Positions 1 through 60,716 of a stretch of DNA of 60,716 nucleotides are shown here, in pieces. Location: positions 1 through 60,716 of the forward strand of contig NZ_OBQD01000025.1 of the NCBI RefSeq assembly GCF_900220975.1, written 5' to 3'. A program made the position numbers and the translations under genes. Position 1 is the stretch's first letter; every line of letters begins with the position of its first letter. The notes under the pieces are model-generated. The model was not told where the DNA came from. It saw only the letters and a list, made by a program, of their open reading frames with translations, and did not search any database. This stretch comes from Rhizobium subbaraonis (GTDB lineage Bacteria; Pseudomonadota; Alphaproteobacteria; Rhizobiales; Rhizobiaceae).

Positions 1-200
1 GAGGACATTGACCGAACCAAAGCTGACTCGCCGGGTCGCCACTTGGGCGTAGCGTCCAAGCTCAGCGACATCAGGATGAGTTTCTGCACAGCCTGCCCCG
101 CAACGCCCCCTGAGAGTGAGAGTGCGGACGGGTTTGCCGGTAGAGTAGGGATGAAGCGCCTTACCTCGTCACCGAGGCAGGTTTCTTCATCCCCCGCTCC

Positions 201-234
201 GAACCGGACGTGCGAGTTTCCCCGCATCCGGCTC
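201..234 (-). ncRNA. Group II intron catalytic domain V
   Basis: On the minus strand this reads GAGCCGGATGCG, a GAAA-type tetraloop region, then CGCACGTCCGGTTC. This is the 34-nt hairpin typical of bacterial group II introns: closing stem GAGCCG/CGGTTC, two-base bulge and GAAA loop. It holds the catalytic metal-binding centre of the ribozyme. The complete hairpin suggests the intron is still active. Confidence 0.92.
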
Positions 235-264
235 TCCATGCGTGGCATGTGCCACGGGTGGCCC

Positions 265-1791
265 TCATAATGTTTCGAGGGCGCGGGTTGCTTCCCAGAA
301 TTTGTCAGCTCCCTTCAGGAAGCGCTCATCCGGGTCGTCCCATCCGTTCGGTATGCGTAGGCCTCGGTCCGGGTATCGCAGGCGTTTGGTGTCGGCGAAC
401 CGGGCGAGTTTCTTCGCGCCCGATTGCCAACCGCCGTCTTTCCCGGTTCCCGGCACGGTATATATACGACGCAATGTCCTTCCAGACGCCTTGCCGTGTT
501 TCTTGCCGAGCCAGGATTTCAGGCGCCAGTACAGCCACCAGTCGAGCTTGCCGAACTCCTTCCCTGATCGTGTAGCGTATCGGTAGTAGTTTCGCCAGCC
601 GACGATGACCGGGTTGAGGTTATCAACTAGTGCGGCAAGGGTGACGCCAGTTGGCGTTTCCCGCACTCGGGCCTTGATCTTGTCGCGGAGGAACTGTGGC
701 TTGCCCTTCGGAATGAAGAGCATGCCGACATACCGTCCTGTGGATGGCATCTTTTCCTGCGCAACCCGGTAGCCGAGAAAGTCAAAGCCTTCCCGGACAT
801 CGGTGATCTTGGTCTTCTCCATCGATAACTCCATGCGCAATTCCTCTTTCAGGAACTGCGCCAGCGCCAGACGCTCGTCTTCGGCATCCTTCTGAGTTCC
901 CTGCACGAGGACGACAAAGTCGTCCGCGTATCGCACCACGTAGAACCCCGGACGACCACGTTGGTAGTCGGTCTGTAGGCGCTGTCGCGCCCGCACCGGT
1001 GTTTTATCCCGTGGATTGGGAATCCAGCGCCGGTATCGCTCATCGATGGCCGTCAGGTAGACATTGGCCAAGAGCGGCGAGACGATGCCCCCTTGCGGGG
1101 TTCCGGTTACCGGATGCCGACGATTGCCCTCGATCATGATGTCGGCTTTCAGGAAAGCGAGGACGAGTCGCAGGACCTTCCGGTCCCGAATGTGTCGTCG
1201 CACCCGTTCCATCAGCACATGATGATCGATGGCGTCGAAACACCCCTTGATGTCCCCTTCAATTACAAACCGGGTCCGTGAAGGACCAGCCTTTGTCGGG
1301 TCCAGTCTGTGACGCACCTTTGCGAGTGCGTCGTGGGTGCTCCGACCGGGGCGAAAGCCGTATGAGGTCGAATAGAAATCCGCCTCGAAGATCGGCTCCA
1401 CCACCAATTTGAGCGCCATTTGGACTAGTCGGTCTTTGAGCGTGGGAATGCCTAAGGGGCGGAACTTTCCCGGTTTGCCCGGCTTCGGGATCAACCTCTG
1501 CCGGACAGGTTCAGGCCGGTAAGTTCCCTGCCGCAGGTCTTGCCGGATTTCCTCCAGAAAGCCTGCGACCCCATCGGGACGCCCTTCGACCGCCTTACGC
1601 GTCACGCCGTCCGTGCCCGGTGTGTTGCTGCCCCTGTTACGGGCCAGCCGTTGCCAGGCATGAAGCAGCGTGCCGCGGTCGCATACGATATTGAACAGAT
1701 CCGCGAACCTCCTTTCGGGGGACGCGGCACTCCACCGATACAGCTTGCGCTGCATGTCGAGAATGAACTCGGTATTCACCGTGTCGGACAT
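265..1791 (-). CDS. ltrA: Group II intron reverse transcriptase/maturase
   Basis: The protein has 508 aa. It should bind its own intron RNA, help splicing and copy the intron into DNA during homing. Visible features are the RT fingers-palm blocks (LIPKPGKPGKFRPLGIP; YGFRPGRSTHDAL; GTPQGGIVSPLLANVYL), the YADDFVVL catalytic motif, and a C-terminal thumb/maturase region with a GWRNYYRYA-type signature. No HNH-type cysteine pairs are seen at the C-terminus, so an endonuclease domain appears absent (inference). The ATG at 1791 was chosen because the protein starts there with the family-typical N-terminus and a GGAG sits 9 nt upstream. The open frame continues upstream to 1965 but that part is intron structure. 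The gene is intact. Confidence 0.93.
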   Translation of the reverse strand: MSDTVNTEFILDMQRKLYRWSAASPERRFADLFNIVCDRGTLLHAWQRLARNRGSNTPGTDGVTRKAVEGRPDGVAGFLEEIRQDLRQGTYRPEPVRQRLIPKPGKPGKFRPLGIPTLKDRLVQMALKLVVEPIFEADFYSTSYGFRPGRSTHDALAKVRHRLDPTKAGPSRTRFVIEGDIKGCFDAIDHHVLMERVRRHIRDRKVLRLVLAFLKADIMIEGNRRHPVTGTPQGGIVSPLLANVYLTAIDERYRRWIPNPRDKTPVRARQRLQTDYQRGRPGFYVVRYADDFVVLVQGTQKDAEDERLALAQFLKEELRMELSMEKTKITDVREGFDFLGYRVAQEKMPSTGRYVGMLFIPKGKPQFLRDKIKARVRETPTGVTLAALVDNLNPVIVGWRNYYRYATRSGKEFGKLDWWLYWRLKSWLGKKHGKASGRTLRRIYTVPGTGKDGGWQSGAKKLARFADTKRLRYPDRGLRIPNGWDDPDERFLKGADKFWEATRALETL

Positions 1792-2429
1792 TGACGTCCA
1801 TCTCCTGCTTGCAAAATGTATCCACTGCCCGCCTTCGCCATGTGGACGGCTTTCCCGCCCTCGGACTACTACGCGGGCTCCGCCCCCGCTGCGCGCGATC
1901 GCCGGTCGCTTCGGCCAGCCGTCCCGGAAGGACGGCAACGCGTGCGGGTTCCCAAGTTCCACCAACTGCCCCTTGTCCGCTGTAGGAGCCGACTCTACCC
2001 CGTGTGGAATCCGGCTTCCGGGCCTTGCAGGCTTTCCCGGAGGCTGACACCGGGTTGCTCCGATGTCCCTGACGCGCGCCCATCAATCGCGCGTCGGCGC
2101 TCCACAAGTCTTTCGACTGCCCCACCCACTTCCGAGTCGGTGCGGCGCCCTCTGACGGGGCTTCGGCCATCGGTTCGGTTTCCCTCTCCATGGCGGACTG
2201 GCTGGCCGGGCCGTTATCGGGATCGGAAGTTCCCTCACGCCCGGCGTTAGCGGGTTCTGCTGATTTATGGCCTTCCGGAAGCACCCGGACGGCCTCACCC
2301 GCTCGCTTCGCGCCCCACGCTGCACCGTGTGGCGGGAGGGTTTCTCACCCCTCGGGGTTGGTTGGTAGCTTTGCCTCTGTGTTAAAACTCCTTTCCTTTC
2401 AAAGAGTTAGAGGGCTGTGCTTGGCGCAC

Positions 2430-2476
2430 TGACGGGTTGAGGACTGGAGGAGAGGCCTCCGGCGCCCGTCGCGGAG
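2430..2476 (+). promoter_or_regulatory. Structured 47-nt leader, copy 1 (ardC-like gene)
   Basis: This is one of three equal-length leaders (others at 4479-4525 and 11459-11505). It begins TGACGGGTTGA and ends GCCCGTCGCGGAG. GACGGG (2431-2436) pairs with CCCGTC (2465-2470). Inside is a 5-bp hairpin GGAGG/CCTCC closing an AGAGG loop. The terminal GCGGAG acts as Shine-Dalgarno 7 nt before the ATG at 2484. The group II intron sits directly against its first base. Its upstream GAGAG-repeat tract has been displaced to positions 112-123 by the intron. Confidence 0.75.
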
Positions 2477-2483
2477 AACCGCG

Positions 2484-3446
2484 ATGTCCAGACATGACCG
2501 CACCACGCGCACCGGCCAGGACCGGGCGAACCTCTATGACGAAATCACCGGCAAGATCGTCGCCGAGCTCCAGGCTGGCCGCTTCCCATGGGTCCAGCCC
2601 TGGGGCACGTCGGCCGCGAAAGCCCCGCTCGGCCTGCCGAGGAACGCCAGCAGCGGCCGCAATTACAGCGGCATCAACATCCTGATCCTCTGGGGCGCAA
2701 TCGTTCAGCACGGCTTCCCCGGACAGGGCTGGCTCACCTATCGCCAGGCGGCGGCGCTCGGCGGCAATGTCCGCAAGGGCGAGCGCGGCACCACCGTCGT
2801 CTATGCCGACCGCTTCGTCCCCGAGGACGAGAAGCGGCGCGCCCGCGAGACCGGCGAGGACGCGCAGGCGATCCCGTTCCTCAAACGCTTCACCGTCTTC
2901 AACACGGCGCAGTGCGAGAACCTGCCCGACGACATCGCCGTCGCGGTCCCGCCGCCGCCTCCCGGCCTGATCGAGCCGAGGGTCGAGGCGCTCATCAGGG
3001 CGACCGGCATCGACTTCCGCATCGGCGGCGACCGGGCCTTCTACGTCCCGGCCGACGACTATGTGGTCGTACCTCCGCCTCAAGCCTACTTCGACCCGAT
3101 CAATTGGCACCGCACGGCCCTGCATGAGATCGGGCACGCCAGCGGCCACCACAGCCGGTTGAACCGCGATTTCTCGACCTCCTTCGGCACGAAGAAATAC
3201 GCCTTCGAGGAGTTGGTCGCGGAGATGAGCGCTGCTTTCTGCTGCGCATCGCTCGGCATCGTCCCGACCGTGCGCCACGCCGACTATATCGGTTCCTGGC
3301 TGGACGTCCTTCGCGAGGATTCCCGCGCCGTCGTCCGCGCCGCCAGCCAGGCCAGCAAGGCGGCCGACTGGATCTTGTCTTTCCTGCCGGAAGACGACGC
3401 CGGTTCGATCGCTGGCGAGCCCTCCGTCGACAGGAGGGCGGCATGA
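2484..3446 (+). CDS. ardC: ArdC-like antirestriction protein (ssDNA-binding N-terminus plus zincin)
   Basis: The protein has 320 aa. ArdC proteins protect incoming conjugative DNA from type I restriction and bind single-stranded DNA. The N-terminal domain (about residues 12-140, NLYDEITGKIVAELQAG...FPWVQPW...LTYRQAAALGGNVRKGE) is the DUF1738/ArdC-N fold. The C-terminal domain carries the metallopeptidase motif ALHEIGHASGHH (about 212-223), with a downstream E in FEELVAEMSAAF, as in the polyvalent metallopeptidase family. The start follows the leader Shine-Dalgarno GCGGAG. It is the first gene of a short run with a macro-like gene and a coiled-coil gene. The intron inserted in its promoter-side leader may cut it off from its normal promoter. 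Confidence 0.9.
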   Translation: MSRHDRTTRTGQDRANLYDEITGKIVAELQAGRFPWVQPWGTSAAKAPLGLPRNASSGRNYSGINILILWGAIVQHGFPGQGWLTYRQAAALGGNVRKGERGTTVVYADRFVPEDEKRRARETGEDAQAIPFLKRFTVFNTAQCENLPDDIAVAVPPPPPGLIEPRVEALIRATGIDFRIGGDRAFYVPADDYVVVPPPQAYFDPINWHRTALHEIGHASGHHSRLNRDFSTSFGTKKYAFEELVAEMSAAFCCASLGIVPTVRHADYIGSWLDVLREDSRAVVRAASQASKAADWILSFLPEDDAGSIAGEPSVDRRAA

Positions 3447-3697
3447 TCCTCGCGACACGCCCGCCGCGCCGACGCCTGCTTGCCGATGGTTGCCAGGGCG
3501 ATCTCGACCATGGCGCTGCCGCCGCTCACCACAACCGATACTCTTCCATCGTGCCGCCAGCCCCCGCGCAGTGCCAACGGCGTTGCCGTTCCCTCACGGG
3601 ACGCCTTTGGCCGCCCGCCTCGGTGACTCTCCGCAGATTCCTGGGGCCGCTCGGAGCCGTACCGCTCGCGGCGAGCGGAAGCAGGCAGGAGGTCTCC

Positions 3698-4090
3698 ATG
3701 CGTAGCTCGACGACCATCGAACCCGTCTTCGTTTTCGGCTCCAATCTCGCGGGTCGCCACGGCAAGGGCGCGGCCCTCTGGGCTCGCCGGCACCGTGGCG
3801 CGATCTACGGCCAGGGCGTCGGGCCGCAGGGACGCGCCTATGCGATCCCCACCAAGGATCGCGGGCTGCGCGTCCTGCCGCTGGCCGTGATCCGCGGCCA
3901 TGTCGACGACTTCCTCGGCTACGCCCGCGGCCTCGCGAATACGCGCTTCGAGGTCACGCCCATCGGCTGCGGTCTGGCGGGCTATCGCCCGGACCAGATC
4001 GCCCCGATGTTCGCTGACGCGCCGGCGAACGTCATCCTGCCGGACGCATTCCGCGCCGTGCTGGCCGCGTCGCCACGGAGGAGGCCATGA
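3698..4090 (+). CDS. Small macro-like (predicted ADP-ribose-binding-like) protein
   Basis: The protein has 130 aa. The sequence PVFVFGSNLAGRHGKGAA, then AIYGQGVGPQGRAYAIPTKD, then VTPIGCGLAGYRPDQIAPMF and NVILPD match a small phage/plasmid family. Its layout (a strand ending GSN, a glycine-rich loop, an IGCGLAGY loop) resembles macro domains that bind ADP-ribose. That is similarity of pattern, not a proven function. The ATG at 3698 has CAGGAGG 8 nt upstream. The longer frame back to 3443 has no credible start. The stop overlaps the next ATG (ATGATGA), so the two are translationally coupled. Confidence 0.75.
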   Translation: MRSSTTIEPVFVFGSNLAGRHGKGAALWARRHRGAIYGQGVGPQGRAYAIPTKDRGLRVLPLAVIRGHVDDFLGYARGLANTRFEVTPIGCGLAGYRPDQIAPMFADAPANVILPDAFRAVLAASPRRRP

Positions 4091-4428
4091 TGACGCGGGA
4101 GGCGCTGCGCGCCGCCTTGGCGCGCATGGAAGCGAGCCTCGCCGACAGCCGGCGCAATCTCGCGCTCGCCGAGAGCGCGTTGTCGCGCCGCGCCGAAACC
4201 GAGGCCATCCGTCGGCGGCCGAAGGCGCGGCATTATCACCGCCGGATGAGCCGATGGACCGGAGCCGACGAGGCCGAGTACCGCCGCATCCTCGACGGAC
4301 TGCTGGCGATCGCCGGCCCCGATCTCGACCGGCTGCGGCGCAGGATCGGCCGGCAGGACGCCGCGATCGCGGCGCTGCGCCGGAAATACGGGGTGAACGA
4401 GCCGCTGCCGTCTCCGCCTGCCTGGTGA
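4087..4428 (+). CDS. Hypothetical coiled-coil protein
   Basis: The protein has 113 aa and belongs to no family I recognise. Two strongly helical, Ala/Arg/Leu-rich segments (about 3-38 and 70-100, with heptad-like LARMEASLADSRRNLALAESAL and LDRLRRRIGRQDAAIAALRRK) flank a basic middle (RRRPKARHYHRRMSRW). It overlaps the upstream macro-like gene by 4 nt and is followed by the leader of the ParB-like gene. A nucleic-acid-associated role would fit the basic patch but is inference. Confidence 0.65.
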   Translation: MMTREALRAALARMEASLADSRRNLALAESALSRRAETEAIRRRPKARHYHRRMSRWTGADEAEYRRILDGLLAIAGPDLDRLRRRIGRQDAAIAALRRKYGVNEPLPSPPAW

Positions 4429-4478
4429 CGCGGTGCGGGCGGCGGCGTTCGAGAGTGAGAGAGGGGATGGGGATTTCG

Positions 4479-4525
4479 TGACGGGTTGATAGCGGAGAGA
4501 GAGGCTCTCGGCGCCCGTCGCGGAG
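4479..4525 (+). promoter_or_regulatory. Structured 47-nt leader, copy 2 (ParB-like gene)
   Basis: It has the same outer stem as copy 1: GACGGG (4480-4485) with CCCGTC (4514-4519). The inner hairpin is changed to GAGAG/CTCTC, still closing an AGAGG loop, so both sides changed together. A GAGAGTGAGAGAG tract lies upstream (4451-4463). GCGGAG ends 9 nt before the ATG at 4535. Confidence 0.75.
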
Positions 4526-4534
4526 TAACCCATC

Positions 4535-6688
4535 ATGGCCCGAGCCAAGAAGAAGCCCGTCCTCGAATTGATCGAGTTCTCGCGGGCGCGCGACATCCCC
4601 TTCAACCGCATTCGTCTGTCGAACGACAATGTGCGCGAAACCGACGTGGAAGCCGGTCTCGACGATCTCGCCGATGACGTCGAACGCCGCGAAGATCTGA
4701 TCCAGGGCATCAATGTCCGTGCTATTCTCGATGCTGACGGCAACGAGACCGGCGATTTCGAGACGCCCGCCGGCGGCCGCCGCTTCCGCGTGATAGCCCG
4801 CCTCGTCGAGAAAGGCCGCTTCGCCGAGGACGGCCTGATCCCCTGCATCGTGAAGAAGGCCAATGCCAAGACTTTGGCGGTCGACGACTCGCTCGCCGAA
4901 AACACGTTCCGGCTTGCCCTTCATCCGCTCGACCAGTTCAAGGCGTTCAAGCGGATGGTCGATGGCGGCATGACCAAAGCGGAGGTCGCGAGTGCTTATT
5001 TCACTACGGAGCGCTATGTCGATCAGCGCCTCGCGCTTGCCAAGGTCTCGCCCACGCTCCACCAGGTCTATGCCGAAAACGGCATGACGCTCGCGACGCT
5101 GGAGGCGTTCACCGCCCACCCGGATCACGCGCGCCAGGAGCAGGTCTGGGATGCCATCAGGCAGTCCCATTATCGCGAGCCCTGGCGCATCCGGAACATG
5201 CTGACCGAGACCAGCGTCGCCGCCTCCGACAAGCGCGCCCGCTTCGTCGGCCTCGACGCCTACGTGGCGGCGGGCGGCCCGCTCTTGCCGCGCTATCTCT
5301 TCGATGACGACGAGGAAGGCTGGCTGGACGACGTGCCGCTCCTCGATCGACTGGTCACGGAGAAGCTGAAGTCCGTCGCCGAGGAGATAGCCGCCGAGGG
5401 CTGGAAGTGGATCACGGTCGATCTCGAGCTTCCTTACGGCTACGACTACGACCTTCGCGCGATCACCCCCACCTTCGCCGAACTAACCGGTGAGGAGCGG
5501 GCCGCTCGCCAGACGCTCCGCGACGAATATGACCGGATCGAAGCCGAACATGAAGCCGACGACGAGCTGCCGGACGAAATCGATCAGCGCCTCGGCGAGA
5601 TCGAAGAGCAGCTCGAAGCCTTCGAGCGCCGCCCTGCCATCTTCGATCCCACCGACATCGCCATCGCCGGCGTCTTCGTCACCGTAGATGAGGATGGCGA
5701 ACTCGTTGTCGATCGCGGCTGGGTCCGTCCGGAGGACGAGCCGACCGCGACCGTCGAAGGCAAAACGCCGGAGATCGAGGGCGACGGGGATGCGGGCGGG
5801 GTTTCCGCGCCCGACGTCCGGCACACCGCCATCACGGTCGGCGGTCAGCCGGTCGAGTCCGACGAGGAAGAAGACACGATCAAGCCTCTTCCCGAACGTC
5901 TCGTGGCGGAGCTGACGGCGCATCGCACCGTGGCGCTGGCCGATGCGGTGGCCGCCAATCCGCACATCGCCATGACGGCGCTCCTGCATCGGCTCGTGCG
6001 TGATCGCTTCAAGCAGTCCACGAAAGGCTCAGCCGTCCGGGTTTCCGTCCAGGAGGTATATTTCCCTGAGCAGGGCATCGACCTCAAGGACAGCCCTTAT
6101 GCGAAGTCGGTCGCCGAGCGGCACGCGGGATGGAAGGCGGACGTGCCAACCGATCCCGATGCGCTGTGGGATTGGCTGGACGCGCTCGATGACGCCAGCC
6201 GCATGGCGCTACTCGCTCATTGCGTCTCGTTCGGCATCAACGCGCTCTACGAGCGGCCGAATCCGCACAGCGCGACCGGTATTTCCGAATACGACCTTCG
6301 GAACCGCATGACCGAAGCCGACCGCCTTGCACGCGCGACCGGGCTCGACATGGCGGAAGCCGGTTTCCGGCCGACCGTCACGAACTACCTCGGCCGCGTA
6401 ACCAAACCTCGCATCCTCGACGCCGTTCACGAGGCGCTTGGTGAGGAGAATGCCCGCCTGATCGACCATCTGAAAAAGGCCGACATGGCGCGGGAGGCCG
6501 AACGTCTCCTTGCCGACTCCGGTTGGCTGCCGGAACCGCTTCGCCTCCTCGTTGAGGAACCGGGCGTCGAGACCCCGGTGGATTCCGACGAGGACGACGT
6601 CGCCCTGCCGGAATTCCTCGCCGGTGACGATGACGCGGGCGCGACCGATGCGACCGACGATCCGGCGGTTCTCGTCGCCGCCGAATGA
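4535..6688 (+). CDS. Large ParB/RepB-like DNA-binding partition protein
   Basis: The protein has 717 aa. The N-terminal part has the ParB/Srx fold (IPFNRIRLSNDNVRE, then IRAILDADG...TPAGGRRFRVIARLVEKG, then LAENTFRLALHPLDQFKAFKRMVDGGMTKAEVASAYFTTERYVDQRLALAKV). This includes the ENxxR-type motif (ENTFR) that binds CTP/phosphate in ParB proteins, followed by a helix-turn-helix. The C-terminal 450 residues are acidic and long compared with a usual 300-aa ParB. Related proteins occur on alphaproteobacterial plasmids and integrative elements next to ardC. It is separate from the parA at 27625, so it may be a nucleoid-like or transcriptional ParB relative rather than the ParA partner (inference). 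Confidence 0.85.
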   Translation: MARAKKKPVLELIEFSRARDIPFNRIRLSNDNVRETDVEAGLDDLADDVERREDLIQGINVRAILDADGNETGDFETPAGGRRFRVIARLVEKGRFAEDGLIPCIVKKANAKTLAVDDSLAENTFRLALHPLDQFKAFKRMVDGGMTKAEVASAYFTTERYVDQRLALAKVSPTLHQVYAENGMTLATLEAFTAHPDHARQEQVWDAIRQSHYREPWRIRNMLTETSVAASDKRARFVGLDAYVAAGGPLLPRYLFDDDEEGWLDDVPLLDRLVTEKLKSVAEEIAAEGWKWITVDLELPYGYDYDLRAITPTFAELTGEERAARQTLRDEYDRIEAEHEADDELPDEIDQRLGEIEEQLEAFERRPAIFDPTDIAIAGVFVTVDEDGELVVDRGWVRPEDEPTATVEGKTPEIEGDGDAGGVSAPDVRHTAITVGGQPVESDEEEDTIKPLPERLVAELTAHRTVALADAVAANPHIAMTALLHRLVRDRFKQSTKGSAVRVSVQEVYFPEQGIDLKDSPYAKSVAERHAGWKADVPTDPDALWDWLDALDDASRMALLAHCVSFGINALYERPNPHSATGISEYDLRNRMTEADRLARATGLDMAEAGFRPTVTNYLGRVTKPRILDAVHEALGEENARLIDHLKKADMAREAERLLADSGWLPEPLRLLVEEPGVETPVDSDEDDVALPEFLAGDDDAGATDATDDPAVLVAAE

Positions 6689-6744
6689 TGCGCTCCAGCG
6701 GGGCGGCTTCGGTCGCCCCGATTTTCCTTCCCCTTCCACTCCAA

Positions 6745-6781
6745 GGCCCGGCATCCCGCCGGGCCGTTTTCGTTTCAGGAG
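6745..6781 (+). terminator. Hairpin-T-run-Shine-Dalgarno module, copy A
   Basis: GGCCCGG (6745-6751) pairs with CCGGGCC (6759-6765). GTTTTCGTTTCAGGAG follows, and the CAGGAG serves the ATG at 6791. It looks like an intrinsic terminator placed just before a ribosome binding site, so it could attenuate readthrough into the next gene. Copies of the same design lie at 7305 and 12770. Confidence 0.6.
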
Positions 6782-6790
6782 ACCTTGTTC

Positions 6791-7267
6791 ATGTCCGCTG
6801 CTCTCATCTTCGACGTCGCGCCGCTCGGTTCACTCGTCGCCTATTCCGACGGTACGGCCAAGCCGCCGGCTCGTTTCACCAGGAAACTCGCTGCGTGGGA
6901 ACGCCGTAACGGCGCCGGCCGCCTCGTGCGCAAGGAGCCGGCCCGCGAGCGGCCGACCTATTCGAGCCCGCCATGCTTCACGCTGCACGAAGGCGATTTC
7001 GGTGAGGGTGGCATCATCCTCGTTACGATCATGCGGACTTACGGCATCGACAGCGACCTCACTTTCCGCGTGGTCGAGCGACCGAAGGTCGGCCAGGTAC
7101 GCGTGCTGCAGCACGTCGGCGAAAACGCCGAGCTGATCCACCTCGCGCAGAACCGCGAAGCCGCTGAGCTCTGGCTGGCGAAGGCCGGATACAGCCGCGC
7201 CCGCCTCGAAGAGGTGACGGCCGACGAGATCGGCGCCGATGACGTTGAAGGTCGGGCAGCCGCCTGA
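6791..7267 (+). CDS. Conserved hypothetical backbone protein
   Basis: The protein has 158 aa and a family I do not recognise by name. It opens MSAALIFDVAPLGSLVAYSDGTAKPPARF and includes a glycine-rich segment (GEGGIILVTIMRTYGIDSDL) and a C-terminal helical acidic part. No signal peptide or catalytic motif is seen. The ATG at 6791 is preferred over a TTG six bases upstream because CAGGAG is 10 nt before it. It lies downstream of the ParB-like gene, behind the hairpin module. Confidence 0.72.
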   Translation: MSAALIFDVAPLGSLVAYSDGTAKPPARFTRKLAAWERRNGAGRLVRKEPARERPTYSSPPCFTLHEGDFGEGGIILVTIMRTYGIDSDLTFRVVERPKVGQVRVLQHVGENAELIHLAQNREAAELWLAKAGYSRARLEEVTADEIGADDVEGRAAA

Positions 7268-7304
7268 TCAGCGACGGCGAGCCAGACAGGCGATTTCATC
7301 TTTC

Positions 7305-7349
7305 GGCCCGGCTCTCCACAGGAGACCGGGCCTTTTCCTGTTTCAGGAG
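7305..7349 (+). terminator. Hairpin-T-run-Shine-Dalgarno module, copy B, now without its gene
   Basis: GGCCCGG (7305-7311) and CCGGGCC (7326-7332) flank a loop that contains its own CTCTCC/GGAGA pairing. TTTTCCTGTTTCAGGAG follows (to 7349). In the other copies the CAGGAG is followed within 7-10 nt by a start codon. Here the sequence runs instead into a decayed regulator fragment, so the original downstream gene seems to have been displaced by the cargo insertion. Confidence 0.6.
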
Positions 7350-7360
7350 GCTACCATACG

Positions 7361-7450
7361 TTCATAGGCGATGAGCCGGAGATGCTGCCCGCCATTCACG
7401 GTGAGCTAGGAGTGATCGAAATCGACGGGCTGTTACGATACCAACCGAAC
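7361..7450 (-). pseudogene. Decayed fragment of an XRE/MmyB-type regulator C-terminus
   Basis: Read on the minus strand this gives QPVDFDHS-stop-LTVNGGQHLRLIAYE. It aligns with QPVEFEHTSLTVDGGQHLRLVVYA at the end of the intact regulator at 8284-9087. A second stop lies just upstream of QPVD. It is a diverged partial second copy, not a recent duplication. It marks the left edge of the inserted regulator/hydrolase/exporter cargo. Confidence 0.75.
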
Positions 7451-7591
7451 CGATGCGCAGTGGGAGCCGGTCGCGCCGCCTATGATCCCGGACGTCTGGC
7501 CCGAAGCACCAGGCTTCCGTCCAACCCAAGGCTTGGCGAGACGGCCCAAAAACCTTCCTGGCACGGGACGAGGCGTTCGCCGCGATGTGGT

Positions 7592-8287
7592 TCAACTCGC
7601 TCCATCGGCGATTACTGCCGCAAGAAGCTCGGGATGTGTGAGCATTGCATCATGTGGCGCATCGATCTCGACATAACGCCAACCATCGGCGCGGGCGCGA
7701 AATGCCGATCGCTCCAGAAGAGCGCCAGGGGCCTGCGTGCAACGGATATAGGTCCTGTCTGGAACCGAGAGCGGCGGCAGGCGGATCGGCTCGAAATAGG
7801 TTCCGACCGGCTGCGCCGTGAGCCGTTCATCGACCCATGCACGGTCCGCATCGGCAACGCCGAAATTGACCGATGGTAACGGCGGAATATGCCAGTTCTC
7901 ATCGCGCGATGCATGGGCCGTGTAGGCCTCGATCAGGTGCGGCGCGTGGTCGAGGAGTTTTTCGCCATCTTGCGGCAGGAAGGCGTCGAGCAGAACGAGA
8001 TGGGATACGAGATCGCCAAGCCGGGCGGCGGCGGCTGTTGCCGGGAAACCACCATAGCTATGTCCCACCATCGTGATGGCTTTCCAGCCGGAAGCTCGAA
8101 CATGGGCGATGACGTCCTCGATATGGGCGGACAGATCGATCTGCCGGGACAAGAGATCGGCGCGTTCGGCAAGGCCGGACAAGGTGAGCGCGCCGGCATC
8201 GTGCCCCGCCGCGCGGAGGTGATCGATCACCCGCTGCCAGCACCAGGCGCCATGCCATGCACCATGAATAAGGACGAAGGCAGTCAC
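7592..8287 (-). CDS. Alpha/beta hydrolase (plant-esterase-like)
   Basis: The protein has 231 aa. It is a serine hydrolase with HGAWHGAWCW near the N-terminus (oxyanion region), the nucleophile elbow GHSYGG (about 78-83) and a C-terminal catalytic His in DAPHDAML, and is the size of small esterases. The substrate is unknown. The GTG at 8287 was chosen because GGAGG lies 8 nt upstream and it overlaps the stop of the upstream regulator gene by 4 nt (GTGA), which indicates coupled translation. It is probably an accessory enzyme of the adjacent exporter/regulator cargo, for example acting on an ester compound that the regulator senses (inference). Confidence 0.88.
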   Translation of the reverse strand: MTAFVLIHGAWHGAWCWQRVIDHLRAAGHDAGALTLSGLAERADLLSRQIDLSAHIEDVIAHVRASGWKAITMVGHSYGGFPATAAAARLGDLVSHLVLLDAFLPQDGEKLLDHAPHLIEAYTAHASRDENWHIPPLPSVNFGVADADRAWVDERLTAQPVGTYFEPIRLPPLSVPDRTYIRCTQAPGALLERSAFRARADGWRYVEIDAPHDAMLTHPELLAAVIADGAS

Positions 8288-9087
8288 GATGCGTCCTCCG
8301 ACCCATCGACCCGCGCATAGACGACGAGCCGCAGATGCTGCCCGCCGTCGACGGTGAGCGAGGTGTGCTCGAACTCCACAGGCTGTCCCTCCACCCTGAT
8401 CGTGAGTGTTCCCGTGCAGGGCGCATGAACGTCCTGATCGCGCCACCAGCCCTTGAACTCAGGCGAAGCCGCTTCCAGCTCCGCGATCAGTCCCTTGGCG
8501 TCAGCGTCATCGCGCGCGGCCGCGAAATCGCGGCGGAAGCTGGCGAGCATGGCCGGGGCCTGTGTTTCCCAATTGACGAAGGCATCGCGCAAGGCCGGAT
8601 CCGTGAACAGCAGCCAAAGGAGATTGCAGCGCCCGGAGACGTGTCGGCCGAAGCCGAACAGGCAGTCGGCGGATGGGTTGAAGGTCAACACGTCCCATCG
8701 CAGGTTGATGATGTAGGCTGCATGAGGCGCAAGATCGTCCACCAGCCTGCCAGCCAGTGAGGGCACGGTGCAGAAGGTCTTGCCGGGCTCCGCTGGCGGG
8801 CGCTCGTGGGCAAGCAGGAACAGGTGTCGCCGCTCAGCCGCATCGAGCTTTAGAACGCGGGCGAGATTGTCGAGGAAGTCGGCGGACACGCCGATCTCGC
8901 GCCCCTGTTCGAGCCATGTATACCAGGTGACGCCGACGCCTGCGAGCGCCGCCACCTCCTCGCGCCGCAGCCCCGGCGTGCGCCTGCGCCTGCCGCCGGG
9001 CAGACCGGCATCTTCCGGCGTCAGCCGCTCCCGGCGGGTTCGCAGGAACCCCGCCAGTTCGGATCGGGTGCGGTCAAGTGCGCGCAT
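8284..9087 (-). CDS. XRE-family transcriptional regulator with MmyB-like ligand domain
   Basis: The protein has 267 aa. The N-terminal helix-turn-helix (about 10-85, LAGFLRTRRERLTPEDAGLP...RRTPGLRREEVAALAGVGVTWYTWLEQGR) is the hallmark of this actinobacterial/proteobacterial regulator group. The C-terminal half (about 105-260) is the MmyB-like ligand-binding domain with VLTFNPSADCLF and SLTVDGGQHLRL. It is divergent from the MFS exporter at 9185, with a 97-bp gap that holds two GTAAC repeats. It likely controls that gene and its own hydrolase operon. A decayed relative of its 3' end lies at 7361-7450. Confidence 0.9.
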   Translation of the reverse strand: MRALDRTRSELAGFLRTRRERLTPEDAGLPGGRRRRTPGLRREEVAALAGVGVTWYTWLEQGREIGVSADFLDNLARVLKLDAAERRHLFLLAHERPPAEPGKTFCTVPSLAGRLVDDLAPHAAYIINLRWDVLTFNPSADCLFGFGRHVSGRCNLLWLLFTDPALRDAFVNWETQAPAMLASFRRDFAAARDDADAKGLIAELEAASPEFKGWWRDQDVHAPCTGTLTIRVEGQPVEFEHTSLTVDGGQHLRLVVYARVDGSEDAS

Positions 9088-9184
9088 GGCTTAGCCTATG
9101 ACAGAAAGTAACAGCATAAGAGGGTAAATTGTAACCGAATGAAGTTCATGGAATCCCTACTGCGTCATTACCAGAGGACGCAAG

Positions 9185-10654
9185 ATGAATTCCGACGCCT
9201 GCACAGCCGAACCGCTTTCTTCCGTATCTGCTGAGACCACCCGACGGCCGCCATGGCTCGGTTTGTCGATCCTGCTGCTTGCGGGGTTCGTGACGATCTT
9301 CGACCTCTTCGTGGTCAATGTCGCCATTCCATCCATGCAGGCAGAGCTTGGAGCGAGCCTGTCGCAGATCGGTTTCATCGTCGCGGGTTACGAGCTGGCC
9401 TTCGGCGTCCTTCTCGTCACGGGCGGAAGACTTGGCGATCTTTACGGACGACGGCGGCTGTTCATGGTCGGCATGGCGGGTTTCGCCTTGGCGTCGTTCC
9501 TCTGCGGGATTGCACCGACCGTCGAGGTGCTGATCGGTGCGCGGGTAGCGCAGGGGCTGGCGGCGGCTCTGCTCTTCCCGCAGGTCTATGCCTCGATCCG
9601 CGTGAACTTCTCCGGCGACGACAGCCGCCGCGCCTTCGGCTTCTTCGGCATGACGCTCGGCCTTGCCGCCATCGCCGGGCAGATCGTCGGCGGGTTTCTC
9701 GTAGAAGCGAACATCCTCGATCTCGGCTGGCGCACCATCTTCCTCATCAACGTGCCCATCGGGGCCATTGCAATGCTGATGGCACGCTTCATCCCCGAAA
9801 CGATTTCCCCCGACCGCCCGGCGCTAGACTGGCCGGGCGTGGCGCTGGTCAGCCTCGGTCTGACGCTCTTGCTCGTGCCGCTGATCGAAGCCCCGAGCTA
9901 TGGCTGGTCGCTCTGGAGCTTTCCCGCGCTCGCCGCGGCCGCCATCCTGCTTGTCGCCTTCTATCGTCATCAGGAATGCCGCCGCAAAGCCGGCCACCAG
10001 CCGCTGGTGGACATGGCGCTGATGCGCCAGCCGCGCTTCGCGCAAGGCGGTCTTTTGGTGCTGCTGATTTATTCGACGGCTTCCTCCTTCTTTCTCTGCT
10101 TCGCGCTTCTGGTGCAGACCGGCTTCGGTCTCAGCCCATTCGAGGCCGGCAGCGTCTTTGTCCCGTGCTCCATCGCATTCGTAATCCTCTCACTCAGCGC
10201 ACCGCGCCTCGTCGCGCGCTTCGGAACACCCGCGATCGCCGCAGGGGCGCTGGTCTATGCAGTCTCGTTCGGCGTGCTTATCGGCCAGGTCTGGATCACC
10301 GGGGCCGATCTCGTCGTCGCGCATCTCATCCCGGCACTGATCGTCATCGGCGGAGCGCAGGCAATGATAATGACGCCGCTGCTCAATCTCGTGCTCGGCT
10401 TTGTGGAGGAGCAGCAGGCCGGCATGGCGTCAGGCGTCATCTCGACTCTCCAGCAGGTTGGCGCGGCGCTGGGCGTGGCCGCTGTCGGCATCCTCTTCGG
10501 CATAGGGCTAGAGACGGGATCGGACGGACAAGCCGCGCTCTACGCTTCGGCCTTCGTCTCGGCCATGAGCTACAACGTCGCCGCGGCCATCATCGCCGCC
10601 GTTCTGCTGTTGCGCCTCGCAGTCCACGGACGCCAGACAAATCTGGCCTCATAA
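9185..10654 (+). CDS. MFS drug/solute exporter, 14-TM DHA2 type
   Basis: The protein has 489 aa and about 14 hydrophobic segments. It is an inner-membrane proton-driven efflux carrier. The MFS motif A-like loop GGRLGDLYGRRRLFMVG and the motif C-like region (GLAAIAGQIVGGFLVE) are visible. The length fits the EmrB/QacA-like DHA2 group. The ATG at 9185 follows AGAGGACGCAAG. It is divergently transcribed from the XRE/MmyB regulator, which suggests ligand-induced efflux. The substrate cannot be inferred. Its 3' end is followed directly by a hairpin. Confidence 0.92.
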   Translation: MNSDACTAEPLSSVSAETTRRPPWLGLSILLLAGFVTIFDLFVVNVAIPSMQAELGASLSQIGFIVAGYELAFGVLLVTGGRLGDLYGRRRLFMVGMAGFALASFLCGIAPTVEVLIGARVAQGLAAALLFPQVYASIRVNFSGDDSRRAFGFFGMTLGLAAIAGQIVGGFLVEANILDLGWRTIFLINVPIGAIAMLMARFIPETISPDRPALDWPGVALVSLGLTLLLVPLIEAPSYGWSLWSFPALAAAAILLVAFYRHQECRRKAGHQPLVDMALMRQPRFAQGGLLVLLIYSTASSFFLCFALLVQTGFGLSPFEAGSVFVPCSIAFVILSLSAPRLVARFGTPAIAAGALVYAVSFGVLIGQVWITGADLVVAHLIPALIVIGGAQAMIMTPLLNLVLGFVEEQQAGMASGVISTLQQVGAALGVAAVGILFGIGLETGSDGQAALYASAFVSAMSYNVAAAIIAAVLLLRLAVHGRQTNLAS

Positions 10655-10674
10655 TCTGACGATGCGCCGTCAGA
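10655..10674 (+). terminator. Hairpin after the MFS gene
   Basis: TCTGACG (10655-10661) and CGTCAGA (10668-10674) form a perfect 7-bp stem directly after the stop codon. There is no clear T-run, so terminator activity is uncertain. Confidence 0.45.
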
Positions 10675-11041
10675 CGGAAACCACATCGGGCCGACGATGT
10701 GCAGGCGTTCATGCTGATCGCACAGGAATATTGCGCCTGTAGGGGCCGGATCGAAATAATAGCGTCCTTGGCCGGAGACGACACACCAGCGGCCAATCTC
10801 GCGTTCGACACTCCGGCGCCATCGACCACGCGGATGGCTGGCAACGGTGCAGCGGCGGCCCGGAACATTCGTCCTTCCCTGGATCAGCATGGCGACAAGG
10901 CTGACGGGCGGTGCATCTCGCACAGAGGCTGGCGGCTCCCGTCACCGGCAAGACACCACCCCCGCTTCCATTCGCTAACCTTGGTCCGATCCGGGTCTTG
11001 TTCAATCAACCCGTGAAGGGTCGGCTTACGCAAGCGTGCCG
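10675..11041. other. Intergenic remnant region, no confident gene
   Basis: There is no convincing coding sequence. A minus-strand open frame (start 10923) reads IGRWCVVSGQGRYYFDP and GAIFLCDQHERLHIVGP but then runs antisense through the exporter gene. It may be a fragment of a lost gene. The stretch probably contains the right edge of the cargo insertion, because backbone-type structure resumes at 11042. Confidence 0.4.
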
Positions 11042-11078
11042 CCCTCGGGGATTCGGAAAGAGTCCGAACGCCCGAGGG
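11042..11078 (+). promoter_or_regulatory. Long two-part hairpin before a small-protein gene
   Basis: CCCTCGGG (11042-11049) pairs with CCCGAGGG (11071-11078), and inside it TTCGGA pairs with TCCGAA around an AAGAG loop. No T-run follows. It lies 83 nt before the ATG at 11161. It could be a transcript-stabilising stem or an attenuator. Confidence 0.5.
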
Positions 11079-11160
11079 TGATTGCAGCCCCGGTCAGACA
11101 CTTCGGGCGCCTGTCGCGCGGGGGACGGTCCCCCGCCTCCACAGACAGGAGCCGAAACCC

Positions 11161-11325
11161 ATGTCCTACGCAGACGCCACCGCCTTCGCCACCAGCCTCG
11201 CCGCCACCCTGATGGTCTCGATCGTCGTGTTCCAGGCCGGGGACGGCACCCACGGCGCCGCACCGGCCGGCGAGTTCGACGGCGACGAAGACATGATCGA
11301 ACTCGAAATCGACCCTTGGCAATGA
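11161..11325 (+). CDS. Small hydrophobic-segment protein
   Basis: The protein has 54 aa. Residues 7-26 (AFATSLAATLMVSIVVFQAG) form a plausible single membrane span or signal anchor. The tail is acidic and ends MIELEIDPWQ. ACAGGAG lies 9 nt before the ATG. The stop overlaps a following ATG (ATGA). Codon use is backbone-like with strong third-position GC. The function is unknown. Confidence 0.6.
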   Translation: MSYADATAFATSLAATLMVSIVVFQAGDGTHGAAPAGEFDGDEDMIELEIDPWQ

Positions 11326-11516
11326 GGCGCTTGCGCCTCAACGACTGCCCGGATCGCCAGCGCGACCGGGCCTTCCATCATGCGGCGGCAGACCGCCGCA
11401 AGCATCGGCGCCGGGCCATCGCCCCGGCAGGAGAGGAAGAGGTCGGGCCGGTTGGCCGTGACGGGTTGAAAGGTGGAGGAGAGGCTTCCGCCGCCCGTCG
11501 CGGAGTGATCCGATGA
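11322..11516 (+). CDS. Possible small basic protein overlapping a leader element
   Basis: The protein has 64 aa, is rich in Arg and starts MRRLRLNDCPDRQRDRAFHHAA. It is ATGA-coupled to the small membrane protein upstream. Its 3' half runs through the conserved leader at 11459-11505 and its stop overlaps the next gene's ATG, so the coding claim competes with the RNA element. It is plausible but weak. Confidence 0.35.
   Translation: MRRLRLNDCPDRQRDRAFHHAAADRRKHRRRAIAPAGEEEVGPVGRDGLKGGGEASAARRGVIR
11459..11505 (+). promoter_or_regulatory. Structured 47-nt leader, copy 3
   Basis: Outer stem GACGGG (11460-11465) with CCCGTC (11494-11499). The inner hairpin GGAGG/CTTCC closes an AGAGG loop, with a G-U wobble replacing the G-C pair of copy 1. 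GCGGAG (11500-11505) ends 7 nt before the ATG at 11513. A GAGAGGAAGAGG tract lies upstream at about 11431-11442. Confidence 0.75.
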
Positions 11517-12166
11517 CCCGTTCCCACCCTGAAACCTTCCGCTCGATCGGACAGGTTCTCGCCGGCCATGTGCTTCCCCGCCTTGAGCATGCGCAAAAGC
11601 GCCCGCTGCGCGTCTCCTGCCTTGGCACGATCAGCTATGACGGCGCCACCGAGGCCGATTGCGTGGACCGCAGCATCCCGATCGGCGAGGCCGCTTCGCC
11701 GCAGGACGCCATGGCGCTTGCGGCCACCCGCGTCGCGCGCGGCGACATCCGCGCCATGCCCGACGACACGCTGCGCTTCCGGCCGAGGCTCATCGTCGTG
11801 CAGGACAGCGCGTCCGGCCTGGTCCTCGCCGGTGAAATCCGCGCGGGCGTCATCCTCTGGCAGCAGCCCGTCGCCAGCAAGGCCGAAGCCACCCGGATCG
11901 TGCTCGATGCCACCCGCCTGCGCGGCAGGGCCTTCGCCGCCACCGGCCGGGGCGATCACGCCGCGGCCCGCGACCTCCGGTTCCAGGCCGCCCGGCTCGA
12001 AGCGCGACTGGTCGATCCCGTCTGGCGCGAGATCGCCGCCGAACTCCGGCTGCCCGAGGCGGCGTGCCCCCGCTTTCCCCAACCAACCTTTCCGGCCCGG
12101 CCATGCGCCGCGCGCCGATCCTATGGAGTTTCCCATGCCCAGATATGTCGTCAGCAAAGGCCATGA
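11513..12166 (+). CDS. Conserved hypothetical backbone protein
   Basis: The protein has 217 aa. No recognised domain is seen. The N-terminal part contains RPLRVSCLGTISYDGATEADCVDRSIPIGEA, and the middle contains a helical AAATRVARGD and a strand-rich RLIVVQDSASGLVLAGEIRAGVILW. It is controlled by the structured leader, with its GCGGAG as Shine-Dalgarno. Its last 30 codons overlap the start of the next gene, so the true C-terminus may be decayed or extended. The final residues look low in conservation value (PARPCAARRSYG). The role is unknown, and the shared leader suggests co-regulation with ArdC and the ParB-like protein. Confidence 0.68.
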   Translation: MTRSHPETFRSIGQVLAGHVLPRLEHAQKRPLRVSCLGTISYDGATEADCVDRSIPIGEAASPQDAMALAATRVARGDIRAMPDDTLRFRPRLIVVQDSASGLVLAGEIRAGVILWQQPVASKAEATRIVLDATRLRGRAFAATGRGDHAAARDLRFQAARLEARLVDPVWREIAAELRLPEAACPRFPQPTFPARPCAARRSYGVSHAQICRQQRP

Positions 12167-12536
12167 CGCCTTCGCCTACTACGAAACCGTGGTCGAGGCC
12201 GACACACCCGAACAGGCGCGACGCCTTGCCACCAGCCACAACTATGACGGCGAATGGCTCGCCACCGGCTATGTGCAGGAGTTCGACGACTACGAAATCG
12301 ACGAGCACAGCGGCGTGCGCCTGCTCGAACCGCGCGAGACCATCGAAGCGTTTCAAACCATCACCGTGACGGCCCGCGAGCGCGACGCCGTGCTCGCCGG
12401 TCTTTCCACCCTTCAGCTTGCTCTTATCAATGGGCCGCTCGATCCGGTGTTCATGGACGACCTCACCAACAACGGCGCGCACGCCGGCCTCGAACTTCAC
12501 GAGATCGACGAGCTGCGCCGACGCTTCAAGGTCTAG
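12135..12536 (+). CDS. Conserved hypothetical protein
   Basis: The protein has 133 aa and is acidic, opening MPRYVVSKGHDAFAYYETVVEADTPEQARRLA. It has a helical middle and the ending HEIDELRRRFKV. ATGGAG lies upstream of the ATG at 12135. It starts within the end of the preceding gene. The first 40 residues look like a small strand-helix fold that converts position-wise values in phage/plasmid proteins, but no function can be assigned. Confidence 0.68.
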   Translation: MPRYVVSKGHDAFAYYETVVEADTPEQARRLATSHNYDGEWLATGYVQEFDDYEIDEHSGVRLLEPRETIEAFQTITVTARERDAVLAGLSTLQLALINGPLDPVFMDDLTNNGAHAGLELHEIDELRRRFKV

Positions 12537-12545
12537 GAGGCGCCG

Positions 12546-12740
12546 GTGTACGCGACCTATCTCCGTCTCGACATTCTGGTCTGGGACAGCGACCGCGCCG
12601 TCATCCGGGCGGCGCGTCGCAAGCTGTCCCGCTCAGCCTGGAACGAGCCCCACAAGCGGGAGGCGCGAAAGCGCTTCTATCGCGAGATGCTAGGCCACCA
12701 CGCCGAGGCTCAGCGACTTGTGGCGCACTTCCGCCTCTGA
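12546..12740 (+). CDS. Small basic hypothetical protein
   Basis: The protein has 64 aa and starts with GTG after a strong TAGGAGG (8 nt). The sequence (YLRLDILVWDSDRAVIRAARRKLSRSAW...RKRFYREMLGHHAEAQRLVAHF) is mostly helical and basic. It follows the previous stop by 9 nt, so it is probably co-transcribed. Small proteins of this kind are common in alphaproteobacterial conjugative elements. The function is unknown. Confidence 0.62.
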   Translation: MYATYLRLDILVWDSDRAVIRAARRKLSRSAWNEPHKREARKRFYREMLGHHAEAQRLVAHFRL

Positions 12741-12769
12741 CCACGACACCACCGTATCCATCGACCATC

Positions 12770-12806
12770 GCCCGGCCGTCGCGCCGGGCTTTCTCATTTT
12801 CAGGAG
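12770..12806 (+). terminator. Hairpin-T-run-Shine-Dalgarno module, copy C
   Basis: GCCCGGC (12770-12776) pairs with GCCGGGC (12783-12789). TTTCTCATTTTCAGGAG follows. CAGGAG lies 6 nt before the ATG at 12813. The design is that of 6745 and 7305. The TTTCTCATTTTC tail recurs after ssb at 23974. Confidence 0.6.
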
Positions 12807-12812
12807 CCCGAC

Positions 12813-13229
12813 ATGGCCGACCACTTCACCCATTTCTCATGCCTGCTGGACGTCGGCACACCCGACAATGCCGCCCGCGCGCTTGCGCTCTACAATCAGC
12901 TTTCCGAAGACGGCGCATCCGAAGATCCGCCCTCGGACGGCTTCCTCTTGTCAATCCAGCCCGAGCACGGTGGCAGCAAGCTCTGGATGCGCGACGACGT
13001 CACCGGCGATCCGGAACGCCTCCTTCAGTTCGTCAGGATCTGCGCCGCGGAGTTTGGCCTGAAAGGCCGCTGGGGCTTCCATTACGCCAACTCCTGCTCG
13101 CAGCCGCGTGTCGACGCCTTCGGCGGCGGCGCGCATGTAGTCGACCTCACCACCGGCAAGACGATCGCATGGACCTACACCGATGGCTGGCTTGCGCGGG
13201 TCCTCGGCGGAGGCGATCCCGATGAGTAA
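12813..13229 (+). CDS. Conserved hypothetical protein
   Basis: The protein has 138 aa and opens MADHFTHFSCLLDVGTPDNAARALALYNQL. It contains GRWGFHYANSCSQPRVDAFGGGAHVVDLTTG and is acidic overall. I do recall similar proteins beside the following gene in rhizobial mobile elements, without a tested function. It overlaps the next gene by 8 nt, so the pair is probably translated together. The hairpin module immediately upstream may set its level. Confidence 0.7.
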   Translation: MADHFTHFSCLLDVGTPDNAARALALYNQLSEDGASEDPPSDGFLLSIQPEHGGSKLWMRDDVTGDPERLLQFVRICAAEFGLKGRWGFHYANSCSQPRVDAFGGGAHVVDLTTGKTIAWTYTDGWLARVLGGGDPDE

Positions 13230-13866
13230 GGTGATCGAGACGAAGGTCTATCAGCTTGCCGAGCTATCCGACGCCGCCAGGGAGAACGCGCGAGCATGGT
13301 ATCGAGAGGGCGGCTTCGACTATGATTGGTACGCTACCATCTTCGATGATTTCGAGCAGATTTGCGAAATCCTCGGCGTTCGCCTTAAAGCCCGCGCCGT
13401 CCGGCTGATGGGCGGCGGAACCCGGCAGCAGCCACGCATCTACTTCACCGGCTTCTGGTCGCAAGGGGACGGCGCCTGCTTCGAGGCGTTCTATTCTTAC
13501 CGGAAGAACGCCTCGCGCGACATCCGGGGCCATGCCCCGAAGGACGACCGCCTGCATGCCATCGCCGACGGTTTGCAGACCGTCCAGCGACGGAATTTCT
13601 ATCAGCTCCACGCTGATGTCAGCCACCGTGGCCACTACTATCACGCCTATTGCATGGCGATCTCCGTCGAGCGGGACAGTCCGACCTGGCAGGGCATGAC
13701 CGCCGATGCCGGGGAGATCGTGACCGAGGCGCTGCGCGATCTCGCTGACTGGCTCTACCGGCAGCTCGAACGCGAATACGAATACCTGACCTCGGATGAG
13801 TCCGTCGAGGAAACCATCATCGCGAACGAATATACCTTCACCGAAGCCGGCCGTCGCTTCGGCTGA
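13222..13866 (+). CDS. Conserved hypothetical protein (sometimes labelled antitoxin-like)
   Basis: The protein has 214 aa. The sequence begins MSKVIETKVYQLAELSDAARENARAWYREGGFDYDWY, followed by IYFTGFWSQGDGACF and a C-terminal helical LADWLYRQLEREYEYLTSDESVEE. Relatives in Rhizobiales are, as I remember, often named antitoxin of a stability system. Nothing here supports that: no adjacent toxin is visible and there is no DNA-binding motif. The ATG at 13222 lies inside the upstream gene's end, with GGAGG 8 nt before it. A strong hairpin follows the stop. Confidence 0.72.
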   Translation: MSKVIETKVYQLAELSDAARENARAWYREGGFDYDWYATIFDDFEQICEILGVRLKARAVRLMGGGTRQQPRIYFTGFWSQGDGACFEAFYSYRKNASRDIRGHAPKDDRLHAIADGLQTVQRRNFYQLHADVSHRGHYYHAYCMAISVERDSPTWQGMTADAGEIVTEALRDLADWLYRQLEREYEYLTSDESVEETIIANEYTFTEAGRRFG

Positions 13867-13873
13867 TGCTATC

Positions 13874-13902
13874 GAGCGTCCCGTCTCCAAGCCGGGACGC
13901 TC
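13874..13902 (+). terminator. Strong hairpin at the operon end
   Basis: GAGCGTCCCG (13874-13883) and CGGGACGCTC (13893-13902) form a perfect 10-bp stem with a 9-nt loop, 7 nt after the stop codon. There is no T-run. Confidence 0.55.
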
Positions 13903-13947
13903 CTGCCATCGTCGCGTTGGCTCGCCTGGCGGGTCGTTGGGGCCGCG

Positions 13948-14346
13948 CTACCACTCACCCTTACCCTCATCCACCGCGTATTCGAAGCGCAGCGCCCACG
14001 GCCGGATCGCCAGATCGTCATCCGTCCGCGTCACGCGCAGGCGCGATATCCCCGGAACGCGCGTCGGCGCCGCGCCGAAAACGACGGGGATCGTATAGAA
14101 CTCTCGCGCCTGACGGTTCTGGTAGCGGGCTTCCGCTTTGATGATGACGGAAGGCGCAATGTCCCAGATTTCTGACAGCGCCGCGAGAACGGCGGCAACC
14201 GCGATGACACAGCCCCGGACTGCGATCGAGATCGACCAATGCTCCGGCCCGAAATCCGGCAAACTTGAAGCGATTATCGAAGCGGCGAACGCGAGGATGA
14301 CAAGCCAATAGAACCTTGGCGCTCGCGGGAGAAGTGACTTGGTCAC
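13948..14346 (-). CDS. Small two-TM membrane protein
   Basis: The protein has 132 aa. Two hydrophobic spans (about 11-30, FYWLVILAFAASIIASSL; about 40-62, AVRGCVIAVAAVLAALSEIW) are followed by a soluble domain (about 65-132) rich in strands. It is the only minus-strand gene in this backbone block, convergent with the preceding operon. The family is not recognised. The start ATG at 14346 follows GGGAATAAGCTCGTG, a weak ribosome site. Confidence 0.65.
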   Translation of the reverse strand: MTKSLLPRAPRFYWLVILAFAASIIASSLPDFGPEHWSISIAVRGCVIAVAAVLAALSEIWDIAPSVIIKAEARYQNRQAREFYTIPVVFGAAPTRVPGISRLRVTRTDDDLAIRPWALRFEYAVDEGKGEW

Positions 14347-14531
14347 GAGCTTATTCCCTCCAATATAGCGGGCTCGCTTTTCGACCTGCGAAGTCGAATT
14401 CGCCCGATATCCGTTCCTCTAAACAATAGATCAAAGCCGTCGCCACCACGAGGTGACGGCCGGAAACCGCCGGCGGCGATCGGTGGTCTTCGGCGACGTG
14501 CCTTTTGCGACGAGAGCGAGAGTGGGGCCGG

Positions 14532-14598
14532 GACGGGTTTGAGCCGTTGCGGTCGAGAGAGAGCGCTGCGCGGCTCGATCCTGTCCGCTCTCCCGAGG
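14532..14598 (+). promoter_or_regulatory. Longer variant of the structured leader (helicase gene)
   Basis: GACGGG (14532-14537) pairs with CCTGTC (14580-14585), with one G-U. Inside, GAGCCG (14541-14546) pairs with CGGCTC (14571-14576) and encloses a GAGAGAGAG stretch. A GAGAGCGAGAG tract precedes it (about 14514-14524). CGAGG at 14594-14598 is the Shine-Dalgarno for the ATG at 14608. It has the same architecture as the 47-nt leaders but is longer and diverged. Confidence 0.55.
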
Positions 14599-14607
14599 TT
14601 CCCCATC

Positions 14608-17600
14608 ATGAACGTTTTATCCGCAACCGCGGCCGCCGAGATCGCTGCATCGCTTCCGCCCGTCGTCGCTTCCGGCACGGCATCGGCGATCGTCGCGGCC
14701 GCGCAGCTTCTTCTGCCTCACCTCGAACGCGGTCAGCCTATCAACGCCGCCGTGCTGCGCGGCGCGATGGAATCCGCATTCGGAGCTTCCGACACCGCCG
14801 GCGCTTGGGATTGGAAAACGGCCTACGAGGCATGCGAGGTCGCGACCGTCCTCATGCTGCGCAAATACGGAAAGCCGCTTTTCCGCAAAGCCGGCTCTCC
14901 GCAAGCGATCCTGTCGCAACTCTCCAAGATCGCCGGCCTAGTGCCGACGCACACGCGCCGTTCCGACGAGGCGCAGAGCTTCCAGCAGTTCTCGACGCCG
15001 ATCCCGCTCGGCCTGGCGACGTCGGTCGCCGCGGCGATCACGCCCGCCGACCGCGTGCTGGAGCCCTCGGCCGGAACCGGGCTTCTCGCAATCCTGGCCG
15101 AGATCGCCGGGGGCTTGCTCCTGCTCAACGAGCTTGCCGACACCCGCGCCGATCTTCTCTCCCTCCTCTTTCCGGCCCTTCCCGTTACGCGCTTCGACGC
15201 TGCCCAGATCGACGATCACCTTGATCCGGCTCTCCTCCCGACCGTCGTTCTCATGAACCCGCCGTTCTCGGTGTTGGCGAATGTCGAGGGACGCATCGCT
15301 GACGCCGCCTTCCGGCATGTCGCCTCGGCGCTGTCGCGCCTCGCGCCCGGCGGCAGGCTCGTGGCGATCACCGGTGCGAACTTCGCGCCCGACGCGCCGG
15401 CATGGTCTTCGGCTTATGCCCGTCTGCAGGAACGCGGCCGCGTCGTCTTTTCCGCCGCTATCGACGGCTCGGTCTACGCCAAGCATGGCACGACCATCCC
15501 GACGCGGCTGACCGTCATTGACAAGCTTCCGGCCGACGATCCGTCCGGTTTTCCGGCCGCACCGGGGGTCGCGCCTGATGTCGCCACGCTTCTTGGATGG
15601 CTGGCCGACCATCTCCCGGCGCGCCTGCCGGTCGATCCGGCGATCGCTGTGCCGGTCGCCGCGCCTGTCGCGGCCCGGACCGTGCGCGCCTATGTCAACC
15701 GGGCGGCCAGGGCGGCACCTGCTGTGACGCATTCTCAGCCGGAGTCCGTTCCGCTCGCCTATGAGACCGTCGACTGGAAGCCCGCCGAGGCCGGACGCCT
15801 CTCCGACGCGATCTATGAGGAATACGGCCTACAGACCATCCGGATTTCCGGCGCCACGGCGCATCCAACCCAGCTCGTCCAGTCGGCGTCGATGGCGAGC
15901 GTCGCCCCGCCGAAGCCGAGCTATCGCCCGACCCTGCCGGCGAACGTGCTCGGTCTGCTGTCGGACGCGCAGCTCGAAACCGTCATCTATGCCGGCGAGG
16001 CGCATGCCGACTTCCTCGCCGGCGCATGGACGGTCGACATCACCTTCGACAAGCTGTCCGCCGCCGCCGAGGACGCAAAAGGCGCTGTCCGTCTCCGCCA
16101 GGGCTTCATGATCGGGGACGGCACCGGCGTCGGCAAGGGACGCGAGTCGGCCGCGATCATCCTCGACAACTGGCTCCAGGGCCGGCGCAAGGCGGTCTGG
16201 ATCTCCAAATCCGACAAGCTGATCGAGGACGCGCAGCGCGATTGGAGTGCGCTCGGCATGGAGCGCCTTCTGGTCACGCCGCTGTCGCGTTTCCCGCAGG
16301 GCAAGCAGATCGCGCTGAACGAAGGCGTCCTATTTTTAACCTACGCCACGCTGCGCTCCGACGACCGCGGAGAGAAGGTTTCGCGGGTCAAACAAATCGT
16401 TGAATGGTTGGGCTCCGACTTCGATGGAGTGGTGATTTTCGACGAGGCGCACCAGATGCAGAACGCCGCGGGCGGTAAGGGAGAACGCGGTGATGTCGCC
16501 GCCTCGCAGCAAGGCCGCGCCGGCCTGCGCCTCCAGAATGCGCTTCCGAACGCCCGTATCGTTTATGTCTCCGCCACCGGCGCGACCACCGTCCACAATC
16601 TCGCCTATGCGCAGCGGCTCGGGCTATGGGGCGGCGAGGATTTCCCCTTCGCCACGCGCGCCGAGTTCGTCGAGGCGATCGAGGCCGGCGGCGTCGCGGC
16701 GATGGAGGTGCTCGCCCGCGATCTGCGCGCCCTCGGCCTCTACACCGCCCGCTCGCTTTCCTTCGCCGGCGTCGAATACGAGCTCGTCGAGCATGAGCTC
16801 ACGGCCGAGCAGATCCGCATCTACGACGCCTATGCCGCGGCCTTCGCCGTCATCCATAACAATCTCGATGCGGCGATGCAGGCGGCCAACATCACTGGCG
16901 GCGGCGAAGGCGGGTCGGGCACGCTGAACAAGCAGGCCAAGTCCGCCGCCCGCTCCGCCTTCGAAAGCGCCAAGCAGCGCTTCTTTGGCCATCTGTTGAC
17001 TTCAATGAAGACGCCGACCCTGCTGCGCTCGATAGCCGCCGATCTGGAGGCGGGACATTCGGCCGTCATCCAGATCGTCTCGACCGGCGAGGCGCTGATG
17101 GAACGGCGGTTGGCAGAGCTGCCGACCGAGGAGTGGAACGACGTCCGCGTCGACATCACTCCGCGCGAGTACGTTCTCGATTATCTCGCCCATTCCTTCC
17201 CCGTCCAGCTCTACGAGCCGTTCACGGATTCGGAGGGCAATCTGTCATCGCGCCCCGTCTATCGCGACGGCCAGCCGGTCGAAAGCCGCGAGGCCGTCGC
17301 CCGCCGCGACGCCCTGATCGCCAAGCTCGCCAGCCTGCCGCCGGTTCCCGGCGCGCTCGACCAGCTCGTCCAGTATTTCGGCACGGACCTGGTTGCCGAG
17401 GTGACGGGCCGGTCGCGACGGATCGTGCGCAAGGGCGGCGGCAGCGTCGCCGTCGACCGGCTTGTCGTCGAGACGCGCGCCGGAGCCGCCAATCTCGCCG
17501 AGACCCAATCCTTCATGGACGACGCCAAGCGCGTGCTCGTCTTCTCCGACGCCGGCGGCACCGGGCGCAGCTACCATGCGGAGAAGTCGGCGAAGAACAC

Positions 17601-18966
17601 GCGGCTGCGCATCCACTATCTGCTCGAGGCAGGCTGGAAGGCGGACGCCGCCATTCAGGGCCTCGGCCGCACGCACCGAACCAACCAGGCGCAGCCGCCG
17701 CTGTTCCGGCCGATCTCGACCAATGTCAAGGCGGAGAAGCGCTTCCTTTCGACCATCGCCCGCCGCCTCGACACGCTGGGCGCGATCACGCGCGGCCAGC
17801 GCCAGACGGGCGGCCAGGGGCTGTTCCGCCCCGAGGACAATCTGGAAAGCCATTACGCCCGCGATGCGCTGCGCCAGCTCTACCTTCTGCTGGTGCGCGG
17901 CAAGGTCGAGGGTTGCTCGCTCGACCGCTTCGAGCGGGCCACCGGCCTAACGCTGATGGATTCGACGGGCATCAAGGACGAGCTGCCGCCGATCACGACG
18001 TTTCTCAATCGCATGCTCGCTCTCACGATCGAACTTCAGGGCATCCTCTTCACCGCCTTCGAGCAGCTCCTGACCGCCCGTATCGAGGGTGCGATCGCGT
18101 CTGGAACCTATGACGCCGGGCTGGAGACGCTGCGCGCCGAGAGTTTCGTCGTCGTCGATCGCCAGACGATCTACACGCATCCGCGCACCGGCGCGGAGAC
18201 CAGCCTGCTCACGATCAACGAGCGCAGGCGCAACCGGCCGGTGACGCTCGACGCAGCTCTCGCCGAACTCGGCGATCCGCGCGCAAAACTACTCATCAAC
18301 GAGCGCTCCGGCCGAGCCGCCGTCCAGATCCCCGCGAGCAGCGTCATGCTTGATGATGGCGAGGTCGAACGGCGCGTCCGCCTGATCCGCCCGACCGAGG
18401 CCCACAATATCCCGGTGCGCTTCATGGGCGAGACCCACTGGGTCGAAACCGACCGGAACACCTTCGCCTCAGCCTGGAGCGCCGAGATCGCCGAGGTGCC
18501 GGAGTTCACCGACGCGACGCTTCACATGGTCACCGGACTGCTTTTGCCGATCTGGAAACGGCTGCCGAACGATTCGACGCGCGTCTACCGGCTCCAGACA
18601 GACGAAGGCGAGCGCATCATCGGTCGCAGGGTCTCGCCGGCATGGGCGGCGACCGCCACCACGACCGGCTCGGCCACGATCACGTCGGACGACGCCTTCA
18701 CGGCGCTGATGGACGGCCGGACGATCCTCGACCTCGCCGAGGGCCTTCAGCTTCGCCGCGTCCGCGTCATGGGCGCAAACCGCATCGAGCTGTTGGGCTT
18801 CGACGACACGATGCGCGAGCGCCTGACGGCCTACGGCCTGTTCCACGAGATCATTTCGTGGAAGCTGCGCATGTTCGTGCCGACCCACACGAATGGCCCG
18901 GTCGTGCTTGCCAAAGTGCTCGACCGCTTTCCGGTCGAACGCATCGGCGAACGGGAGGCCGCCTGA
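14608..18966 (+). CDS. Methylase-like plus strawberry notch-type DEAD/SNF2 helicase
   Basis: The protein has 1452 aa. The N-terminal part (about 100-260) is an adenine-methylase-like fold with motif I VLEPSAGTGLL (about 150) and motif IV MNPPFSV (about 216). The middle is the strawberry notch AAA helicase domain with Walker A GDGTGVGKGRE (about 503-513) and DEAH box IFDEAHQM (about 609-616). It is followed by the C-terminal helicase domain (SDAGGTGRSYHAE, about 978; GLGRTHRTNQAQPP, about 1020, the arginine-finger region). Giants of this kind are carried by alphaproteobacterial conjugative elements. They are thought to act on incoming DNA, for example in antirestriction or replication, but no function is demonstrated. 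The ATG at 14608 was chosen for the CGAGG site. It is coupled to the toprim gene (TGATG). Confidence 0.88.
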   Translation: MNVLSATAAAEIAASLPPVVASGTASAIVAAAQLLLPHLERGQPINAAVLRGAMESAFGASDTAGAWDWKTAYEACEVATVLMLRKYGKPLFRKAGSPQAILSQLSKIAGLVPTHTRRSDEAQSFQQFSTPIPLGLATSVAAAITPADRVLEPSAGTGLLAILAEIAGGLLLLNELADTRADLLSLLFPALPVTRFDAAQIDDHLDPALLPTVVLMNPPFSVLANVEGRIADAAFRHVASALSRLAPGGRLVAITGANFAPDAPAWSSAYARLQERGRVVFSAAIDGSVYAKHGTTIPTRLTVIDKLPADDPSGFPAAPGVAPDVATLLGWLADHLPARLPVDPAIAVPVAAPVAARTVRAYVNRAARAAPAVTHSQPESVPLAYETVDWKPAEAGRLSDAIYEEYGLQTIRISGATAHPTQLVQSASMASVAPPKPSYRPTLPANVLGLLSDAQLETVIYAGEAHADFLAGAWTVDITFDKLSAAAEDAKGAVRLRQGFMIGDGTGVGKGRESAAIILDNWLQGRRKAVWISKSDKLIEDAQRDWSALGMERLLVTPLSRFPQGKQIALNEGVLFLTYATLRSDDRGEKVSRVKQIVEWLGSDFDGVVIFDEAHQMQNAAGGKGERGDVAASQQGRAGLRLQNALPNARIVYVSATGATTVHNLAYAQRLGLWGGEDFPFATRAEFVEAIEAGGVAAMEVLARDLRALGLYTARSLSFAGVEYELVEHELTAEQIRIYDAYAAAFAVIHNNLDAAMQAANITGGGEGGSGTLNKQAKSAARSAFESAKQRFFGHLLTSMKTPTLLRSIAADLEAGHSAVIQIVSTGEALMERRLAELPTEEWNDVRVDITPREYVLDYLAHSFPVQLYEPFTDSEGNLSSRPVYRDGQPVESREAVARRDALIAKLASLPPVPGALDQLVQYFGTDLVAEVTGRSRRIVRKGGGSVAVDRLVVETRAGAANLAETQSFMDDAKRVLVFSDAGGTGRSYHAEKSAKNTRLRIHYLLEAGWKADAAIQGLGRTHRTNQAQPPLFRPISTNVKAEKRFLSTIARRLDTLGAITRGQRQTGGQGLFRPEDNLESHYARDALRQLYLLLVRGKVEGCSLDRFERATGLTLMDSTGIKDELPPITTFLNRMLALTIELQGILFTAFEQLLTARIEGAIASGTYDAGLETLRAESFVVVDRQTIYTHPRTGAETSLLTINERRRNRPVTLDAALAELGDPRAKLLINERSGRAAVQIPASSVMLDDGEVERRVRLIRPTEAHNIPVRFMGETHWVETDRNTFASAWSAEIAEVPEFTDATLHMVTGLLLPIWKRLPNDSTRVYRLQTDEGERIIGRRVSPAWAATATTTGSATITSDDAFTALMDGRTILDLAEGLQLRRVRVMGANRIELLGFDDTMRERLTAYGLFHEIISWKLRMFVPTHTNGPVVLAKVLDRFPVERIGEREAA

Positions 18967-20012
18967 TGTCCCGTCACGACGCCTCCGAACTGGCAATCCG
19001 CCTCGGCCATCACGCCGAAGCGGTTTGCCGCCAATACCTGTCATCCGGCCGGCGCGCCGGACGGTACTGGCAGGTCGGCGACGCCCGCAACAGCCCCGGA
19101 CGCTCAATGTTCGTGCGCCTGACCGGGCCTGAAACCGGCAAGGGCGCAGCCGGCAAATGGACCGACGCATCGACGGGGGAACACGGCGATCTCCTCGATG
19201 TCATCCGTGAGGCGCTCGGCCTCATCGACTTCAAGGACGTGGCAGAGGAAGCGCGCCGGTTCCTCTCTCTCCCTCATCCCGAGTCGCAGATGACAAGAAC
19301 GCCGACCGGCAGCATCTCCAGTGCGGCGCCGGCGGGATCACCTGAAGCGTCCCGGCGGCTCTTCGCCATGTCGGAACCAATCAGCGGCACCCTTGCGGAA
19401 ATCTACCTCAACGGGCGGGCGATCACGTCCCTCTCCGGCGCCGCCGCGTTGCGCTACCATGGGCGGTGCTACTACAAACCGGACGCGCATTCGCCCACCG
19501 AGATCTGGCCGGCGATCGTCGCGTCGGTCACCGATCTCGACGGCAGGCAGACCGGCGCGCACCGCACCTGGCTTTCACCGGACGGTTCGGACAAGGCGCC
19601 CGTCGATTCACCGCGGCGGGCGATGGGCGATCTTCTCGGGCACGGTGTCCGCTTCGGCGTCGCCGGTGAGGTGCTGGCGGCCGGCGAAGGCATCGAGACC
19701 GTGCTGTCGCCCCGTCAGGTCTTGCCCCACATGCCGATGATGGCGGCGCTTTCGGCCGCACACCTCGCCGCCATCCTGTTCCCACTGAGCCTGCGCAGGC
19801 TCTATGTCCTCCGAGATCGCGACCCGGCAGGAGACGGCGCGCGAGACAGCCTGGTCGCCAGAGCAACGAGCCTCGGGATCGAGGCGATTTCCCTGTCGCC
19901 GAAGCTTGAGGACTTCAACGATGATCTGCGCTGGCGCGGCGTCGACGCCCTCCGGGCGACCCTGTTGGAGCAGGTTCATCCCGATGACGTCCGTCGTTTC
20001 GTGGAGGGCTGA
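18966..20012 (+). CDS. Toprim-domain protein (DUF7146-like primase/virulence-associated E type)
   Basis: The protein has 348 aa. The N-terminal region (about 1-110) resembles zinc-less primase-associated domains that precede toprim in phage/plasmid proteins (AGRYWQVGDARNSPGRSMFVRL...GKWTDASTGEHGDLLDVI). The toprim fold spans about 225-330, with the acidic GEGIETVLS (glutamate of motif 1) and the DxD motif in VLRDRDPAGDGA. It probably acts on replication primers or DNA ends. It is coupled to the helicase giant by a TGATG junction, so the two likely form one machine. The catalytic residues are present, so it looks intact. Confidence 0.88.
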   Translation: MSRHDASELAIRLGHHAEAVCRQYLSSGRRAGRYWQVGDARNSPGRSMFVRLTGPETGKGAAGKWTDASTGEHGDLLDVIREALGLIDFKDVAEEARRFLSLPHPESQMTRTPTGSISSAAPAGSPEASRRLFAMSEPISGTLAEIYLNGRAITSLSGAAALRYHGRCYYKPDAHSPTEIWPAIVASVTDLDGRQTGAHRTWLSPDGSDKAPVDSPRRAMGDLLGHGVRFGVAGEVLAAGEGIETVLSPRQVLPHMPMMAALSAAHLAAILFPLSLRRLYVLRDRDPAGDGARDSLVARATSLGIEAISLSPKLEDFNDDLRWRGVDALRATLLEQVHPDDVRRFVEG

Positions 20013-20338
20013 GGCGATCGGCAGGGGACGTGGCGCGGTAAAGGCGTCTTCACCTGCCGTCTCCTCTCATCACCGCAAGCGACCTTTGCTGTCCGAGAGC
20101 CCGCAGCCACGGCCTTCTGAGAGGGCGATCGGCCCACAAACGGCCCGGCCGGGCAATGGCGCGGCGCCCGGCTATTTTCCGCCGGCGGCTGCGCCGCCTT
20201 TGCATCGCGAAGCAAAATAGCCGGGCTTGGCCATCGAGGCCCTCGCGAGAGACGAGGGCTGCCAGTCCGGTCCGCCTGTGGGCGTCGACGCCTGCGAAGG
20301 CCGCGATGGTCGCGGTCTCCAGACGAAGGACGCTCACG
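20013..20338. other. Intergenic region with a large inverted repeat
   Basis: There is no gene between the toprim and DUF2493 genes. The stretch contains the 61-bp inverted-repeat structure at 20166-20226 and, after it, several further GC-rich complementary tracts (for example CCTCGCGAGAGACGAGG at 20240-20256) leading to the start at 20339. Confidence 0.6.
20166..20226. repeat. Perfect 13-bp inverted repeat with inner hairpin
   Basis: GCCCGGCTATTTT (20166-20178) is matched exactly by AAAATAGCCGGGC (20214-20226). The 35-nt interior contains GGCGGC-TGC-GCCGCC, itself a perfect hairpin. The T-run at the left arm's end and the A-run at the right arm's start would close a stable stem in either strand, or a bidirectional terminator (AAAATAGCC and GGCTATTTT). 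It could also be a palindromic recognition site or a small mobile repeat. Confidence 0.7.
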
Positions 20339-21277
20339 ATGACGAACGAAGACGAAACCGCAGGCTACGAGCCGATCCACACCTCGTCCCCCACCGATCA
20401 TGTCCTCAACGAACTCCAGCTCTACGGCTGGCGGCCGTATCAGGACGAACCCGATCCGAGGCCGCTTCCGGAGGGCAACGCCGTCGCCGCAGCCGTCGCC
20501 GATATCTTCGACGCCCTGATCGCCACGCTCGGCGACACGCGCCTCGAACCCGATCTCGAAGAACTGCTCTGGGGAGCCGTGAATCTCTTCCACCGCGCCA
20601 CCGCTCGGGTGGAGCGCGAGCTGGACGACAACGAGCTTGCGCAGCGTCGCCTCCAGAAAGAACAGGACGGCAGCGAGGTGAAGTCGGTCGAGCTCGAACG
20701 CCTCACGGCAGAGGGCCAGACCATGATCGAACGGCGCAACAGCATGGAGCTCTTCCGCGATGTCTCCGCCGAGGCCTTCGAGCACCACACCGGCAGCGCC
20801 TGGCGGCCCCGCACCGGCTCGAAGGTCAGCCATCGCAACCTGACAGCCGCGATGATCGACTCCAGAGACTACCTTGCCGCGAAGCGCCGGGCTGAGAAGG
20901 AGGTGCTGCTGCCCGCCGGTCCGAAGGTCGCCGTCTCGGGCGGAACCAACTTCAACGACCACACCCTGATCTGGGCCAAACTCGATCAGGTCCATGCGAA
21001 GCACGCCGACATGGTGCTCATCCACGGTGGCGCGAAGACGGGCGCAGAGCGCATCGCCGCCCGCTGGGCAGAAAACCGCAAGGTGCCGCAGATCGCCTTC
21101 ACGCCGGACTTCGAGAAGTATCCGGCGAAACAGGCTCCCTACAAGCGCAACGACGCTATGCTGGAGGTGCTGCCGGTCGGCGTCCTCGTCTTCGGCGGCG
21201 GCGGCATTCAGGGAAACCTCGCGGACAAGGCCCGCAAGCTCGGCATCCCGACCATGCAATTCGATGGCGGCGCGTAA
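20339..21277 (+). CDS. DUF2493 (SLOG-like) domain protein
   Basis: The protein has 312 aa. The C-terminal half (about 195-312) is the DUF2493/YAcAr-type SLOG nucleotide-binding fold: KVAVSGGTNFNDHTLIWAKLD, then VLIHGGAKTGAERIAARWAENRKV, then GILVFGGGGIQGN-like (VLVFGGGGIQGN). SLOG folds bind nucleotide-derived ligands or signals, and related domains appear in defence and mobile-element contexts. The N-terminal 190 residues are mostly helical, with no catalytic motif seen. The ATG at 20339 is used because the frame upstream is within the inverted-repeat region. It probably works with the helicase/toprim pair, with which it travels. Confidence 0.85.
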   Translation: MTNEDETAGYEPIHTSSPTDHVLNELQLYGWRPYQDEPDPRPLPEGNAVAAAVADIFDALIATLGDTRLEPDLEELLWGAVNLFHRATARVERELDDNELAQRRLQKEQDGSEVKSVELERLTAEGQTMIERRNSMELFRDVSAEAFEHHTGSAWRPRTGSKVSHRNLTAAMIDSRDYLAAKRRAEKEVLLPAGPKVAVSGGTNFNDHTLIWAKLDQVHAKHADMVLIHGGAKTGAERIAARWAENRKVPQIAFTPDFEKYPAKQAPYKRNDAMLEVLPVGVLVFGGGGIQGNLADKARKLGIPTMQFDGGA

Positions 21278-21392
21278 GCGCCGCCTTTGCCGAGGTGCAC
21301 CACTTCGTTCCTGAAGCTGTCGCCTTATTAACGACAGATCTGCTCGCCGACTATTGTGGCTCTTCGCAGCCAAGTGCGGATTGGTCCAGCGT

Positions 21393-22217
21393 TCAGGAAT
21401 TGCCCGACGAAGCCAAGCTGTTAGCGCGATCTATAAGCGCGGAGGCTGTCGGCCACCAGACATCGAGATCGAGCAAATCCATATGCCGCCGGCCCCGTAA
21501 CATTTTCAGGGAAATGCGCTCGCCAGCCAGTGGATATGCGTCCGATAGCGCTGCCTTGAACCGTGTCACACCATCCAAGGGAATATGATTATCAAATTCA
21601 CACGAAATGAAGTTCAGCCATGGCCCCCTCGCATATCGGTCCAGATGCGTTAAAGGATTGAGCTGATCATAGAAGAACTGCGCGTATAGGTCCGCCTCAC
21701 CGGACGCCAGCAGTTTCGCGGCGTCGACAACATCGTGCATTCCCGGCCTTTTCCAATCTGGCGTCGAGCCGACCGCAACGACAAAGGAAATCCGGGAATC
21801 GAGACCGGCAGCGGCGACCGCGATGTCCCCGCCGAGCGAGAGGCCGCTTACAAACACCGGCGCAGTTAGATTGAACTCTGCCAGCCCCCAATCGATCACC
21901 CGAGATACATCCAGTGTCGTTTGTCCGAGAATTGGCCACATATTCCGCCGGAAATTCCCGAACACGCGCGTCGTGAGCTGGTCTCGGCTTTCGCGGCCCC
22001 GTTCGCCTTGCTGCCATGTATCCATTCCGATCGCCGTAAAGCCCTTTTCGGCTAGATGGTCGAGAACCGGCCTTGTATCCTCTTTCTTTTGGCCAAAAGC
22101 AGGCAAATGAAGGAACAAGCCGCGAGCCACTCCCTGGGGCTGACTGCAAACAATCGGAACTCCATCAGGCGATATCATTTGCACGTTCCAAAAAGGGCTT
22201 TCGCTTGTCTTTCGCAA
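21393..22217 (-). CDS. Alpha/beta hydrolase (dienelactone-hydrolase-like)
   Basis: The protein has 274 aa (from TTG; an internal ATG at 22178 would give 261). The nucleophile elbow GLSLGG (about 125-130) lies in a classic fold: VARGLFLHLPAFGQ, IGMDTWQQGERGRESRDQ, catalytic Asp near SCEFDNHIPLDG and His in RGRRHMDLLD. It is likely a cytosolic ester or lactone hydrolase. It sits alone on the minus strand between backbone genes, with base composition lower in GC than its neighbours, so it is a probable acquired cargo gene. No ribosome site is clear and the start is uncertain. Confidence 0.8.
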   Translation of the reverse strand: MRKTSESPFWNVQMISPDGVPIVCSQPQGVARGLFLHLPAFGQKKEDTRPVLDHLAEKGFTAIGMDTWQQGERGRESRDQLTTRVFGNFRRNMWPILGQTTLDVSRVIDWGLAEFNLTAPVFVSGLSLGGDIAVAAAGLDSRISFVVAVGSTPDWKRPGMHDVVDAAKLLASGEADLYAQFFYDQLNPLTHLDRYARGPWLNFISCEFDNHIPLDGVTRFKAALSDAYPLAGERISLKMLRGRRHMDLLDLDVWWPTASALIDRANSLASSGNS

Positions 22218-22396
22218 AGAAACATCAAAGCCCTCATACGTTCAACTGGTTCTGGCAAATGTAAGAACTTGACCATCGACGGTGTCGATGACTTTAATGA
22301 AGAACCCTTGCAGAACCGGCGCAGTAGCACAGTCAGAGACAGAGCCAAATCACCAGTAGCCTGTCTTGATCTTCAACCGTTCATCTGGAGGTTTCG

Positions 22397-22813
22397 ATGT
22401 CGCTGATCCTGCTGGCTATCTCGCTGACGATAACGCTCTGCATCATCGCCTACAACTTTGCCATCTACGCCTTGCCCTTCATGGTCGGCCTCTCGGCCGC
22501 GCAGTACGCCTGGGGGGCCGGCGCCGGGGTCTTCCTGTCCGGTCTTGCCGCCATCGGCGCGGCCTTGTTGTCGATCGCGCTGGTGATCGGGGTTCTCGGC
22601 TTCGCCAGGAATCCGGCCCTGCGCCTGATCGCGCTGGCGATCTTCGCGATCCCGGCCACCATTGCGGGATACGCCCTCGTCCTTGGCCTCACAAAGAACG
22701 CGATTGACTCGACGATAGTGCTCAATCTGCTCGGCGGCGCGGGCGGTCTGTTCATCGGCATAGCCGCGATGGTCAACCTCAACGCCCTCGGCGTCTCGGT
22801 GTTTTCGCGCTGA
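22397..22813 (+). CDS. Four-TM small membrane protein
   Basis: The protein has 138 aa. Four hydrophobic segments (about 2-24, 28-55, 57-78, 83-105, with a possible fifth at 115-133) and few charged residues make it an inner-membrane protein. The family is unknown. TGGAGG lies 6 nt before the ATG. Homologues are common in this element type. A GGCGGC/GCCGCC hairpin follows 39 nt after the stop at 22852-22867. Confidence 0.75.
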   Translation: MSLILLAISLTITLCIIAYNFAIYALPFMVGLSAAQYAWGAGAGVFLSGLAAIGAALLSIALVIGVLGFARNPALRLIALAIFAIPATIAGYALVLGLTKNAIDSTIVLNLLGGAGGLFIGIAAMVNLNALGVSVFSR

Positions 22814-22867
22814 CCCGTCGACCGCGACCATCACTGCCACAAGAAAACCAGGGCGGCTTGCGCCGCC

Positions 22868-23392
22868 GGATGTCCGGCTTTCCCGCTCAGGTCAGGCATG
22901 GAGCGTCGACGCTGCGGCCCCGTGCCGCCGTTTCCCGTCAGCATCACCCGGTCGCTCGGGATCGCCCGACCATCGGCATGAGTCCCGGAGGCCGTGAACG
23001 TCTGTCGCCCCGCCGGTCAATCCCCTTCGCGCCGTGAAAGCGAGCCGCGATCACCTTCATTCCCACCCCCTCGCAATTCTGTCGGATCGCACCTTCCGCC
23101 ATCGAAGCGGGTGCGTCGCCATTCCGTGCCATTCGGCCCGATAGCCTTGTTCGTCCTCGTCCCGGACAGCTTCCGCGAGCGAAGAGGCGGGTGGCCGGAA
23201 ATGGAGGACCGAAGGCGCCGCTCTGAGCGGTGCAAGCTCATCGGGCCTGCCGTTTCGCTGCTGCCGGCAAGGACGATGGTTCGGCTGTGCGTCTCGGTTC
23301 GTATGCGTTCAGAGGCACCAATCCCTCCGACTGACTGATCCCCTAAGTCCGTTCGGTTTCCGGCCGCAACCCACGTGGCTCCGGACCGTGTT
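22868..23392. other. Long intergenic stretch, no confident gene
   Basis: One plus-strand frame (22994-23338) encodes a basic, Pro/Arg-rich 114-aa sequence with no domain. I do not call it because it lacks a clear ribosome site and its codon use resembles non-coding GC-rich sequence. The stretch may act as an mRNA leader or spacer before ssb. Confidence 0.5.
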
Positions 23393-23514
23393 GCCGCGCA
23401 AGCGCGGCTGCCCGCCCCACTCCGGGCCTTATGGGCGAGCTGCCCGCAAGCAGGCAGTTGCAGGCGTCTCCCGCCGTCCTTGGCCGGGTCTCGTCGGAGG
23501 GATGGTCCCTCCGA
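23393..23514 (+). promoter_or_regulatory. Hairpin-rich leader of ssb
   Basis: Three perfect stems precede ssb. They are GCCGCGC-AA-GCGCGGC at 23393-23408, CTGCC/GGCAG around 23439-23457, and TCGGAGGGA-TGG-TCCCTCCGA at 23494-23514. The last lies 19 nt before the ATG at 23534. The stem nearest the start could control access to the mRNA or act as an attenuator. Whether SSB binds its own leader is not testable here. Confidence 0.55.
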
Positions 23515-23533
23515 GAAGCAACGGAGACCTACA

Positions 23534-23935
23534 ATGCAGAACATCGTCATTCTCGCCGGCAACATCGGTCAGGACCCTGAAACCCGCTCCACCCAGGGCG
23601 GCACCCGGATCACCCACTTCACGCTGGCCACCTCGCGCCCCCGCTACTCGGAAGGCAAGGTTGTCCGGGATGAGAAGGGCTACCGGGTTCAGGACACCGA
23701 GTGGCACCGCATCACCGCCTTCAACGGCCTCGGCAAAACGATCCAGGAATATTGCGAGAAGGGTATGAAGGTTCTGGTTCGCGGCCGCATCCACTACACG
23801 AAGTGGAAGGACCAGGAAGGCAACGATCGCTACGGCAGCGAAATCATCGCCGAGACGGTCGACTTCCTGAGCCGGGCGCAGCAGAGCGAAACCGGAGCCG
23901 GCCAGCGCGATCTCGACGACGACATCCCGTTCTGA
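23534..23935 (+). CDS. ssb: Single-stranded DNA-binding protein
   Basis: The protein has 133 aa. The OB-fold (about 1-112) contains NIVILAGNIGQDPETRSTQGG, HFTLATSRP, EWHRITAFNGLGKTIQEYCEKGMKVLVRGRI and IIAETVDFLS. It ends in the acidic DDDIPF tail that recruits partner enzymes, and the linker is short compared with chromosomal SSB. It coats single-stranded transfer DNA during conjugation or rolling-circle steps. The ATG at 23534 is preceded by CGGAGACC. A terminator follows. Confidence 0.93.
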   Translation: MQNIVILAGNIGQDPETRSTQGGTRITHFTLATSRPRYSEGKVVRDEKGYRVQDTEWHRITAFNGLGKTIQEYCEKGMKVLVRGRIHYTKWKDQEGNDRYGSEIIAETVDFLSRAQQSETGAGQRDLDDDIPF

Positions 23936-23951
23936 GCGGGAGGTCGGAAGG

Positions 23952-23984
23952 CCCGGCGGCACAAGCCGCCGGGTTTCTCATTTT
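23952..23984 (+). terminator. Intrinsic terminator after ssb
   Basis: CCCGGCGGC (23952-23960) and GCCGCCGGG (23965-23973) close an ACAA loop, a 9-bp perfect stem, followed by TTTCTCATTTT. It is 17 nt after the stop. Confidence 0.75.
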
Positions 23985-24121
23985 CGCGACTTCCCGCACC
24001 CTTCCGCTGCGATGCCGCCGACAAGATTGCCGAACGGCCCCTCGCGCAAAAGAGCAATGAAGAGGTCTCACAATCGGCGTGGTCGCCTCAAGATTCGAAT
24101 GCCGGACGGACGCCGAGATTT

Positions 24122-24331
24122 ATGAAAAGCACGCCGCACCTACGCAACAGAATTTGTTACACGACGGTTGCTCCGACCCTTGTTCTCGATCTTGCTAACG
24201 CGAACAGTCCGAACCTCACCAGAGCAAGAGACATGTGTTCCTCCACATGGCTGGAGGGCGTCATGGCCGCCGCAGAATACGACGGCGAGGACGCTACCAT
24301 TGTCGAGGAGCTGGATCCCTTCGCCCCGTGA
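24122..24331 (+). CDS. Possible small protein of unknown role
   Basis: The protein has 69 aa in the longest frame, or 23 aa from an inner ATG at 24263. The C-terminal acidic AAEYDGEDATIVEELDPFAP has ordinary coding composition. The N-terminal half does not. There is no ribosome site that decides the start, so the call is uncertain. The rest of 23985-24514 shows no gene. Confidence 0.3.
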   Translation: MKSTPHLRNRICYTTVAPTLVLDLANANSPNLTRARDMCSSTWLEGVMAAAEYDGEDATIVEELDPFAP

Positions 24332-24514
24332 GGGCGAAGGGGCGCGCCTTAGTCCCCGAAGTGGTCAGGCAACCGAATCAGTTTCCGTGCCACTTCAGGA
24401 AACGCAGCGTGGACCGTGGTTTGCGGCCCAAATTCGGCTAGCTTTTGCGCGAAGAGCGACTAAAATAGTCGTAGTTCTGGATTGCGTGCAGATCGGAGTG
24501 GGAGGTGATCATGT

Positions 24515-24763
24515 ATGATCACCGCCCGACAGTCACGGGCCGCACGCGCGCTGCTGGGTTGGACGCAGGAGACGCTCGCTGACAAGGCCCGGGTATCGCT
24601 GACCGCGCTTAAACGCCTCGAGTCCGAGAACGGGCTCGAAGTGTTCGAATCGACTCGCGATGAAGTTCGCAGGGCGCTGGAAGCGGCCGGGGTTGTTCTC
24701 TTGTCAACGGACAAGGGAGAAGGGGTTCTGCTCCTCCACCACAGGCTCGACCGACCGAAATAA
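24515..24763 (+). CDS. Short XRE-family transcriptional regulator
   Basis: The protein has 82 aa and is a single helix-turn-helix of the Cro/C1 type (RQSRAARALLGWTQETLADKARVSLTALKRLESENGLEVF). The C-terminal helix (DEVRRALEAAGVVLLS) probably dimerises. GGAGGTGATCATGT precedes the ATG at 24515 and contains an alternative ATG at 24511 out of frame. Such short proteins frequently regulate transfer or maintenance genes of mobile elements. The target is unknown, but it is close to the DUF2285 and excisionase-like genes. Confidence 0.85.
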   Translation: MITARQSRAARALLGWTQETLADKARVSLTALKRLESENGLEVFESTRDEVRRALEAAGVVLLSTDKGEGVLLLHHRLDRPK

Positions 24764-24860
24764 CACTATGGAGCGCATATCGACGTTTCCGTGACATAAA
24801 GGCATTTTATCTTGTTTTGAGACATTCAATGAATCCGGCGCACGCGAGTACGGAAGCTTG

Positions 24861-25142
24861 ATGGGACAGTCAATACTGGCATTTCTGGACGCACCACCGT
24901 CCAGCGACACACTCACAACTTACGACCGCGAGCATATGAAGCTCTACATGCGGCTGCTCGACGCCGAGCGGGACGGCGCCGACTGGCGCGAGGCCGTGCA
25001 CATCCTGTTCGGCCTCGACCCGTATCGCGATCCCACCCGATGCCGCTCCATCCACAATGCCCATCTCGCCCGCGCACATTGGATGACCGAACACGGCTAT
25101 CGCGAACTGGTTCGTGAAAGTCAGCAGAAGCCCTCTTCGTGA
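24861..25142 (+). CDS. Small conserved protein linked to DUF2285 genes
   Basis: The protein has 93 aa. It contains the block LTTYDREHMKLYMRLLDAERDGADWREAVHILFGLDPYRDP, followed by HLARAHWMTEHGYRELVRES. In alphaproteobacterial elements proteins of this shape sit beside DUF2285/transcription-regulator-like genes, and the C-terminal GYRELV resembles the GYRKLL end of DUF2285. It is likely DNA-associated. The ATG at 24861 is chosen over a TTG at 24858. Confidence 0.75.
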   Translation: MGQSILAFLDAPPSSDTLTTYDREHMKLYMRLLDAERDGADWREAVHILFGLDPYRDPTRCRSIHNAHLARAHWMTEHGYRELVRESQQKPSS

Positions 25143-25245
25143 TGCTCCGCAAGCATCACCTCTTGTTCTCTTCATGACTTCCAATTCTCAACCCGGACGT
25201 GAAATCCTGCATCCCCCAAGTAACAATAAACGTGGGAGGATCTCC

Positions 25246-26020
25246 ATGACGCCTGACGCATCGACGTGGCGTTCGTCTGTTGAATACGAGCATCTGGATG
25301 TATTGACGCCATCCGATCTGGCCTGGGAATGGCTGCGTCGCAGCGATGCCTATGATGCCGACTTCGAAGCATCCGTGGCCGAACACGGAATCGCGACGTC
25401 CATGACGGCGCAGATTCAGCAACGATGGGGATTGCGATTTCCCTGTCGACCCTCGGACGCCACCCCCTGACGCTCCGATTTTCTGGCTCCCAAGGGAAGA
25501 TACGAGCGTCGTCGTCCTGATCGAAGTACCACCCGATCTGCGGGACGACGACGGTGATCAGCCTGTCGAATCCTGGCGCCAGGAGCGGGCAACCGAAGAT
25601 GGCCACGGTTCATTCCGTCTTTCTCTTTCCACCGGTGAACGTCTCCAGATCGCGGACAACATCGTCGAGGCCGGCATTGCATCTGTCGCCGCCATCCCAC
25701 TCGGCATAGAGGGCTTCGATCGGATCGAAGCCGTCTATCGCCTCCTTTCGGCTCTGCACGGCCGGGCAATTCCCCCCGACACGCGGCTGACACGCCAGCA
25801 GCGCGTGCGGCAACGCCGAATGCTTCGCGCCTTTGACGGATACCGGGCCGGCGCGACGCAACAGGAAATCGCCGAGGTCATCTTCAGCATCGATCGTCTC
25901 GACCGCGACGAATGGCAGACGTCGGAGGTCCGTCACAAGATCAAGACGCTCCTGCGTGATGCCAAAGCCATGATCGCGGGCGGATATCGAAAACTCCTCC
26001 GTCATCGCCACCGACCCTAG
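25246..26020 (+). pseudogene. Trans-regulator (DUF6499-like) plus DUF2285 gene with one frameshift
   Basis: The first frame (25246 on) encodes TPDASTWRSSVEYEHLDVLTPSDLAWEWLRRSD, the N-terminal domain typical of this family, and stops soon after LRFPCR. The next frame, from 25442, continues directly as PVDPRTPPPDAPIFWLP and runs to the DUF2285 end (DEWQTSEVRHKIKTLLRDAKAMIAGGYRKLLRH). The join lies in a TTTCCCTG run around 25438-25444, so one extra C would explain it. The alternatives are a real frameshift, a programmed slip, or a sequencing error. GGGAGGA precedes the ATG. Confidence 0.82.
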
Positions 26021-26161
26021 CGCGGTCACGCCCTCTCAATGGTGGGCGAATTCGATACCCCCCAACTTCGCCCTGCAACTCGCCGGCTCTTCTCCGCCAC
26101 CGTGGTCATTACCCGCCGCTGATCCGAAGCGGCCGTCCCAAACACCACGGAGGCCCGATCC

Positions 26162-26443
26162 ATGCCACACGAACCCGTCGTTCTCCCGCCGCGCTACCTG
26201 CGAACCAAGGAAGCGGCCGAGTTCCTCAGCCTTTCGGCCCGGACGCTCGAAAAGCATCGGACCTACGGCACCGGCCCCGCCTATCGCAAGCTCGGCGGCC
26301 GCGTCGTCTACGCGATCGACGATCTCGAAACCTGGGCTGCCCGCGGCGCAGTGACGTCCACCTCCGATCCGCGCGGCTCGGTCCTGCCGGCCAAACGCCA
26401 CGCGCATCAGCAGCCGGTCCACGCCGGCCGTTACGCACGCTGA
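26162..26443 (+). CDS. AlpA/excisionase-like helix-turn-helix protein
   Basis: The protein has 93 aa. A MerR-type HTH_17 domain (about 10-60, YLRTKEAAEFLSLSARTLEKHRTYGTGPAYRKLGGRVVYAIDDLETWAARG) is typical of recombination directionality factors and small regulators on mobile elements. The C-terminal tail is disordered and His-rich. GGAGG lies 9 nt before the ATG. It sits immediately before repA and may control replication or excision. No integrase is in the window to test the excisionase role. Confidence 0.85.
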   Translation: MPHEPVVLPPRYLRTKEAAEFLSLSARTLEKHRTYGTGPAYRKLGGRVVYAIDDLETWAARGAVTSTSDPRGSVLPAKRHAHQQPVHAGRYAR

Positions 26444-26461
26444 TCGCGGCCGGAATCGTTC

Positions 26462-27625
26462 ATGGCGGCGCGGCGTCTATCCCTCTCGGAGCGCGGACAG
26501 CTCGACCTGTTCCGGGCGCTTCCCGGCGACTTCGCGCCACGAGACGCGCAGGATCTCATGGCCTATCCCTTCTTTTCCCTATCCAAGACCCATCGCGTCG
26601 CGCCGATCGACTTCGTCGCGGGTGGCGTGACGATCCGGGTCGAGGCTGTTCCCGATCACGGCATGGCGACCATATGGGACGCCGATATCCTGATCTGGGC
26701 GGCAAGCCAGATCGTGAATGCCCGAGATGCCGGACTCCGCACCTCGCGACTGATGGCCGCCACGCCCTACGAAATCCTCACCTATGTCGGTCGCGGCACA
26801 TCGCTTCGCGACTACCAGCGCCTGAAAGCCGCGCTCGACCGGCTGCAATCGACCACGGTGTCGACCTCGATCCGGCAGCCGGCCGAGGGCCGCCGCCACC
26901 GCTTTTCTTGGATCAACGAGTGGCAGGAGCGGACCAACCACAACGGCCGGCCAGAAGGCATCGAGATGATCGTGCCGGACTGGTTCTACCGCGCCGTCCT
27001 CGACGATGCGCTCGTGCTCACCATCGACCGCGCCTATTTCGACCTCACGGGCGGCCTCGACCGCTGGCTCTACCGCCTGGTGCGCAAGCACGGCGGCCGC
27101 CAGCGCGATGGCTGGCGCTTCGACTTCCGCCACCTCCACCAGAAATCCGGAAGCCTGTCGCCGTTCAAGCGCTTCGCCTTCGAGCTGCGCGACATCATCC
27201 GGCGCCAGCCGCTGCCCGGCTACACGCTCTTCCTCGAGGCCGAAATCGGGGGCCGCACGCTGCTCGCTTTCGAGCCTCTCTCGGCCTGTGGACAGCCTGT
27301 GGACGGCCTCGTGCTATCGGGAACCCGGACTATCGTGCTATCGGGAACCCGAGGCTCGTGCTATCAGGAACCCAAACAGGGTTTAACCCACGGAAACTTC
27401 ACACGAAATCGCGCCCTTAACTTAGAGTCTAACATAGACTCTAAGTTTGAAGAGCGCGCGCGCGATGTGGAAAACCTCATCCGCGAGACCGCCCGAAACC
27501 TCAGCGTCACCGCGAAGAAGACCAAAGCGGCCGCGCCGGGATCGGCGCCCAACGACGACAGCTCTTCGTCTTCCAGCGAAGCAAAAGCGCCTCGCCTTTC
27601 TCTCGACCGATCGGGGAAAAGCTGA
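26462..27625 (+). CDS. repA: Replication initiator protein A (RPA type)
   Basis: The protein has 387 aa and binds origin repeats to start replication. The RPA-family core spans about 1-270 with FPLFSLSKT-like (MAYPFFSLSKTHRVAPIDF), IWDADILIWAASQI, ITLRTSRLMAATPYEILTYVGRG-like and the winged-helix part DWFYRAVLDDALVLTIDRAYFDLTGGLDRWLYRLVRKHGG. The 3' end of the gene carries the iteron-like repeats and the palindrome, so the coding sequence and the origin overlap. The C-terminal 100 residues are low-complexity (DDSSSSSSEAKAP). The TGA overlaps the parA ATG (TGATG). In Tn4371-type elements repA-parA precede the transfer genes. Confidence 0.92.
   Translation: MAARRLSLSERGQLDLFRALPGDFAPRDAQDLMAYPFFSLSKTHRVAPIDFVAGGVTIRVEAVPDHGMATIWDADILIWAASQIVNARDAGLRTSRLMAATPYEILTYVGRGTSLRDYQRLKAALDRLQSTTVSTSIRQPAEGRRHRFSWINEWQERTNHNGRPEGIEMIVPDWFYRAVLDDALVLTIDRAYFDLTGGLDRWLYRLVRKHGGRQRDGWRFDFRHLHQKSGSLSPFKRFAFELRDIIRRQPLPGYTLFLEAEIGGRTLLAFEPLSACGQPVDGLVLSGTRTIVLSGTRGSCYQEPKQGLTHGNFTRNRALNLESNIDSKFEERARDVENLIRETARNLSVTAKKTKAAAPGSAPNDDSSSSSSEAKAPRLSLDRSGKS
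27285..27445 (+). repeat. Putative replication origin inside repA (iterons, box pair, palindrome)
   Basis: Two CCTGTGGAC repeats (27285-27293, 27296-27304) resemble DnaA-box cores. They are followed by three copies of CGTGCTATCGGGAACCC (27310-27326; 27334-27350; 27357-27373, the last with one change to CAGG). Next come GGGTTTAACCC (27379-27389) and a perfect 11-bp inverted repeat CTTAGAGTCTA-ACA-TAGACTCTAAG (27421-27445) in an AT-rich stretch. The first two iterons are 24 bp apart but the third is 23, so it falls in another reading frame. The repeats are therefore kept as DNA, not as protein. Confidence 0.7.
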
Positions 27626-28278
27626 TGATCGTCGCCTTTCTCAATCAGAAGGGCGGCGTCGGCAAGACGACGCTGGCGCTGCACCTTGCCGGTGAGCTGG
27701 CGGGACGCGGCAAGCGTGTCACGCTGATCGACGCGGACCCGCAGGGCTCCGCGCTCGACTGGTCGCAGCAACGCTCACGCGAGGGCCTGCCGCGCCTGTT
27801 CGGCGTCGTCGGCTTGGCGCGTGACACGCTGCACCGCGAGGCGCCAGAACTCGCTCGTGACGTCGACCACATCGTCATAGATGGGCCGCCACGCGTTGCC
27901 GGGCTCGTGCGCTCCGCGCTGCTCGCCGCCGACCTCGTGGTGATCCCGGTGCAGCCATCGCCGCTCGATGGCTGGGCCTCGGCGGAGATGCTGGCGCTCT
28001 TGACGGAGGCGCGCATCTACCGGCCAGAGCTTGTCGCCCGCTTCGTGCTCAACCGCTGCGCCGCGCGCACCGTCATCGCCCGCGAGACAGCGGAAACGCT
28101 CGCCGATCACGATCCGCCGGTGCTCGCCAGCACCATCGGCCAGCGCGTCGTCTTCGCCGACGCCGCACAGACCGGGCGGCTTGCGTCGGACATCGACGCG
28201 CGATCGCCCGCCGCCCGTGAAATTGCGGCGCTCGTGACCGAGATCGAGCGGCTGCGCATCGGGAGGGCGACGTCATGA
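27625..28278 (+). CDS. parA: ParA-type partition ATPase
   Basis: The protein has 217 aa. It has a deviant Walker A FLNQKGGVGKTTLALHLA (about 4-21) with the signature lysine, the switch region DADPQGSALDWSQQR (about 39-53) and VIDGPPR (about 88-94). It is a small ParA without an N-terminal HTH and belongs to the plasmid partition Ib/ICE group. It is coupled to repA upstream and to the methyltransferase downstream (ATGA). Its expected partner is a small DNA-binding protein, perhaps the RHH-like protein at 29015 (inference). Confidence 0.93.
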   Translation: MIVAFLNQKGGVGKTTLALHLAGELAGRGKRVTLIDADPQGSALDWSQQRSREGLPRLFGVVGLARDTLHREAPELARDVDHIVIDGPPRVAGLVRSALLAADLVVIPVQPSPLDGWASAEMLALLTEARIYRPELVARFVLNRCAARTVIARETAETLADHDPPVLASTIGQRVVFADAAQTGRLASDIDARSPAAREIAALVTEIERLRIGRATS

Positions 28279-29018
28279 TCGTCCTTACCGGCGACTGCCG
28301 CGAGCTCATGCCGTCGCATGGCCCGTTCGACATGATCCTCGCCGATCCGCCTTACGGTGACACCTCGCTCGCCTGGGATCGGCGCGTCGAGGGCTGGCTT
28401 CCGCTCGCGCGGGCCGCCCTCAAGCCGACCGGCTCTCTGTGGGTGTTCGGCTCGCTGCGCAGCTTCATGGTCACGGCGATCAGGTTCGTCGACGCAGGCT
28501 TTCGCATCGCACAGGAGATCGTCTGGGAGAAGCAGAACGGCTCCAGCTTCCATGCCGACCGCTTCAAGCGGGTGCACGAGCTGGCCGTTCAGTTCTATCC
28601 CGCCGAGACGCCTTGGCGCGACGTTTACAACGACGTCCAGACCACGCCGGACGCGACGGCCCGCACGGTCCGCCGCAAGCAGCGGCCACCCCATACCGGC
28701 CAGATCGACGGCGGTCACTATGTCAGCCATGATGGCGGACCGCGCCTGATGCGCTCGGTCATCTACGTGCGCAACGCCCATGGTCGCGCGATCCACCCGA
28801 CCGAAAAGCCGTCGGCGCTCCTCGAAATCCTGATCCGCACAAGCTGCCCGGAAGGCAGCCTTGTTGGCGACTGGTTCGCAGGCTCGGGCGCGGCCGGGGA
28901 AGCCTGCCGGCTGTCAGGCCGGCGCTATCTCGGCTGCGAGATCGACGCCGCCATGGCCGAACGCGCCCGCGCGCGCATCGCCTCCGTGCTGCCGTTCCAC
29001 GACGGAGGCGCGTCATGA
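28275..29018 (+). CDS. Orphan DNA methyltransferase (N4/N6, beta-class order)
   Basis: The protein has 247 aa. The catalytic DPPYGD motif IV comes first (about 23-28), the target region follows, then motif X/I near the C-terminus with HPTEKPSALLEILIRTS and DWFAGSGAAGEAC (about 200-214). This order is the beta-class of N4-cytosine or N6-adenine methylases. No restriction endonuclease lies next to it, so it is probably a protective methylase of the element, complementing ArdC. It overlaps parA and the next gene by 4 nt each, which points to strictly co-regulated expression with replication. Confidence 0.9.
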   Translation: MIVLTGDCRELMPSHGPFDMILADPPYGDTSLAWDRRVEGWLPLARAALKPTGSLWVFGSLRSFMVTAIRFVDAGFRIAQEIVWEKQNGSSFHADRFKRVHELAVQFYPAETPWRDVYNDVQTTPDATARTVRRKQRPPHTGQIDGGHYVSHDGGPRLMRSVIYVRNAHGRAIHPTEKPSALLEILIRTSCPEGSLVGDWFAGSGAAGEACRLSGRRYLGCEIDAAMAERARARIASVLPFHDGGAS

Positions 29019-29269
29019 CGGTCCGCACGGAAAAGCGCGGCTTCGCGACGCGACCAGTCGATCCGGGCGGTTGGATCAAGGCCGGCGATGCACCGGCGAC
29101 GCGTGACAACGCTGCCGCCATCTATTCCGCCCGGCTGACGATCGACATCACGCCGGCGATGCGTGGGCGCATCAAGGTCGCCGCCTTCCGCCGCGGAGTG
29201 ACCGTCGCCGACATGCTGCGCGAGCTGCTGGCGCGTGAATTTCCCGAAACGTCTGGAGACCAATCATGA
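29015..29269 (+). CDS. Small ribbon-helix-helix-like protein
   Basis: The protein has 84 aa. The C-terminal half (ARLTIDITPAMRGRIKVAAFRRGVTVADMLRELLAREF) has the strand-helix-helix pattern of ParG/CopG-type repressors. The N-terminus is basic and flexible, as in ParG. Coupled to the parA/methylase genes, it is a candidate ParB-type partner of the ParA ATPase or an operon repressor. Confidence 0.78.
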   Translation: MTVRTEKRGFATRPVDPGGWIKAGDAPATRDNAAAIYSARLTIDITPAMRGRIKVAAFRRGVTVADMLRELLAREFPETSGDQS

Positions 29270-29784
29270 CCGCCAATGCGACGTACCGCATGCGCGGCCG
29301 TCCGTTGCCGGACGGTCCTGCCGCATTCACCACGCTCGTCGAGCTCACCTGGATCGAGAAGCGCGTCGAAAGCTGGATCAGATTCGGGAACCAGAGCTAC
29401 GAGCAGAAACTCGACCGCCAGCACAGGGTCGTCGGCTTCGCGCCGAATGCGGTCTTTTGCTTCGTTCGCTGGGCTGCGAACGAACACGGGACGATCATCT
29501 CGCGTGTCGATATTGTGCGGACTGTCGATCGCGGCGAGCCGTATCAGACGCTGCCTTTCGTGCGGCCCGGCGGCGAAATTCTCCTCAAGATCGAAGGCTG
29601 GCCGAAGGTCGAGAACGTGCTGCGTCACGTTGACGGCATCGACGCGCTCGGCATCGATCCGGCCGATGTCGATCCCGATCATTGGCGTCATGTCGCCCAC
29701 TGGATGAACGCCGGCGAAGCGCCGCGTCCCTACACGTCCGATCGCCATCAGGCATGGCTCCGGCGCCGGGAGATCGTGCGATGA
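29266..29784 (+). CDS. DUF2840 protein
   Basis: The protein has 172 aa. It belongs to DUF2840, found next to traF in alphaproteobacterial conjugative elements: WIEKRVESWIRFG, LDRQHRVVGFAPNAVFCFVRWAANEHGT, and WPKVENVLRHVDGIDALGI. The biochemical role is unknown. The 4-nt ATGA overlap with traF and the overlap with the RHH gene place it in one operon. Confidence 0.85.
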   Translation: MTANATYRMRGRPLPDGPAAFTTLVELTWIEKRVESWIRFGNQSYEQKLDRQHRVVGFAPNAVFCFVRWAANEHGTIISRVDIVRTVDRGEPYQTLPFVRPGGEILLKIEGWPKVENVLRHVDGIDALGIDPADVDPDHWRHVAHWMNAGEAPRPYTSDRHQAWLRRREIVR

Positions 29785-30326
29785 CGCGGCTCGAATACCT
29801 TGCGGCGACCGCCTTCGGTGTCCTCGGCATTGCGCTCGCCAGTGCCACACCCTTGCCGTTGAAGCTCGTTTGGAACGCGACCGCGAGCGAGCCAGTAGGC
29901 TTCTACACCATCGATCCTGTTGGTCGTCTCGAGGTGCCCGACCTTGTCGTCGTCATGCCGCCCGAGCCCGTCGCCTCGTTCATCGTGGAGCGCGGCTACG
30001 TCGCTCGCGGCGTGCCGCTTCTGAAGCGGGTGCTGGGCCTCCCGGGACAACGCGTCTGCCGCTCCGGGCGTGCAATCAGCGTCGACGACGTTCCGCTTGG
30101 CGACGCGCTCGACCGCGACAGCAAAGGCCGCGACCTGCCGGTTTGGCAGGGTTGCCGCCGCATCGGCAGCGGAGAGCTGTTCCTCATGAACCACGAAGCC
30201 CCAGACAGCCTCGACGGCCGCTACTTCGGCCCGTTTCCCGCCACCGCGGTGATCGGTCGGGCGACACCGCTTTTCACCGACGACGACGGCGAGGGCCGCT
30301 TCGTCTGGCGCGCGCCGACGCGGTGA
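29781..30326 (+). CDS. traF: TraF-type S26 signal peptidase
   Basis: The protein has 181 aa. TraF peptidases process and cyclise the TrbC pilin. An N-terminal hydrophobic segment (about 4-25) is followed by NATASEPVGFYTI with the serine nucleophile (SEPVG). The lysine-containing LLKRVLGLPGQRVC carries the general-base lysine region, and the C-terminal motif GELFLMNHEAPDSLDGRYFGP matches box E-like positions. The size is that of plasmid TraF. Coupled to DUF2840, it serves the trb operon some 7 kb downstream. Confidence 0.9.
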   Translation: MTRLEYLAATAFGVLGIALASATPLPLKLVWNATASEPVGFYTIDPVGRLEVPDLVVVMPPEPVASFIVERGYVARGVPLLKRVLGLPGQRVCRSGRAISVDDVPLGDALDRDSKGRDLPVWQGCRRIGSGELFLMNHEAPDSLDGRYFGPFPATAVIGRATPLFTDDDGEGRFVWRAPTR

Positions 30327-30371
30327 CGGCGCGACCACTGCAATCCCGCCGCACAACAGGAGACCACGATC

Positions 30372-30707
30372 ATGGCCAACATCGGACTTTTCACACGCAC
30401 GGAATCCGGCTTCGAAGGGCGGTTCAGGGCGCTTGGCATCGACGAAGAAATCACCTTCGTCGCCGCCGAGCCTTCGGAGGCCAAGAACGCTCCAGCCTAT
30501 CGCGTTCTGCTCGGCGACGAAGACGGGCTTCCGATCGGTGCGGCCTGGGCGGCCGTCGGCGATCGGGCCGGTGAATTCTTTTCCGTCGAGATCTACAGCC
30601 CGCTGTTCGGAGGCATGCTACGCGCGAACCTCTTCCGCGCCGGTGACGACGGCTCCGCCTGGGGCCTGCACACGAACCTCACTTCCAAAAAGCGGAAGGA
30701 TGACTGA
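30372..30707 (+). CDS. DUF736 protein
   Basis: The protein has 111 aa and has the DUF736 pattern (GLFTRTESGFEGRFRALGIDEEITFVAAEPSEAKNAPAYRVL) ending in LTSKKRKDD. It is a very common conjugative-element protein of unknown function, usually between traF and the relaxase. AGGAG lies upstream of the ATG. The next gene starts directly after its stop. Confidence 0.9.
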   Translation: MANIGLFTRTESGFEGRFRALGIDEEITFVAAEPSEAKNAPAYRVLLGDEDGLPIGAAWAAVGDRAGEFFSVEIYSPLFGGMLRANLFRAGDDGSAWGLHTNLTSKKRKDD

Positions 30708-31475
30708 ATGACGGCGGTCAAGCACCGCGCCAGCGTCGGCGGCTTGATCGCCGTCCGGCGCTCAGCGCTCCTCCTTCTTCTTTCCGGCCTGACCTTCACC
30801 GCGGCCGAAACGCCTGCTATTTTGGCGCAAGTTCCGTCCCCCGTCCGGGCCGCGTCCGCTCATCCGCACGCGGCTCATATCGCCGAGGCGTCGCGGCGGT
30901 TCGGCATTCCGTCGACATGGATCGTCGCCGTGATGCGCACCGAGAGCGCGGGCGACGTGCGCGCCGTCTCCTCGGCCGGCGCGATGGGACTGATGCAGGT
31001 TATGCCCGATACCTGGGCCGAACTTCGCCTCCGTTACCGCCTCGGCCGCAACCCATATAACTCACGCGACAACATCCTCGCGGGTACTGCGTACCTGCGC
31101 GAGATGTGGGATCGCTATGGCGACGTAGCCGCCATGCTCGCTGCCTACAATGCTGGCCCGGCGCGCTATGACGAGCATCGTTCGAAGGGCCGCCCGCTGC
31201 CCGCCGAAACGCGAGCCTACGTCACGTTTCTTGCCCCCGTTCTGCGCGGCGAGCGCCCTTCCAAGAGCGGTTCGGCGATTGCCCGACCGCTCGACTGGCG
31301 CGAGGCGGCGATCTTCGTCGGGCGGGATGACGGCGCCTCCGCTGGCAATCCCGCGTCTTCGGATCGCGCACTGACCGATACCCGCTCACCCGTCCAGGCG
31401 GCGCAGGAGACGCTGACCGCCGCGCAGCCAAAGGGGCTGTTCATCGCCCGCGCTGCCGCTGGAGACCGGCCATGA
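30708..31475 (+). CDS. Lytic transglycosylase for conjugation
   Basis: The protein has 255 aa. An N-terminal signal peptide (about 10-40, SALLLLLSGLTFTAAETPAILA) precedes the SLT catalytic domain (about 55-165). The catalytic Glu lies in AVMRTESAGDVRAVSSAGAMGLMQVMPDTW, with AYNAGPARY near the end. The protein cleaves peptidoglycan to let the secretion channel pass, as VirB1 does. The remaining C-terminal 75 residues are a disordered tail. It starts immediately after DUF736 and is followed by the candidate oriT. Confidence 0.9.
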   Translation: MTAVKHRASVGGLIAVRRSALLLLLSGLTFTAAETPAILAQVPSPVRAASAHPHAAHIAEASRRFGIPSTWIVAVMRTESAGDVRAVSSAGAMGLMQVMPDTWAELRLRYRLGRNPYNSRDNILAGTAYLREMWDRYGDVAAMLAAYNAGPARYDEHRSKGRPLPAETRAYVTFLAPVLRGERPSKSGSAIARPLDWREAAIFVGRDDGASAGNPASSDRALTDTRSPVQAAQETLTAAQPKGLFIARAAAGDRP

Positions 31476-31576
31476 GCGGCCCTGCGGCAAATCGCGGCCC
31501 GTCGTGCTCTCGCGTGTCATTGAGAGCGCCAGGGGTGGAGGCAGGCGCAGCAACCGGACGATGGCAGGATAAAAGG

Positions 31577-31663
31577 GCGCACGGTGCGCGTCCGTCGGTC
31601 GGTTGTTTTTGTTTATGTTTTTGGTGCGTTCCGCACCGTGCAGCGCATTCGCGCACCGTGCGC
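31577..31663. other. Candidate oriT/regulatory region before the relaxase
   Basis: A 243-nt gap without a good gene lies between the transglycosylase and relaxase. GCGCACGGTGCGC (31577-31589) and its exact reverse complement GCGCACCGTGCGC (31651-31663) are each near-palindromic. A third GCACCGTGC (31633-31641) and a GCACCGCGC (31699-31707) follow. A long T-rich run separates the first pair. Position beside the relaxase gene and paired inverted repeats are usual for oriT. The nic site itself is not identifiable. Confidence 0.6.
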
Positions 31664-31718
31664 CGCACGCCCATCTTACTGTTTTTGCGTGATGTTTCGC
31701 ACCGCGCGGAGATGCGCC

Positions 31719-33458
31719 ATGTCCGATGAACGCGAATTCCGCGTCCGTCCCGGGCGCATCCGATCCACCCGCGCGCAGCAGGCTCGTCCCTTTGTCGCGC
31801 AGGCGCTCGCCGCTGCGAAGAAGGCAGGCGGCGGCGTCTCACCGTCCGGCCGCGTCAACTCGGGCAATCGATCCCGCTTCGGCCGTGGCCAGCGCGCCAG
31901 CATCCAGGCCAATCGCCTCATCACGTCGCGCACGCGCGGCGCCGTCGTCAAGGCGCGTGTGGTCCGCCATACCGCTCGATCAGCGCCACTCGGAACGCAT
32001 CTGGACTATCTGCGCCGCGACGGCGTGACCCGTGACGGCGAGAAGGCCCGATTGTTCGGCCCGGGAACGGAGGACGTAGACGGGCGCGCCTTCGCCGAGC
32101 GATCCGGGGACGACCGGCATCATTTCCGGTTCATCGTATCGCCGGATGACGCTCCTGAAATGTCCGACCTTCGATCCTTCACCCGCGATCTCGTCGGCCA
32201 GATGGAAAAGGATCTCGGCACGCGGCTCGACTGGGTGGCCGTCGATCACTGGAATACGCAGCATGCACATATCCATCTGATCGTGCGTGGCGTGCGCGAT
32301 GACGGCCAGGACCTCGTGATCTCCCGCGACTACATCAAGGAGGGGATGCGTGACCGCGTGCGCGATCTCATCACGCACGAGCTGGGGCCGCGCACCGACC
32401 TCGATATCCGCCGCAGCCTCGAAAGCCAGATCACGGCGGAGCGGTGGACCCAGCTCGATCGGCAACTCGTCCGCGACGCCGGCAAGTCCGGCATCATCGA
32501 TCTCGCCCCGCTCGCAGATCGCCAGCCTGACGAGTTTCACGCGCTGAAGGTCGGCCGCCTGCGCACGCTCGAAATCCTCGGCGTCGCCGGGCAGGTCGGC
32601 CACTCCCAATGGTTCATCAAGCCGGAAGCGGAAAACGTCCTGCGCGAACTCGGCGAGCGCGGCGACATCATCAAGCGCATGCACCGTGCGCTCACCGAGC
32701 GCGGCATCGAACGCGGATCGGCCAGTTACGTGCTGGCGGGCGAAAGCCTCGACGTGCCGGTCGTTGGCCGACTGGTCGAGCGCGGCCTTGACGACGAGCT
32801 CAAAGGCTCCGCCTACGCCGTCGTCGACGGCGTGGACGGCCGCACGCATCACATCCGGCTGCCGCACCTCGACGCAGCCGGCGACAGCCCGCCGGGATCG
32901 ATTGTCGAGCTGCGCGCCTACGAGGATGCGCACGGCCAGCGCCGGGTGGCGCTCGCCGTTAGGTCCGATCTCGATCTCGGCGCCCAGGTGAACGCGACCG
33001 GAGCCACCTGGCTCGACCGGCAGGCCATCGCCCGTGAGCCGGTCGCGCTTTCCGAAGGCGGCTTCGGCTCGGAAGTCCGCCAGGCCATGGACGAACGCGC
33101 CGAGCATCTGATCGGTGAGGGGCTCGCCGATCGTCAGGGCGGACGCATCGTCTTCGCACGCCGCCTGCTCAACACGCTGCGCGAGCGGGAGGTCAATGCG
33201 CTCGGCGAAAAGCTCGCCGCCGAGACCGGGCTGCCGTTCGCTCAGGCCGGGACAGGCGAATATGTCGCCGGCTCCTATCGCCAGCGTTTTGCACTCGCCT
33301 CCGGCCGCTTCGCCATGATCGACGACGGCCTCGGCTTCCAGCTCGTGCCCTGGTCTCCCTCGCTCGAAAAGCAGATCGGCCGCCACGTCTCCGGCGTCTC
33401 GCGCGACGACGGCGGCGTCGACTGGGATTTCGGTCGGAAGCGCGGGCTCGGCCTCTAA
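31719..33458 (+). CDS. virD2: VirD2-like relaxase (DUF3363)
   Basis: The protein has 579 aa. The relaxase nicks oriT and pilots the strand. The histidine triad region is HAHIHLIVRGVRDDGQDLVISRDYI (about 185-209), with a further conserved block RFIVSPDDAPEMSDLRSFTRDLVGQMEKDLGTRLDW upstream. The C-terminal two thirds are DUF3363, ending in GVDWDFGRKRGLGL. The catalytic tyrosine is probably in THLDYLRRDG near 95-103. The ATG at 31719 was chosen over the upstream frame start at 31584, which lies in the oriT-like repeats. Confidence 0.92.
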   Translation: MSDEREFRVRPGRIRSTRAQQARPFVAQALAAAKKAGGGVSPSGRVNSGNRSRFGRGQRASIQANRLITSRTRGAVVKARVVRHTARSAPLGTHLDYLRRDGVTRDGEKARLFGPGTEDVDGRAFAERSGDDRHHFRFIVSPDDAPEMSDLRSFTRDLVGQMEKDLGTRLDWVAVDHWNTQHAHIHLIVRGVRDDGQDLVISRDYIKEGMRDRVRDLITHELGPRTDLDIRRSLESQITAERWTQLDRQLVRDAGKSGIIDLAPLADRQPDEFHALKVGRLRTLEILGVAGQVGHSQWFIKPEAENVLRELGERGDIIKRMHRALTERGIERGSASYVLAGESLDVPVVGRLVERGLDDELKGSAYAVVDGVDGRTHHIRLPHLDAAGDSPPGSIVELRAYEDAHGQRRVALAVRSDLDLGAQVNATGATWLDRQAIAREPVALSEGGFGSEVRQAMDERAEHLIGEGLADRQGGRIVFARRLLNTLREREVNALGEKLAAETGLPFAQAGTGEYVAGSYRQRFALASGRFAMIDDGLGFQLVPWSPSLEKQIGRHVSGVSRDDGGVDWDFGRKRGLGL

Positions 33459-33482
33459 CCTCAGTCAGAAAGGATTATCGCC

Positions 33483-35465
33483 ATGTCCGCCACCAAAATC
33501 CTTTGGGGACAGATCCTGATCGTGTTTGCGATCGTCCTCACCACCGTCTGGGGCGCGACGCAGTATGTCGCGTGGAGCCTCGGCTATCAGGCGCAGCTCG
33601 GCGAGCCGTGGTTCACGCTGTTCGGCGTGCCGGTCTACTTTCCGGCCGCCATCATGTGGTGGTGGTATTTCTACGACGCCTACGCCCCGAGCATATTCGC
33701 CGTCGGCGGCATGATCGCCGCGTCGGGTGGCTTCATTGCGATCGCCGTCGCCATCGGCATGTCGGTCTGGCGTGCGCGCGAGGCGAAGAATGTCGCCACC
33801 TACGGCTCGGCGCGCTGGGCGCAGGATCAGGAGATCCGAGACGCCGGCCTGCTCAGTCCGGACGGAGTCGTGCTCGGTCGATACGAGCGCGACTATCTGC
33901 GGCACGATGGCGCCGAGCATGTGCTGTGCTTTGCGCCGACCCGTTCGGGCAAGGGCGTCGGCCTCGTCGTGCCCTCGCTGCTCACCTGGCCCGGCTCGGC
34001 CATCGTTCACGACATCAAGGGGGAGAACTGGACGCTCACGGCCGGGTTCCGATCCCGGCACGGCAGGGTGCTGCTCTTCGATCCGACCAATCCGGAGTCA
34101 TCGGCATATAACCCGCTGCTCGAGGTGAGACGCGGTGAATGGGAGGTTCGCGATGTCCAGAACATCGCCGACATCTTGGTCGATCCCGAGGGTAGCCTGG
34201 ACAAGCGGAACCACTGGGAAAAAACCAGCCATTCGCTTCTGGTCGGCGCGATCCTGCACGTCCTCTATGCCGAGCCTGAAAAGACCCTCGCGGGCGTCGC
34301 CAACTTCCTGTCCGACCCAAAGCGGCCTGTCGAGTCGACGCTGAGGGCGATGATGAAGACCGCGCATCTCGGGGAAGCAGGTCCGCACCCCGTCGTCGCC
34401 AGCGCGGCGCGCGAGCTGCTGAACAAATCCGACAACGAGCGTTCAGGCGTGCTCTCGACGGCGATGTCCTTCCTCGGCCTCTATCGCGACCCGGTGGTCG
34501 CTACGGTGACGCGCCGCTGCGACTGGCGGATCAGAGACATCGTGGGCGGCGAGCGTCCCGCCACGCTCTACCTCGTCGTGCCGCCCTCCGACATCAATCG
34601 CACCAAGCCGCTGATCCGCTTGCTGCTCAACCAGATCGGGCGGCGCCTGACAGAGGACCTGCAGGCCAAGGCCGGGCGGCATCGTCTCTTGCTGATGCTC
34701 GACGAGTTTCCAGCCCTGGGCAGGCTCGACTTCTTCGAAAGCGCGCTGGCCTTCATGGCGGGCTACGGCCTCAAAGCGTTCCTGATCGCGCAGAGCCTCA
34801 ACCAGATCGAAAAGGCCTATGGCCCGAACAACTCGATCCTCGACAATTGCCATGTCCGGGTCAGCTTCGCCACGAATGACGAACGCACCGCCAAGCGCGT
34901 CTCGGACGCGCTCGGCACAGCCACCGAAATGAAGGCCATGAAGAACTACGCCGGCCACCGTCTGTCGCCGTGGTTAGGCCATCTGATGGTGTCGCGCTCG
35001 GAGACCGCCCGTCAGTTGCTGACCCCGGGCGAAATCATGCAGCTTCCGCCGACCGACGAGATCGTGATGGTCGCAGGCATCCCGCCGATTCGGGCGAAGA
35101 AGGCGCGCTATTACGAGGACGCGCGCTTCAAGGAGCGGGTGCTGGCGCCGCCGGAGCCGAAACGACCTGACAGCACCGGCCCGGACGACTGGACCAGCCT
35201 GCCGATACCACCGCGCCCGGAAGAGATCGTGACGGCCACGGCCTCCTCGGAGGATGAGGACACCACAAGTTCCGAACGCCGGCTCCAACCCGAGCTGAGC
35301 CGCGTAAAGCCGGTTGAGAAGAAGACGCCCATCGAAAACGAATTCGAGATCGACCTTCCGGATGACGCCGAAGAGGAGGCCGTGCGGAACCGTCGCATGA
35401 TCCGGCAGATGCAGGGCATCGCACGCCAGGTCTCTCTTGATCCCAACGACGGCATGGAGCTGTAG
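33483..35465 (+). CDS. traG: Type IV coupling protein TraG
   Basis: The protein has 660 aa and is the ATPase that brings the relaxase complex to the channel. Three N-terminal spans (about 8-28, 46-66, 73-93) anchor it. Walker A APTRSGKG is at about 151-158 and Walker B LLLMLDEFPALG at about 402-413. The C-terminus is acidic and disordered (EEDTTS, EEEAVRNRR). AGAAAGGA lies upstream of the ATG. It is followed by an RHH gene after 5 nt. Confidence 0.95.
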   Translation: MSATKILWGQILIVFAIVLTTVWGATQYVAWSLGYQAQLGEPWFTLFGVPVYFPAAIMWWWYFYDAYAPSIFAVGGMIAASGGFIAIAVAIGMSVWRAREAKNVATYGSARWAQDQEIRDAGLLSPDGVVLGRYERDYLRHDGAEHVLCFAPTRSGKGVGLVVPSLLTWPGSAIVHDIKGENWTLTAGFRSRHGRVLLFDPTNPESSAYNPLLEVRRGEWEVRDVQNIADILVDPEGSLDKRNHWEKTSHSLLVGAILHVLYAEPEKTLAGVANFLSDPKRPVESTLRAMMKTAHLGEAGPHPVVASAARELLNKSDNERSGVLSTAMSFLGLYRDPVVATVTRRCDWRIRDIVGGERPATLYLVVPPSDINRTKPLIRLLLNQIGRRLTEDLQAKAGRHRLLLMLDEFPALGRLDFFESALAFMAGYGLKAFLIAQSLNQIEKAYGPNNSILDNCHVRVSFATNDERTAKRVSDALGTATEMKAMKNYAGHRLSPWLGHLMVSRSETARQLLTPGEIMQLPPTDEIVMVAGIPPIRAKKARYYEDARFKERVLAPPEPKRPDSTGPDDWTSLPIPPRPEEIVTATASSEDEDTTSSERRLQPELSRVKPVEKKTPIENEFEIDLPDDAEEEAVRNRRMIRQMQGIARQVSLDPNDGMEL

Positions 35466-35470
35466 CCGCC

Positions 35471-35899
35471 ATGACCGTTAGCCGAAAAAAGAGAAAGGCC
35501 ACGATCTATCTCGACCCCGAGATCGAGAAAACGCTGGCGGATTTCGCAGCAAGGCGCGAGCAATCGCAGTCCATGATCGCCGAGGCCGCCATCGCATCCT
35601 TCCTTTCCCCGGACGACGCCGAACGGCGCGAGGCGATCGTTTCAAAACGCCTCGACCAGCTCGATCGTCGAATGACACGCCTCGAACGCGATGTCGGCAT
35701 CGCAGTCGAGACGCTGGCGGTGTTCATCCGCTTCTGGATCACCACGACGCCGGCCCTCCCGGAGCCGGCGGCGCAGGCGGCGCGGGCGAAGTCCAGCGAG
35801 CGTTACGAAGCGTTCATCACGGCGCTGGGTCGACGTTTGGCGCAGGGGCCGAAACTACGGCAGGAACTCTCCGAGGATATCCTCGAATCGGGACCGTGA
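35471..35899 (+). CDS. CopG-type ribbon-helix-helix protein with helical tail
   Basis: The protein has 142 aa. The N-terminal RHH (KRKATIYLDPEIEKTLADFAARREQSQSMIAEAAIASFL) is followed by a coiled coil (RLDQLDRRMTRLERDVGIAVETLAVFIRFW). Such a gene lies between traG and trbB in Tn4371-type elements, sometimes called traR-like or CopG. It may repress the trb promoter, since the next operon starts 190 nt downstream. Confidence 0.85.
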   Translation: MTVSRKKRKATIYLDPEIEKTLADFAARREQSQSMIAEAAIASFLSPDDAERREAIVSKRLDQLDRRMTRLERDVGIAVETLAVFIRFWITTTPALPEPAAQAARAKSSERYEAFITALGRRLAQGPKLRQELSEDILESGP

Positions 35900-36038
35900 T
35901 CTTCTCACGCGCGGCATCTGGTAGTGGCGCGGACAAGTTCAAGGATGTGGCGAGACCGCCGTTTTCCTGTATTTGCACGCTACGCTACTACTACGACCGA
36001 AACTTGTTGAAACGGCCTGATTCCGGGCTCTTTTAATC

Positions 36039-36086
36039 ATCCCCGATCCGGGGATCATCTGTTGCGTCCCCACGAAACATGGGGAC
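36039..36086 (+). promoter_or_regulatory. Two hairpins covering the trbB ribosome site
   Basis: ATCCCCG-ATC-CGGGGAT (36039-36055) is followed by GTCCCCA-CGAAACA-TGGGGAC (36066-36086). The second arm contains the GGGGA that would serve as Shine-Dalgarno for the ATG at 36090. Folding would therefore hide the ribosome site. DNA-level use as tandem repressor operators is an equal possibility. Confidence 0.6.
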
Positions 36087-36089
36087 GAA

Positions 36090-37070
36090 ATGGCATCCAC
36101 TCACCAGAGACAGGAAGCGATCCAGCGCGGTGCACGCATGTTGCGCACCGCGCTTGGGCCCGCCATTGCGCGGTTTCTGGAAGAGCCGGCGGTGGTCGAG
36201 GTCATGCTGAACCCGGACGGCCGGATCTGGGTCGACCGGCTTTCTGAAGGGCTCGCCGACACCGGCGAGACGATGACGGCCGCTGACGGCGAACGCATCG
36301 TGCGGCTCGTCGCGCACCATGTCGGCGCCGAAGTGCATGCGCGCTCCCCGCGTGTCTCTGCTGAACTGCCCGAAACCGGCGAACGGTTCGAAGGCTTGCT
36401 GCCTCCCGTCGTTTCGTCGCCCGCTTTCGCCATCCGGAAGCCTGCCGTCGCTGTCTTCACCCTCGACGACTACGTAGCGGCGGGCGTCATGACCGCCGAT
36501 CAGGCCACCGCCCTTCGACTGGCAGTCGATTCCCGCGCGAACATCCTCGTCGCGGGCGGCACATCGACGGGCAAGACAACACTCACGAACGCACTGCTGG
36601 CCGAAGTGGCGAAAGGCGCCGATCGCGTCGTCATCATCGAAGACACACGCGAGCTCCAATGCGCCGCGCCGAACCTCGTCTCGATGCGGACGAAGGACGG
36701 CGTGGCGACGCTCTCGGATCTCGTCCGCTCCTCGCTGCGCCTGCGACCCGATCGTATTCCGATCGGCGAGGTACGGGGCTCCGAAGCCCTCGACCTTCTC
36801 AAGGCGTGGGGCACCGGCCACCCCGGCGGCATCGGCACGATCCACGCCGGTTCCGGCATCGGCGCGCTGCGCCGCCTCGAGCAACTCATCCAGGAAGCCG
36901 TCGTCACCGTCCCGCGCGCGCTGATCGCTGAGACGATCGATCTCGTCGCCGTCCTCTCCGGTCGTGGTTCCGCCCGCCGGCTGGCCGAGCTCGCACGCGT
37001 CGAAGGGCTCGGTCCGGACGGCGATTACCGCATCACCACCGCAACCACCCCGAACGGAGAAGCTGAATGA
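36090..37070 (+). CDS. trbB: TrbB, VirB11-type secretion ATPase
   Basis: The protein has 326 aa. It is a cytoplasmic hexameric ATPase powering the channel. Walker [18 protein letters not shown] (about 152-168), the Asp box [13 protein letters not shown] (about 179-191) and the His-containing [16 protein letters not shown] (about 242-257) are clear. It is the first gene of trbBCDEJKLFGI and is translated from a site overlapped by the hairpins upstream. Its stop overlaps the trbC ATG. Confidence 0.95.
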
Positions 37071-37477
37071 ATTCGCCCGCCATTCCGGATGTCACCAATC
37101 CGCCCGTCCTGTCCAGGATCCCCGCCCATCGAGAGCCGCCGCCCGGCTCGATCATGCGCGGCGCTTACAAGCGACTTTCTGCGTCGACGGCGCTCCTCAC
37201 CATCATGACGCTGGCCACTATGCCGCCAGCCTATGCGTCCGGCTCATCGATGCCCTGGGAGCAACCCCTTCAGCAGATCCTCCAGTCGATCGAAGGGCCG
37301 GTCGCCAAGATCGTCGCGGTGATCATCATCATCGCGACGGGCCTTGCGCTCGCCTTTGGCGATACGAGCGGCGGCTTCCGTAGGCTGATTCAGATCGTCT
37401 TCGGCCTCTCGATCGCATTCGCCGCGTCGAGCTTCTTCCTGTCGTTCTTCTCCTTTGGCGGCGGAGCGCTCGTCTGA
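37067..37477 (+). CDS. trbC: TrbC, conjugative pilin
   Basis: The protein has 136 aa. The N-terminal precursor region is long (about 1-60, ending LATMPPAYASG), followed by two hydrophobic helices (about 80-99 and 106-127). TraF-type peptidases process this protein. In the family the mature pilin is about 80 aa. The gene is coupled to trbB and trbD (TGATG). Confidence 0.92.
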   Translation: MNSPAIPDVTNPPVLSRIPAHREPPPGSIMRGAYKRLSASTALLTIMTLATMPPAYASGSSMPWEQPLQQILQSIEGPVAKIVAVIIIIATGLALAFGDTSGGFRRLIQIVFGLSIAFAASSFFLSFFSFGGGALV

Positions 37478-37758
37478 TGGCGGTCGCGTTCGAACAATTG
37501 GACGAGGTGCCGGGTTACACGGTGCCGGTCCACCGCGCTCTGACCGAGCACATCCTGCTCGGCGGCGCCCCGCGATCGATCGCCATCATGAACGGCACGC
37601 TGGCCGGAGCGGTCGGCTTAGGCCTGCGGCTCTGGCTGGTCGGGATCGCCATCTGGGCAATCGGCCATTTCATCGCAGTCTGGGCCGCCCGCCGTGACCC
37701 GCTCTTTGTCGAGGTCGGCCGCAGACACCTGCGCATCCCGGCTTTCCTCGCGGTCTGA
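37477..37758 (+). CDS. trbD: TrbD, inner-membrane channel protein
   Basis: The protein has 93 aa, a VirB3 homologue. It starts MAVAFEQLDEVPGYTVPVHRALTEHILLGGAPRS and has a hydrophobic segment about 40-66 with a short cytosolic tail (RRDPLFVEVGRRH). It is coupled to trbC and followed at once by trbE. Confidence 0.92.
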   Translation: MAVAFEQLDEVPGYTVPVHRALTEHILLGGAPRSIAIMNGTLAGAVGLGLRLWLVGIAIWAIGHFIAVWAARRDPLFVEVGRRHLRIPAFLAV

Positions 37759-37772
37759 GGGAGGCGGTGCCG

Positions 37773-40229
37773 ATGATGAACCTTGCCGAATATCGCCGCT
37801 CAGCGTCGCGTCTTGCGGACTATCTGCCCTGGGTCGCGCTCGTTGCTCCAGGCGTCGTGCTCAACAAGGACGGATCGTTCCAGCGCACCGCGAAGTTTCG
37901 CGGTCCCGATCTCGATTCCGCGGTCGCGGCCGAACTGGTCGCCGTCGCCAGCCGCATCAATAACGCCTTCCGTCGGCTGGGCTTGGGCTGGAGCATCTTC
38001 GTCGAAGCGCAGCGTCACGAAGCCGACACCTACCCGGACAGCAGCTTTCCCGATCCGGCTTCCGGCCTGGTCGATGCCGAGCGCAAGGCCGGCTTCGAGG
38101 AAGCGGGCGCCCATTTCGTCTCCAGCTACTTCCTGACGTTCCTGTTTCTTCCGCCCGCGGAGGAAGCCGCGCGCACCGAGTCGTGGCTGTACGAAGGACG
38201 CGACCGTTCGGGCATCGATCCGCATGAGATCCTCCGCGCCTTTACCGACCGCACCGACCGCGTGCTGGCGCTTCTCGACGGCTTCATGCCCTCCTGCCGC
38301 TGGCTCGATGACGGCGAGACGCTGACCTACCTGCATTCGACGATTTCGACGAAGCGTCACCGCGTCCGCGTCCCCGAAACCCCGGTCTACCTCGATGCGC
38401 TTCTGGCCGACCAGCCGCTGACCGGCGGGCTGGAACCGCGCCTTGGCGACCAGAACCTGCGCATTCTCACAATCATCGGGTTCCCGACGGCAACGACGCC
38501 CGGGTTGCTCGACGACCTCAACCGGCTGGCCTTTCCATATCGCTGGTCGACGCGCGCGATCCTGCTCGACAAGACCGACGCGACGAAACTCCTGACCAAG
38601 ATCCGCCGGCAGTGGTTCGCCAAGCGCAAGAGCATTGCGGCGATCCTGAAAGAGGTGATGACGAACGAGCAGTCCGTGCTCGTGGACACCGACGCGGCGA
38701 ACAAGGCGGCGGACGCCGATCTCGCGCTGCAGGAGCTCGGCGCGGACGTGGCCGGGCTGGCCTACGTCACGGCGACCATCACCGTCTGCGACGCCGACGC
38801 GCGCCTTGCCGACGAGAAACTGCGGCTGGTCGAGAAGGTCATTCAGGGTCGCGACTTCACGGCCATGATCGAGACTGTGAACGCCGTTGACGCATGGCTC
38901 GGCAGCTTGCCGGGCCATGCCTACGCCAATGTCCGCCAGCCGCCGATCTCGACACTCAATCTCGCCCACATGATCCCCCTGAGCGCCGTGTGGGCGGGGC
39001 CGGAACGGGACGAGCACTTCGATGCGCCCCCCTTGCTTTACGGCAAGACCGAAGGCTCGACCCCGTTCCGGTTGTCTCTGCATGTCGGCGACGTCGGCCA
39101 TACCCTGGTGGTCGGCCCGACCGGCGCGGGCAAGTCCGTGCTGCTCGCCCTCATGGCGTTGCAGTTCCGCCGCTACGCGCGCAGCCAGGTTTTCGCGTTC
39201 GATTTCGGCGGGTCGATCCGGGCGGCCGCGCTCGCCATGGGCGGCGACTGGCATGATCTTGGTGGCGGCCTCACCGAAGGCTCCGATGTCTCGGTCTCCC
39301 TCCAGCCGCTCGCCCGCATTCACGACACCTACGAGCGCGCCTGGGCCGCCGACTGGATCGTCGCGATCCTGTCTCGCGAGGGCATCACGATTACACCCGA
39401 GGCGAAGGAGCACATCTGGACCGCTCTGACCTCGCTCGCATCCGCGCCGATCGAGGAGCGGACGATCACGGGCCTCAACGTCCTGCTCCAGTCGAACGAC
39501 CTCAAGCAGGCGCTTCGTCCCTATTGCGTCGGCGGCCCCTATGGACGGCTGCTCGACGCGGAGACCGAACATCTTGGCTCGGCCGACGTGCAGGCGTTCG
39601 AGATCGAGGGCCTTGTGGGTACGGGCGCCGCGCCCGCCGTGCTCGCCTACCTGTTCCATCGCATCGGCGACCGGCTGGACGGCCGCCCGACCTTGCTCAT
39701 CATCGACGAGGGATGGCTTGCCCTCGATGACGAGGGCTTCGCCGGCCAGCTCCGCGAATGGCTGAAGACACTCAGAAAGAAGAACGCCTCGGTCATCTTC
39801 GCTACGCAGTCGCTGTCCGATATCGACAATTCGGACATCGCGCCGGCGATCATCGAGAGCTGCCCGACTCGGCTGCTGTTGCCGAACGAACGCGCCATCG
39901 AACCGCAGATCACGGCGATCTACAGGCGGTTCGGCCTCAACGACCGCCAGATCGAGATCCTCGCGCGGGCGACCCCGAAGCGGGACTACTACTGCCAGTC
40001 GCGCCGCGGAAATCGCCTGTTCGAGCTCGGCCTTTCCGAACTCGGCCTCGCGCTTTGCGCCGCATCCTCGAAATCCGACCAGACGCTGATCGCCAACCTC
40101 GTCGCCGAACACGGCCGCGACGGCTTCCTCCCCGCATGGCTCGATGCCCGCGACGTCGGCTGGGTCATCGATCTTCTTCCCGGTTTTCAACCGCTTACCC
40201 CCCAGCCCGAAAAGGAGCTTCAGCCATGA
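37773..40229 (+). CDS. trbE: TrbE, VirB4-type secretion ATPase
   Basis: The protein has 818 aa. It is the largest channel ATPase. Walker A GPTGAGKSVLLALM (about 446-459) and Walker B PTLLIIDEGWLALDD (about 635-649) are clear, and the N-terminal VirB4 domain spans about 1-390. The ATG at 37773 (or the next at 37776) follows GAGGGAGG. A GTG six bases upstream is less likely. It overlaps trbJ by 4 nt (ATGA). Confidence 0.94.
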   Translation: MMNLAEYRRSASRLADYLPWVALVAPGVVLNKDGSFQRTAKFRGPDLDSAVAAELVAVASRINNAFRRLGLGWSIFVEAQRHEADTYPDSSFPDPASGLVDAERKAGFEEAGAHFVSSYFLTFLFLPPAEEAARTESWLYEGRDRSGIDPHEILRAFTDRTDRVLALLDGFMPSCRWLDDGETLTYLHSTISTKRHRVRVPETPVYLDALLADQPLTGGLEPRLGDQNLRILTIIGFPTATTPGLLDDLNRLAFPYRWSTRAILLDKTDATKLLTKIRRQWFAKRKSIAAILKEVMTNEQSVLVDTDAANKAADADLALQELGADVAGLAYVTATITVCDADARLADEKLRLVEKVIQGRDFTAMIETVNAVDAWLGSLPGHAYANVRQPPISTLNLAHMIPLSAVWAGPERDEHFDAPPLLYGKTEGSTPFRLSLHVGDVGHTLVVGPTGAGKSVLLALMALQFRRYARSQVFAFDFGGSIRAAALAMGGDWHDLGGGLTEGSDVSVSLQPLARIHDTYERAWAADWIVAILSREGITITPEAKEHIWTALTSLASAPIEERTITGLNVLLQSNDLKQALRPYCVGGPYGRLLDAETEHLGSADVQAFEIEGLVGTGAAPAVLAYLFHRIGDRLDGRPTLLIIDEGWLALDDEGFAGQLREWLKTLRKKNASVIFATQSLSDIDNSDIAPAIIESCPTRLLLPNERAIEPQITAIYRRFGLNDRQIEILARATPKRDYYCQSRRGNRLFELGLSELGLALCAASSKSDQTLIANLVAEHGRDGFLPAWLDARDVGWVIDLLPGFQPLTPQPEKELQP

Positions 40230-40993
40230 TCGTCCGTCGTCTTCGCAAATCCTCTGCCGTTCTCGCAGCGTCCATGCTGGCGGCTATGCCGCTCGCGATG
40301 TCGCCGCTTGCGATGTCGCCCGCCTATGCCTGGAGGATTGTCTACGACCCCACCAACTACGCGCAGAACGTCCTGACGGCCGCGCGTACGCTTGAGCAGA
40401 TCAACCATCAGATCACCTCGCTTCAGAATGAAGCGACCATGCTTATCAACCAGGCGCGCAATCTCGCGAGCCTGCCGTTCTCCTCGCTCCAGACGCTTCA
40501 GCAGAATGTTCAGAAGACCCAGCAGCTCCTGAAGCAGGCGCAGAACATCGCCTTCGACGTGCAGAACATCGATCAGATGTTCCAGCAGCAATACGGCAGC
40601 GTCTCGATGTCGGCGAGCGATCAGCAGCTCGTCAGCGCCGCGCGCAGCCGCTGGCAGAACACCGTCGGAAGCCTGCAGGATGCGATGCGCGTCCAGGCCG
40701 GCGTCGTCGGCAACATCGACAGCAACCGCACGCAGATGAGCGAACTGGTGAACCAGAGCCAGGGCGCGACCGGCGCGCTTCAGGCGACACAGGCCGGCAA
40801 CCAGCTCCTCGCCCTCCAGTCGCAGCAACTCTCGGATCTCGTCGCGCTGCTCGCAGCCAACGGCCGTTCGGGCGCGCTGACGGAGGCCGAGCGCACCGCG
40901 GCCGCCGAGCAGGGGCGTGAGCAGCGCCGCCGCTTCCTGACGCCCGGTTCCGGCTATCAGGCCGGCAGCGCGCGGATGTTCAACGGCAATTGA
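40226..40993 (+). CDS. trbJ: TrbJ, periplasmic VirB5-like protein
   Basis: The protein has 255 aa. The signal peptide (about 1-35, MLAAMPLAMSPLAMSPAYA) precedes a long helical, Gln-rich body (EQINHQITSLQNEATMLINQARNLA...QQNVQKTQQLLKQAQN) typical of TrbJ. It sits at the pilus tip or base in the family. A small trbK follows after 21 nt. Confidence 0.92.
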   Translation: MIVRRLRKSSAVLAASMLAAMPLAMSPLAMSPAYAWRIVYDPTNYAQNVLTAARTLEQINHQITSLQNEATMLINQARNLASLPFSSLQTLQQNVQKTQQLLKQAQNIAFDVQNIDQMFQQQYGSVSMSASDQQLVSAARSRWQNTVGSLQDAMRVQAGVVGNIDSNRTQMSELVNQSQGATGALQATQAGNQLLALQSQQLSDLVALLAANGRSGALTEAERTAAAEQGREQRRRFLTPGSGYQAGSARMFNGN

Positions 40994-41014
40994 GGGCCAG
41001 AAAGGAGCACCGTC

Positions 41015-41302
41015 ATGGACAGCAAGATGCTGGCCCGGCTGGCCGCTGTCGTCTTCGTCGCCATCGCCATCACGGCGGCGGTCGTCGAGATGACCCACAA
41101 GGACGAGGCGCCGGCGGGACTGTCGGCGCCTATCGTCGAGCCCGCGCGCGATCCGCTGCGCGAGGGCCAGCGCCGGTGCCAGCAGCTTGGGGCAACGGCC
41201 GCGAGCGACAGCGAATGCCTGCGCGTCTGGGCCGAGACACGTGATCGCTTCCTAGGCCGTCCGGCTGCGCCTGTATCGCCGTCGTCAGACGACAGGCGGT
41301 GA
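41015..41302 (+). CDS. trbK: TrbK-like putative entry exclusion protein
   Basis: The protein has 95 aa. It is a single-span anchored small protein (VAVVFVAIAITAAVVEM-like, about 9-25), with a periplasmic region containing the cysteines QRRCQQLG and SECLRVW. In Tn4371-type elements this position is held by the trbK-alt entry exclusion gene, which blocks redundant transfer. AGAAAGGAG lies upstream of the ATG. Confidence 0.82.
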   Translation: MDSKMLARLAAVVFVAIAITAAVVEMTHKDEAPAGLSAPIVEPARDPLREGQRRCQQLGATAASDSECLRVWAETRDRFLGRPAAPVSPSSDDRR

Positions 41303-41305
41303 TCC

Positions 41306-42667
41306 ATGGGCGGCTCAGGGGTAATCGACAGCTTTCTTGGGACATTCACTCAATACATCGACAGCGGCTTCGGCCTGCTCAGCGGCGAGGTGACCTTCAT
41401 CGCGACCACGCTGATCGTCATCGATGTCACACTCGCGGCGCTGTTCTGGAGCTGGGGCGCCGATGACGACATCATCGCACGTCTCGTCAAGAAGACGCTG
41501 TTCGTCGGTGTGTTCGCCTATCTGATCTCCAACTGGAACAACCTCGCCAAGATCGTCTTCGACAGCTTTTCCGGCCTCGGTATGAAGGCCTCGGGCACGG
41601 GCTTTACCGCGCAGGATCTCCTTCGCCCCGGCAAGGTCGCGCAGACTGGCCTCGACGCGGCCCGGCCATTACTCGAATCCATCTCTGACCTGATGGGCTG
41701 GATCGCGTTCTTCGAGAATTTCATCCAGATCGCCTGCCTGCTTTTCGCCTGGGCGCTCGTCATCCTCGCCTTCTTCATCCTGTCCGTGCAGCTCTTCGTG
41801 ACGCTGATCGAGTTCAAATTATCCACCTTGGCCGGCTTTGTTCTGATCCCGTTCGGCTTGTTTGGAAAAACCGCCTTCATGGCCGAGCGCGTGCTCGGCA
41901 ACGTGATCTCCAGCGGCATCAAGGTCCTCGTCCTCGCCGTCATCGTCGGCATTGGTTCGACGCTCTTCAGCCAGTTCACCCAAGGGTTCGGTGGCCAGAC
42001 CCCAAGCATTGACGACGCAATGGCGGTCGTGCTCGCCGCGCTCTCGCTCGTTGGCCTCGGTATCTTTGGACCCGGTATCGCGTCCGGCCTCGTCAGCGGC
42101 GGTCCGCAGCTTGGCGCAGGCGCCGCGGTCGGCACGGGTCTCGCCGTGGGCGGCGCTGCGCTCGCCGCTGGCGGCGGTGCGATGCTCGCCGCAAAGGGAG
42201 GAGCAGCCCTCCTTTCCGGCGGGGCTGCGGTCGCCCGTGGCGGAGCAGCGGCCGCTGGGGCGGCATCGTCAGCCTATACGCTCGGTTCCATGGGGCAATC
42301 CGGTGCGTCGGGCGTGGCATCCGGCGTCGGCGGTGTCGCACGCGCGGCCGGTTCAGGCGCCACATCACCCTTGCGTCGCGCCGCCTCGCGCGCGTCCGAG
42401 AGCATGAAATCCAGTTTTTCCGACGGCGCCCGCGCCGGGCTCAGTGCCACCGGCGGCACGTCCACGATGGGCTCGGTCGGCGGCGAGGCAGAGCCTTCTC
42501 CCGTCGCGCCCGCGACGACAACCGACCAGCCCCCCGCATGGGCTCAGCGCATGAAGCGCGGCCGCCATGTCTCCCACGGCGTCAGTGCCGCCGCACACGC
42601 CGTTCGCTCGGGCGACGGTCATGGGTCCGGTGCCTCCGTCAATCTCTCTGAAAGTGACCGTTCATGA
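41306..42667 (+). CDS. trbL: TrbL, VirB6-type polytopic channel protein
   Basis: The protein has 453 aa with about six spans (residues 20-260). The C-terminal 190 residues are Ala/Gly/Ser-rich (GGAALAAGGGAML...SGGAAVARGG), as in TrbL. It is an inner-membrane core protein. It overlaps trbF by 4 nt. It starts three nt after the trbK stop. Confidence 0.93.
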   Translation: MGGSGVIDSFLGTFTQYIDSGFGLLSGEVTFIATTLIVIDVTLAALFWSWGADDDIIARLVKKTLFVGVFAYLISNWNNLAKIVFDSFSGLGMKASGTGFTAQDLLRPGKVAQTGLDAARPLLESISDLMGWIAFFENFIQIACLLFAWALVILAFFILSVQLFVTLIEFKLSTLAGFVLIPFGLFGKTAFMAERVLGNVISSGIKVLVLAVIVGIGSTLFSQFTQGFGGQTPSIDDAMAVVLAALSLVGLGIFGPGIASGLVSGGPQLGAGAAVGTGLAVGGAALAAGGGAMLAAKGGAALLSGGAAVARGGAAAAGAASSAYTLGSMGQSGASGVASGVGGVARAAGSGATSPLRRAASRASESMKSSFSDGARAGLSATGGTSTMGSVGGEAEPSPVAPATTTDQPPAWAQRMKRGRHVSHGVSAAAHAVRSGDGHGSGASVNLSESDRS

Positions 42668-43353
42668 ATCTCTTCAAAAGGCCAGCCGTTCACTACGGCA
42701 AGACACCGCAACCGGAAACGCCTTACCAGAAGGCCGCGCAAGTCTGGGACGAGCGAATCGGCTCGGCCCGCGTCCAGGCGAGGAACTGGCGCACCATGGC
42801 TTTCGGCTCGCTGATCCTGTCGGCCGGCTTCGCCGTCGCACTGGTCTATCAGTCGGCGCGAGGAACCGTCGTCCCATGGGTCGTTCAGGTCGACAATCTG
42901 GGGCAGGCGCAGGCGATCGCGCCCGCCACCGCCGATTTCCGGCCGACCGATCCACAAGTTGCCTGGCACCTCGCGCGCTTTATCGAACAGACGCGGAGCA
43001 TTCCGGCCGACCCGATCATCGTCCGGCAGAACTGGCTTCGAGCATACGAATGGACGACGGATCGCGGCGCGGCGGCACTCAATGACTACGCCCGCGCCAA
43101 CGACCCATTCACAAAGGTCGGCAAGCAGCAGATCGCCGTCGAGGTCTCCAGCGTCATACGCGCATCGCCCGACAGCTTCCGTGTCGCCTGGACAGAGCGG
43201 CATTTCGAGAACGGCCAGCTCTCCACGACCCAGCGATGGACAGCGATCCTGACCATCGTGATCCAGCCACCGCGCGACGCCGAGCGGATCAAGGTCAATC
43301 CGCTGGGGATCTACGTCAACGCCATCAACTGGTCGCGGGAGATGGGCCAATGA
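42664..43353 (+). CDS. trbF: TrbF, VirB8-type scaffold
   Basis: The protein has 229 aa. One N-terminal span (about 41-61, MAFGSLILSAGFAVALVYQS) precedes the VirB8-like periplasmic fold (WVVQVDNLGQAQAI, VAWHLARFIEQTRSIP, VSWTERHFENGQL-like). It overlaps trbL and trbG. Confidence 0.93.
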   Translation: MNLFKRPAVHYGKTPQPETPYQKAAQVWDERIGSARVQARNWRTMAFGSLILSAGFAVALVYQSARGTVVPWVVQVDNLGQAQAIAPATADFRPTDPQVAWHLARFIEQTRSIPADPIIVRQNWLRAYEWTTDRGAAALNDYARANDPFTKVGKQQIAVEVSSVIRASPDSFRVAWTERHFENGQLSTTQRWTAILTIVIQPPRDAERIKVNPLGIYVNAINWSREMGQ

Positions 43354-44333
43354 AGCCGGCTTTCCGCAACTGCGCCATTCCGGCTTTCCGTAAATCCGTG
43401 CTTCCGGCTCTGCTTCTTTCCGCCACTACGTTGGCCGGCTGTGCGACGCCACAGAAGCCGCCGGAGATCAGCTACGATCGCGATGTGCCGGCGTTGCCGG
43501 CCGTGCCCGTGGCTGTGACCGACGACCGGCCGCGCCCGATTCATATCCCTCCGGGCTGGACACCGGCGAAAGGCGGCACGGCCGCCACCACGCCGACGGC
43601 CCGCGTCGAGAACGCCAACGCCGCAGCGCGGGTGCAGCCGCGCCGGGAGGGCTATTTCAACGCCCTCCAGGTCTACCCATGGTCCGAAGGCGCGCTCTAT
43701 CAGGTCTATGCCGCTCCCGGGCAGATCACGAACATCGCGCTGGAGCCCGGCGAGAGCCTGACCGGGGCCGGCCCGATCGCCGCCGGGGATACCGCACGCT
43801 GGATCATCGGCGACACCGAAAGCGGCGCCGGCACGACCCGGCGTGTCCACATCCTCGTGAAACCCAGTCGCGTGGACATATCGACGAACCTCGTGGTGAC
43901 GACCGACCGCCGCGTCTACATGATCGAGCTGCGCTCAGGCGCCAAACCCTACATGCCTTCGGTGGCATGGTCATACCCGCAGCCACGAGGCGGACAGGGC
44001 CAGACCGTTCCGGCGACGCCGGTCATCCCAGCCGTCGCCTCCCGCAACTACCGCTACGGCCTGAGGGGTGGCAACCCGCCCTGGAGGCCCGTTTCCGTCT
44101 ATGACGACGGACGTCGCGTTTACATCGAGTTCCCTCGCGGCATCGTCCAGGGCGAGATGCCGCCGATCTTCGTGATCGGACCGGAGGGGGAGGCCCAGAT
44201 CGTTAACACCCGCGTCCACCGACACATTCTGATCGTTGATCGCCTGTTCGGCGCGGCCGAACTGCGCCTCGGAAGTGGCGATCGGCAGCAAACGGTAAGG
44301 ATTGTCCGTACCGACGGGAGGCCCGCATCATGA
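43350..44333 (+). CDS. trbG: TrbG, outer-membrane VirB9-type protein
   Basis: The protein has 327 aa. It is an apparent lipoprotein: the signal peptide ends LLLSATTLAGCATP with the lipobox Cys at about 33. The body carries the VirB9 signatures VYPWSEGALYQVYAAPGQITNIALEPGE, DTARWIIGD, RVHILVKP and NYRYGLRGGNPPWRPVSVYDDGRRVYIEFP. It is ATGA-coupled to trbF and trbI. Confidence 0.94.
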   Translation: MKPAFRNCAIPAFRKSVLPALLLSATTLAGCATPQKPPEISYDRDVPALPAVPVAVTDDRPRPIHIPPGWTPAKGGTAATTPTARVENANAAARVQPRREGYFNALQVYPWSEGALYQVYAAPGQITNIALEPGESLTGAGPIAAGDTARWIIGDTESGAGTTRRVHILVKPSRVDISTNLVVTTDRRVYMIELRSGAKPYMPSVAWSYPQPRGGQGQTVPATPVIPAVASRNYRYGLRGGNPPWRPVSVYDDGRRVYIEFPRGIVQGEMPPIFVIGPEGEAQIVNTRVHRHILIVDRLFGAAELRLGSGDRQQTVRIVRTDGRPAS

Positions 44334-45487
44334 GCGAGGAAAACAGCAATACGAGCGCTCCGATGCGCCTGCGAGCCGAACCGCCGCGCGTCACCCGACT
44401 GTCGCGCAAGGTGCTCGCGAGCGTCACGGCCGTCGCTCTGGTCGGGATAGGCGGCGCGCTGATTTACGCACTTCAGACCCGGAATGCCGGCCGCGACGCA
44501 GAGGAGCTTTACTCGACCGCCAACCGCCAGACCGCGGATGGTCTCGCCGGATTGCCGCGAGACTACACCGGCCCCGTTCTCGGCCCGCCCTTACCGGGCG
44601 ATCTCGGACGACCTATTCTCGACGCGCAGACTCGCGGCCAGCCCGTCATACCTCCGACGATCACGACGCCGACTGTCGACGAAGCCGAACAACGCCGCAT
44701 TGCGGAGGAAGAGGCCGCGCGCACGTCGCGCGTCTTCTTCCAGACCCAGCCGGGCACGATCCCGGCAGCGCCGGGAGGTTTAACCACACCGGGCACTCCC
44801 GGTGTCGATCTCGCCGCCTTGGCGGGTCAAGCAGGTCAGCAAACCGCCCAGGATCGACAGAACGCCTTCCTCAATGGGCCGGTCGACCGTCGCACAACCT
44901 CGTCGGATCGCGTAATGGCTCCCGCTTCGCCCTTTGTGCTCCAGGCCGGCGCGGTTATCCCGGCAGCTCTCATCACGGGCATAAGGTCTGATCTTCCCGG
45001 CCAAATCACCGCGCAGGTGACCGAAAACATCTACGACAGCCCGACCGGCCGCAGTCTCCTCGTCCCGCAGGGAACGAGGATCATCGGCCAGTACGATAAC
45101 AATGTGCAGTTCGGCCAGAGACGGGTCCTGCTGGTCTGGAGCCGCCTGATCTTTCCGAACGGCCGATCTATGGTCCTCGAACGCCAGCCGGGCGCCGACA
45201 CGCAGGGCTATGCCGGGCTTGAGGATGGCGTCGATTATCACTGGTGGGATCTCATGAAGGCGGCCGGGCTGTCCACGCTACTCGGCATCGGAACCGAACT
45301 TGCGACCGACGACGAGGACCGCCTGATCCGAGCCATCCGAGACGGGGCGCAGGACACCATCAATCAGGCCGGACAGCAGATCGTCCAGCGTCAGTTGCAG
45401 GTCGCACCGACACTGACCATCCGGCCCGGCTTCCCGGTCAGGGTCATCGTTACCCGCGATCTTGTGCTCGAACCCTACAGGAGTTGA
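44330..45487 (+). CDS. trbI: TrbI, VirB10-type channel protein
   Basis: The protein has 385 aa. One N-terminal span (about 27-48) and a proline-rich periplasmic linker lead into the VirB10 core (VLQAGAVIPAALITGIRSDLPGQITAQVTENIYDSPTGRSLLVPQGTRIIGQYDN), then LVWSRLIFPNGRSMVLERQPGADTQGYAGLED and IRPGFPVRVIVTRDLVLEPY. It is the last channel gene, and DUF2274 follows. Confidence 0.94.
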   Translation: MSEENSNTSAPMRLRAEPPRVTRLSRKVLASVTAVALVGIGGALIYALQTRNAGRDAEELYSTANRQTADGLAGLPRDYTGPVLGPPLPGDLGRPILDAQTRGQPVIPPTITTPTVDEAEQRRIAEEEAARTSRVFFQTQPGTIPAAPGGLTTPGTPGVDLAALAGQAGQQTAQDRQNAFLNGPVDRRTTSSDRVMAPASPFVLQAGAVIPAALITGIRSDLPGQITAQVTENIYDSPTGRSLLVPQGTRIIGQYDNNVQFGQRRVLLVWSRLIFPNGRSMVLERQPGADTQGYAGLEDGVDYHWWDLMKAAGLSTLLGIGTELATDDEDRLIRAIRDGAQDTINQAGQQIVQRQLQVAPTLTIRPGFPVRVIVTRDLVLEPYRS

Positions 45488-45489
45488 AC

Positions 45490-45711
45490 ATGACAAAGCT
45501 CAAACTCGGTCCCCTGGCCGACGACAAGCCGGTGAAGGTGGCCATAGAGCTTCCTGCGCAGCTTCACCGCGACCTCACTGCCTATGCCGAGATCCTCTCT
45601 CGTGTGTCTGGCCAATCCGTCTCAGATCCAGCAAAGCTGATCGTTCCTATGCTGGAACGCTTCATCGCGACGGATCGCGCCTTCGCAAAGCTCCGGCGTC
45701 ATATTACTTAG
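45490..45711 (+). CDS. DUF2274 protein
   Basis: The protein has 73 aa and contains KLGPLADDKPVKVAIELPAQLHRDLTAYAEILSRVSGQ, the DUF2274 pattern found at the 3' end of trb operons. Its small strand-helix fold and position suggest DNA binding, but this is unproven. It starts 2 nt after trbI and its stop overlaps the convergent LysR gene by 4 nt. Confidence 0.85.
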   Translation: MTKLKLGPLADDKPVKVAIELPAQLHRDLTAYAEILSRVSGQSVSDPAKLIVPMLERFIATDRAFAKLRRHIT

Positions 45712-46664
45712 ATCGGAAGGTATCCAACAATCGATAAGCATGGGACAAACGATCGTGACATTTTTCTGGCCATGCTGAGGAGGCGTCGTAGAGCTGGATT
45801 ATCATTCCTCCTGGACCACACCGCGCTGAACGGAAGGATGTCGTCGAGGATTGGACGATAGGTGATACCGGGCATCTGAGCGGCAACCATCGCTTCGCTG
45901 ACGATCGTCAATCCCTGCCCGATCGCCACAAGAGACAAGAGATTGTCTCGACCTACATATTGCGCCTGAATATCTGGATGATAGCCAAGAGTTGCCAACC
46001 GCCGTACCAGATGATCCCGTATCTCTGGGCCGGGAGCCGCATCGCTTACTACAAACGATTCGAATACCAAGTCAGGCCATTCCAAAATCTCTCGTCCTGA
46101 AAGGTTATGTCCCACCGGCAAGACTGCAAAAACGCGCTCCGACCAGAAATGAGTGGTCCCGCACTCAGGCCAATCCTGGGTGCCCGTAAGAAAAGCAACG
46201 TCCATATCGAACTTGCGGATAGCGGTAACGTGTTGGTTAGGGTGGCCTTCGACGAACTCTATTTTAACTTTGGCGTGGCTCTTGTCGTAGGCACTGAACA
46301 GTTCGGCCAGAAATCCCGATGCGATCGACGAGAATATTCCTATCCTCAGACGCCCATTCTCCACGCGCCCGATATTACCTAAATCCTCGATGCTCTGCTG
46401 AATGAATCGAAGCACTCTGCGTGCTTGAGGCAGAAATCGCTCTCCCGCGAACGTGAGGGTGACGCCAAAATTATGACGGTGAAATAGTGACGTCCCTATA
46501 TGATCTTCCAGATCACGGACGCACCTGCTCATTGTTGATTCCTGTATTTTTAGCGCTTTACTCGCCTTTCGAAAACTTCCTTGCTCCGCTGACGCAATGA
46601 AGTAACGCAAATGACGAATTTCAATGATCCAAGATGCATGAGATTTTTTGATCTTATTGGCCAT
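45708..46664 (-). CDS. LysR-family regulator
   Basis: The protein has 318 aa. The N-terminal winged helix (about 16-75, HLRYFIASAEQGSFRKASKALKIQESTMSRCVRDLEDHIG) is canonical. The effector domain (about 100-305) has LRIGIFSSIASGFLAELF. Base composition is lower in GC than the backbone, and the 5' flank is AT-rich. It is convergent with the trb operon and ends 4 nt inside DUF2274. Similar LysR genes follow trbI in related elements. The target is unknown; it may act on the neighbouring PHB genes or on transfer. Confidence 0.9.
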   Translation of the reverse strand: MANKIKKSHASWIIEIRHLRYFIASAEQGSFRKASKALKIQESTMSRCVRDLEDHIGTSLFHRHNFGVTLTFAGERFLPQARRVLRFIQQSIEDLGNIGRVENGRLRIGIFSSIASGFLAELFSAYDKSHAKVKIEFVEGHPNQHVTAIRKFDMDVAFLTGTQDWPECGTTHFWSERVFAVLPVGHNLSGREILEWPDLVFESFVVSDAAPGPEIRDHLVRRLATLGYHPDIQAQYVGRDNLLSLVAIGQGLTIVSEAMVAAQMPGITYRPILDDILPFSAVWSRRNDNPALRRLLSMARKMSRSFVPCLSIVGYLPI

Positions 46665-46732
46665 GTATCCTATATTCTATTTAATTGTAGTGGCGATGTG
46701 TTATTTGACGTTATTACGAGCGATTCGTGATA

Positions 46733-48535
46733 TTATGGCATTCTAATGTAGTCGCCTGGGGCGTCTGCAAGCGGCGTAATGACCGTGCTGGCATTCAAGT
46801 GTCGCGCGGATGCGTCTCGCGCTTGAGACCTCTCGGCCATCCAATCCGCCCATTCCGGCCACCACGATCCTGGCTTGACGGGCGTTTTCTCCACCCAATC
46901 GTCGGGAGAGACATAGGTGTCGCCGCGCGCTCGCCTACTGATCTGATACTGGCGCCGCGTGCGGCCCGGCTCACTGACGATTCCTGCATTGTGACCTCCA
47001 TTCGTCAGAGCGAAGGTGACCTCCGTCGGTGTAAGAAGATGCAGTTTGTAGACAGAGCGCCAAGGCGCAACGTGGTCGGTGATTGTGCCGACACAGAATA
47101 TGGGGAGACTGATATCTCCAAGGGAAATCGGCCGCCCTCCGACCTGATAGCGACCGGATGCCAAGTCATTTTGAAGATAGAGCCGGCGCAGATACTGTGA
47201 GTGCATCATGGCGGGAAGGCGGGTTCCATCGGCGTTCCAAGCCATCAAGTCGTTCATCGGCCTGCGTTCACCTAGGAAATACTCATTGACGATACGCGAC
47301 CAGAATAGGTCGTATGAGCGAAGCAACTGGAAGGCGGCTGTCATCTGCTCGGCGTGCAGGTAGCCCACCTCGGCCATCTGCGCTTCGAGAAGGGCGATCT
47401 GGCTTTCGTCGATAAGAAGACCGAGTTCGCCCGGTTCACTAAAGTCGGTCTGGGCCGCGAGCAGGCTTACGGAGGCCAGCCTGTCGTCAAGGTCGCGGGC
47501 CATGGCGGCTGCGGCGATGGAAAGGAGCGTTCCGCCGAGGCAATAGCCGGCCGCATGCACTCTCGCTCCGGCCGCAATTGTGTTGACGGTCGAGAGAGCG
47601 GCGTGGAAACCAAGGTCGAGATACTCGGCCATGCCCATGTCACGGTCTCCGGCATCCGGGTTCTTCCAGGAGATGCAGAAGACGGTGAATCCCTGATCGA
47701 CAAGGTAGCGGATCAGGGAATTGCGGGGCGACAGATCAAGAATGTAGTACTTCATAATCCACGCTGGAACGATGAGGATAGGTTCCGGATGGACCATTTC
47801 CGTTGTCGGCTCGTACTGGATCAGCTCGATTAGCCGGTTCCTGAACACGACCTTGCCCGGCGTTGCGGCTACGTCCTTGCCGACGACAAAATTCTCCGTT
47901 CCTGCCGGGGGCTGATTGGCCATTCGCCGTGCGATGTCGTCGAATAGGTTGGACAAGCCGCGCGCCAGATTGGCTCCGTTCTCATCGAGGCTTTTCCTGA
48001 TGACGACCGGATTGAGCGGCGCGAGATTGCTGGGAGAGAACATCTCCATCCATTGCTGCACACCGAAGGCGACGAGGCGCTGATGATGCGGGTCCACGCC
48101 CCAGACGTCGCGCGTGGCTTCCTCCCACCAGCGGCGCTGCATCTCGAACGACTGGCCGAACAGATTGAAGGGCCATTGGCCCCATGAGGGATCGGCAAAG
48201 CGTCGGTCTGACAATTGTGGCACGGCACCAGCACTCGGACCATCGTTGCCTTGGGAAAGACCTGCCGTGATGATCGTCTGGATTCGCTCCAGTTGATCGA
48301 GCGCCAATCGCGAGAGTTCGGCGCGCTTGCCCGGACTTGTCGCGAGATGGCTTGCCCAGTCCATCCACGCGAGCAAGGGCGATTCCGGCGAAATCGAAGA
48401 CCATGCACGCGACCATGCTGCGTGCGCTTCTTCGTCCACTTCCCTGCTCGACTTTTCTTCTTTTTCCGATTCCATGCCAATCACTTCCACTGGCGCCGCG
48501 GCTATCAGCGGGGCCTTGTAACCATCTTGGTTCAT
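46733..48535 (-). CDS. phaC: Class I poly(3-hydroxyalkanoate) synthase
   Basis: The protein has 600 aa from the ATG at 48535; a GTG at 48589 would add 18. It polymerises 3-hydroxyacyl-CoA into PHB. The lipase-like box GYCLGG (catalytic Cys), the Asp in GTITDHVAPW and the His in NGGHNAGI form the catalytic triad. The class I size and WKNPDAGDRDMGMAEYLDLG are typical. It is the last gene of the minus-strand PHB operon, starting close behind or overlapping the DUF3141 stop. The upstream LysR gene reads in the same direction but away from it. Confidence 0.95.
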   Translation of the reverse strand: MNQDGYKAPLIAAAPVEVIGMESEKEEKSSREVDEEAHAAWSRAWSSISPESPLLAWMDWASHLATSPGKRAELSRLALDQLERIQTIITAGLSQGNDGPSAGAVPQLSDRRFADPSWGQWPFNLFGQSFEMQRRWWEEATRDVWGVDPHHQRLVAFGVQQWMEMFSPSNLAPLNPVVIRKSLDENGANLARGLSNLFDDIARRMANQPPAGTENFVVGKDVAATPGKVVFRNRLIELIQYEPTTEMVHPEPILIVPAWIMKYYILDLSPRNSLIRYLVDQGFTVFCISWKNPDAGDRDMGMAEYLDLGFHAALSTVNTIAAGARVHAAGYCLGGTLLSIAAAAMARDLDDRLASVSLLAAQTDFSEPGELGLLIDESQIALLEAQMAEVGYLHAEQMTAAFQLLRSYDLFWSRIVNEYFLGERRPMNDLMAWNADGTRLPAMMHSQYLRRLYLQNDLASGRYQVGGRPISLGDISLPIFCVGTITDHVAPWRSVYKLHLLTPTEVTFALTNGGHNAGIVSEPGRTRRQYQISRRARGDTYVSPDDWVEKTPVKPGSWWPEWADWMAERSQARDASARHLNASTVITPLADAPGDYIRMP

Positions 48536-48566
48536 GGCCAGAGTTAAGGCCGGCCCAGATATCAGG

Positions 48567-50897
48567 TCACGTTTTCCGGGGGCGTCCACGCTTCGAAGGG
48601 TATTTCGCCTCCGATGTGGCGGTGGTCGGCGCGCGCGTCATCGGGGCGGAAGGTGCGGCAGGTTCCGAACCCGTTGCCGACGCTGGTTCCGTTGCAACCG
48701 CCTTTGCCTGCCGGGCTTTCTCCGCGGCATACACAAACATTTGCGTCACGCGCTTAAGGGCCGCATCGCCCGCAATCGCGAGCGTTTCGCCACCAGCATA
48801 TGCCAGTTCCGAAATAACCATCGAAACCCTGTCGATTTCGTCGGCGTCTGCCCCATCGAGCAGGGCAGGAAGCGCCTCGACCGCCGCATTGCCCTTATAG
48901 GCAAGCAACAGCGCCTGCTCGCGCACGAGAAACCGGAAGGATCCGGCATCGTAACCGGTAACCACATCCTTCTCCCGGAAGCGAGCAGCGTGGTGATAGT
49001 GGCGCTCGTCAATCCCGCCGCGCCTATCAAGCACGTAGAACAGGGCGCGTAGCGCTGCTTCTGGCAACCCGCCTTCATTGAGCCGAGCATCCAGGCGGGC
49101 AATCGTCCGACCGACCATCTCGTGGTGCTCCGGCGTGTCCCCCGGATGAGGGCGGGCCGGCTGATCATCGTCGAGCGTCTGACCGGCGAGAGCCTTGAGC
49201 CCAGGCGAGCCGTAAAGGACACCGAACCACATCGCGTAGATCTGGTCTCGGTGGTCGCGATATCGATCCAGAAAATGCTCGACCGCACGCGACACATCCT
49301 GTTCCATGACAAGAAACGGATTGTCGGACGGTGCCAACTGACGGTTCTGGCGAACCTCGGATGCGAGCTCGCTGACCGTGCTTGCCAATGGATGGTCACT
49401 CGACCACAGTTCGAACGATGCCCGTAGTGGATGAAGCGCCTGCATCCATCGGGCGGAATAGGATGTCGAAAACGCCCGTATCCAAGGTTGCAGCGTATTG
49501 CGGTACAAAGCGACGTTGATGTCGGAGACCCGTGCTGCCGCGGCGAAGCGGCGGTCCGATTCGGGATCCGGGCGGACGATATCGCGAACCTCCTCGACGC
49601 TGCTGCGCCTGATCGACATCAGGTAGGGATCCGCGAAGTTGCGAGCGCCTTCGGGTGTCGTGTCCACGCTCGCCCGAAAGATGCCAGCCGGAAAAAGGTC
49701 GATCTGATCAATCATGCTCGCGAACTTGCGGTGCTCCTTCTGGCCGACGCTACTCGATACGAAAATTCCGAGATGTCCGATGCTGTCATGCGTAGTGTAG
49801 AGGATGGTCTGGTCGTGGCTGAGCACCTCTTCGTCGCTTCGATAAAGGTCGGTGATCCAGCCTAGCGCCTGCGGTGGCGGGGTGATGTTGTCGCCATAGG
49901 AGCAGAAGACGACGATCGGCGAGCGGATGTTGCGAAGGTCGATGCGCAATCCGTCGGAGGTCATGAGCTGCGCGGTGGAGAGCTTGTTGCCAACAAACAG
50001 GTTGTCGACGATGTATTGCATCTCGACATCGTTCAGGAAGACGTAGCCGCCCCAGTATTTCTCGAAGTCGATATAGCGTTCTGCTTCAGTATCGGCCTTG
50101 GCGTAGACGTTATATTGCTTCGACCACAGAGTGTTGGCAGGATCAAGGTTTTCGAAGTTCTCTACGAGCCACGCCCCATCGAAACGACCGGCGCCGATAT
50201 CGCTCGTCAGCGCGGTGAGCCAGCTCCCGCCGAGCAGGCCGCCGGCATAGCGCATCGGATTGTCGCCCGCCCAGTAGGACAACGGCGTGCCGGCCACGAT
50301 CAACGGCCCGAACAGCTCCGGCCAGACCGCCGCCGCCATCAGCAATTGCCAGCCCGCCTGGCAATTTCCGATCACCGCCGGCTTGCCCTCGCTTCCGGGA
50401 TGCAACCCGGCGACCCGCTCGACGAAGGCCGCGAAGGTGCGCATGACATCCTCGATGGTCTGACCGGGAACTGGATCGGGCAGGAAGCCCACGAAGTAGC
50501 ACGGATGACCTGCCTTGATCGCGGCGCCGATCTCGCTGTCGGGCTTAAAACCGCCGATGCCGGGCCCATGTCCAGCGCGGGGGTCGATGACGACGAACGG
50601 GCGCCGCGTCTCGTCGGCCGCCTGGCCGGCGGGCGGTATGATCCGCACGAGCGCATAGTTTGTCGGTCGCGGCAGGTCCGCCCCCGACATGACGAATTCG
50701 AAGGGGAAGTTGAGGACGCCGGGACTGCCTTCGCGCAGCTTGTCGCGATACTGGTCGCCCACCTGTCTCTCAATATCCGCATACAGGATCGCGCGCTGCC
50801 ATGCATCGATCCCATAGGCATAGGCCGCTTGCAGCAGCGCCAAAGGACCGCCATGCAAATTCGACCATTGCGTTTTTGAGGTTGTCGGCTCGGACAT
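48567..50897 (-). CDS. DUF3141 protein, PHA-synthase-like accessory
   Basis: The protein has 776 aa. Its central part (about 85-420) resembles PHA synthase/hydrolase folds: PFVVIDPRAGHGPGIGGFKPDSE, VIGNCQAGWQLLMAAAVWPELFGPLIVAGTPLSYW (with the Cys in the elbow GNCQAG), and IVVFCSYGDNITPPPQALGW. It then has a 350-residue helical tail. It is found beside phaC or phosphotransacetylase genes in many proteobacteria. The role is untested; it may be a granule-associated or alternative synthase-like enzyme. GGAGGGAACCC lies before the ATG at 50897. Confidence 0.85.
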   Translation of the reverse strand: MSEPTTSKTQWSNLHGGPLALLQAAYAYGIDAWQRAILYADIERQVGDQYRDKLREGSPGVLNFPFEFVMSGADLPRPTNYALVRIIPPAGQAADETRRPFVVIDPRAGHGPGIGGFKPDSEIGAAIKAGHPCYFVGFLPDPVPGQTIEDVMRTFAAFVERVAGLHPGSEGKPAVIGNCQAGWQLLMAAAVWPELFGPLIVAGTPLSYWAGDNPMRYAGGLLGGSWLTALTSDIGAGRFDGAWLVENFENLDPANTLWSKQYNVYAKADTEAERYIDFEKYWGGYVFLNDVEMQYIVDNLFVGNKLSTAQLMTSDGLRIDLRNIRSPIVVFCSYGDNITPPPQALGWITDLYRSDEEVLSHDQTILYTTHDSIGHLGIFVSSSVGQKEHRKFASMIDQIDLFPAGIFRASVDTTPEGARNFADPYLMSIRRSSVEEVRDIVRPDPESDRRFAAAARVSDINVALYRNTLQPWIRAFSTSYSARWMQALHPLRASFELWSSDHPLASTVSELASEVRQNRQLAPSDNPFLVMEQDVSRAVEHFLDRYRDHRDQIYAMWFGVLYGSPGLKALAGQTLDDDQPARPHPGDTPEHHEMVGRTIARLDARLNEGGLPEAALRALFYVLDRRGGIDERHYHHAARFREKDVVTGYDAGSFRFLVREQALLLAYKGNAAVEALPALLDGADADEIDRVSMVISELAYAGGETLAIAGDAALKRVTQMFVYAAEKARQAKAVATEPASATGSEPAAPSAPMTRAPTTATSEAKYPSKRGRPRKT

Positions 50898-50963
50898 GGG
50901 TTCCCTCCGATGCATCGCCATTTGACAAGGACAGGACGAAGGCTCGCGCCTTAGCCTGACGGT

Positions 50964-52148
50964 TCAGTTCGCCTCCAGCGCCAGAGCCACGCCCTGTCCG
51001 CCCCCGATGCACAGCGTCGCCAGACCTTTCCGCGCGCCACGTCGCTGCATCTCATGAATGAGCGTCACAAGGATGCGCGCGCCCGAGGCGCCGATGGGAT
51101 GCCCGAGCGCGATCGAGCCGCCGTTGACGTTGACCTTCGAAGTATCCCAGCCGAGCTCCTTGTTCACAGCCAGCGCCTGCGCCGCGAAAGCCTCGTTGGC
51201 CTCGATGAGATCGAGATCGTCGATGGTCCAGCCGGCCCGCTTGAGCGTGCGCTGCGTGGCGCTGACCGGGCCGATACCCATGATGGCGGGATCGACGCCG
51301 GCGCTGGAATATCCTCTGATCCAACCCAGCACGGGCAGCCCGAGGGTCTTCGCCTTGGCGGCGCTTGCGAGAACGAGCAGGGCGGCGCCATCGTTGATCG
51401 TCGAGGCATTACCGGCGGTGACCGTGCCGTCCTTCTTGAAGGCCGGCTTGAGTTTCGCAAGCCCTTCGGCTGTCGTGTCCGCGCGTGGCTGCTCATCGGT
51501 GTCGAATACCACCGGATCCCCTTTGCGCTGCGGAATTTTAATCGGGAAGATTTCATTCTTGAAGTGGCCAGTCGCGATCGCTTCGGTGGCCTTGCCCTGT
51601 GATGCGGCAGCGAAGGCATCCTGGTCTTCACGGGTAATCGAATAGCGTTCCGCGAGGTTCTCGGCCGTGATGCCCATATGATAGTCGTTAAAGGCGTCCC
51701 AGAGACCATCGCGGATCAGGCTGTCCTCGACCTGTGCGTGGCCGAGCCGAAGCCCCGTGCGTGCCTTGGGCAGCAAATAGGGAGCAAGCGACATGTTCTC
51801 TTGGCCGCCGGCCAGGACAAGATTAGCGTCTCCGGCGCGGATCGACTGAGCCGCGAGATGGACCGCCTTGAGGCCGGAACCGCAGACCTTGTTCAGGGTG
51901 AGCGCTGGCACGGCATGGGGGAGGCCAGCGCTGACGGTCGCCTGACGCGCAGGATTCTGCCCGCTTCCGGCCGAGACGACCTGTCCGAGAATGACCTCAT
52001 CGATTTCTTCCGAGGCAATTCCGGTCTGCTCGAGAACGCTGCGGATCAGTGCGGCACCCAGATCCGAAGCCGGAAGGATGGAAAGGCTGCCCTGAAAGGC
52101 ACCAATGGCCGTTCGTGTAGCTGCCAAAACGGCGACATCTTTGCTCAT
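50964..52148 (-). CDS. phaA: Acetyl-CoA acetyltransferase (beta-ketothiolase)
   Basis: The protein has 394 aa and condenses two acetyl-CoA to acetoacetyl-CoA. The acyl-cysteine is in [18 protein letters not shown] (about 86-103). The His of [18 protein letters not shown] and the C-terminal Cys of [11 protein letters not shown] complete the thiolase triad. AAGGAG lies about 11 nt before the ATG at 52148. It is the second enzyme gene of the operon. Confidence 0.95.
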
Positions 52149-52226
52149 TTTCAACTCAACTCCTTGAAAGTCGGCGGTGTACACGGGACGACGCGAGACC
52201 TATGCCCCGTGGGTGCCGGCGCGGCG

Positions 52227-52973
52227 TCAGTACATGTGCTGACCGCCGTTCATTGAAAGATTGCTGCCGGTCATGTAGGCTGCCGTGTCACTGGCGACGA
52301 AGGCGACGAGCGCCGCGATTTCGTCGGGTTCACCGAGGCGCCCGACCGGGATGGCGCCGACGATCTTGGCGAGCACATCCTCGGGGACCGCTGTCACCAT
52401 CTTGGTGGCGAGATAGCCGGGCGAGACCGTGTTGACGGTAATTCCCTTCCTGGCAACTTCCTGAGCCAACGCCTTGGTGAAGCCATGCATACCTGCCTTC
52501 GCGGCAGAGTAGTTAGTTTGCCCGAACTGGCCTTTGCTCCCGTTGATCGACGAGATATTGATGATCCGCCCCCAGCCGCGTTCGAGCATACCGTCGATGA
52601 GCGGCTTGGTAACATTGAACACGGAGTCGAGATTGACCCGCAGGACCGCGTCCCAGTTTTCCTTCTCGAGCTTGCGGAACGTGGCGTCGCGGGTGATGCC
52701 CGCGTTGTTGACGAGAATGTCGACCTGATGGCCGTCGGCGCTGATGCGCTCGGCCATGCGCAGGCATGACTTGAAATCGGCGACATTCACGTCGTAGGAA
52801 ATGAAACTGTAGCCTTTGGCTTTCTCGGCGGAGAGCCATTCGCGTGCGGAATCCTCGGCGCGTGCATGGGTCACGAGCACCTTGTGGCCTGCGTCGTGTA
52901 GAGCCCGGGCGATTGCCTCGCCCAGGCCTCCCATGCCGCCGGTCACCAAAGCAGTCCTTGGTTCAGTCGACAT
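52227..52973 (-). CDS. phaB: Acetoacetyl-CoA reductase
   Basis: The protein has 248 aa. It is a short-chain dehydrogenase with the Rossmann glycine motif TGGMGGLGEAIA (about 11-22), NNAGITRDATF and the catalytic Ser-Tyr-Lys in NISSINGSKGQFGQTNYSAAKAG (about 139-161). It reduces acetoacetyl-CoA to (R)-3-hydroxybutyryl-CoA. It lies directly after phaP (4-nt gap) and before phaA. Confidence 0.95.
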   Translation of the reverse strand: MSTEPRTALVTGGMGGLGEAIARALHDAGHKVLVTHARAEDSAREWLSAEKAKGYSFISYDVNVADFKSCLRMAERISADGHQVDILVNNAGITRDATFRKLEKENWDAVLRVNLDSVFNVTKPLIDGMLERGWGRIINISSINGSKGQFGQTNYSAAKAGMHGFTKALAQEVARKGITVNTVSPGYLATKMVTAVPEDVLAKIVGAIPVGRLGEPDEIAALVAFVASDTAAYMTGSNLSMNGGQHMY

Positions 52974-52976
52974 CGT

Positions 52977-53426
52977 TCACGCGCCACCGGATTTGTCAGA
53001 AGTCTTCACGCCCGGAACAGGCCAGAGGTTGGCCCACTGCTTGAAGATGTCCCGCATCGGTTGCGCCGAACCCACGCCGCCCACAGTCTCGCTGACAGCT
53101 TTTTGCCAGGTTTCGATCGCCTCCTGGAGGCCACTGGTGAACGCCGCCTGATTGCTGATCGCGACTTGGGTAAGCTCCTGCGTATCTCCGACACGCTGCT
53201 GCAACTGCCGCCAGAACGATTCGCCTGGCAGTGTCGCGAGGCTTTGCCAGTTCTCGGCTTTGCGAAGGCCTTCGATCTCGGCCTTGACCTCGGCGATGCC
53301 TTCGGCGCTTGCCTGGCAAGCAACATCGACCCACCGCTTGCCGCCCTCCTGGAGGAGGCGGTTGATCTGAATCTGCAATTCAAGGTTGGCTTTGTGCAGG
53401 TTAAGGGGCACAACGTCGACACTCAT
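52977..53426 (-). CDS. phaP: Phasin (PHA granule protein)
   Basis: The protein has 149 aa, is mostly amphipathic helix and belongs to the phasin family (NLHKANLELQIQINRLLQEGGKRWVDVACQASAEGIAEVKAEIEGLRKAENWQSL). It coats granules and sets their number and size. As the first gene of the operon it probably responds to the promoter in the 53427-54763 gap. Confidence 0.87.
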   Translation of the reverse strand: MSVDVVPLNLHKANLELQIQINRLLQEGGKRWVDVACQASAEGIAEVKAEIEGLRKAENWQSLATLPGESFWRQLQQRVGDTQELTQVAISNQAAFTSGLQEAIETWQKAVSETVGGVGSAQPMRDIFKQWANLWPVPGVKTSDKSGGA

Positions 53427-53917
53427 AGCAATCTTCCTTCGTTTTGGATTTGCCCGGGGGCGGGATTTTAGACCATCGCTTCAATGGCCCGGCGGAGTCG
53501 CTTGCATCGCGCATCGGCGCAGCCGAGAAAAGAACGCTGCGGCAAGGCATATGAGACGAGTTGTCGCGTGATCTTTCGGTTGGACCTGAATTTGGTTCCT
53601 GGCAAACCTGCTTCTCGCGGAGATTGTGACAGAGATCAGCGGTTAGCGTGTACCAGTCCGGATCAGGGGATGCCCACAAGCTCCTCCAAACGGTCCAGAA
53701 ACAGACCTAAGTCTACAGCGCCGGCGGTCTCGAACCGGCAACAGAAGTTCTATGTTTGTTTTAGACTATAAGATTTGTATTATTCGCCGTATTGCGGGTA
53801 TTGCTCTAAAATTCATCGCTTTGACGCTCATGTATGACTCCAGAATCTAGGGTATTTCTAGAATATACTTTCGATAAACTAGAGATAGTTCTTTAACATC
53901 AACCGTTGACGACTCAA

Positions 53918-53931
53918 TCATCAGCTGATGA
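53918..53931. promoter_or_regulatory. Perfect 14-bp palindrome, possible operator
   Basis: TCATCAGCTGATGA is a complete dyad in the AT-rich divergent gap between phaP and the phosphoketolase gene. It could be a regulator site. Confidence 0.45.
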
Positions 53932-54096
53932 CAGTAGGCGAACCATATGTAAATCTTGTTCGGCTTGTCAATAGCGTTAAAAACAATGACCGCTTGCGCA
54001 TCGGGTGCCGTCGACCCGGGATCGCGGCGGACCAACGAACATTTCCGCGGAGTTGACCGCGTAATCCATCGACCCGTTACGTTTGACGCTAGCTAC

Positions 54097-54240
54097 GACC
54101 TTCTACGAGCTTGATCGCGGCAAGGTGGTTTTGTGCGTGCCTGTTGTGCTTGGTTGCGATCGTCCAAAACTTTTGATGCGATTGGAAAAGCGCTCGACGA
54201 GATCTCGCTGGCGGTAGCGCGTTGCGGAGAGGCATAGGTG
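54097..54240 (-). pseudogene. IS5-family transposase C-terminal remnant
   Basis: On the minus strand one frame reads YRQRDLVERFSNRIKSFG and the adjacent frame continues IATKHNRHAQNHLAAIKLV. Together they match the YRQRDLVERFFNRIKxFRRIATRYDK...NYLAAIKL end of IS5-group (IS427-like) transposases, with one frameshift between the parts. Only this piece is left, and no inverted repeats are identified. Confidence 0.75.
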
Positions 54241-54763
54241 ACCTTGCTGTTTGCCTTGAGGGGAAGAGGAAATCAGCAGGGGACATTCAGATCGTCAGAA
54301 TTGTGGAAACTGAAGACGTCCGTCGGCTTAAAGCACCGTAGTTTCAGCGGCCGTGCAGCGGTTTATCGCGTGTTATCGATGCTCTGCGGCAATGGGTCTC
54401 CGGTTATGTCTCAGACTGGCGGGGACCTCTGTTCATCAGCGCCGCTGCCGCGATGATTTCCAGCCTCTTTCTGGCGACTGGGAGGGTTGCACTCAGGGAA
54501 TGAAACCTGACGGGCGTTCGGTGCGAAGGAAGGACCGACTAACCGCCCCCAAATATCCGATGCTGTTGATTTCGACTCCGGAGCGCGAGGCCAATATCAG
54601 GCGACATGCCCACAGCTCAGCTATCGTCATCAGCCGTTGACCGTCGAGTATTAGAGCTATACCGTGCGGTCGGTCGTTCACTTGCGGATTGTATCGCCAG
54701 TGATGTTTGCGCAGATCGTTTCCAGTTCTCGCGCTTAGCAATGTGGATGTAACAAGGAACATT

Positions 54764-57121
54764 ATGTCGCTTGACAACAGAAACTTATCGCTAATTGATC
54801 GCTACTGGCGTGCGGCCAATTATTTATCCGTTGGCCAGATTTATCTGATGGACAATCCGTTGCTCCGCGAACCGCTGAAACCGGAGCATGTCAAGCCGCG
54901 CCTCCTTGGACATTGGGGGACGACTCCCGGGCTCAACTTCATCTATGCGCACTTGAATCGGATCATAACAGAGCGCGACGCGGACATCCTTTATGTCTGC
55001 GGGCCTGGGCACGGCGGCCCTGGCATGGTTGCGAACACCTGGCTGGAAGGCGTCTATTCCGAAACCTATCCCGAGATCGGTGATGACGAATCGGGAATGA
55101 GACGGCTGTTCAAGCAGTTCTCGTTCCCGGGCGGCGTTCCAAGCCACGTTGCGCCAGAGACGCCAGGCTCGATCCATGAAGGCGGAGAGCTGGGCTATGC
55201 CCTTGTTCATGCCTATGGAGCTGCGCTCGACAATCCCGATCTGATTGTAGCCTGTGTGGTGGGCGACGGCGAGGCGGAAACTGGCCCGCTCGCGACCGCA
55301 TGGCATTCCAACAAGTTCGTTAATCCAGCCCGCGACGGCGCGGTTCTGCCGATCCTGCATCTCAACGGCTACAAGATCGCCAACCCAACCGTTCTTGCGC
55401 GGCTTTCCGACGACGAGTTGAAGCATCTTTTCATCGGCTACGGCTATGAGCCGTTCTTTGTCGAGGGTAGCGAGCCCGCTGAAATGCATCAGCAGATGGC
55501 CGGAGTGCTCGATACCGTCTTTGACCGGCTCGCAGCAATCCGAGGGAACGCGTCCTCAGCATCGATGCGCCCGCAGTGGCCTATGATCATTCTGCGCAGC
55601 CCCAAGGGCTGGACAGGACCTAAGGTCGTGGACGGCAAGATGGTGGAGAACCACTGGCGCTCTCATCAGGTGCCGGTCGCGAATTGCCGCGAGGACGAAG
55701 GACACCGTGCTATCCTCGAGGGGTGGCTGCGGAGCTACGGCCCGGAGGACTTGTTCGATGAAAGGGGCGCACTGAAGGCAGAGCTCAAGGCCCTGGCACC
55801 GAAGGGTCCGCGGCGCATGGGCGCCAATCCGCATGCCAACGGCGGCCTTCTGCGCAAGGAACTGCGTACACCCAACTTCCGCAGCTATGCCGTGGAGGTC
55901 GGCCGGCCCGGCGCGACGGAAGCGCAGGCGACGAAAGTTCTCGGCGACTATCTGCGCGACGTCCTACGGCTCAACGATGACGAGCGGAACTTCCGTGTGT
56001 TCGGGCCGGACGAGACGGCTTCCAACCGGCTCGGCAGCGTGTTCGAGGCGACGGACCGGGTCTGGATGGCCGAAACACTCGAAACTGACGATCATCTGTC
56101 GCCCGACGGGCGCGTTATGGAAGTGCTGTCCGAGCATTTGTGCCAGGGATGGCTTGAAGGCTACCTGCTCACTGGCCGTCACGGGTTCTTCTCTTGCTAC
56201 GAGGCGTTCATCCACATTGTGGACTCCATGTTCAACCAGCACGCCAAATGGCTGAAGGTTTCGCGGGAATTGGAATGGCGCAAGCCGATCTCCTCGCTGA
56301 ACTACCTTCTGACTTCTCATGTCTGGCGGCAGGATCATAACGGGTTCAGTCATCAGGATCCCGGCTTCATCGATCTCGTCGCAAACAAAAGCGCCGACAT
56401 CGTCCGCGTCTATCTGCCCCCGGATGCGAATACCCTGTTGTGGGTCGGCGATCATTGCCTCAAGACGTGGGATCGGGTGAATGTCATTGTCGCCGGCAAA
56501 CAGCCCGCGCCTCAATGGTTGACCATGGCGGAGGCCGAGCAGCACTGCGAGGCGGGCCTTGGCATCTGGGACTGGGCTGGAACCGAGGACGGATTAGAGC
56601 CAGACATCGTGATGGCCTGCGCCGGCGACGTGCCGACCATGGAAACGCTCGCCGCTGTCGACCTCTTGCGGCAGGCTCTGCCACATCTGCGAATCCGAGT
56701 CGTGAACGTCGTGGACCTGATGGCGCTGCAATCGCCGCAACACCACCCGCATGGTATTTCTAACGAGAAGTTCGACAGCATCTTCACACGCGACCGACCG
56801 GTGGTCTTTGCGTATCACGGTTATCCCTACCTGATCCATCGCCTTGTCTACAAACGCGCCAACCATCCAAATTTCCATGTGCGCGGCTTTATCGAAGAGG
56901 GGACCACCACGACGCCCTTTGACATGGCCGTTTTGAACGAACTGGACCGCTTTCATCTGGCGATCGAGGCAATCGATCGGCTCCCTGTCCTGAAGGACAA
57001 AGGTGCGAAGATTGCCGCAGAGTTCCGCGATAAACTCGCGCTTCACAAGGCCTACGTCTACGAACATGGTGAGGATATGCCAGAAATTCAAAACTGGAAG
57101 TGGCCTGACTCTCAGCCCTGA
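54764..57121 (+). CDS. xfp: Xylulose-5-phosphate/fructose-6-phosphate phosphoketolase
   Basis: The protein has 785 aa. This TPP enzyme splits xylulose-5-P or fructose-6-P to acetyl phosphate plus glyceraldehyde-3-P or erythrose-4-P. The XFP_N block has [19 protein letters not shown] and [18 protein letters not shown]. The TPP/Mg site [17 protein letters not shown] lies at about 167-183, and [14 protein letters not shown] follows. The length is the family's usual size (about 790). AAGGAAC lies before the ATG at 54764. Acetyl phosphate needs a phosphotransacetylase for the adjacent PHB pathway, and none is in the window. Confidence 0.95.
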
Positions 57122-57177
57122 TGGCACCCATCTGTCGTAACGATGGTTCTGCCAGTTAAGATGGCTTTTTAACTTCT

Positions 57178-57231
57178 CCTGGGCGGGTCTGGTTGCGCTT
57201 GGTCCACTGCCACCGCCCAGGCTGTTTTGAC
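57178..57231 (+). terminator. Inverted repeat between phosphoketolase and ATPase genes
   Basis: CCTGGGCGG (57178-57186) and CCGCCCAGG (57223-57231) are perfect 9-bp arms, followed by CTGTTTTG. The loop is long (36 nt), so the terminator call is tentative. Confidence 0.45.
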
Positions 57232-57273
57232 GCGGACGCAGACCATACACAGGTCGCAGGACAGGATTGTGGA

Positions 57274-60120
57274 ATGAAGGGCGAAGAAAGCCGTCGTGAA
57301 TTGGTGTCAGCGACGCCGGACGACTATTCGCTACGCGCCACGGAGGAAGTCGTAAATCATTTCGCCAGCGACTCTCAGCGCGGTCTGACTTCCACGGAAG
57401 CGGCAAAGCGACTTTTAGAATATGGCGGGAACGAACTGCGGGCAGTAGCGCCGATCCCCCTTTGGCGGCGCTTGCTCTCGCAATTTCAGGATCCGCTCGT
57501 CCATCTGTTGCTTGGCGCGATTGTCATTGCCCTGATTGCTTGGGTTATCGATGGCCGAGAAGGATGGCCCATCGATGCGATCGTTATCCTTATGGTGGTC
57601 CTGGCGAATGCCACCATTGGCTTCGTGCAGGAAGCCAGAGCCGCCGACGCCGTTGCCGCGCTCGCGCGGATGACCGCCGCCAGTTCCTCGGTTTTGAGAG
57701 ACGGCGAACGAACGCGCATTCCAAGCGGAGAACTCGTGCCTGGCGACATCCTTCTGCTCGAGGAGGGCGACGCAGTTGGCGCCGACGGAAGGTTGATTAG
57801 CACCGCAAACCTTCGCGTACAGGAAGCTTCGCTGACTGGGGAAAGCGAAGCCGTTCTCAAGGATGCGGCCGTTCTACAGAGCCCTTCGCCTCTGGCGGAG
57901 CGGTTCGGCATGGTCTTCAGAGGCACCGCGGTGGTCCAGGGAACCGGCCGTGCTGTCGTCACCGGAACGGGAATGCGGACGGAAATCGGTGCCATTGCGC
58001 ATATGCTCGATGCCAGCAAGGAAGACGCGACCCCCCTGCAGAAAGAGGTTGAGCGTGTAGGTCGCGCGCTTGGGACTGCCGTTGTCGCCATCGCTGTCAT
58101 CGTGGTGGCAACAGTGCTGCTGTTATCCGACATCGATGGTCCGTCAGATGTTATTTCGGTGTTACTGATGGGTGTGTCGCTGGCCGTCGCGGCCGTCCCG
58201 GAGGGCCTCCCCGCCATTCTGTCTCTGGTTCTGGCGATCGGCGTCCAGCGCATGGCAAAGCGCAACGCCGTGGTCAAGACGTTGTCATCGGTCGAGACGC
58301 TCGGCTCGGCCTCGGTCATCTGCTCGGACAAGACCGGAACGCTGACACGGTCCGAGATGACCATCGAGCGCATTATGACGGCATCCGGCAACAGCCGTTT
58401 CACCGGCGTAGGATATGTGCCGATTGGCAAGCTGGAGGTCGAGAGCGGTGAAGGCGGCCCCCAGGGTCCCGCACGCGCTGAGCAGATCGTCGTTCTCAGC
58501 GGTGGCAGCATGGCCGGCAATGCCGCGCTGCGTCAGACGGAGAACGGAGTGTGGGAAATTCAGGGCGACCCGACCGAAGCCGCTTTCCTGGTTGGCGAGC
58601 GAAAGCTCGGGATCGACGACCGCCGTAAGCAACGCTTCGAACGCGTTGCCGAGATTCCATTCACCTCGGATCGCAAGATGATGTCGACCATAGAGCTCGA
58701 CCATGAGCATGGCGGCCAGCGGATCGTGGTGACCAAAGGAGCGCCCGATGTTTTGATGACGCATTGCACGTCTATACGCGTCGGCATGGATGTCGTCCCG
58801 TTCGATGCCGGGCAGCGGGCGCGGGCCATTGCCGATGTCGAACGGCTGTCCGACGAAGCCCTGCGCACCTTGGCGGTCGCCTATCGCCCGCTCATGGACG
58901 TCGATGAGTTGGAAGAGGGCGAGGGGCTCGAACGTGACCTGATCTTCGCGGGCACTGTCGGGATCATCGACCCGCCGCGGAAAGAAGCAGCGGTCGCCAT
59001 TTCGGAAGCCCGGCGAGCCGGAATACGCGTGATCATGATCACCGGCGACCATCCGCGCACCGCATCGCGCATTGCCGCCCAGCTGGGGATCGTCGATGAC
59101 GGCGCGCGGGCGCTGACGGGTGCCGAACTCGATGCTATGGACGAGACCACATTTGCGGCCGCGATCCGTACGGTTTCGGTCTATGCCCGCGTGGCGCCGG
59201 TGCACAAGCTGCGTATCGTCGATGCTCTACAGGCTGATGGCAATGTAGTTGCAATGACGGGCGATGGTGTTAACGACGCGCCAGCCTTGAAGGCGGCCGA
59301 TATCGGCATCGCCATGGGGATCAACGGGACCGAAGTTACCAAGGAGGCGGCCAGGATGATCCTGGCCGACGACAATTTTGCCACGATCGTCGACGCTGTG
59401 AGGGAAGGCCGCGCGATCTTCGAAAATATACGCAAGTTCCTACGGTACCTGCTGTCTTCCAACATAGGCGAGGTATTGACCGTCTTTCTCGGCGTCATCG
59501 GCGCGGGCGTTATTGGATTAGACGGCGCCGGCAGCGGGGAACTCGTGCTGCCGTTGCTGGCAACGCAGATTCTCTGGATCAATCTGATCACCGACTCCGG
59601 CCCTGCTCTTGCCATGGGCATCGATCCGCAAACTGACGACGCGATGGCGCGACCGCCACGCAAGTCCGACGAACATGCGATCGACGCGCGGATGTGGAGG
59701 AGTGTCGCCGAGATCGGCCTCGTAATGGCCCTGGCAACGCTTCTAACCATGGATATCCATCTGCCCGGGGGGCTGATCGAAGGTACGCAAAGCTTGGAGC
59801 AGGCGCGCACTGCGGGTTTCACGGCGCTTGTTTTCGCCCAGCTGTTCAACTGCTTCAATGCACGATCCGAAACAAGGAGCGCGTTCAGCCATCTGTTCAC
59901 GAACAAATGGCTTTGGGCGGCGGTGGGCTTCTCGGTTATCCTTCAGATCACCGTCGTCAACTTGAGCATTTTGAACACTGCTTTCGGAACTCTGCCGCTG
60001 TCTCTGGACCAGTGGTTGCTCTGTATTGCGATGAGCAGCAGCGTCCTGTGGTTCAGCGAAATTCGCAAGTGGATCGGCCGGCGTTACAACGAGTCTCCGC
60101 CGAATGTCGTTGCCGCGTAA
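57274..60120 (+). CDS. P-type cation ATPase, Ca2+ (P2A)-like
   Basis: The protein has 948 aa. It pumps a cation across the inner membrane. The TGES actuator loop (LTGESEAV, about 187), phosphorylation motif CSDKTGTLT (about 349), PEGLPA in M4 (about 308) and hinge GDGVNDAPAL (about 662) are all present. M4 keeps the SERCA-type Glu of PEGLPA, and M6 has NLITDSGPALAMG with the Asn/Thr/Asp positions of Ca2+-ATPases, so Ca2+ or Mn2+ is likely. The ATG at 57274 is near GGACAGGATTGTGG. It has about 10 spans. The substrate is not proven. Confidence 0.93.
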   Translation: MKGEESRRELVSATPDDYSLRATEEVVNHFASDSQRGLTSTEAAKRLLEYGGNELRAVAPIPLWRRLLSQFQDPLVHLLLGAIVIALIAWVIDGREGWPIDAIVILMVVLANATIGFVQEARAADAVAALARMTAASSSVLRDGERTRIPSGELVPGDILLLEEGDAVGADGRLISTANLRVQEASLTGESEAVLKDAAVLQSPSPLAERFGMVFRGTAVVQGTGRAVVTGTGMRTEIGAIAHMLDASKEDATPLQKEVERVGRALGTAVVAIAVIVVATVLLLSDIDGPSDVISVLLMGVSLAVAAVPEGLPAILSLVLAIGVQRMAKRNAVVKTLSSVETLGSASVICSDKTGTLTRSEMTIERIMTASGNSRFTGVGYVPIGKLEVESGEGGPQGPARAEQIVVLSGGSMAGNAALRQTENGVWEIQGDPTEAAFLVGERKLGIDDRRKQRFERVAEIPFTSDRKMMSTIELDHEHGGQRIVVTKGAPDVLMTHCTSIRVGMDVVPFDAGQRARAIADVERLSDEALRTLAVAYRPLMDVDELEEGEGLERDLIFAGTVGIIDPPRKEAAVAISEARRAGIRVIMITGDHPRTASRIAAQLGIVDDGARALTGAELDAMDETTFAAAIRTVSVYARVAPVHKLRIVDALQADGNVVAMTGDGVNDAPALKAADIGIAMGINGTEVTKEAARMILADDNFATIVDAVREGRAIFENIRKFLRYLLSSNIGEVLTVFLGVIGAGVIGLDGAGSGELVLPLLATQILWINLITDSGPALAMGIDPQTDDAMARPPRKSDEHAIDARMWRSVAEIGLVMALATLLTMDIHLPGGLIEGTQSLEQARTAGFTALVFAQLFNCFNARSETRSAFSHLFTNKWLWAAVGFSVILQITVVNLSILNTAFGTLPLSLDQWLLCIAMSSSVLWFSEIRKWIGRRYNESPPNVVAA

Positions 60121-60152
60121 AGAACAGGCGGGGCGTTACGCGTGTCATGTTT

Positions 60153-60622
60153 TCAGTTCTGAGCATGCCTGGGAACAATCATGATATCGCATTGAACTTC
60201 ATGGGGATTGTGACCTGCCACGCTGTCGACAAACAAGTTCATGATCTGATGCCTTCCTTCCGTGCCGGCGATCACCAGATCAATGTCGTTGTCATCGACA
60301 TAGGCGGCCAGCTGCTGTACAGGATCGCCTTCCAACGTGACGATCTGAATCTCGCGAGCTCCACCGTGTTGTGTGAAGTCATCCGATAAGCTTCGGACTT
60401 GCTTGACGGCCTCCTTCGAGATCTGCCGGCTGTAGGCCTCCTTGTCATCGACCCAGTTTTTGTACGTCGGCTCTATCGCATGGAAAAGCACGAGGCTTTC
60501 GGGTCGAAAAAACCTTACAGCGGTCGCGAGCACGCCCGATGCCGCGGGCGACAGGTCGATCGCGACAACAATCCGGTCGCGCGTGTCGCCCGGTTTCTTT
60601 TTCACCACGAGCACGGGCAGCC
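60153..60622 (-). pseudogene. Universal stress protein gene truncated by an IS66 element
   Basis: The retained part is the last strand of a first Usp domain (LPVLVVKKKPG) and one complete C-terminal Usp domain (RDRIVVAIDLSPAASGVL ... IDLVIAGTEGRHQIMNLFVDSVAGHNPHEVQCDIMIVPR). So the gene was a tandem-domain Usp whose 5' part was lost when the IS inserted at 60622/60623. An internal GTG at 60614 could still start a 153-aa product. The residual domain keeps the GTEGRHQ...GS-like nucleotide region partly, as in stress proteins of anaerobic/stationary phase. Confidence 0.82.
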
Positions 60623-60716
60623 GTAAGCATCCGGCGAAGGCCGCAGGTCAGGCCGCCTGAGCACTCAGCGTCTTGGGTGTCCAGTTCCACGGCAGCAATT
60701 GCTGCAGCCTGCTGAT
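60623..60716 (-). mobile_element. IS66-family element end with transposase C-terminus (partial)
   Basis: The terminal repeat begins GTAAGCATCCGGCGAAGG at 60623, of the GTAA type used by the IS66 family. The last 22 codons of the transposase read ISRLQQLLPWNWTPKTLSAQAA and stop (60648-60650), as in IS66-group transposases. The element continues past the window. It interrupts the Usp gene. Confidence 0.68.

Follow-up and report, generated by a model that had tools for sequence, protein, structure and literature searches.

The window analysed here, a 60,716-nt stretch of Rhizobium subbaraonis (contig NZ_OBQD01000025.1, positions 1 to 60,716 of the forward strand), carries four plus-strand genes that are each preceded by a structured leader. 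The first encodes an ArdC-like protein (2484–3446; ArdcN and MPTase-PolyVal) and the second a ParB-like protein (4535–6688; HTH_ParB, slightly over the Pfam cut-off). The third gene (11513–12166) had no Pfam match and resembled plasmid proteins annotated RadC over residues 76–176, while the fourth encodes a strawberry-notch-type helicase (14608–18966; AAA_34 and Helicase_C_4). The original prediction had placed three 47-nt leaders at 2430–2476, 4479–4525 and 11459–11505, and these were recovered letter for letter with the claimed ends, the inner arms GGAGG/CCTCC, GAGAG/CTCTC and GGAGG/CTTCC (one G-U pair) around an AGAGG loop, and a closing GCGGAG with the ATG 7, 9 and 7 nt further on. A longer variant at 14532–14598 was also found as claimed. 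Searching the window for GACGGGTTNAN9GAGAG with at most two mismatches returned only the three leaders, and three matches were reached in 0 of 100 shuffles. When folded as RNA from the AGAG box described below to the ATG, these leaders gave z values of -2.35, -5.50 and -3.99, and the longer variant, here termed class II, gave -1.78.

The three shorter leaders, termed class I, follow the layout 5'-P0-GACGGG-(a bulge of about 6 nt, UUGAGG)-P2 of up to 8 bp-AGAGG-P2'-G-CCCGUC-GCGGAG-6 to 8 nt-AUG. The leader of the ParB-like gene (4474–4525, with the 47-nt core at 4479–4525) displays the P0 5' strand at 4474–4479, P1 at 4480–4485/4514–4519, P2 at 4492–4499/4505–4512, the loop at 4500–4504 and the Shine-Dalgarno (SD) at 4520–4525; its AGAG box AGAGTGAGAG lies at 4452–4461, 17 nt 5' of TGACGGG. 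The leader of the RadC-like gene (11459–11505, from sequence check and RNA folding) has its box AGAGGAAGAG at 11432–11441, again 17 nt 5' of TGACGGG. The arms of the proposed 5-bp inner hairpin exist but belong to an inner stem of up to 8 bp, and the leaders lie where they were located but the outer stem runs on over the SD, as bases 5' of it (P0) pair with the SD, a segment that had been overlooked. An intrinsic terminator or attenuator was ruled out, as neither the window leaders nor those found by pattern search have a T-run 3' of the hairpin.

The copy at 2430–2476 proved to retain no more than the 3' part of a leader: a minus-strand group II intron, also missed originally, occupies 140–2429. 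The intron was identified by an Rfam RF00029 match at 140–236, by RVT_1 and GIIM matches and by comparison of its ends with two related introns, and its reverse transcriptase/maturase ORF spans 265–1965. Its insertion antisense within the ArdC leader removed the P0 5' strand from the downstream part, which keeps P1, the bulge, P2, the AGAGG loop and the SD, and severed the original upstream half (113–139; AGAG box at 113–122 plus spacer). Joining the intron flanks in order gives the usual ArdC leader. The intron's own end also carries AGAGTTAGAG 17 nt 5' of TGACGGG; the two related introns differ at this site, and three further matches were also compared.

Rfam 15 at gathering score matched only the group II intron in the whole window and left the leader hairpins unmatched, and lowering the threshold to E=10 over window positions 1–22000 produced no match over any leader hairpin. 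A sub-threshold Rfam match to M23 (E 0.041) extends as far as 11436, within the third AGAG box. Three further leader-bearing loci (L011, L013 and L083) were without an Rfam 15 match, and no description of the leader was found in searches of the open-access literature, as judged by titles and the starts of abstracts. A scan of genome contigs with the leader pattern, which imposes P1 and AGAGGC on the leaders it finds, returned at least 120 stretches; among the matches listed, 78 of 80 titles belong to what we take to be alphaproteobacterial groups, two being left unplaced. Plasmids of Shinella, Indioceanicola, Aminobacter, Mesorhizobium, Methylosinus, Ketogulonicigenium, Ancylobacter and Sphingobium also carry the leader ahead of ArdC-like, ParB-like and other genes. 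The same pattern returned two stretches on viral contigs.

As had been proposed, a covariance model (R1) was searched, and it showed the family to be widespread in alphaproteobacteria. R1 was built from alignment A1 of 38 leaders, comprising 34 of 36 dereplicated leaders, the three window copies and one leader from locus L010; L035, a likely chance match without the box, was omitted and L001 was swapped for the window. At a cut-off of E ≤0.01, 31 of 385 genomes sampled from the window's class gave matches (four of the 31 marginal, weaker than 1e-4), as did 41 of 199 genomes of the order. A phylum-wide draw of 398 genomes gave 35 positives, of which 34 belong to this class and the remaining one is a marginal match outside it (E=0.007). 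The window's own genome held 15 matches with E <1e-11 on five contigs. Before counting, 57 of the 411 rows of alignments A2 to A4 (about 26 bits or less) were removed, alignment A2 holding the best 150 of 161 matches. Judged from sequence, the leaders are almost certainly members of a widespread structured RNA family for which Rfam 15 gave no match.

An ORF with an ATG followed 334 of 357 leader matches (not dereplicated), with the ATG at 6–8 nt in 323 of the 334. The genes behind them, counted without dereplication and with overlapping loci included, were ParB-like (156), ArdC (86), DUF932 (49, a label given by a Pfam match under the cut-off), RadC-like (25, labelled from plasmid annotation) and other (18), one of the last being DUF2958; one gene was an ArdC-ParB fusion. 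The view that several genes share the leader was therefore correct, but the set named originally (ArdC-like, ParB-like, an unknown protein and a methylase-helicase giant) is better given as ArdC-like, ArdB-type, ParB-like, DUF932, RadC-like, DUF2958 and strawberry-notch genes.

This set includes genes that belong to the second leader class, which the original prediction did not recognise as such in the leader of the giant helicase gene. In the window the class II leader (14513–14607) consists of an AGAG box at 14513–14522, nested stems, a GAGAGAGAGCG loop and CGCTCTC 5' of the SD. The 29 aligned class II leaders stand before the strawberry-notch gene of the window, genes with the same annotation in loci L008, L011 and L013, an ArdB-type gene (PF03230; locus L172, in the window's own genome) and others. 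All carry the AGAG box, which the search pattern imposes together with GCTCTC, and TGA occurs at an offset of 15–18 in 19 of 29, a count based on 30 rows minus one class I leader (L095), from which a text filter dropped the true class II rows L252 and L117. GAGAGCG lay opposite CGCTCTC with standard pairing in 27 to 29 of the 29 rows (GCTCTC again being imposed), and RNAalifold on this alignment returned that pairing only, the nested stems being absent.

Covariation of the class I stems was assessed on several leader sets. In A1, which was not fitted to R1, 96.0% of cells were paired, both the percentage paired and the covariation score were higher than in any of 500 shuffles or any slid version, and the P2 pairs included G-U with A-C nearly absent save at one pair; matches of R1 itself are biased toward the model structure. 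P1 also showed double changes in the set of 308 unique leaders (188 at 90%), from A-U to G-C in 6 leaders and from G-C to A-U in 9 and 10 leaders at two other pairs. In the 188 leaders, G-T cells outnumbered A-C cells by 198 to 52 (28 to 11 in P1, 170 to 41 in P2), G-T being ahead at 10 of 14 pairs and A-C at P1.2, P2.1 and P2.5, with one tie. This excess of G-T over A-C wobble establishes, at the level of sequence comparison, that the mRNA strand is the folding strand. A tree-based null was applied to 163 sequences with complete flanks, a 5-nt loop and no gap, using 200 simulations in two variants. The restricted-set E values were no higher than about 0.0003 for P2.2 and P2.5, 0.0003–0.0065 for P2.7 and 0.016–0.056 for P1.5/P1.6. 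Predicted pairs made up 9 of the 14 top-ranked among 1275 column pairs, and over all column pairs P2.7 failed the rate-weighted null (E 0.375). By this test three P2 pairs covary and two P1 pairs do so weakly, in agreement with the structured, covarying leader RNA that had been proposed. The alternative that the leaders are conserved by mere recent duplication was ruled out, as the leaders stand before homologous genes in several orders and have divergent, compensating stems. A run with out-of-register upstream columns (spacers of 16, 17 and 18) yielded pairs that were taken as false, and these columns were then omitted.

A feature overlooked in the original prediction is the box AGAGNNAGAG upstream of TGACGGG, which lies 16–18 nt 5' of it in 172 of 184 leaders (16, 17 and 18 nt in 46, 107 and 19). 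Pairing of this AGAG box with the P2 3' arm was rejected, as the arm varies while the box stays constant. The spacing is promoter-like and we infer from it a candidate -35/-10-like pair, the -10-like TGACGG matching, to our knowledge, no sigma consensus. All 11 matches to box-N16-18-TGACGG in the window's own genome fell at leaders, and N20-25 gave none. Across 25 other genomes, the box with N15-19 had 71 matches, 63 at model matches and 8 elsewhere, and these 8 did not exceed chance, as the 31 matches that N20-30 gave across its 11 spacings in the 25 genomes would predict about 14. With no excess of hairpin-free box copies, promoter function lacks independent support from this count. Of 30 RadC-like and class II contexts, 8 had a terminator-like site 17–37 nt 5' of the box (means in shuffles 0.2 and 0.2), compared to 1 of 129 in the other three gene classes. 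Sites so close to the box leave little room for another promoter and support initiation at or near it.

P0 formed at least four of six pairs over the SD in 161 of 184 leaders (184 of the 188 dereplicated leaders being used), and 82.9% of its cells were paired in register versus 37.8–63.7% when slid. Where it faces the G bases of the SD, its 5' strand consists mostly of pyrimidines. No P0 covariation was detected in the 163 sequences under the tree-based null because the SD hardly varies. P0 pairing over the SD is thus supported by register and computed folding, although not in all gene classes. SD exposure was computed on 145 nonredundant of 288 leaders and is given as medians for GGAG. Exposure was 0.46 with the 5' end at -4, 0.14 at -6 and 0.13 for the long RNA, compared to 0.38 for a short RNA starting after GACGG and 0.42 when the upstream part was shuffled.

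The best explanation of these features, which we hold tentatively and at somewhat less than even confidence, is that an embedded promoter yields a short RNA with a free SD, while read-through RNA folds and hides the SD. In an upstream-initiated RNA, the segment ending UUUCCGU-GACGGG (P0 and P1) would pair with CCCGUC-GCGGAG, and the covered SD would lead to poor translation of the gene. The gene's own transcript would start from AGAGNNAGAG-N16-18-TGACGGG, just 3' of the P1 5' arm, and would retain only the P2 hairpin and AGAGG loop, leaving the SD freer. Antirestriction and other early conjugative-element genes would then be expressed from their own promoter and remain silent under read-through, the start site, the promoter activity, the silencing effect and the expression early after transfer all being putative. 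By sequence and computed folding the long RNA pairs over the SD, as read-through silencing requires, and SD exposure drops overall when P0 is present, though not at RadC-like genes: long and short exposures were 0.05 and 0.38 for ParB, 0.25 and 0.50 for ArdC, 0.24 and 0.30 for DUF932, and 0.34 and 0.26 for RadC-like genes. The effect is therefore driven by ParB-like and ArdC genes, small for DUF932 and reversed for RadC-like genes, which counts against this model, as do the finding that the short RNA is not more open than that with a shuffled upstream part, the lack of P0 covariation, the poor fit of TGACGG to sigma consensus sequences and the scarcity of terminator-like sites before the other gene classes.

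Fold-back inhibition of translation is known for the IS10/IS50 transposases, where it arises from the element's end repeats. The leaders resemble that arrangement in that read-through RNA would cover the SD of a mobile-element gene, but they differ in being dedicated leaders repeated before several genes. A second parallel is I-TevI of phage T4, for which an excerpt of PMC2988022 describes an early/middle read-through RNA that hides the ribosome-binding site and a late promoter whose position prevents the hairpin from forming in late RNA. In both systems a hairpin covers the SD and its 5' arm falls within or close to a promoter-like element, the long RNA being closed and the short RNA, here putative, open; the leaders have no homology to T4 I-TevI and form one conserved family with covarying stems before many genes, with a promoter that is here putative. 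A more doubtful extension of the embedded-promoter reading is that AGAGNNAGAG-N16-18-TGACGGG represents an undescribed class of alphaproteobacterial conjugative-element promoter, fused to the silencing hairpin, that defines an early anti-defence regulon and may be read by a putative sigma-like factor or RNA polymerase partner. The leader provides a sequence handle on the possible timing of antirestriction genes, which aid transfer, in conjugative elements outside enterobacteria, and the covariance model, which locates members from sequence, flags likely early genes, several of them of unknown function.

The original prediction favoured trans-acting or self-regulated translation control, and the leader does lie against the SD. 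In one form of this idea, which we regard as unlikely, an element-encoded protein or a small RNA would recognise the AGAG box and the AGAGG loop in the RNA and so open or lock the SD hairpins of many members together. The conserved box, which repeats the AGAG motif, would suit such sites, an SD hidden by default would fit an opener, and in 81 of the 111 dereplicated leaders that came from the model and not from the pattern the loop was AGAGG or AGAGT while P2 varies, although this conservation is favoured by the leader-finding model. An RNA site needs no fixed spacing of 16–18 nt, however, and the few neighbouring proteins scanned included no candidate regulator, matching only unknown-function families or nothing significant. 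An embedded promoter combined with a hairpin that silences read-through RNA accounts for P0 over the SD and for box-N16-18-TGACGGG no less well than trans-acting or self-regulated control.

A plain cis-acting hairpin appears improbable; in this reading P0-P1-P2 would keep translation or mRNA stability at a constant level, and the AGAG box would belong to an upstream element, such as a standby site or an operator, that has nothing to do with read-through. P2 is the best-supported part and could stabilise a 5' end, and the SD effect is weak or absent in two gene classes, but pairing of P0 with the SD is seen in register and in none of the slid controls, and its strand is mainly pyrimidine facing the SD G bases.

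The embedded-promoter reading also has to be weighed against a single-stranded DNA promoter of the Frpo/ssi type, in which a hairpin in the transferred strand starts transcription before the complementary strand exists. Frpo precedes the leading genes of F (PMC9849209, in part) and such elements are widespread in leading regions according to an excerpt of PMC11541004; as in these descriptions, the leader hairpin stands before early conjugative-plasmid genes including antirestriction genes, which all point toward the relaxase side. The same excerpt places the relaxase typically in the lagging region, and the main text of PMC11541004 is without ArdC, DUF932 and DUF2958. Given the relaxase at 31584–33458 in the window, the minus strand would be the transferred strand and the leader-gene set may constitute the leading region, although no oriT was located. 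The partial descriptions have Frpo folding in the transferred strand and rebuilding a canonical -35/-10, whereas the leader hairpin is GC-rich, abuts the SD, has P1 as GACGGG/CCCGTC without a canonical -35/-10, and showed no TATAAT-like/TTGACA-like pair in the leaders inspected. This explanation is most improbable because the hairpin folds in the mRNA strand: the wobble pairs favour the plus strand, and DNA folding favours it as well, with z values of -1.97, -2.53 and -1.92 compared to -0.96, -1.49 and +0.72 for the minus, putatively transferred, strand.

The ArdC leader of the window is split into two halves (113–139 and 2430–2476) by a group II intron located at 140–2429 on the minus strand, antisense within the leader. 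Read on its own strand, the intron is inserted immediately past the leader hairpin, and some bacterial group II introns are known to insert after stem-loops. Relatives of this intron were found on plasmids of Shinella and Bradyrhizobium. The end of the intron carries AGAGTTAGAG (2403–2412) at a spacing of exactly 17 nt from TGACGGG, so that the AGAG box, which precedes this motif by 16–18 nt in most leaders, is recreated at the window ArdC leader. The rough chance of this arrangement was about 4e-5, and the recreated box may reflect either selection or coincidence.

Many ArdC and DUF932 leaders possess a conserved series of additional hairpins upstream, approximately 40–110 nt before TGACGGG, in the order GGGGAAAGCCTTCCCC, then GGCCGAGCC...GTCTCGGCC, plus others, and this series is shared by distant taxa. 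In the SD region of ArdC leaders, CGCGGAGANCCGCG lies immediately 5' of the ATG and could form a second small hairpin enclosing part of the SD, as an alternative to the P0 pairing.

Among leader-bearing loci outside the window, L049 holds one 969-aa gene (1270–4176) joining the ArdC domains ArdcN and MPTase-PolyVal to ParB_N, with a single leader in front. Matches to the leader pattern were also present on two contigs of the viral collection IMG/VR (L295 and L296).
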